Assembly (NCBI GenBank): GCA_002404345.1
Contig: DHJN01000247.1
Span: forward strand, 1 to 20,515
DNA length: 20,515 bases
Direction: 5' to 3'
From: Actinobacteria bacterium UBA4719
GTDB lineage: Bacteria; Actinomycetota; Actinomycetes; Actinomycetales; Dermatophilaceae
The position numbers were made by a program, and so were the translations under genes. The notes beneath the pieces are model-generated. The model was not told the origin of the DNA. It saw only the letters and a list, made by a program, of their open reading frames with translations, and searched no databases. Below are positions 1 to 20,515 of the stretch, in pieces (the stretch's first letter is position 1; each line of letters begins with the position of its first letter).

Positions 1-27
1 ACCCCGCTCAAGTGCGAAGAGCCTTAG

Positions 28-363
28 GCCACGGTCTGTAACGAGCTGGCCCAGACGACGGGGCTAGGGGTCATCCTCGAAGAGCGGCTGCTGCCGGTCG
101 CCCCCCAGGTCCTCGGCGCCTGCGACCTGCTCGGCATCGACCCTCTCTACGTGGCCAACGAGGGCAAGTTCGTCGCCGTGGTCTCGCAGGAAGAGACCGA
201 GGCCGCCGTATCCGTGCTGCGGTCCCACTCGCTCGGGGGGCAGGCGACGCTCATCGGCGAGGTGGTGGCTGACCCGTCCGGGATCGTCGTCCTGAGGACC
301 CCGTTCGGTGGTAGTCGGATCGTTGACATGCTCGTCGGCGATCCCTTGCCCCGGATCTGCTGA
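28..363 (+). pseudogene. hypE: HypE C-terminal fragment, 5'-truncated
   Basis: This is the last 111 residues of HypE, the carbamoyl-dehydratase that makes the thiocyanate on its own C-terminal cysteine and hands cyanide to HypC/HypD for the Fe(CN)2CO centre of [NiFe] hydrogenases. The reading frame shows the family's GACDLLGIDPLYVANEGK stretch, FGGSRIVDML and the conserved C-terminal PRIC, whose last cysteine is the thiocyanate carrier. Homology begins abruptly at about base 28 (ATVCNELA). The bases before it contain an in-frame TAG at 25-27, and none of the three frames gives the DPTRGG motif that normally precedes this stretch. It is therefore either a truncated copy or an assembly/contig-edge artefact. 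It lies 31 nt upstream of hypC on the same strand, so it belongs to that operon. Identity as HypE is sure; its intactness outside the window is not known. Confidence 0.85.
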
Positions 364-394
364 AGCGTCGCGAGCCCAACCGAAGGAGAACGTC

Positions 395-667
395 ATGTGT
401 CTGGGAATTCCAGGTCAGATCGTCAAGATCGTCGACGCCCAGCAGCACCTGGCGACCGTGGAGGTGAGCGGGGTTCGGCGCGTGATCAGCGTCTTGCTGT
501 TGTCGGAAGAGGATCTGAACGTGGGGGACTGGGTTCTCGTCCACGTCGGCTTCGCGATGGCGAAGATCGATGAGGCCGAGGCGAGGCTCACGCTCGAACA
601 GGTCGAGAAGATGGGGCGCGAGTTCGTCAACGAGATGGACGCGTTCCGCTCATCACAAATTACCTGA
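395..667 (+). CDS. hypC: hydrogenase maturation chaperone HypC
   Basis: The 90-residue product begins MCLGIPGQIVKI, the HypC/HybG/HupF signature. Cys2 is the essential residue that binds the Fe(CN)2CO precursor and later the hydrogenase large subunit. Length is normal for the family, and GDWVLVHVGFAMAKIDE is the usual C-terminal part of the beta-barrel core. The ATG at 395 is fixed by the need for Cys at position 2 and by the ribosome binding site AAGGAG just upstream. The ORF is open further upstream, but that extension overlaps hypE and is not HypC-like. It lies between the hypE fragment (31 nt) and hypD (49 nt), so the three are probably co-transcribed. The protein acts in the cytoplasm in complex with HypD. 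Confidence 0.97.
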   Translation: MCLGIPGQIVKIVDAQQHLATVEVSGVRRVISVLLLSEEDLNVGDWVLVHVGFAMAKIDEAEARLTLEQVEKMGREFVNEMDAFRSSQIT

Positions 668-716
668 CCACGGCACCGAAGAACCACGGCACCGACGAGA
701 CGAGACGAGGCAAACC

Positions 717-1850
717 ATGAAGTTTGTTGAAGAGTTTCGCGACCCGGCCGCAGCTCGCGCCATGGTCAAGTCCATCACGGCTCTCGCGGGCGATGGCGAG
801 TACAAGTTCATGGAGGTCTGCGGCGGGCACACGCACACCATCTACCGCCACGGTCTCGAGCACATCCTCCCCTCGAACATCGAGTTCGTGCACGGTCCGG
901 GTTGTCCGGTGTGTGTGATCCCGATGGGGCGAATCGACGACGCGATGGGGCTCGCCGAGCAGCCGAACGTCATCTTCACCACCTTCGGCGACATGATGCG
1001 GGTGCCCGGTTCCAGGGGCAGCCTGCTGGACGCCAAGGCTCGTGGAGCGGACACCCGATTCGTCTACTCGCCGCTCGACGCGCTCAAGATCGCTGTCGAG
1101 AACCCTGACAAGCATGTGGTGTTCTTCGCGGTCGGTTTCGAGACCACGGCGCCCTCAACCGCGGTGACGCTGGTGCGGGCCAAGCACCTCGGCGTGAAGA
1201 ACTTCAGCGTCTTCGTCAACCACGTCACGATCGTCCCGCCCATCAAGGCGATCCTCGAGTCGCCCGACCTGCGCCTGTCCGGGTTCCTCGGGCCCGGTCA
1301 CGTGTCGACGGTGGTCGGCACACGGCCGTACCGGTTTATCCCCGACGTGTATGGCAAGCCGATCGTGGTTGCGGGCTTCGAGCCGCTCGACATCCTGGCT
1401 TCGGTGCACATGCTGCTCGCGCAGATCAACGAGGGCCGGTGTGAAGTGGAGAACCAGTACAGTCGCGTGGTCCGCGAGGAAGGCAATGTCAAGGCACTGA
1501 AGCTCATGGCCGAGACGTTTGAGCTCCGTCCGCACTTCGAGTGGCGGGGACTCGGCTTCATCTCGCAGAGCGCCTTGAAGGTGAACAGCAAGTATGCCGA
1601 GTTCGACGCCGAGGAGCGCTTCTCGATGCCGGGTGTCCGGGTCGCCGACCCCAAGGCGTGCCAGTGCGGTGAGGTGCTCAAGGGCGTCATCAAGCCGTGG
1701 GAGTGCAAGGTGTTCGGCACCGCTTGCACGCCGGAGACGCCAATCGGCACCTGCATGGTCTCGCCCGAGGGAGCCTGCGCGGCGTACTACAACTTCGGCC
1801 GTCTGCACCGCGAGACCGCCGCAGTGGTCGGTCAGAGCACGGGTCTCTGA
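717..1850 (+). CDS. hypD: hydrogenase maturation iron-sulfur protein HypD
   Basis: A 377-residue HypD of full family length. HypD is the [4Fe-4S] scaffold on which, together with HypC and HypE, the Fe(CN)2CO unit is assembled. Visible motifs are CGGHTHTI at residues 35-42, GPGCPVC at 60-66, the GFETTAPSTA and GPGHVSTVVG stretches in the middle, and a cysteine-rich C-terminal region (CQCGEV, WECKVFGTAC, IGTCMV, GACAAYY) that holds the cluster ligands. The ATG at 717 (MKFVEEFRDP) matches the family N-terminus; the longer open frame upstream overlaps hypC and is not used. No hydrogenase structural gene lies in the window, so the target enzyme must be elsewhere. It ends tail-to-tail, 9 nt from a dehydrogenase remnant on the other strand. 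Confidence 0.97.
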   Translation: MKFVEEFRDPAAARAMVKSITALAGDGEYKFMEVCGGHTHTIYRHGLEHILPSNIEFVHGPGCPVCVIPMGRIDDAMGLAEQPNVIFTTFGDMMRVPGSRGSLLDAKARGADTRFVYSPLDALKIAVENPDKHVVFFAVGFETTAPSTAVTLVRAKHLGVKNFSVFVNHVTIVPPIKAILESPDLRLSGFLGPGHVSTVVGTRPYRFIPDVYGKPIVVAGFEPLDILASVHMLLAQINEGRCEVENQYSRVVREEGNVKALKLMAETFELRPHFEWRGLGFISQSALKVNSKYAEFDAEERFSMPGVRVADPKACQCGEVLKGVIKPWECKVFGTACTPETPIGTCMVSPEGACAAYYNFGRLHRETAAVVGQSTGL

Positions 1851-1859
1851 CTGGGCAGG

Positions 1860-2413
1860 TCAGTCGGTGGCGATGACGAGCTTGCCCAGCGTGCCGCTGC
1901 CGAAGTCGGCCAAAGCTGCGGGGGCGCTGTCGAGACTATAGACACGTTGAATCTTGACGATCGTGTGCCGGCTGGCCTGGTTGTCAGCGAGGCGGTCGAG
2001 GGTCGCCGGGGTTGGGTTGGCGTAGATGGGCACCACGGTCGCGGACTCGGCCTGCAGCTGCTCGGGTGAGCCGATGAGAGTGGAGATGAACTTCCCGCCG
2101 CTGCGCACGGCTGCCAGCAGCGGGGCCGGGTCGCCAGCGAGGTGTATCACCGTGTCCACACCCTGCGGATGGGCCTCGAGTACCGCGGAGGCGATGTCGC
2201 CGGGGTAGTCCACGACCTCGGCGGCGCCGAGCTCGGTGACATGCTCCTTCTCGTGGTCCGCGTGCGCGGTGGCGATCACGTGGGCGCCGGCCTGAACTGC
2301 AAGTTGCACGACCTGGCTGCCGACCCCGCCGGTGGCGCCGGTGACAAGGACGGTCTGCCCGGACTGTGGTGCGCACGCGTCGATGGCCGACATTGCGGCC
2401 GTTCCCGCTAACC
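1860..2413 (-). pseudogene. zinc-type alcohol dehydrogenase / quinone oxidoreductase, 3' remnant
   Basis: The frame encodes the nucleotide-binding and C-terminal half of a medium-chain dehydrogenase/quinone oxidoreductase: VLVTGATGGVGSQVVQLA (the AxxGGVG NADPH loop), AEVVDYPGD, GVDTVIHLAGD, and the final SGTLGKLVI common to the family. The N-terminal GroES-like domain (about 130 residues) is missing. Reading upstream in the same frame, family-like sequence (LAGTAAMSAIDA) runs to about 2411 and then stops making sense, exactly where a fragment of another gene begins on the opposite strand. An ATG at 2393 could still start a 177-residue product, but without the catalytic domain it would not work as a dehydrogenase. 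No ribosome binding site is evident. I read it as a decayed gene; the family assignment is firm, the exact substrate is unknown. Confidence 0.75.
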
Positions 2414-2580
2414 CAGGCGAAGGCGCTGTACGGCACGCTCTTGGGTGTCGCGCCTTCCATGGACGAGGCCTACTACGTCCAGTTCAATGTCGGGGACCAA
2501 GAGGTAGGTCTGGATCCACACGGCCACAGCAAGGGTGGGACCGGGCCTGTCGGCTACTGGTACGTCGATGACATCAGGGA
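2414..2580 (+). pseudogene. VOC (glyoxalase-like) domain remnant
   Basis: In the plus-strand frame the translation from 2414 gives QAKALYGTLLGVAP, then DEAYYVQFNVGDQEVGLDP and GTGPVGYWYVDDI. These follow one another as in vicinal-oxygen-chelate (glyoxalase/bleomycin-resistance) proteins: helix 1, the strand pair around the G-Q-E-I/V-G-L-D motif, and the YW-VDDI strand. The N-terminal strand is absent because the frame upstream is antisense to the dehydrogenase remnant. After VDDIR the similarity is lost, so the C-terminal half with the second metal-binding repeat is gone as well. It covers about 55 of the usual 115-130 residues and is not expected to be functional. Family assignment comes from motif order only. 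Confidence 0.6.
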
Positions 2581-2646
2581 GGGAGGTCACCGAAACCGCG
2601 CCTGGGCACCGCAGGTAGTCCAGGCACCGTAGGTATAGGAAGAATC

Positions 2647-2708
2647 CCCGCCAAGTGGGCGGGAGGTGCCCGCCAAGTGGTCAAACCTGTACCTCGAGCC
2701 TTGACCAC
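2647..2708. promoter_or_regulatory. repeat-rich upstream region of the satP-like gene, operator candidate
   Basis: Between the VOC remnant and the transporter start (2581-2828) no gene is visible, but three ordered repeats are. The 12-mer CCCGCCAAGTGG occurs at 2647-2658 and again at 2669-2680, a period of 22 bp. The first copy also forms a small hairpin with GGCGGG at 2658-2663. The second copy leads into a perfect 8-bp inverted repeat, GTGGTCAA at 2677-2684 and TTGACCAC at 2701-2708, with a 16-bp spacer. Helically phased direct repeats plus a dyad about 120 bp ahead of a start codon look like regulator sites for the transporter. No regulator gene is adjacent and no consensus is recognised. 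Confidence 0.4.
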
Positions 2709-2828
2709 GCCCCCAAACGCGAACGACGCTTCGCTTGGATCCCCGTTCCATCCACCAGTGGCTGTCGGCCATGACGGCGGGACCGCGTCAACCAAAGAGA
2801 AGAAGACTCAACGTCGAGGAGCGTCACA

Positions 2829-3485
2829 ATGACCGATGAAACCGCAGCTAGACCTGGCGGCGCGACCAACCTGTCCGATCCGAATATCGCTGAGGCCGTA
2901 GCTGTCGCGGCGCCGGTGGGCAACCCCGCGCTGATCGGTGTGCCGACGTTCCTGGCCGGCTCGATCGCACTCGGGCTGGTGCTCATCGGTTTTGTGCCGG
3001 CGGCGGCGGGCGGCGCGTCCATTCCGATCATCATGACCGCGACCGGAATAGGCCAGCTTTTGGCGGCAGTATGGGCGGCCGGGCTGGCGCAGAACGCGGT
3101 GGCGAGCATCTTCGGCATCTTTACCGGCTTCTGGCTGAGCTACGCCGCACTGGTGCTGGGACTGACTCACAACTGGTTCGGCATCCTGCCGGCCGATGCA
3201 CAGAAGACGCAGGAGCTGTTCTTGCTGACCTGGCTCATCCTTATCGTGCTGCTCACCTTGGCTTCGCTAAGGCTGCCGCTGGCCTTCACCCTGCTGTTCG
3301 TGCTGATCGATCTCGCTCTGCTGTTCGTCTACCTGGGCACGTCACAGACCAGCGCGAGCCTCACGAAGGTCGGCGGATACTTCGTGTTCTCCTTCGTCGT
3401 CGTTGGTGCCTACCTCTTCTTCGACGCGATGAGCTCCGCGACCGGTGGCAAGGCGCTCCCACTTGGCAATCCGGTGATTCGCTGA
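2829..3485 (+). CDS. GPR1/FUN34/YaaH family (SatP-type) acetate/monocarboxylate transporter
   Basis: A 218-residue integral membrane protein with about six hydrophobic segments after a soluble, charged N-terminus of about 30 residues. The first membrane segment is preceded by NPALIG, a form of the NPAPLG signature of the acetate uptake transporters (SatP/YaaH, yeast Ato1), and the segment GFWLSYAALVLG resembles the conserved FxxYGxFWxxxG region. The C-terminal part ends with GGYFVFSF and a final amphipathic stretch, as in the family. Expected role: proton-coupled uptake of acetate, succinate or related small acids across the cytoplasmic membrane. The ATG at 2829 is supported by GAGGA about 8 nt upstream. 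It stands alone, followed by a strong hairpin at 3531 and preceded by repeat sequences that may be operators. Family confidence is high; the substrate is inferred. Confidence 0.88.
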   Translation: MTDETAARPGGATNLSDPNIAEAVAVAAPVGNPALIGVPTFLAGSIALGLVLIGFVPAAAGGASIPIIMTATGIGQLLAAVWAAGLAQNAVASIFGIFTGFWLSYAALVLGLTHNWFGILPADAQKTQELFLLTWLILIVLLTLASLRLPLAFTLLFVLIDLALLFVYLGTSQTSASLTKVGGYFVFSFVVVGAYLFFDAMSSATGGKALPLGNPVIR

Positions 3486-3530
3486 CGTCATAGGTCACGG
3501 AGCTGCGGCAGGCCCGGACCGCTTGACAGT

Positions 3531-3557
3531 GCTGCGCCGCGTCAAGCGCGGCGCAGC
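3531..3557 (+). terminator. GC-rich hairpin after the satP-like gene
   Basis: A perfect 11-bp inverted repeat, GCTGCGCCGCG and CGCGGCGCAGC, separated by a 5-nt loop (TCAAG), starts 46 nt after the transporter stop codon. No T-run follows (the next bases are GCCAAAACC), which is common for actinobacterial terminators. It separates the transporter from the next gene, whose start is about 150 nt further on. A role as an intrinsic terminator is the simplest reading; an mRNA-stabilising hairpin is possible. The rest of 3486-3703 holds nothing recognisable. Confidence 0.7.
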
Positions 3558-3703
3558 GCCAAAACCCCATCGGCGTCGGCGCTTCAAGCATTTCCCAAGC
3601 ACATCAACAGAGACTTAGCCCGTTCGCAGCGCGACGGCCGGTCGCTCTGCTTGTAGAGGCAGACCGGTTCTGGACGGTCTGCGATCCTCAAAGGGTGGTT
3701 TCG

Positions 3704-4311
3704 ATGGTGGCTGTGCAAGGACTGGCCGTAAGGCGACCGATCCGGTTGGCCCGGCCGGTTGTGCCATCGGGCTGGTCGCCACGGTCGTCGGTCTCCTGCT
3801 GAGCTTGTGGACGATGACGTCGGCGGCGACTCTCGCACCAATTCACCGGCCCAGCGACTTTCGTATCAGCGACTTTCGTATCAGCGACGATGTGCCCACC
3901 AGCTTTGGCATCGTGGCTGTCGAGTTCGTCCGCGGCGTGGATGGAACCAGCCACCGGGCTCTACCCCGATTGACTCACGGGGTGACCGGTCTTGTCGGGT
4001 CGGGCAGGCAGCAGATCCAGGTCGCGGTAGCCCTGACCAACCAAACGCGTGAGCCGCTGAAGTGCACGGTCCGCCAGTTCGAGCTCCACGTGACGACCTC
4101 TGGCAAGACGAGCGTGTTGGCGGCAACAAGCGGTGACCTGCCGGACGGACGCATCCTGCCTGACGCCGGCATCGAGGGCCACCTCGACTTCACTTTGCCT
4201 GCCGCTGAGTCCGCCATTTCCCTGCATTTTCGCGACCCCGGGAATTCAGCCCCCGTCGTCATCGATCTCGGCGCTGTCGCGGCAAAAGAGGCGCCGGTCC
4301 CCGCCCGTTAG
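3704..4311 (+). CDS. membrane-anchored DUF4352-like hypothetical protein, probable 1-nt frameshift
   Basis: The intact frame ends at 4311 and can start at TTG 3805 or ATG 3814, giving about 168 residues. Reading the same frame upstream gives an uninterrupted hydrophobic segment (GCAIGLVATVVGLLLSLW) with no start codon before it. The ATG at 3704, preceded by an AAGGG motif, opens a frame MVAVQGLAVRRPIRLARP that ends after 32 codons. Adding one base near 3750 joins the two into a basic N-terminus, one membrane helix and an exported domain. The exported part (VAVEFVRG, QQIQVAVALTNQTREPL, FEL, then a P-A-G-x-x-x-G-x-L-D-F-x-x-P pattern) resembles the Ig-like DUF4352 fold. A 15-bp tandem duplication at 3853-3882 repeats SDFRI. 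Function is unknown. The frameshift may be a sequencing error. Confidence 0.55.
3853..3882 (+). repeat. 15-bp tandem duplication inside the DUF4352-like gene
   Basis: The 15-mer AGCGACTTTCGTATC is present twice in direct succession (3853-3867 and 3868-3882) and is followed by AGCGAC, the start of a third unit. The length is a multiple of three, so the reading frame is kept and the protein gains a second SDFRI unit just after the presumed membrane anchor. It looks like a recent slippage duplication in the linker between helix and exported domain. Confidence 0.9.
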
Positions 4312-4379
4312 CAGGATCCCAGGATCCGCTGACCGAGACGCTCGTCTCCGCTGTTGATACGGCGTCTAACCTCGGCAAG

Positions 4380-5612
4380 GTGACGATCCCCGCCCCAGCA
4401 CAGACCTCGCGACGTCGGTGGGTGATGTTGGCCCTCGGCACCACGGCGCAGGCGGTTGCGTCATGTCTGCTGTTCGGTCTGCCGTTCCTCCTGCCCTACC
4501 TGCGCCGGACCGAGGGACTCACGCTGGCCCAGGGTGGAGCGCTCGTCGCGGCACCCTCGCTCGGAATGGTGGTCACGCTCATCGCCTGGGGTGCCTTCGC
4601 GGACCGGTATGGCGAGCGGCTCGCCATCGCGCTGGGGCTGGGTCTGACCGGCGTGCTCGGGCTCATCAGTGCAGGGGTCAGCAGTTTGGGCGGTCGGGGT
4701 GTGCTTTTTGCACTGGTGGGGGCCGCTGGTGCCTCGGTGAACTCCGCCAGCGGCCGGCTGGTGATGGGCTGGTTCGGGGCCCACCAGCGTGGCCTCGCGA
4801 TGGGGATCCGGCAGACCGGGCAACCGCTGGGCATGGCGCTGGGCGGGGCACTGCTGCCGCCGCTGGCCGGGTGGGGCAGGCTCCCGCTCGCGCTCGCCGT
4901 CCCAGCGACGATCTGCCTGGTCGTGACCGCAGCGGTGGTGCTCTTTGCCCAGGACCCGCCCCATCAGTCTCTTCCTCAACAGCAGGGGGCCGCGGAGCAC
5001 ACAAGGCCGCGGTCGCCATACCGGCGGCTCATTCTCTGGCGGGTCCATGCGGCGAGCTCCCTGCTCGTGGTGCCGCAGTTCGCGACAGCGGCCTTCTCCG
5101 CCGAGTACCTCGTCTCGGAACGCGGCTGGGATGCCACGACGGCCGGGCAGTTGCTGGCGGTCGTCGCCATCGGGGGAGCCGCGGGCCGAATGGCGGCCGG
5201 CCGCTGGTCCGATATTGCCGGCAATCGGCTCGCACCGATGCGGGTCATCGCACTCGCGGCGTGCGGGTCCATGCTTCTCGTCGCCCTGACGGCGTCGACC
5301 GATGCCTCGTTGGTCGTGCTCGCGCTGGCCGTCGCCTCGATCGTCTCGGTGTCGGACAACGGGCTGGGCTTCACCGCCACGGCCGAGCTTGCCGGACGCG
5401 CGTGGTCCGGCCGGGCTCTGGGTGTGCAGAATACGATGCAGAACGTCGCCGCCTTCGCCACGGCTCCGCTGGTGGGCGCGCTCGCTGGGTCGTTCGGGTT
5501 CGCTTGGGCCTTCTCGGCGGTGGCCGTGTTCCCCGTCATCGGCGCGTGGCTGACCCCGGTCGAGGGGGAGCGACGTGCGTTGTCAGCGGGCGATGAACAC
5601 TCGGCCCGGTGA
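4380..5612 (+). CDS. MFS transporter
   Basis: A 410-residue protein with about twelve hydrophobic segments in two blocks separated by a charged loop (residues about 196-217). Between helices 2 and 3 it has GAFADRYGERLAIALG, the G-x-x-x-D-R-x-G-x-R loop that defines the major facilitator superfamily. The equivalent loop in the second half is AAGRWSDIAGNRLAPMR. The glycine-rich fourth and fifth helices (GIRQTGQPLGMALGGALLPP) suggest a 12-helix organic-anion or drug-type carrier. The GTG at 4380 is chosen because MTIPAPAQTSRRRWVMLALG is a typical short cytoplasmic N-terminus; the ribosome binding site is weak, and an internal ATG (M16) is the alternative. It is convergent with mftF (67 nt between stops), so it is not part of the mycofactocin unit. 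The substrate cannot be told from sequence. Confidence 0.85.
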   Translation: MTIPAPAQTSRRRWVMLALGTTAQAVASCLLFGLPFLLPYLRRTEGLTLAQGGALVAAPSLGMVVTLIAWGAFADRYGERLAIALGLGLTGVLGLISAGVSSLGGRGVLFALVGAAGASVNSASGRLVMGWFGAHQRGLAMGIRQTGQPLGMALGGALLPPLAGWGRLPLALAVPATICLVVTAAVVLFAQDPPHQSLPQQQGAAEHTRPRSPYRRLILWRVHAASSLLVVPQFATAAFSAEYLVSERGWDATTAGQLLAVVAIGGAAGRMAAGRWSDIAGNRLAPMRVIALAACGSMLLVALTASTDASLVVLALAVASIVSVSDNGLGFTATAELAGRAWSGRALGVQNTMQNVAAFATAPLVGALAGSFGFAWAFSAVAVFPVIGAWLTPVEGERRALSAGDEHSAR

Positions 5613-5679
5613 GGCCTGACGCGCAGCAGCTCGTGGGTGAGCCATCAGACGGGAACGCCCGCCATCCGGTGAACGACTC

Positions 5680-7182
5680 TCACCCCTGCTCGCGTGTACC
5701 CGAACCCGGGCGAACCGCACTGCCACGAACCTGACTGCGTCCCGACGACCGCCGAAGGCCCAGATCGGGTAGTAGTGGCGCCAGGGTGCGTGCCTTCGCA
5801 GCGCCCGCCCAGAGGCCGGCCCCGTAGGCGAGGTCGTCAAGGCGATGCGCGGCGATGTATGGCAGCAGGGGCTGCTCCGCCCGCGCCCGTCGCCAGTCGG
5901 CCAGCCCCTCCAGCAGCGCCGCGGCGATGACCGCGCGCCGGACCCGACGCGAGACAACGGCGCCGATGAGAGCCGCGGGCCACCAGTGTCGGTTGAGCAG
6001 TCCGGCGCTCTGCCATGCCGCGCTCACCAAGCCGTAGGGCACCAGGCGTGCTGCTCCCCGCACGGGATGCTCGCTGCGCTGGAGCCGTCGCGAGATCCGC
6101 CAGACCGCCGTGCCGCTGGCAGCCACTACCACGGGCAGGGACCACCGTCGCTGGCAGAGCACAGCGACCACGGCCACCGCAGTCCACGGTGCCATCACGG
6201 CCGGCGCCAGGGCCCCCGGGTGACGCTGCGCCAACAACGCCGCCCCGGTGCCGTAGAACGCCTTCCGGCTGAGCCACTGCCGGGTGTTCACCCGGTGCTC
6301 ATGCGCCACCTCGCTGGCCGGCTCGTATCGCACCCGCCACCCGGCGCCGACACACCGCCACACCAGGTCCACGTCCTCGGCGACAGTCAGGTCCTCGTCG
6401 AATCCTCCCCAGATCGCCGTGACCCGCCCGACGAGGCAGGCACTCGGCACATAGGACACCGGTCCCCGCGGGACCACGAGGGCCGGCGTCGGACCGAGAT
6501 CAAGGGAGGAGCGAGCCTTCTCGTATGCCGTGAGCCACCTTGCCGCGATGCCCTCCGGAGGCAGGTCGTCCAGGGCGACGATCCGTGGCGCCACGAGCCC
6601 GACCGCCGGGTCTGCGAAGTGCTCGAGCAGCCCCTCCAGCCAACCGGGTCGGGGCACCACGTCTGAGTCAAGGAACGCGACGAACGGCGTCGTCACTGCC
6701 GCCAACCCGGTGTTCCGGGCAGCCGCCGGTCCGCGACACTCCTCATGGCGCAGCACCCTCGCTCCGGCCGATCGGGCGATGTCAGCAGGGCTGCTGTCGG
6801 ATGAACCGTCGTCCACGACCACCAGCTGCAGCTCAGCGGGCAGCGAGGCGAGCAGCCGGGCCAGGGGCCGGGCGCGGTCCTTCACCGGGACGACCACGGT
6901 GACATCAGCCTGCCCGGGGACCCCTGGCTGTGTTGGCGAAAGCACCGGACTGGCGAGTCCGCCGTCGACAAGAAGACGTGCCAGGTCGCCGGTGCGCCGG
7001 TTCACGACCTCGATCTCGTCCGTGTTCGCGAGCAGCCCCGCCGCGTAGGGAAGCAGGTACAGCACCCGGGCCGGGGTCCCGCCATACAACGTGCGTCCGC
7101 CGTCGCTGCGGGCCGTGCTCGGAGTCAGCCGAATCCGCATGCCCATGGGGAGTCGCGCCGAGGCCGGACCGGTGCCGCTCAC
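5680..7182 (-). CDS. mftF: mycofactocin glycosyltransferase MftF
   Basis: A 500-residue family 2 glycosyltransferase. In the mycofactocin pathway MftF adds a chain of beta-1,4-linked glucose units to premycofactocin. The GT-A core is clear: DVTVVVPVKDR (residues about 92-102), VVVDDGSSD, GPAAARNTGL, the DxD-type metal site FLDSDVVP, and GGFDEDLTVAEDVDLVWR with the ED acid pair. About 70 N-terminal residues (GGRTLYGGTPARVLYL) match the PqqD-like leader section of MftF proteins. Two hydrophobic stretches (APWTAVAVVAVL, LPVVVAASGTAVW) after the catalytic domain suggest membrane association. The GTG at 7182 overlaps the SDR stop by 4 nt and is preferred to the ATG at 7251, which would lie inside the SDR gene. 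It is the last gene of the operon. Confidence 0.92.
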   Translation of the reverse strand: MSGTGPASARLPMGMRIRLTPSTARSDGGRTLYGGTPARVLYLLPYAAGLLANTDEIEVVNRRTGDLARLLVDGGLASPVLSPTQPGVPGQADVTVVVPVKDRARPLARLLASLPAELQLVVVDDGSSDSSPADIARSAGARVLRHEECRGPAAARNTGLAAVTTPFVAFLDSDVVPRPGWLEGLLEHFADPAVGLVAPRIVALDDLPPEGIAARWLTAYEKARSSLDLGPTPALVVPRGPVSYVPSACLVGRVTAIWGGFDEDLTVAEDVDLVWRCVGAGWRVRYEPASEVAHEHRVNTRQWLSRKAFYGTGAALLAQRHPGALAPAVMAPWTAVAVVAVLCQRRWSLPVVVAASGTAVWRISRRLQRSEHPVRGAARLVPYGLVSAAWQSAGLLNRHWWPAALIGAVVSRRVRRAVIAAALLEGLADWRRARAEQPLLPYIAAHRLDDLAYGAGLWAGAAKARTLAPLLPDLGLRRSSGRSQVRGSAVRPGSGTREQG

Positions 7183-7982
7183 GTCGTGAGCCCACCATCG
7201 GCGTGCAGGACTGATCCGGTCATTGCGGAGGACTGCTCGGAACACAGCCAACAGATCGCGGCGGCCACCTCGGCCGGTTCGAGAAGCCGCTCCACGAGCT
7301 GGTGGTGGGACAGCTCCTCCGGGCCCTCAAGGCCATAGAGTGCTGCGGTCGCCGACAGCATCGGGGTGCGGGTCGACCCCGGAGAGACGGCCATCGCGGT
7401 CACGCCGGTGCCACGCAGGTCAGCAGCCAACCCGAGGACCAGACCGACCACCGCGTGCTTGGCGGTGATGTAGGCGGCCAGATGCCACATCCCACGGTGC
7501 CCGGCGGCCGAGGCGATTCCCACGAACCTGCCGGACCGCGGTTCGGGCCGCCGCAGCAGCGCCGGCACGGCAGCAGCGGCCAGATCCCACGTCCCCAGAA
7601 CGTTGATGTCCCACAATGTCTTCAGAGTCTGCGGCGACTCGTCCCACAGGGCCTTCCCGCCGCCGATCACCGCAGCAGCTGCCACCGCCGCGTCCAGGCC
7701 ACCGTGGTCTCGCTCGGTCTGCGCTACGACGTCGGCGAGAGCCTTCGCGTCCCGGACATCGGCCATGACGGCGTGGACCTGACCAGGCCACCGGGCCTCG
7801 ACCGCCTCCAGGTCGGCGGGACGCGACATCGGGTAGTCCACGCCTGCCATGTCGGTGACCAGGTCGACGGCGACAACGGTCCAGCCCGCCCCGGCCAGGC
7901 CGTCGACGACCGCTGCTCCGATGCCGCGCGCAGCCCCGGTCACGATCGCCACGCGGGGGTCGAGGGCGCGATCCGTTGTCAC
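7179..7982 (-). CDS. mycofactocin-coupled SDR family oxidoreductase
   Basis: A 267-residue classical short-chain dehydrogenase. It has the cofactor motif TGAARGIGAAV (residues about 15-25), the DVRD after strand 3, the NVLG motif, the catalytic S-Y-K set (SAAGH..., AAYITAKHAV), and SPGSTRTPML. The insert after strand 2 (VTDMAGVDYPMSRPADLEAVEARWPG) is the feature that marks the mycofactocin-associated SDR subfamilies, whose nicotinamide is thought to stay bound and be recycled by mycofactocin. The usual NNAG motif is replaced by AAAVIGGGK. The GTG at 7982 overlaps the mftE stop by 4 nt, and the gene's stop overlaps the mftF start by 4 nt, so translation is probably coupled. It could supply or use an alcohol/aldehyde pair; the substrate is not predictable. 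Confidence 0.88.
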   Translation of the reverse strand: MTTDRALDPRVAIVTGAARGIGAAVVDGLAGAGWTVVAVDLVTDMAGVDYPMSRPADLEAVEARWPGQVHAVMADVRDAKALADVVAQTERDHGGLDAAVAAAAVIGGGKALWDESPQTLKTLWDINVLGTWDLAAAAVPALLRRPEPRSGRFVGIASAAGHRGMWHLAAYITAKHAVVGLVLGLAADLRGTGVTAMAVSPGSTRTPMLSATAALYGLEGPEELSHHQLVERLLEPAEVAAAICWLCSEQSSAMTGSVLHADGGLTT

Positions 7983-8728
7983 CCCACCACCCCGCTTCGC
8001 TCGTCACCGAGTCGGCCCTGACCGTCCGGCGCCCACATCAGCACACTGGAGACGAAAGCCGCGACCATGCCCGACACCAGCCGAAGTCCCTCCTGCGCCG
8101 ACGCCCCGGAGGGATCACCGAGCACACCGTTGGGCGACACCGCGGCGACGCCACCGACGCGCATTCTGGACAGCAACGCGGGCAGCGGTTCGAGCGCTCC
8201 CGGCTCCGCCCGCTCCAGGCGCACATCGTCAGGCACCAGGATCAGCGCCAGCGATGTCTCGATGCGCCCGGCATGGGAGTCGATCGCCGCCCCATCCCGT
8301 TCCGGAGTGGCAGCGCAGGCCGCCCAGCCCACATCGTGCCCCTCATATCTCAGCTGCCTCACCGCCGCGACAACGGCCGGCACGTTGCCGCCGTGGCCGT
8401 TGACGAAGACGCACCGACCCGCCCATGACCCTGCGGAACGCACGAGCTCGACCAGGAGGTGTTGCAGGGCCTCCTGGCCGATGGAGACCGTGCCCGCGAA
8501 GTGCTGGTGCTCGCCGCTCGACCCGTACGCCAGTGCCGGTGCGATCAGCACGTCCACACCCACCTCCCTGATCAGATCCGCGGCCCGACGGGCCACCGCC
8601 TCGGCGATCACGGTGTCCATGCCCAAGGGCAGATGCGGGCCGTGCTGCTCCGTCGAGCCGACCGGAATCAGCACCATGGGCCGCCCCGAGAGCTCGGGGC
8701 TCCGGGCGCGGGCAAGCAGGTCGCTCAT
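7979..8728 (-). CDS. mftE: mycofactocin peptidase MftE (creatininase family)
   Basis: A 249-residue member of the creatinine amidohydrolase family. MftE releases the modified C-terminal Val-Tyr dipeptide (AHDP) from MftA after MftC has acted. Metal-ligand motifs are at the N-terminus: PVGSTEQHGPHLPLGMD, giving Glu27, His29 and Asp38 with creatininase spacing. The later FVNGHGGN and the SHAGRIETS segment supply His/Glu ligands. The ATG at 8728 forms an ATGA overlap with the restored etfB stop. Because etfB carries an extra base, the etfB frame runs straight into mftE and a gene finder may report one fused ORF to 9631. The linker residues in that fusion are arginine-rich and unlike either family, so I annotate mftE separately. 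Confidence 0.93.
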   Translation of the reverse strand: MSDLLARARSPELSGRPMVLIPVGSTEQHGPHLPLGMDTVIAEAVARRAADLIREVGVDVLIAPALAYGSSGEHQHFAGTVSIGQEALQHLLVELVRSAGSWAGRCVFVNGHGGNVPAVVAAVRQLRYEGHDVGWAACAATPERDGAAIDSHAGRIETSLALILVPDDVRLERAEPGALEPLPALLSRMRVGGVAAVSPNGVLGDPSGASAQEGLRLVSGMVAAFVSSVLMWAPDGQGRLGDERSGVVG

Positions 8729-9631
8729 GACGGCTGTGTCGGGGTGTAGCCCCGCTCGGCCAGCCAGTTCAGCAGGACGTCTGCGGCCTCCTCCGCGGGC
8801 ATCGGACCGAGCACGGTCGGCACGCTCCTGGTGGCCAGCGCGCCGGTGAGCTTCGAGCAGGCGCTCGCGTGGGTCAGAGCCGGCGGGCGGTGGCACCAAC
8901 CGCGGTCGGGGACGGTGGGATGCCGGCCGACCGACCTGCACCGCCGCGGGGGTGACGATCGATGGAGGCGAGGCGATCGGGACCGCGGTCCGCCGCGCCT
9001 CGAGCTCGGCCTTCAGCGACGCCCGACGCAGTCGGAGCCCTGCCGCCTCCACCGAGCAGACGGCCGGTCTCGGCACCCGCAGCACTTCGCGACGCCCACC
9101 GTCGAGTCGGCGTTGGGCTCGCAACCCGGCCCCCTCCACCGACACCGACACCAGGCCAAGGGCCTGGGCAGCGCCGAGCTCGTGGGCGACGTACGCCGGT
9201 ATGGCGCCCGTGCCCCGGTCGGCCGAACGGTCGCCACAGAGAACCAGATCCGGCTCGCCCACCGTGCGGATCGCCGCGACCAGCACCTCGGCCAGGGAGC
9301 GCCCGTCATCGGCCAGGTCAGCGATCCAGGCATCCTCATCAGCCGCACCGCGACTGGGCCAGGGTACTCGCAACACCGACGCGCCGACCGCGCGTGCTTC
9401 GCGCAGCGTCGCCTCAGCCGTTACTGGCCCGGCGGTCACGGCGAGCACGCGTCCGTCCCAGGCGTCGGCGATCCGCAGGGCAGTCTCGAGCGCTGCAAGC
9501 TCGGCCGGGTTGGCTCCGGCTGACCGGTCGTCGCGGCTGACGTGCCCGCTGAGCCGGTCCACCTCGGGGCGCAGGTCGGTATGTCGCAGCAGCGCGACGA
9601 TCAGGGGAGGTTTAACGGTCATCTGGGTCAT
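8725..9631 (-). CDS. etfB: electron transfer flavoprotein beta subunit, frameshifted near the 3' end
   Basis: ETF beta, partner of the etfA product in the same operon; the heterodimer carries FAD (and AMP) and shuttles electrons to ETF:quinone oxidoreductase. Recognisable are ALRIADAWDGRVLAVTAGP, the LVLCGDRSADRGTGAIPAYVAHELG core and the LRLRRASLKAE end of the folded domain. Frame 1 is good from ATG 9631 to about 8854 (DPRERLLE). From there the next frame gives LTGALATRSVPTVLGPMPAEEAADVLLNWLAERGY and a TGA at 8725-8727 that overlaps the mftE ATG, exactly as other genes of this operon overlap. One surplus base in the TT at 8852-8853 explains both frames. A restored protein would have about 301 residues. 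The start overlaps the fixX stop by 4 nt; ATG 9622 is the alternative. Confidence 0.85.
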
Positions 9632-9951
9632 CCGTTCCGGAAGACGACGCCATGCCCGCCGTCGGGGTAGGTCCAGGTCAGTGCGCCCTCGCTGTTGCAC
9701 ACCATGTAGCAGGTGCCGCATTCGAAGCACTGCTCGTAGTTGAACAGGATCCCGCCGTCGGAGGTCTGGGCGAAGAGGTTCGCAGGGCATGCGGTGACGC
9801 AGGCCTGGGTCGTGCACGAACGGCATACGTCGGAGTCGACCACGATGTGAGCTCGTTCGCCCACGCGGAACTCCACGGTGGCCATCCGATCCTCGAATGA
9901 GACGACCGGCGGTCGTGCCGGTTGGTCTGGGCGGTTCGGGTCGATGTTCAT
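9628..9951 (-). CDS. fixX: FixX-type ferredoxin of the ETF:quinone oxidoreductase
   Basis: A 107-residue ferredoxin. Eight cysteines fall in two groups, C43-x2-C46-x4-C51-x3-C55-P and C75-x2-C78-x2-C81-x3-C85, enough for two [4Fe-4S] clusters, whereas the short enterobacterial FixX keeps only part of this set. The C-terminus (ALTWTYPDGGHGVVFRNG) is the usual FixX ending. It is expected to complete the split ETF:quinone oxidoreductase made with the neighbouring FixC-type flavoprotein, at the cytoplasmic face of the membrane. The ATG at 9951 overlaps the fixC stop (ATGA) and is preferred to the upstream ATG at 9999 inside fixC. The stop overlaps the etfB start by 4 nt. Confidence 0.93.
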   Translation of the reverse strand: MNIDPNRPDQPARPPVVSFEDRMATVEFRVGERAHIVVDSDVCRSCTTQACVTACPANLFAQTSDGGILFNYEQCFECGTCYMVCNSEGALTWTYPDGGHGVVFRNG

Positions 9952-11273
9952 CGGAAAATCCTTCCGCCCAGGGCGGCGTCCTTGGCCAGGTCGCGCCAAC
10001 GCACGCCGTGATCCTTGACCGTCCTGCGCAACAATGCGGTCATCCTTGGCTTGGGCTCGGGGTTGGTCACCGTGAAGATTCGCTCGGCCATGTCGCAGAT
10101 CAGACCCGTGTACTGCGCGTGCAGGCGTTCGGACAGCACGAACTTGGGTGCGTCCTGCATCCGCTTGTGGTCGGCCAGCACGAAGGACTTCTCCATCGAG
10201 GTGCGGTACGACGCCAGGCCCTTGGCCGAGAAGTCATTGGACCAGACCGCCTGCGATACCGCAGCGCCGGCAGCGAGGCCCGAGCCGATGGCGAAGTTGA
10301 CGCCCTCGAGCCACAGCCCTGCCGCCAGGCACATCCCGGCCGCGTCGCCGGCGATCAGCAGACCGTCGGTGGCCAGCTTGGGCATCGCGCGATAGCCGCC
10401 CTCGGGGATGAGGTGGGCGGCGTACTCCTTGAGCTCGGCCCCGCGAAGTGCCGGGGCGATGGCCGGGTGCGTGCGCAAGTCGGCGATGAGCTCCTCGGGA
10501 CGGACCTTGGCCTTGGCGAGCCCTTCGACCGAGACGACGACGCCGAGGGCGATGGTGTCGTGGCCGGTGTAGAGAAAGCCACCGCCGGGGATGCCGCGGG
10601 TGCAGCCGAGCATCTCGATGTCGAGGCCTTCGCGCGGACCGAGCGCGTAGCGCTCCTCGATGACCTCCGGGGGCAGCGACCACACCTCCTTAACCCCAAG
10701 GGTGTGATGGGCCGAGTCGGCGGCCGGCAGCAAACCGGCCTCCTTGGCCAGGAACGAGTTGACCCCGTCGCAGGCGATGACGACCCGGGCCCGCAGGTCG
10801 CCGTCGGGACGGTCGGTGTGCACCCCGATGACGCGGCCGCGGTCATCGCGGATCAACCCGGTGGCCACCGTCGACGTGATGAGCTCGGCGCCGGCCTCCA
10901 CCGCCTTGCCGGCCAGCCATGCGTCGAAGTCCGGGCGGTACGCGGTCATGCCGTTGTACGGCGCCTCCCCCCAGTTCTGCGCGCGGATGTCGACGGTAAC
11001 CGCCTGGTGTCCGGTCATGATCATGGTGGAGCGTCGGGTGACCCAGCGCTGGACCGGCGCCTCCAGCCACCACTGCGGCAGGACCTCGTCCAGGACGCGG
11101 GCGTAGATGACACCGCCGTAGACGTTCTTGGACCCGGGGAACGGTCCGCGCTCAACCATCAGCACGGAGCGCCCGGCTTGGGCCAGGGCCAGGGCGGCCG
11201 CAGCGCCGGCCGGGCCAGCGCCCACAACGACCGCGTCCCAGACCTCGACCTCGCCATTCACGTTCTCAGGCAT
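9948..11273 (-). CDS. fixC: FixC-type ETF:quinone oxidoreductase flavoprotein
   Basis: A 441-residue FAD protein of the FixC/ETF-QO family, which takes electrons from reduced ETF and passes them to the quinone pool. The N-terminal dinucleotide fold is VVVGAGPAGAAAALALA (GxGxxG at residues 18-23), followed by VERGPFPGSKNVYGG, the family's FAD/quinone segment. Further on come VVIACDGVNS, GVKEVWSLP and LLIAGDAAGMCLAAGLWLEGVNFAIGSG, the second FAD motif (GDAAG) with the membrane-proximal loop. It lacks the C-terminal ferredoxin domain of the single-chain enzyme, which is supplied by the adjacent fixX gene. The ATG at 11273 overlaps the etfA stop by 8 nt. Presence inside a mycofactocin operon suggests that it disposes of electrons from mycofactocin-linked oxidation. 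Confidence 0.94.
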   Translation of the reverse strand: MPENVNGEVEVWDAVVVGAGPAGAAAALALAQAGRSVLMVERGPFPGSKNVYGGVIYARVLDEVLPQWWLEAPVQRWVTRRSTMIMTGHQAVTVDIRAQNWGEAPYNGMTAYRPDFDAWLAGKAVEAGAELITSTVATGLIRDDRGRVIGVHTDRPDGDLRARVVIACDGVNSFLAKEAGLLPAADSAHHTLGVKEVWSLPPEVIEERYALGPREGLDIEMLGCTRGIPGGGFLYTGHDTIALGVVVSVEGLAKAKVRPEELIADLRTHPAIAPALRGAELKEYAAHLIPEGGYRAMPKLATDGLLIAGDAAGMCLAAGLWLEGVNFAIGSGLAAGAAVSQAVWSNDFSAKGLASYRTSMEKSFVLADHKRMQDAPKFVLSERLHAQYTGLICDMAERIFTVTNPEPKPRMTALLRRTVKDHGVRWRDLAKDAALGGRIFR

Positions 11274-12330
11274 GCGTCACTTCCTGCCGATTCGTCGCGG
11301 CTGGCACGTCGATGCCCAGCCGTCCTGCCAGGACAATCAAGAGCTCGCCCGCGTCGGTCACCAGACCCAGATCGGCCATCGCCGTCATCGGACAGGACGG
11401 GTCCTTGTTGACGCTGACGATGTGGCTGGGGGCACCCAGCCCACCAGTGTGCTGCGATGCTCCGGAGATGCCGAAGGCGATGTAGAGGTCAGGGTCGATG
11501 GTCACGCCAGTCGTGCCGATCTGCCGTTCAAAGCCCACCCACCCGGCGTCCGTGACAACACGCGTCGCCCCCACGGAGGCGCCCAAGGCCGCGGCCACGT
11601 GCTGAAGCAGGGTCATCGCCGCGGGCCCGGCGTCAGCTCCGGCGTCGCGCGGCACCAGTCCCGCGCCACCGGCCAGCACCCGGCTGGCTTCAGCCAGGTC
11701 CATCGTCTCGGGGTCGGGCTCGAGCACCTCGAGCACCTCGACCTCGTGAGCTGCCCCGGCCTGGGCGCCCGATGTGGTCAGCGGCGCTGAGGTGAGAGGC
11801 GGTGTGAGCTCCGCGAAGGAGCACGAGGCACCCGTCGGCACCGAGCCACGGACGCCGGGCACCAGCGTTGCCACCGCTGCTGCCTTGACCGTCACGGGCA
11901 GGTCGATTCGGCCCTCGACGCGGGACAGCACGGCAGCGACGTGCGGGGTCGCCGCCTCGGCGTCCATCCAGATCCGGTGCGCGGCCGCGAGCAACGGTCG
12001 GTCGAGCTCGGCCGCCAGACGCGGCGCCAGATCCCGTCCGTCCGGTGAAGCCGGGAGGATGACGAGCGGGACGTCATACAGGCTGGGCGCCAGCGCACGG
12101 GCGAGATCACCCGGGCGCAGTCCGCGCCCGGTCTCGGCCGTCCAGGCGTGCCTGGCCGTGGTCAGCAGCTCGGCCGCTGCCCGGGCCCCCTCGCCGACGA
12201 CGAGCACCCGCCCGCCGGCTTCGGCCACCACCTCGTCGGCACCCACAGGCAGCTCACCCGACCGGGCGACGACGATGGCCAGGGGTGAATCGGAGCCGAA
12301 TACGGTCGCTTCGGACCTGGGTTCGCTCAC
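11266..12330 (-). CDS. etfA: electron transfer flavoprotein alpha subunit
   Basis: A 354-residue ETF alpha. The C-terminal FAD domain is clear: VGATRVVTDAGWVGFERQIGTTGVTIDPDLYIAFGISGASQHTGGL with its flavin-binding loop, then VSVNKDPSCPMTAMADLGLVTD, the family end. The N-terminal domain (VVARSGELPVGADEVVAEAGG, then VLVVGEG) is more divergent but co-linear. The GTG at 12330 makes a GTGA overlap with the stop of the preceding flavoprotein gene and is preferred to the ATG at 12444, whose extra 38 residues lie antisense-like inside that gene. Subunit order in the operon is alpha, ETF-QO, ferredoxin, beta, so the two ETF subunits are separated by their acceptor genes. Confidence 0.93.
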   Translation of the reverse strand: MSEPRSEATVFGSDSPLAIVVARSGELPVGADEVVAEAGGRVLVVGEGARAAAELLTTARHAWTAETGRGLRPGDLARALAPSLYDVPLVILPASPDGRDLAPRLAAELDRPLLAAAHRIWMDAEAATPHVAAVLSRVEGRIDLPVTVKAAAVATLVPGVRGSVPTGASCSFAELTPPLTSAPLTTSGAQAGAAHEVEVLEVLEPDPETMDLAEASRVLAGGAGLVPRDAGADAGPAAMTLLQHVAAALGASVGATRVVTDAGWVGFERQIGTTGVTIDPDLYIAFGISGASQHTGGLGAPSHIVSVNKDPSCPMTAMADLGLVTDAGELLIVLAGRLGIDVPAATNRQEVTHA

Positions 12331-14306
12331 AGTGCCACCGCCACTCGATGGCCCTCGATGACGGCCGAGTGCGCCCGTCTGGGGGCAACGGCGTCGCCGA
12401 TGCGGTGGACCTCCAGCGCTGGGTCGTCGAGCAGCTCGCGCCACAGCTCGTCGACGGGCTGTTGGTGCGTGGCCACGACAACCCAGTCACACGAGCGGGA
12501 GCGCTGCGCGCCGGTCGGGTGATGCAACAGGTCCAGGGTCACGCCGTCTCCATCTTTTCCACCGTCGAAGGCTGTGGCACCCATGACCACCAGGTCGGTC
12601 GACTGGACGATGCCCTTGGCGTGGGCACGCATGAGCCACCCCTCCATGTCGAGGGTGATGCCGAGATCTTGACCGACCACCATGCCGGGCGTCATCACCT
12701 CGACCGACGCCCCCCGGTCGGCGAGCAGCTCGGCGACGGACGTCGCCTGGTGGAACCCGAGGTCGTCGACGACGACGACATCGCCGTCCGGGGCGGCGCG
12801 ACCTTCGAGGACGTCACGGACGTCGACCACGCGGGCGTGGTCACCGGCCCACCAGGGTCGTGCCGGGCGGGCGCCTGTGGCCACGATCACCGCATCGGGG
12901 GAGAGTGCGCGGATGGCGGCGGCGTCGGCGTCAACCCCGGTGCGGACGTCCACCCCGGTGCGTTGGCACTCCGAGAGGAGGTTCCGCACAATGTCGAGGA
13001 ACTCGGCCCGGCTCGGCACGCTCGCGGCCACGGCGACCTGCCCGCCGGTCTGCGGCTCGCGTTCGAGCAGGGTGACCTCGTGACCGCGCGCGGCTGCCGT
13101 CGTGGCCGCCTGCAGGCCCGCCGGTCCGCCGCCGACGACGACCACGCGCCGCCCACGCCGACGTGGGGCGGGCAGAGTGATGGACTCCCGTCCGGTGCGA
13201 GGGTTCTCGATGCAGCCGAGCCAGCGGTTGAGCCCCATCCGGCCGACGCACTCCTGGTTGCAGGACAGACAGGTCCGGATCGATGACGCCTCGCCGGCGC
13301 GGGCCTTGGCGACGAAGTCGGGGTCGGCGATCTGCCCGCGCACGACCCCGATGAGGTCACAGGTGCCCGCGGCCAGGGCCCGGTCTGCCTGCAGCGGATC
13401 CTTGAAGCGGCCCACCCCGATCACCGGCAGGTCGACCGCCTGACGCAGGGCCGCCGGGATGTAGGACGCGTAGCCGGCGGGCACGTGCATGCTCGCCTCG
13501 ATCATGAACAGCGTCGCGGTGGCGACGCCGATCGAGGTGTTGATGTAGTCCGTCTTGCCCTGGGCCTCGACCAGCCGGGCCACGGCGACGGCCTCCTCGA
13601 TCCTGGTGCCGCCCTCGATCAGCTCGTCGCCGCACAGCCGCACGCCGAGCGCCCGGCCGGGGCCGATCGCCTCGCGCACGACGTCGATGATCTCGAGCAG
13701 GATGCGCGCGCGGTTCTCCAGCGACCCGCCGTACTTGTCCGTGCGCTCGTTCGTCGCCGGCGAGAGGAACCCGCGGACGATCGAGGAGTGTGAGCACTGC
13801 AGTTCGACGCCGTCGAACCCGCCCTGGGCACAGTGGTCGGCGACCAGTCCGTAGCCGGCCACGATCTCGCGGATCTCGTGCTGGTCGACTGCCTTGGGCA
13901 CCTCACGGAACAAGGGGTCCGGCACGGCACTCGGCGCCCAGACCGGGAGCCGGGAGAACATGCTCGAGGCCTGCCCGCCGTTGTGGTTGAGCTGAGCCAG
14001 GATCGGCACGTCGTAGGCATGCACGGCCTCGGTGATCCGCCGGTATCCCGGGATCACCGCCGAGTTGAAGCCATGGATCAGCTTCTCGTATGGCCAGTCC
14101 GTGGGGTGGGTCGAATGCTCCTCGGTGATGATCATGCCGGCCCCACCCTTGGCCCGCGCCGCGAAATAGGCCGCGTGCTGCTCGCTGGGAAGACCATTTT
14201 CGGCGTAGTTGGTCAGATGGGCGGAGAAGACCACCCGGTTGCGTACCGTGATCGGCCCGATCTTCAACGGGGAGAACAGGTATCGGTACTTGCTCTGCCC
14301 GCTCAT
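12327..14306 (-). CDS. mycofactocin-system FadH/OYE family (TMADH-like) iron-sulfur flavoprotein, second copy
   Basis: A 659-residue three-part flavoprotein: an OYE-type FMN barrel (residues about 1-335), a [4Fe-4S] loop with Cys346, 349, 353 and 365, and an ADP/FAD-binding domain (GGGPAG at 392-397, ATGARP later). This is the plan of 2,4-dienoyl-CoA reductase FadH and trimethylamine dehydrogenase (TMADH). FLSPATNERTDKYGGSLENRAR is close to TMADH. The Tyr of FadH's GYL motif is replaced (SSIVRGF), no GWH motif is seen, and the TMADH flavin-linking cysteine near residue 30 is absent (SAHLTNY), so FMN should be non-covalent. TMADH hands electrons to ETF, and etfA follows here with a 4-nt overlap. 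Start ATG 14306 overlaps the previous stop. The substrate is unknown; mycofactocinol is an inference. Confidence 0.9.
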   Translation of the reverse strand: MSGQSKYRYLFSPLKIGPITVRNRVVFSAHLTNYAENGLPSEQHAAYFAARAKGGAGMIITEEHSTHPTDWPYEKLIHGFNSAVIPGYRRITEAVHAYDVPILAQLNHNGGQASSMFSRLPVWAPSAVPDPLFREVPKAVDQHEIREIVAGYGLVADHCAQGGFDGVELQCSHSSIVRGFLSPATNERTDKYGGSLENRARILLEIIDVVREAIGPGRALGVRLCGDELIEGGTRIEEAVAVARLVEAQGKTDYINTSIGVATATLFMIEASMHVPAGYASYIPAALRQAVDLPVIGVGRFKDPLQADRALAAGTCDLIGVVRGQIADPDFVAKARAGEASSIRTCLSCNQECVGRMGLNRWLGCIENPRTGRESITLPAPRRRGRRVVVVGGGPAGLQAATTAAARGHEVTLLEREPQTGGQVAVAASVPSRAEFLDIVRNLLSECQRTGVDVRTGVDADAAAIRALSPDAVIVATGARPARPWWAGDHARVVDVRDVLEGRAAPDGDVVVVDDLGFHQATSVAELLADRGASVEVMTPGMVVGQDLGITLDMEGWLMRAHAKGIVQSTDLVVMGATAFDGGKDGDGVTLDLLHHPTGAQRSRSCDWVVVATHQQPVDELWRELLDDPALEVHRIGDAVAPRRAHSAVIEGHRVAVAL

Positions 14307-16336
14307 CGGGCCACCTCGAACCGGACAGACGGTCGCGATCGTGACGTGGCAACGCGAGACAGGACGGTCAACGCGGCGCGTCGACCCTCCAGGATGGCCT
14401 CGTGCACGGTCCTCGGGGCGATGCAGTCACCGGCCCGCACCAGCTCGTCCCGCAGGGACACGTCCGCGCCGACCAGCGCGTCATACAGCTGCTCCTCGGC
14501 CAGGCGGTGGCTTGCGTCGACGATGAGATCGGTGGGGATCACACGTTGTTCGCGGGTCCAGCGTTGTTCCACGAGCGCTCCTTCGACGGTGACTGCGCGC
14601 AGGAGGCTGGACAGGATCCGGACCACCCCGGCCTGTTGGAGCCGGGAGTTCGCGTCGGCCAGGTCACCCGAGAGGGACAGGCCGGTCCCGACGATCTGGT
14701 CCTGCGTCACGATGCTCACCTGGTGGCCCGCTCGCGCCAGGAGCTCGACGACTGCGACGCCGACCGGTCCACCCACGGGGTCGTTCACCAGTACTCGGGA
14801 ACCGGGACCCACCACGGTCGACAGGGTGCCCCGTGACGCGGCATCGAGCAGGTCGGCGGCCGTGATCACCGTGGCGCCCGGGTCAGTCCGGTAGCGGGGC
14901 GTTGAGGCGCGCGACCCGGTTGCCAGCACGACGGACTCTCCCGATGACAGCGCCGCCCGGATGTCTTCCGGGTTGAGCCGTGACCCCAGGGCCAGGCTCA
15001 CGCCAACGCGGTGGCACTCCGAGATGAGCCAGTCACTCAGGTCTCCAAACGTCTCCCGCCCGGCGGCGACCACGGGCAGCATCCCTCCTGCCCGGTCGGC
15101 GCCGTCGACGACCCGCACCGAGGCTCCGCGAGCTGCCAGGACCCGCGCGCACTCCAGCCCAGCCGGTCCGGCACCGACGACGAGCACCCGGTGACCCTGC
15201 CCCTCGTGGCTGTCGGTGCCTTCGACGTCGACGTCCACGGTCTCGTGACCGGAGCGCGGATCACCGATACATGCCACCACGGGGTTGCGGTTGTCGCGCA
15301 CCCGGCAGTTCTGGTTGCACCGCACGCATGGGCGCACCGTGGCCGCTGCCCCGGCGCGCACCTTCGCCACCAGATCGGCGTCGGCAATCAGTGCCCTGGT
15401 CATCTCGACCAGGTCTGCGACACCGTCATCGAGCGCCGACTGGGCCATACCCGGGTCGACGACACCGCCCTGCAGCACCACGGGCAGCGCCCCTTCGACC
15501 GCGTTGCTGATCTGCCGACACAGCTCAACGGTGTGACCGGCGGGTGCATGCGCGTCCGGACGATAGGCGCTCGCGGTGAACGGGCCACCCTGCACCACCA
15601 CCAGCAGGTCGAGCAGCGGCGCCAACGCGCGCACCTGCTCCACCGCCATCTCCGGCGTCACCCCCGCCCACGGCGCCAGCTCGTCACACGACAGCCGCAG
15701 TGACAGGACGACATCCCGGCCGATCTCGTCGCGGACCGCAGACAGGATCTCGCGGGTCAGCATCAGACGGTCCTGGCCATAGGCGTCCTCACGCAGGTTG
15801 GTCAGCCCCGAATGGAACTGCCGCAACAACGCACCGACACCCGCGTCGATCTCGACGCCCGCCAGACCCGAGTCAACGGCCAGCCTGGCCGCCCGGACGA
15901 ACCCGGTCACGAGCAGGTCGACGTCCGGCTGCTCCATGGCCACCGGCATCTCCCGGCTGGCCGCGTCGGCGACACGCGAGGGTGCCCACAATGCCTGTTG
16001 GGAGAAGGCGGTCGACCCCTGCGCGCCGGTGTGGCCCAGGCCCGCCAGGACCAGGGTGCCCTGGTCGCGGCAGGCCGCGGCGACCGCGGCCCAGCCGGGA
16101 GCGCAGTCCTGCGCGAGCGGTGCGCGTTCATACGGCCAGTCACTGTCGTGGACTGACGCGGTCTCGGTGACCAGGACGCCGGCGCCACCAGCCGAGCGGC
16201 GCGCGTAGTACGCCACGTGTCGATCACTGATCGAGCGTCCGGCAGCGAGGTTGGTCTCGTGGGGGCCGAACAGCACCCGCGATGGTGCCTGGCGACCCGC
16301 AAGGACAACGGGATCGGTCAGAGTGGTACCAGCCAT
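14303..16336 (-). CDS. mycofactocin-system FadH/OYE family iron-sulfur flavoprotein, first copy (divergent)
   Basis: A 677-residue paralogue of the next gene with the same order: FMN barrel, four-cysteine [4Fe-4S] loop (Cys337, 340, 344, 356), and a nucleotide-binding domain (VVGAGPAGLECA at about 386-397). It is more divergent in the barrel: the YGGSLENR signature is replaced by YGQDRLMLTR, and the active-site helix reads GALLRQFHSGLTN. The dinucleotide domain also looks altered (VDGADRAGG; PVGGPVGVAV). The two copies may form a heteromer, or one may have kept only a structural or electron-relay role. ATG 16336 lies 5 nt after the mftC stop, and its stop overlaps the next start (ATGA), so it is translated with mftC. 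Similar gene pairs are catalogued as mycofactocin system FadH/OYE oxidoreductases 1 and 2; which number applies to which copy I cannot say. Confidence 0.88.
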   Translation of the reverse strand: MAGTTLTDPVVLAGRQAPSRVLFGPHETNLAAGRSISDRHVAYYARRSAGGAGVLVTETASVHDSDWPYERAPLAQDCAPGWAAVAAACRDQGTLVLAGLGHTGAQGSTAFSQQALWAPSRVADAASREMPVAMEQPDVDLLVTGFVRAARLAVDSGLAGVEIDAGVGALLRQFHSGLTNLREDAYGQDRLMLTREILSAVRDEIGRDVVLSLRLSCDELAPWAGVTPEMAVEQVRALAPLLDLLVVVQGGPFTASAYRPDAHAPAGHTVELCRQISNAVEGALPVVLQGGVVDPGMAQSALDDGVADLVEMTRALIADADLVAKVRAGAAATVRPCVRCNQNCRVRDNRNPVVACIGDPRSGHETVDVDVEGTDSHEGQGHRVLVVGAGPAGLECARVLAARGASVRVVDGADRAGGMLPVVAAGRETFGDLSDWLISECHRVGVSLALGSRLNPEDIRAALSSGESVVLATGSRASTPRYRTDPGATVITAADLLDAASRGTLSTVVGPGSRVLVNDPVGGPVGVAVVELLARAGHQVSIVTQDQIVGTGLSLSGDLADANSRLQQAGVVRILSSLLRAVTVEGALVEQRWTREQRVIPTDLIVDASHRLAEEQLYDALVGADVSLRDELVRAGDCIAPRTVHEAILEGRRAALTVLSRVATSRSRPSVRFEVAR

Positions 16337-16341
16337 ATCGT

Positions 16342-17571
16342 TCAGGCCCTCGAGGAAAGCTGCAGGCCGACGAGTGGGCTCTCGTCACAACCGCGGTCCG
16401 GCCGGTGCCCGATCGTGACTGGCACCGGCTCACCGGCGGCACGGGGCTTGGGTGCCTGACCGCGCACCGGACCACCATGGGAGTGGTCGCCATCCGGCTT
16501 GGGCAGGACGGCAGCTGCGCTGCGGTCGGCAAGGGCCTGCTCGCCGTAACCGACGATGCACTCGGGGTCAGGTCCATCCAGCGGCAGTCCGGTGAAGAAC
16601 TTGGCCGCCATGCAGCCACCGCGGCACGAGTCGTAGTGCGCGCACTTGGCACACGCGCCGCCCGTCTGTGGTCGGCGCAGCTCCTCGAAGAGCGGCGACT
16701 CGCGCCATACCTTGTGGAAACCCCCGTCCCGCAACAGGTTTCCGGCCAGGAACTCGCTGTGGATGGCGAAGGGGCAGGCGTACACGTCGCCCACCGGGTC
16801 GATCAGGCAGACGACCCGCCCCGCGCCGCACAGGTTGAGGCCCGCCAGCGGTTCGCCGAACCCGGCCAGGTGGAAGAAGGAGTCACCGGTGAGCACACCC
16901 TCGCCGGCCAGGACCAGCCAGTCGTAGAGCACGCGCTGCTGGTCCGCCGTCGGGTGCAGCTCGTCCCACACGTCCGCACCGCGGCCCGAGGGTCGCAGCC
17001 TGGTGAGCCGGAGGGTGGCGCCGAAACGGTCGGCCAGCGCCTTGAACTCGTCCAGCTGGGTCACGTTGTGCCGGGTGACCACGACGGAGATCTTGGCATC
17101 CTTGAAACCGGCCTCGGCGAGGTTCTCCAGCGCCCGCAGCGCGGTGGCGTACGAGCCCGCGCCGCGGACCGCGTCGTTCACCTCGGCGGTCGCGCCGTCC
17201 AGGGAGATCTGCACGTCCACGTAGTCCGTGGCAGCGATCCGTGCGGCCTTCTCCTTGTCGATCATGATTCCGTTGGTGGAGAACTTCACCCCGACCTGGT
17301 GGGCCACCGCGTAGTCCAGCAGGTGCCAGAAGTCCGGCCGTACGGTCGGCTCCCCGCCGCCGATGTTGACATAGAACACCTTCATCCGCTGCAGCTCGTC
17401 GATGACCGCCTCACACTGCTGGGTGGTCAGCTCGTTCGGGTCCCGTTTGCCTGAGGAGCTCAGGCAGTGGACGCACGCCAGGTTGCAGGCGTAGGTCAGC
17501 TCCCACGTCAGGCAGATGGGTGCATCCAGCCCGAGCGCGAACTGGTCAACAAGGGGCAGCACAGCGGTCAT
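16342..17571 (-). CDS. mftC: mycofactocin radical SAM maturase MftC
   Basis: A 409-residue radical SAM/SPASM enzyme. MftC oxidatively decarboxylates the C-terminal tyrosine of MftA and then forms the Val-Tyr carbon-carbon bond. The SAM cluster is C29-x3-C33-x2-C36 (YACNLACVHC), followed by VNIGGGEPTVRPDF. The auxiliary-cluster SPASM part follows with LCGAGRVVCLIDPVGDVYACPF, GACAKCAHYDSCRGGCM and the last cysteine in DPEC. A proline-rich tail of about 60 residues follows. ATG 17571 has AAGGAG about 8 nt upstream and lies 12 nt after the mftB stop. Confidence 0.97.
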   Translation of the reverse strand: MTAVLPLVDQFALGLDAPICLTWELTYACNLACVHCLSSSGKRDPNELTTQQCEAVIDELQRMKVFYVNIGGGEPTVRPDFWHLLDYAVAHQVGVKFSTNGIMIDKEKAARIAATDYVDVQISLDGATAEVNDAVRGAGSYATALRALENLAEAGFKDAKISVVVTRHNVTQLDEFKALADRFGATLRLTRLRPSGRGADVWDELHPTADQQRVLYDWLVLAGEGVLTGDSFFHLAGFGEPLAGLNLCGAGRVVCLIDPVGDVYACPFAIHSEFLAGNLLRDGGFHKVWRESPLFEELRRPQTGGACAKCAHYDSCRGGCMAAKFFTGLPLDGPDPECIVGYGEQALADRSAAAVLPKPDGDHSHGGPVRGQAPKPRAAGEPVPVTIGHRPDRGCDESPLVGLQLSSRA

Positions 17572-17583
17572 CGCGGGACTCCT

Positions 17584-17904
17584 TCAGCGAGGGGTGAGCA
17601 TGCCGGATCGGGCCAGGCCGTCCAGGGCCCGGAGGTATGTCGCACGGTCGCCTTCGGGGACGCCGGCTGCGATGAGGGCGGAGCCGACATCTGGGGTGTT
17701 CTCCAGGCCGCGGACGACATCCACGAGCAGTCGGGACTTCAGGAAGGACAGGCGGCGGGTGGTGAAGTCGTAGGCGAGGGCGCCGAACGACTCGTCGCGC
17801 AGAGCAACGCCGGGAGAGAGCCGCCACGGCTGTGCCGCGTCGAACTCCAGCTCCGGCGCGGACCTGGCCGCAGGGGTCACCTCAATAGACACCGCACATG
17901 CCAT
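17584..17904 (-). CDS. mftB: mycofactocin peptide chaperone MftB
   Basis: A small PqqD-like RiPP recognition protein of 98 or 106 residues. MftB binds the MftA leader and delivers it to MftC. The family signature is WRLSPGVALRDESFGALAYDFTTRRLSFLKS, followed by a helical wing (LLVDVVRGLENTPD, RATYLRALDGLARSGML). The ATG at 17904 overlaps the mftA core codons by 23 nt in another frame and has a GAAGAGG element upstream. The GTG at 17880, just after the mftA stop, gives 98 residues starting MTPAARSAPE and is an equally sensible choice because homology begins later. Either way mftA and mftB are translationally coupled. Confidence 0.93.
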   Translation of the reverse strand: MACAVSIEVTPAARSAPELEFDAAQPWRLSPGVALRDESFGALAYDFTTRRLSFLKSRLLVDVVRGLENTPDVGSALIAAGVPEGDRATYLRALDGLARSGMLTPR

Positions 17905-18043
17905 CGATCGAGACCTCTTCGACGAGCGTTTCCTCCACGAGCTGCTCTGCAGCCGGCTCGGCGTGTGATGCGGTGGTGGCGGGATCGTCTGCTGATCTCG
18001 CGGTGGTGGCAGGTTGGACCTCGATGGTCGGCTGGTTGTTCAC
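17882..18043 (-). CDS. mftA: mycofactocin precursor peptide MftA
   Basis: A 53-residue precursor ending LVEETLVEEV then SIDGMCGVY. The last two residues, Val52-Tyr53, are the part that becomes the redox cofactor; the acidic ETLVEEVSIDGMCG stretch is the conserved MftB/MftC recognition region. The GTG start at 18043 is fixed by a perfect AGGAGG (complement of 18048-18053) four bases upstream, and no other start has a comparable site. The N-terminal 30 residues (NNQPTIEVQP, then an Ala/Thr-rich run) are longer than the minimal leaders of about 30 residues seen in some species. It is the first gene of the long minus-strand operon, with its promoter in the 256-bp divergent region shared with the dehydrogenase gene. 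Confidence 0.97.
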   Translation of the reverse strand: MNNQPTIEVQPATTARSADDPATTASHAEPAAEQLVEETLVEEVSIDGMCGVY

Positions 18044-18134
18044 TGGACCTCCTGCTGGGACGGGTGATGGATACCGCTGCCGGGTAGAACTCACCGACAG
18101 CGGAGACGCTAGGTGGGCATCCACCGCATCGTCT

Positions 18135-18154
18135 AGACCTGAGGCGTCAGACCT
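18135..18154. promoter_or_regulatory. imperfect dyad in the mftA / alcohol dehydrogenase divergent promoter region
   Basis: The 256-bp region between the two divergent starts (18044-18299) must hold promoters for both directions. At 18135-18154 there is a 20-bp imperfect palindrome (14 of 20 positions symmetrical) built on two AGACCT half-elements around TGAGGCGTCA. Position, about 90 bp from mftA and 145 bp from the dehydrogenase start, fits an operator acting on either gene. No clear -35/-10 pair is seen, and no regulator gene (such as the TetR-type mftR) lies in the window, so this is only a candidate. Confidence 0.3.
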
Positions 18155-18252
18155 ATCCGAAGGGACAGGTACTCGCCCCCGATCGGTCAGGCCAACCCAT
18201 CGCTGTACGGACGGTTTCGCGTTCCTCCCCTCCCGCTGCACCGCCAAACGGG

Positions 18253-18293
18253 CCTAGTGTCCGAACTCGTCAGAGTCAGGACCGTCTAGGAGG
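18253..18293 (+). promoter_or_regulatory. stem-loop overlapping the ribosome binding site of the alcohol dehydrogenase gene
   Basis: Three nested complementary arm pairs are present. The outer pair is CCTAG (18253-18257) with CTAGG (18286-18290). The middle pair is GTCC (18259-18262) with GGAC (18279-18282). The inner pair is ACTC (18265-18268) with GAGT (18273-18276) around a GTCA loop. The outer 3' arm shares AGG with the AGGAGG Shine-Dalgarno sequence at 18288-18293, six bases before the ATG at 18300. In RNA this could mask the ribosome binding site; in DNA the inner 24 bp could be a regulator's dyad. Nothing in the sequence distinguishes these. Confidence 0.45.
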
Positions 18294-18299
18294 ATCTTC

Positions 18300-19592
18300 A
18301 TGCAAGTTGATGAGCTGCTGAAACCGTTTCCGATCAAAGAGTTCCACCCGTTCCCACGGGCACTCATGGGGCCGGGCGCACACGAGATGATCGGGCCGGA
18401 GGCGCTGAAGCTCGGCTTCCGCAAGACCCTCATCATGACCACGGGACTGCGCGGTTCGGACGTCGTGCACAAGATCGCCGAGTCGATGAAGTACCACGGT
18501 CTCGAGGTCGTGATCTACGACAAGGTGGAGTCCAACCCCAAGGACTACAACGTCATGGACTCGGTCAAGCTGTACCAGGAGAGCGGTTGCGACTCCTTCG
18601 TGTCCATCGGCGGCGGTTCGTCCCATGACGCCTGCAAGGGTGCCCGGATCTCGGTCGCCCACGACGGTCGCAACGTCAACGAGTTCGAGGGTTTCAACAA
18701 GAGCGAGAACCCGAAGAACCCGCCCCACATCGCCGTGTCGACCACAGCTGGCACCGGCTCGGAGACCTCGTGGGCGTACGTCATCACAGACACCACCACC
18801 GACCCGGACAACCCGCACAAGTTCGTGGCCTTCGATGACGCCTCGATCACCTCATTGGCGATCGACGACCCGGTCCTCTACTTCGACTGCCCGGTCGACT
18901 ACACCGCACAGTGCGGCTTCGACGTCCTGGCCCACGCCAGCGAGCCCTACGTCTCCCGGATAAACTTCGAGCCCTGTCTCGGCAACGCGTTGCACGCCAT
19001 CAAGCTCACCAGCCAGCACCTGCGCGCGGCAACCTGGAACGGCCAGGACCTCGCCGGGCGTGAGGGCATGATGTATGCGCAGTACATCGCCGCCCAGGCG
19101 TTCAACTCCGGCGGCCTAGGGATCGTCCACTCGATCTCCCACGCCATCAGCGCGTTCTACGACACCCACCACGGCCTCAACAACGCGATCGCGCTGCCGC
19201 GGGTCTGGGCGTTCAACATGCCCGCGATCTACCCCCGCTTCGCGGACATCGCCGAGGCAATGGGTGTCGACACCCACGGCATGACCAAACCGCAGGCCGC
19301 AGATGCTGCACTGGCAGCTGCGATCCGCCTGCTGCGCGACGTCAACATCCCGGAGCGCTTCGTGGACGTCACCAAGGACAGCTACTCCAAGAACCGCCTG
19401 GGCAGCGGACCGACCGAGTACTACAAGAAGTCCGGCGTGATCAAGGGTGACGCAGCCGACGTGGACCGCATCACCAACCACGTGCTCGGTGACGCGTGCA
19501 CCCCGGGCAACGCCAAGGAGTGCACCTTTGACCTGGTGCGCCCCGTGGTCGACCACTGCATGAACGGCGATCTGGACGACCTGCTCACCTGA
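18300..19592 (+). CDS. mno: NDMA-dependent methanol/alcohol dehydrogenase (type III iron-containing ADH)
   Basis: A 430-residue type III alcohol dehydrogenase of the actinobacterial nicotinoprotein group (Mno/Mdo/ThcE), which in vitro needs the dye NDMA because its NAD(P) stays bound. Cofactor-binding motifs are SIGGGSSHD (about 102-110) and STTAGTGSE (147-155). Metal ligands with Fe-ADH spacing are Asp208, His212, His277 and His291 (QCGFDVLAH; IVHSISHAISAFYDTHHGLNN). The N-terminus MQVDELLKPFPIKEFHPFPRALMGPGA and the C-terminal LGDACTPGNAKECTFDLVRP are typical of this subgroup. Start is supported by AGGAGG at 18288. It is divergent from mftA: the enzyme class depends on mycofactocin for recycling in vivo, so the cofactor maker and a main user share one control region. 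Methanol is the likely but not proven substrate. Confidence 0.93.
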   Translation: MQVDELLKPFPIKEFHPFPRALMGPGAHEMIGPEALKLGFRKTLIMTTGLRGSDVVHKIAESMKYHGLEVVIYDKVESNPKDYNVMDSVKLYQESGCDSFVSIGGGSSHDACKGARISVAHDGRNVNEFEGFNKSENPKNPPHIAVSTTAGTGSETSWAYVITDTTTDPDNPHKFVAFDDASITSLAIDDPVLYFDCPVDYTAQCGFDVLAHASEPYVSRINFEPCLGNALHAIKLTSQHLRAATWNGQDLAGREGMMYAQYIAAQAFNSGGLGIVHSISHAISAFYDTHHGLNNAIALPRVWAFNMPAIYPRFADIAEAMGVDTHGMTKPQAADAALAAAIRLLRDVNIPERFVDVTKDSYSKNRLGSGPTEYYKKSGVIKGDAADVDRITNHVLGDACTPGNAKECTFDLVRPVVDHCMNGDLDDLLT

Positions 19593-19608
19593 CCGCCAAG
19601 CCAGCCCC

Positions 19609-19640
19609 GGCCCCCCTGCCGCACGTACGGAAGGGGGGCC
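19609..19640 (+). terminator. hairpin between the alcohol dehydrogenase and AAA+ genes
   Basis: A perfect 9-bp GC-rich inverted repeat, GGCCCCCCT at 19609-19617 and AGGGGGGCC at 19632-19640, encloses a 14-nt loop, 17 nt after the dehydrogenase stop and 42 nt before the next start. There is no T-run. With another gene on the same strand immediately after, it may be a partial terminator or an mRNA-stabilising hairpin that sets a higher level for the dehydrogenase than for the ATPase. Confidence 0.6.
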
Positions 19641-19681
19641 CCGGCCGGGCGGTCCACCCCTAACCAACCGCAGGAGCTCTT

Positions 19682-20515
19682 GTGCCGAACACCCAGCAAC
19701 CCAGTCCACCAGCTGACTTCGCCGACGTGCTTGACGTCATGGCGCGGTTCGAGGAGCACGGCTACCTCGCTGACCACAAGCTGGCCACGACGGTGTTCCT
19801 GCAGACCCGGCTCGACAAGCCGGTGCTGCTCGAGGGCCCCGCCGGCGTCGGCAAGACCCAGCTCGCGCTCTCGCTGGCACAGGTGACGGGTCGAAAGCTG
19901 CTGCGGTTGCAGTGTTACGAGGGCCAGGACGAGACCAAGGCCCTCTATGAGTGGGACTACGGCAAGCAGCTCCTCTACACCCAGATCCTGCGCTCGACGA
20001 TCGACGAGGTCATCGCGGGTGCCAAGAACATCGACGAGGCTGTCGACCGGATCGGGGCTCAGGAGAGCGTCTTCTTCTCCGAGCGCTTTCTTGCCTCGCG
20101 GCCCCTTTTGGAAGCCGTGCGCTCCACCGAGCCGGTGGTGCTGCTCGTCGACGAGGTGGACCGGGCCGACGAGGCCCTGGAGGCTGTGCTGCTGGAGCTG
20201 CTCGCGGAGTACCAGGTCTCCGTCCCGGAGGTGGGCACCTTCAAGGCCATCCACAAGCCCTATGTGGTCCTGACCTCCAACAACACCCGCGATCTGTCCG
20301 CTGCTCTCAAACGGCGCTGCCTGCACCTGTCCCTCGACTACCCCGACGCCGACCGCGAGCTGGCGATCATCCGCTCCAAGAAGACCGGACTGCCCGATGC
20401 CCTGGCTCAGCAGCTGGTCACCATCGTTCGCGGGCTGCGCGAGCTCGAGCTACGCAAGGCTCCGAGCATCTCCGAGACCATCGACTGGGCCCGAACCCTG
20501 GCCGTGCTTGGCGTT
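19682..20515 (+). CDS. MoxR/CoxD-type AAA+ ATPase, 3'-truncated by the window end
   Basis: The frame is open from GTG 19682 to the last base (278 residues visible). It is a MoxR-class AAA+ ATPase. Walker A is GPAGVGKT (residues 52-59), Walker B VVLLVDEVDR (152-161), sensor 1 TSNN (198-201), and the Arg-finger region KRRC (210-213). The stretch LQCYEGQDETKALYEWDYGKQLL is typical of the CoxD branch (CO dehydrogenase maturation) rather than of CbbQ/NorQ. Such ATPases usually work with a VWA-domain (CoxE-like) partner encoded just downstream, which would lie beyond the window. GGAG about 8 nt upstream (CAGGAGCTCTT) supports the start. Lying 89 nt after the dehydrogenase gene, it probably serves as its chaperone or activator (inference). 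Confidence 0.9.
   Translation, partial: MPNTQQPSPPADFADVLDVMARFEEHGYLADHKLATTVFLQTRLDKPVLLEGPAGVGKTQLALSLAQVTGRKLLRLQCYEGQDETKALYEWDYGKQLLYTQILRSTIDEVIAGAKNIDEAVDRIGAQESVFFSERFLASRPLLEAVRSTEPVVLLVDEVDRADEALEAVLLELLAEYQVSVPEVGTFKAIHKPYVVLTSNNTRDLSAALKRRCLHLSLDYPDADRELAIIRSKKTGLPDALAQQLVTIVRGLRELELRKAPSISETIDWARTLAVLGV

Follow-up and report, generated by a model that had tools for sequence, protein, structure and literature searches.

The window analysed here, 20,515 nucleotides long, makes up the entire contig C129 of an assembly that is 87% complete and comprises 3.77 Mb in 275 contigs. Its minus strand carries, between positions 5680 and 18043, a run of twelve genes (mftA-mftB-mftC, two OYE genes, etfA, fixC, fixX, etfB, mftE, an SDR gene and mftF), exactly as listed in the initial annotation. 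The run starts with mftA (17882..18043), encoding a precursor peptide of 53 residues with an inferred GTG start and the C-terminal end VSIDGMCGVY (TIGR03969, 50.5 bits, cut-off 25), followed by the chaperone gene mftB (17584..17904; TIGR03967, 110 bits, cut-off 33) and the radical SAM maturase gene mftC (16342..17571; TIGR03962, 655 bits, cut-off 265). Two genes for mycofactocin system FadH/OYE family oxidoreductases come next, OYE1 (14303..16336; oxidoreductase 1, TIGR03996, 847 bits, cut-off 628) and OYE2 (12327..14306; oxidoreductase 2, the proposed AHDP dehydrogenase, TIGR03997, 1009 bits, cut-off 793), and then etfA for a mycofactocin-associated ETF alpha (11266..12330; NF038209, 420 bits, cut-off 240), whose inferred GTG start overlaps the OYE2 stop. 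An ETF:quinone oxidoreductase-like flavoprotein is encoded by fixC (9948..11273) and its ferredoxin-like partner by fixX (9628..9951), with an ATG start overlapping the fixC stop. The mycofactocin-associated ETF beta gene etfB (8730..9631; TIGR04503, 282 bits, cut-off 200, profile positions 1-255 of 290) has an approximate 3' end, because comparison of the frames points to a frameshift near 8,860 that fuses the etfB frame to mftE. The run closes with the creatininase-family peptidase gene mftE (7979..8728; TIGR03964, 298 bits, cut-off 172), a gene for a mycofactocin-coupled SDR oxidoreductase (7179..7982; TIGR04504, 372 bits, cut-off 250; NF040491, 364 bits, cut-off 265) and the glycosyltransferase gene mftF (5680..7146, with an inferred ATG start within a longest frame beginning at 7251; TIGR03965, 475 bits, cut-off 280).

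Ten of these twelve genes score above curated cut-offs, and mftA, mftB, mftC and mftF among them identify the unit as a mycofactocin biosynthetic cluster; fixC (NF007450/PRK10015, 327 bits, cut-off 466) and fixX (NF011993/PRK15449, 59 bits, E 4e-16, cut-off 166) match general models only, below cut-off. Divergent from mftA, on the plus strand, lies a gene for an mno-type NDMA-dependent methanol dehydrogenase (18300..19592; TIGR04266, 667 bits, cut-off 625), a likely user of mycofactocin, and the same divergent pair recurs in three other genomes (G002, G006 and G354). A plus-strand gene for a MadB-like AAA ATPase (19682..20515; NF047784, 362 bits, below the cut-off of 475) loses its 3' part at the contig end.

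The initial annotation had called for a genome-wide search for MftD and MftG, and neither was found above cut-off in the 87% complete assembly. The top match to the MftD model (TIGR03966) reached 244 bits, with the cut-off at 470.85, and the 10.7 kb around it held no match to mft, OYE or ETF references; for MftG the best scores were 63 bits against 387.45 (TIGR03970) and 60 bits against 400 (TIGR04542).

The anticorrelation that the initial annotation had proposed to look for was clearly seen among 77 actinobacterial mftC genomes (73 from one even draw and four relatives). Sixty of them have mftD above cut-off, and the cassette, counted as mft-linked OYE, ETF and FixC, is present in 17/17 mftD-less genomes and in 0/60 mftD genomes; no genome among the 77 has neither. 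Even at E 1e-60, an MftD-like protein was not found in 11 of the 17 mftD-less genomes. OYE1 and OYE2 occur together in 14 of these 17; in G288, OYE1 and mftC share a contig but are separated by about 17 kb. Three genomes of family f45 have a smaller set consisting of a single OYE, EtfA, FixC, FixX and mftF, EtfB being detected in one of the three; these, together with G303 (cut by a contig end) and G359, were counted by position although below cut-off, and the mft-linked count excludes the OYE matches in G367 and G077, which score about 306-316 bits and are distant from mftC.

Along the MftC tree the mftD/cassette state switches 10 times, at least six of these switches being forced by the starred branches. 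Six independent pairs that differ in mftD also differ in OYE in 6/6 cases (sign test, p 0.031), a test in which one vector was supplied for both traits because mftD and OYE are exact complements in the 77-genome sample. According to the gene maps, the slot directly after mftC is occupied by OYE in 16/17 cassette loci and by mftD in 39/60 mftD loci. Within the window's own family, two relatives (G020 and G021) carry mftD in the slot that OYE1 takes in the window, and the order in G021 is mftC-mftD-mftE-SDR-mftF as against mftC-[cassette]-mftE-SDR-mftF here.

Two further samples were considered. Among 395 Acidimicrobiia genomes, mftD is above cut-off in 58, OYE2 in 38 and both in one, and in genera g336 and g350 both types are present, in different species. 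The OYE2 count is limited to the 38 above cut-off out of 87 genomes that match at E 1e-130; the matches below it include two copies that are cut short (G411 and G758) and that of G359, and the remainder, at 605 bits or less, are probably paralogues, nine mftD genomes being among this lower-scoring set. Of 12 complete plasmids with mftC, four carry mftD and eight the cassette, and none has mftD with an adjacent cassette or neither of them; two of the eight are haloarchaeal, each with one OYE, both ETF subunits, FixC and FixX, and the cassette cluster of a Streptomyces, NBC_00334, is plasmid-borne as well.

The anticorrelation is not absolute, since 15 of 50 named genomes selected by OYE1 have both systems, besides one with a split mftD. 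This set comprises 50 of 55 loci (L110, L114, L116 and L117 were excluded as fragments and L119 as a distant paralogue) and apparently repeats four loci, those of G002, G411, G123 and G213. A cassette OYE and mftD occur together in Rhodococcus, Pseudonocardia, Saccharopolyspora, some Amycolatopsis, two MAGs of the OYE1-selected set and the MAG G703, whereas other cassette-bearing Amycolatopsis have no mftD. In Rhodococcus the OYE pair accompanies mftD and mftG, and neither there nor in Pseudonocardia do ETF genes adjoin it. In ten named genomes OYE1 alone was seen next to mftC. Nevertheless, what the initial annotation had named as fatal to its proposal, a complete mftD and mftG elsewhere in the genome with no anticorrelation across genomes, is not what we found.

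The OYE proteins have the FMN barrel, [4Fe-4S] cluster and nucleotide-binding domain fold of the TMADH type, an architecture that does not discriminate, since it is common also to FadH and NCR. By bit score OYE2 is closest to NCR (273) and FadH (272), followed by histamine dehydrogenase (206) and TMADH (173), and its AlphaFold model (pLDDT 86.9; 81.5 for OYE1) aligns with NCR, FadH, TMADH and histamine dehydrogenase with Z/rmsd/aligned residues of 46.9/3.2/635, 45.0/3.3/626, 44.9/4.0/638 and 43.7/4.2/635, respectively, so that overall sequence and fold put OYE2 slightly closer to the reductases than to the amine dehydrogenases. At the level of single residues, OYE2 has 24 in common solely with the two amine dehydrogenases and 21 solely with the two reductases, and OYE1 has 11 and 14. 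OYE1 and OYE2 form separate clades (100/100 for OYE1 and 100/100 for OYE2 including the G359 copy).

The four [4Fe-4S] cysteines are invariant across 64 close OYE2 orthologues; in OYE1 they are kept in 98, 78, 93 and 93% of 58 sequences, three of the four being lost in a Pseudonocardia copy, and one f45 OYE (G343) has no Cys at one of these positions. The NAD(P)H GxGxxG motif of the last domain has lost a Gly to Asp, which stands at column 927 in 100% of the rows that have a residue at this position (64 OYE2 and 58 OYE1). Histamine dehydrogenase and Pno show this change too, FadH and NCR do not, and its occurrence in 3/3 other paralogues makes it non-specific. The Cys for covalent FMN, Cys30 in TMADH, was not found in the alignment of 64 OYE2 and 58 OYE1 sequences, the position being Leu in OYE2, mostly Glu in OYE1 and Ala in Pno. 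At the positions of the TMADH active-site triad, Tyr-His-Asp, OYE2 keeps His in at least 80% of the 64 sequences and has Gln in place of Tyr. The ene-reductase proton donor, Tyr166 in FadH and Tyr196 in OYE, was likewise not found in the alignment (Ser in OYE2, and Ser in 90% or Ala in OYE1).

As for the electron-transfer genes, the nearest solved relative of FixC is Thermotoga FixC/EtfC (7koe_C, 250 bits), with ETF-QO (2gmh) at 72 bits, and the four-component gene set is that of the EtfABCX/FixABCX type; EtfB has weak matches (63 bits or less) to bifurcating and to ordinary ETFs.

Given the observed gene content and position, the exclusivity with mftD in three samples, the co-occurrence of OYE2, ETF and FixC and the conserved cofactor motifs, we consider it probable that MftD is replaced here by OYE1-OYE2-etfA-fixC-fixX-etfB, acting as a different premycofactocin synthase system that delivers electrons via ETF and FixC/FixX to quinone. 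As described in PMC7491314, MftD oxidatively deaminates AHDP, which builds up in an mftD deletion. For the cassette, the reaction with its direction, the acceptor of the electrons and what OYE1 does are inferred. OYE2 belongs to the long OYE (FadH/TMADH) flavoproteins with FMN and [4Fe-4S]; perhaps together with OYE1, it would act on AHDP, the cyclic compound made by MftC and MftE, oxidising its amine to an imine, which would hydrolyse to the keto-amide premycofactocin. Electrons would leave through the OYE2 iron-sulfur cluster to the dedicated EtfA/EtfB and from there pass by FixC/FixX to quinone, and OYE1 may serve as a partner subunit or act as another dehydrogenase, one that possibly reoxidises mycofactocinol. 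PMC7688666 describes TMADH-family amine dehydrogenases as users of ETF and offers a close parallel in Pno with EtfAB and Euo; in the nicotine catabolism treated there, the oxidase Pao and the ETF-linked dehydrogenase Pno catalyse similar reactions. The path of the initial annotation, from an OYE/TMADH-like pair through ETF and FixC/FixX to quinone, agrees with this gene anatomy, but its choice of reduced mycofactocin as the donor gained no specific support.

Another reading is that the cassette does the job of MftG, electrons passing from mycofactocinol through OYE1/OYE2, ETF and FixC/FixX to quinone while AHDP is oxidised by another, unrecognised enzyme. MftG (TIGR03970) is above cut-off in 18 of the 77 genomes and in 0/17 cassette genomes, so the cassette is found in 17/59 genomes without over-cut-off MftG versus 0/18 with it (Fisher p 0.008), and two OYE paralogues could carry out two oxidations. 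Moreover, PMC11778925 puts the mftC genomes without MftG at about 25% and leaves open complementation by other enzymes. However, 42/60 mftD genomes have neither over-cut-off MftG nor the cassette, and hence MftG absence does not require the cassette; this survey used model TIGR03970 alone, and G374, among the 42, carries near mftC a copy that at 377 bits falls just short of the 387-bit cut-off. Few independent events lie behind the association, since 17 of the genomes with over-cut-off MftG belong to family f18 and the remaining one to f55. In addition, the other oxidase for AHDP would have to exist in all mftD-less genomes, and at E 1e-60 no MftD-like protein turns up in 11/17 of them; the single-OYE clusters of the f45 genomes and haloarchaeal plasmids are likewise without mftD. 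The association with MftG thus exists but is weaker than that with mftD, and we regard this reading as unlikely. Of the two replacements suggested in the initial annotation, that of MftD by a paralogue is accordingly better supported (17/17 versus 0/60), and that of MftG as the main target suffers from the same 42 genomes.

Mycofactocinol reoxidation by the same ETF line is possible alongside premycofactocin synthesis, and the cassette might do both jobs, with OYE2 making premycofactocin, OYE1 oxidising mycofactocinol and one common ETF/FixCX line leading to quinone. The two proteins are indeed distinct clades found together in 14/17 mftD-less genomes, but no OYE1 was seen in the f45 and haloarchaeal clusters and the incomplete retention of its cluster cysteines would be odd in an ETF-reducing enzyme, which makes this division of labour rather improbable. 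It is most improbable that EtfB, EtfA, FixC and FixX assemble into a complex of the bifurcating EtfABCX/FixABCX type, feeding the OYEs as electron acceptor or reductase: the four-gene set, the closeness of FixC to Thermotoga FixC and the slightly more reductase-like OYE2 fit it, but a reductive role leaves the swap with the oxidising enzyme MftD unexplained, the OYEs have lost the NAD(P)H-type glycine motif, and EtfB, with its weak matches to both ETF kinds, could have the cofactor of either.

Mycofactocin biosynthesis is currently taken to require the MftD step, and mftD-less clusters are presently read as incomplete in genome annotation. If MftD replacement by the cassette holds, 17/77 actinobacterial mft genomes and two haloarchaeal plasmids use it, and the pathway diagram, annotation and ideas on oxygen dependence would change; mycofactocin could be made under anoxia, with biosynthesis coupled to quinone-pool redox state. 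Should the same line also reoxidise mycofactocinol, cofactor recycling in organisms without MftG would be explained, and the cassette is a candidate for the stand-in question that PMC11778925, in its treatment of MftG, leaves open, its likely role being shifted from recycling to biosynthesis. More broadly, it is conceivable, and we propose it tentatively, that a second, unrelated premycofactocin synthase exists, a quinone-linked OYE-ETF-FixCX amine dehydrogenase that has no need of oxygen as acceptor, has swapped with MftD many times in either direction and is common to Actinomycetota and haloarchaeal plasmids, allowing anoxic cofactor synthesis and maybe mycofactocinol reoxidation too.

Compared with known systems, MftD (TIGR03966) resembles the cassette in being a flavoprotein that often takes the post-mftC slot (39/60 loci), and it is present in 60/60 surveyed mft genomes without the cassette; in contrast to this set of six genes, it belongs to an unrelated, LldD-like FMN-dependent dehydrogenase family outside any ETF gene set. 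MftG (TIGR03970), like the cassette, would link mycofactocin metabolism to respiration, but it is a GMC-family enzyme acting on mycofactocinol, and lack of mftD is a better predictor of the cassette than lack of MftG. Pno, TMADH and histamine dehydrogenase have in common with OYE2 the FMN barrel, the [4Fe-4S] cluster, a nucleotide-binding C-terminal half and the loss of the NAD(P)H glycine motif, and amine oxidation through ETF to quinone by Pno and TMADH is the reaction type proposed, by analogy, for OYE2. OYE2 differs from them in sequence (26-29% whole-chain identity), the missing active-site Tyr and the missing covalent-FMN Cys (absent from Pno too), and the cassette has FixC/FixX where Pno/TMADH-type systems have a single-chain ETF-QO. 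The EtfABCX/FixABCX systems have the same four components, which in the cassette are joined to OYE flavoproteins and mycofactocin genes and for which bifurcation is only putative. Finally, the window proteins are above-cut-off members of the NCBIfam families FadH/OYE 1 and 2, mft_etfA and mft_etfB, which NCBIfam already calls mycofactocin-associated under names that give no role; what is new is the exclusivity with mftD and, with it, what the cassette replaces.

All twelve genes that the initial annotation had placed on the minus strand of positions 5680-18043 were recovered there with NCBIfam profiles, namely mftA, mftB, mftC, OYE1, OYE2, etfA, fixC, fixX, etfB, mftE, an SDR gene and mftF; ten of them exceeded curated cut-offs, while FixC and FixX matched general models only. 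The contig (C129) is complete at 20,515 bases and comes from an assembly of 3.77 Mb in 275 contigs that is 87% complete. Judging from the overlapping frames of OYE1/OYE2, OYE2/etfA, etfA/fixC, fixC/fixX and fixX/etfB, the minus-strand genes probably form one transcription unit. In the stretch 8730-8900 of the minus strand, the etfB frame has an apparent frameshift near 8,860 and continues stop-free into mftE; in a related record (L068) a run of N separates these two genes, so the cause may lie in the assembly or in a genuine mutation. The OYE pair and EtfA/EtfB belong to families already labelled mycofactocin-associated in NCBIfam, and this association is thus already known to its curators, under model names that give no role.

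Divergently from mftA, an NDMA-dependent methanol dehydrogenase exceeding the TIGR04266 cut-off and a MadB-like AAA ATPase under its own cut-off are encoded on the plus strand (18300-20515). The same pair adjoins mft clusters in six other genomes (G002, G006, G021, G087, G108 and G354), and AAA and VWA genes adjoin the cassette (OYE1-OYE2-etfA-fixC-fixX-etfB) on haloarchaeal mft plasmids. The operon is also flanked by plus-strand genes for HypD (570-1850), an acetate uptake transporter (2829-3485, a weak match) and an MFS transporter (4380-5612), for which no link to the operon was seen.

The initial annotation had noted the lack of mftD and mftG between mftA and mftF, and neither was found over cut-off anywhere in the source assembly. 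The best MftD match was an LldD-like protein (244 bits against 470.85), whose surrounding 10.7 kb held no match to mft, OYE or ETF references, and the best MftG matches reached 63 and 60 bits against cut-offs of 387 and 400 in two models. Because this assembly is incomplete, other genomes were surveyed. Of 396 genomes sampled evenly across the phylum, 73 passed the TIGR03962 (mftC) cut-off, among them the window's own, and four relatives (G002, G006, G020 and G021) were added to give 77. MftD exceeded its cut-off in 60 of these; a passage of Haft 2011 (PMC3023750) places the family in most, not all, mft species. The remaining 17 (G000, G002, G064, G123, G211, G213, G263, G282, G288, G303, G343, G347, G358, G359, G399, G411 and G415) all carry OYE, ETF and FixC, the last seen beside the cassette in loci reaching it. 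No mft-linked OYE was detected in the 60 mftD genomes and no genome among the 77 had neither system, giving a nominal Fisher p of 2e-17 for mftD against OYE, with kinship ignored.

OYE1 was over cut-off in 12 genomes, every one among the 17; in G303 the contig end truncates the OYE1 copy, G359 holds two divergent OYE genes, and in each of G211, G343 and G358 one OYE2-like protein adjoins mftC. The mycofactocin ETF alpha model likewise exceeded its cut-off in 13 genomes, all mftD-less, and the other four have divergent etfA and fixC beside OYE. In three MAGs (G123, G213 and G399) cassette genes lie on contigs other than that of mftC, co-occurrence being kept. Three loci of family f45 (L308, L309 and L310) are divergent mft clusters with one OYE, etfA, fixC, fixX, mftF and an MftA ending in VDGICGVY, in which no mftB or mftE matched the references used. 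On contig G106:C1 (5.99 Mb), equal-scoring mftC, mftD and mftG matches lie near both ends, perhaps through untrimmed overlap.

These surveys also bear on the proposal of the initial annotation that the OYE pair, ETF and FixC/FixX replace MftG, one paralogue possibly replacing MftD. MftG (TIGR03970) was over cut-off in 18 of the 77 genomes, all with mftD and never with the cassette (nominal Fisher p 0.008, kinship ignored); over-cut-off MftG and the cassette are both missing from 42 of the mftD genomes, one of them holding an MftG copy just under cut-off. Replacement of MftG is possible but rather unlikely, and the MftD part of the proposal is the better supported.

A tree built from the MftC proteins of all 77 genomes requires ten transitions between the mftD state and the OYE state, of which well-supported branches force six. 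Since mftD and OYE are exact complements in this set, a single vector served for both in the pair test, which gave six independent pairs on supported branches, all in the same direction (sign test p 0.031), and ten on all branches. The mftD-bearing G020 and G021 form the sister group of the window plus G002 (SH-aLRT 93); for some rows on long branches (G359, G255, G343 and G411) the placement is unsure. In the 77 locus maps, the first gene recognised beyond mftC is mftD in 39 of 60 mftD loci (in four of these mftD is on the opposite strand), mftD lying elsewhere in the other 21, and OYE1 or OYE2 occupies that position in 16 of 17 cassette loci. Within the window's family, the order is mad'-mno'-mftA-B-C-[OYE1-OYE2-etfA-fixC-fixX-etfB]-mftE-SDR-mftF in the window, mftB-C-mftD-mftE-SDR-mftF-mno-mad in G021 (mftA found by motif), mftA-B-C-mftD-SDR-mftF in G020 and mad'-mno'-mftA-B-C-mftE-SDR-mftF-mftD in G006.

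The anticorrelation between mftD and OYE was near-exclusive in Acidimicrobiia as well. Among 395 genomes, some overlapping the first survey and scored for mftD and OYE2 rather than mftC, 58 had mftD over cut-off, 38 OYE2 and only one (G703) both, for a union of 95; two genera include both types in different species. In the matching loci of G703, the only mftC seen belongs to the mftD cluster, with the OYE-ETF module located on a separate contig. Twelve complete plasmid sequences, taken without their chromosomes, hold mftC. Four of these (Mycolicibacterium, Tsukamurella, Thermomicrobium and one Streptomyces) carry mftD beside or near mftC, with no OYE in the flanks fetched, and eight (six Streptomyces, Haloterrigena turkmenica and Halolamina) carry the cassette with no MftD match; none lacks both. 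The two haloarchaeal plasmids have one OYE with EtfA, EtfB, FixC and FixX. The unannotated Streptomyces plasmid CP077967 was counted from the match table alone, with no map, and on the SAT1 plasmid OYE2 matches as two fragments where no gene is annotated. Three cassette-bearing Streptomyces clusters (L401, L408 and L411) lie near polyketide synthase genes. The MftD search also returned two Sphingopyxis plasmids (51% identity), outside the twelve.

Genomes with both systems were found among 55 named loci chosen by OYE1, 50 of which were searched genome-wide: mftD was over cut-off in 15, and split across contigs in one more. Three Rhodococcus loci read mftC-mftD-OYE1-SDR-OYE2; in the two of sufficient length (L071 and L073) mftG lies nearby and ETF is not adjacent, and both OYE genes are retained despite mftD and mftG. 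In four Pseudonocardia no ETF adjoins the OYE pair and mftD lies elsewhere, five Saccharopolyspora and two Amycolatopsis (the split case among them) combine the full cassette with an mftD elsewhere, and the last two are short-contig MAGs (L067 in G429 and L087 in G449). In S. flava (L312, G440) and A. sacchari (L317, G442), mftD adjoins an iron-type alcohol dehydrogenase with no mftC nearby, and within 1.5 kb flanks the same was seen in L250-L254. Among 31 loci with OYE1 and OYE2 adjacent and downstream sequence visible, mftD occurred in 7 of 25 genomes with adjacent ETF (including the split case) and in all 6 lacking it (Fisher p 0.002, though only two lineages). In these adjacent-pair loci ETF is thus present where mftD tends to be absent, as an electron-transfer role would lead one to expect. 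A further twelve loci (L093, L096, L098-L102, L104, L107, L109, L111 and L112) have OYE1 beside mftC or alone, with no OYE2 or mycofactocin-type ETF in flanks of varying length and no mftD over cut-off in any of the genomes; two of the loci belong to G123 and G213, where other contigs hold OYE2 and etfA. A MAG record titled Bifidobacterium breve (L114) has mftC and a partial OYE1 resembling those of other Actinomycetota, and is perhaps mislabelled or mixed.

Given the exclusivity with mftD, the shared slot, the repeated joint swaps and the recurrence on haloarchaeal plasmids, the best reading is that the cassette probably replaces MftD. Among the matches listed in a literature search that covered few subscription papers, none dealt with OYE or ETF genes at mft loci. 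We infer which way electrons flow and what chemistry the cassette performs; it would need no oxygen.

A stand-in for MftD has to oxidise an amine. The long OYE family, to which OYE1 and OYE2 belong, includes trimethylamine dehydrogenase (TMADH), histamine dehydrogenase and Pno, and likewise the reductases FadH and NCR. In an alignment with 64 close orthologues, OYE2 keeps the four cluster cysteines; those of OYE1 are less conserved (98, 78, 93 and 93% of 58 sequences). The OYE of G343 (f45) lacks one, and OYE1 of Pseudonocardia alaniniphila (L083) has lost three of the four [4Fe-4S] cysteines, which might suggest that OYE1 is decaying or has changed its role. By overall sequence and predicted fold, OYE2 is slightly nearer to NCR/FadH than to amine dehydrogenases, a nearness that argues strongly neither way. 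The closest relative of FixC is the Thermotoga FixC belonging to the EtfABCX complex, described as bifurcating in a passage of PMC10734219. EtfB matched bifurcating and ordinary ETFs alike with weak scores (63 bits or less), and may hold either AMP or FAD. Unlike ene-reductases, OYE2 lacks the proton-donor Tyr in the alignment, and at one Gly position of the NAD(P)H-binding motif it carries Asp, as do three other paralogues and, among known enzymes, histamine dehydrogenase and Pno. According to a part of PMC7688666, Pno passes its electrons to EtfAB and then to an ETF:quinone oxidoreductase, and the reaction it catalyses resembles one that an unrelated amine oxidase carries out in a sister pathway.
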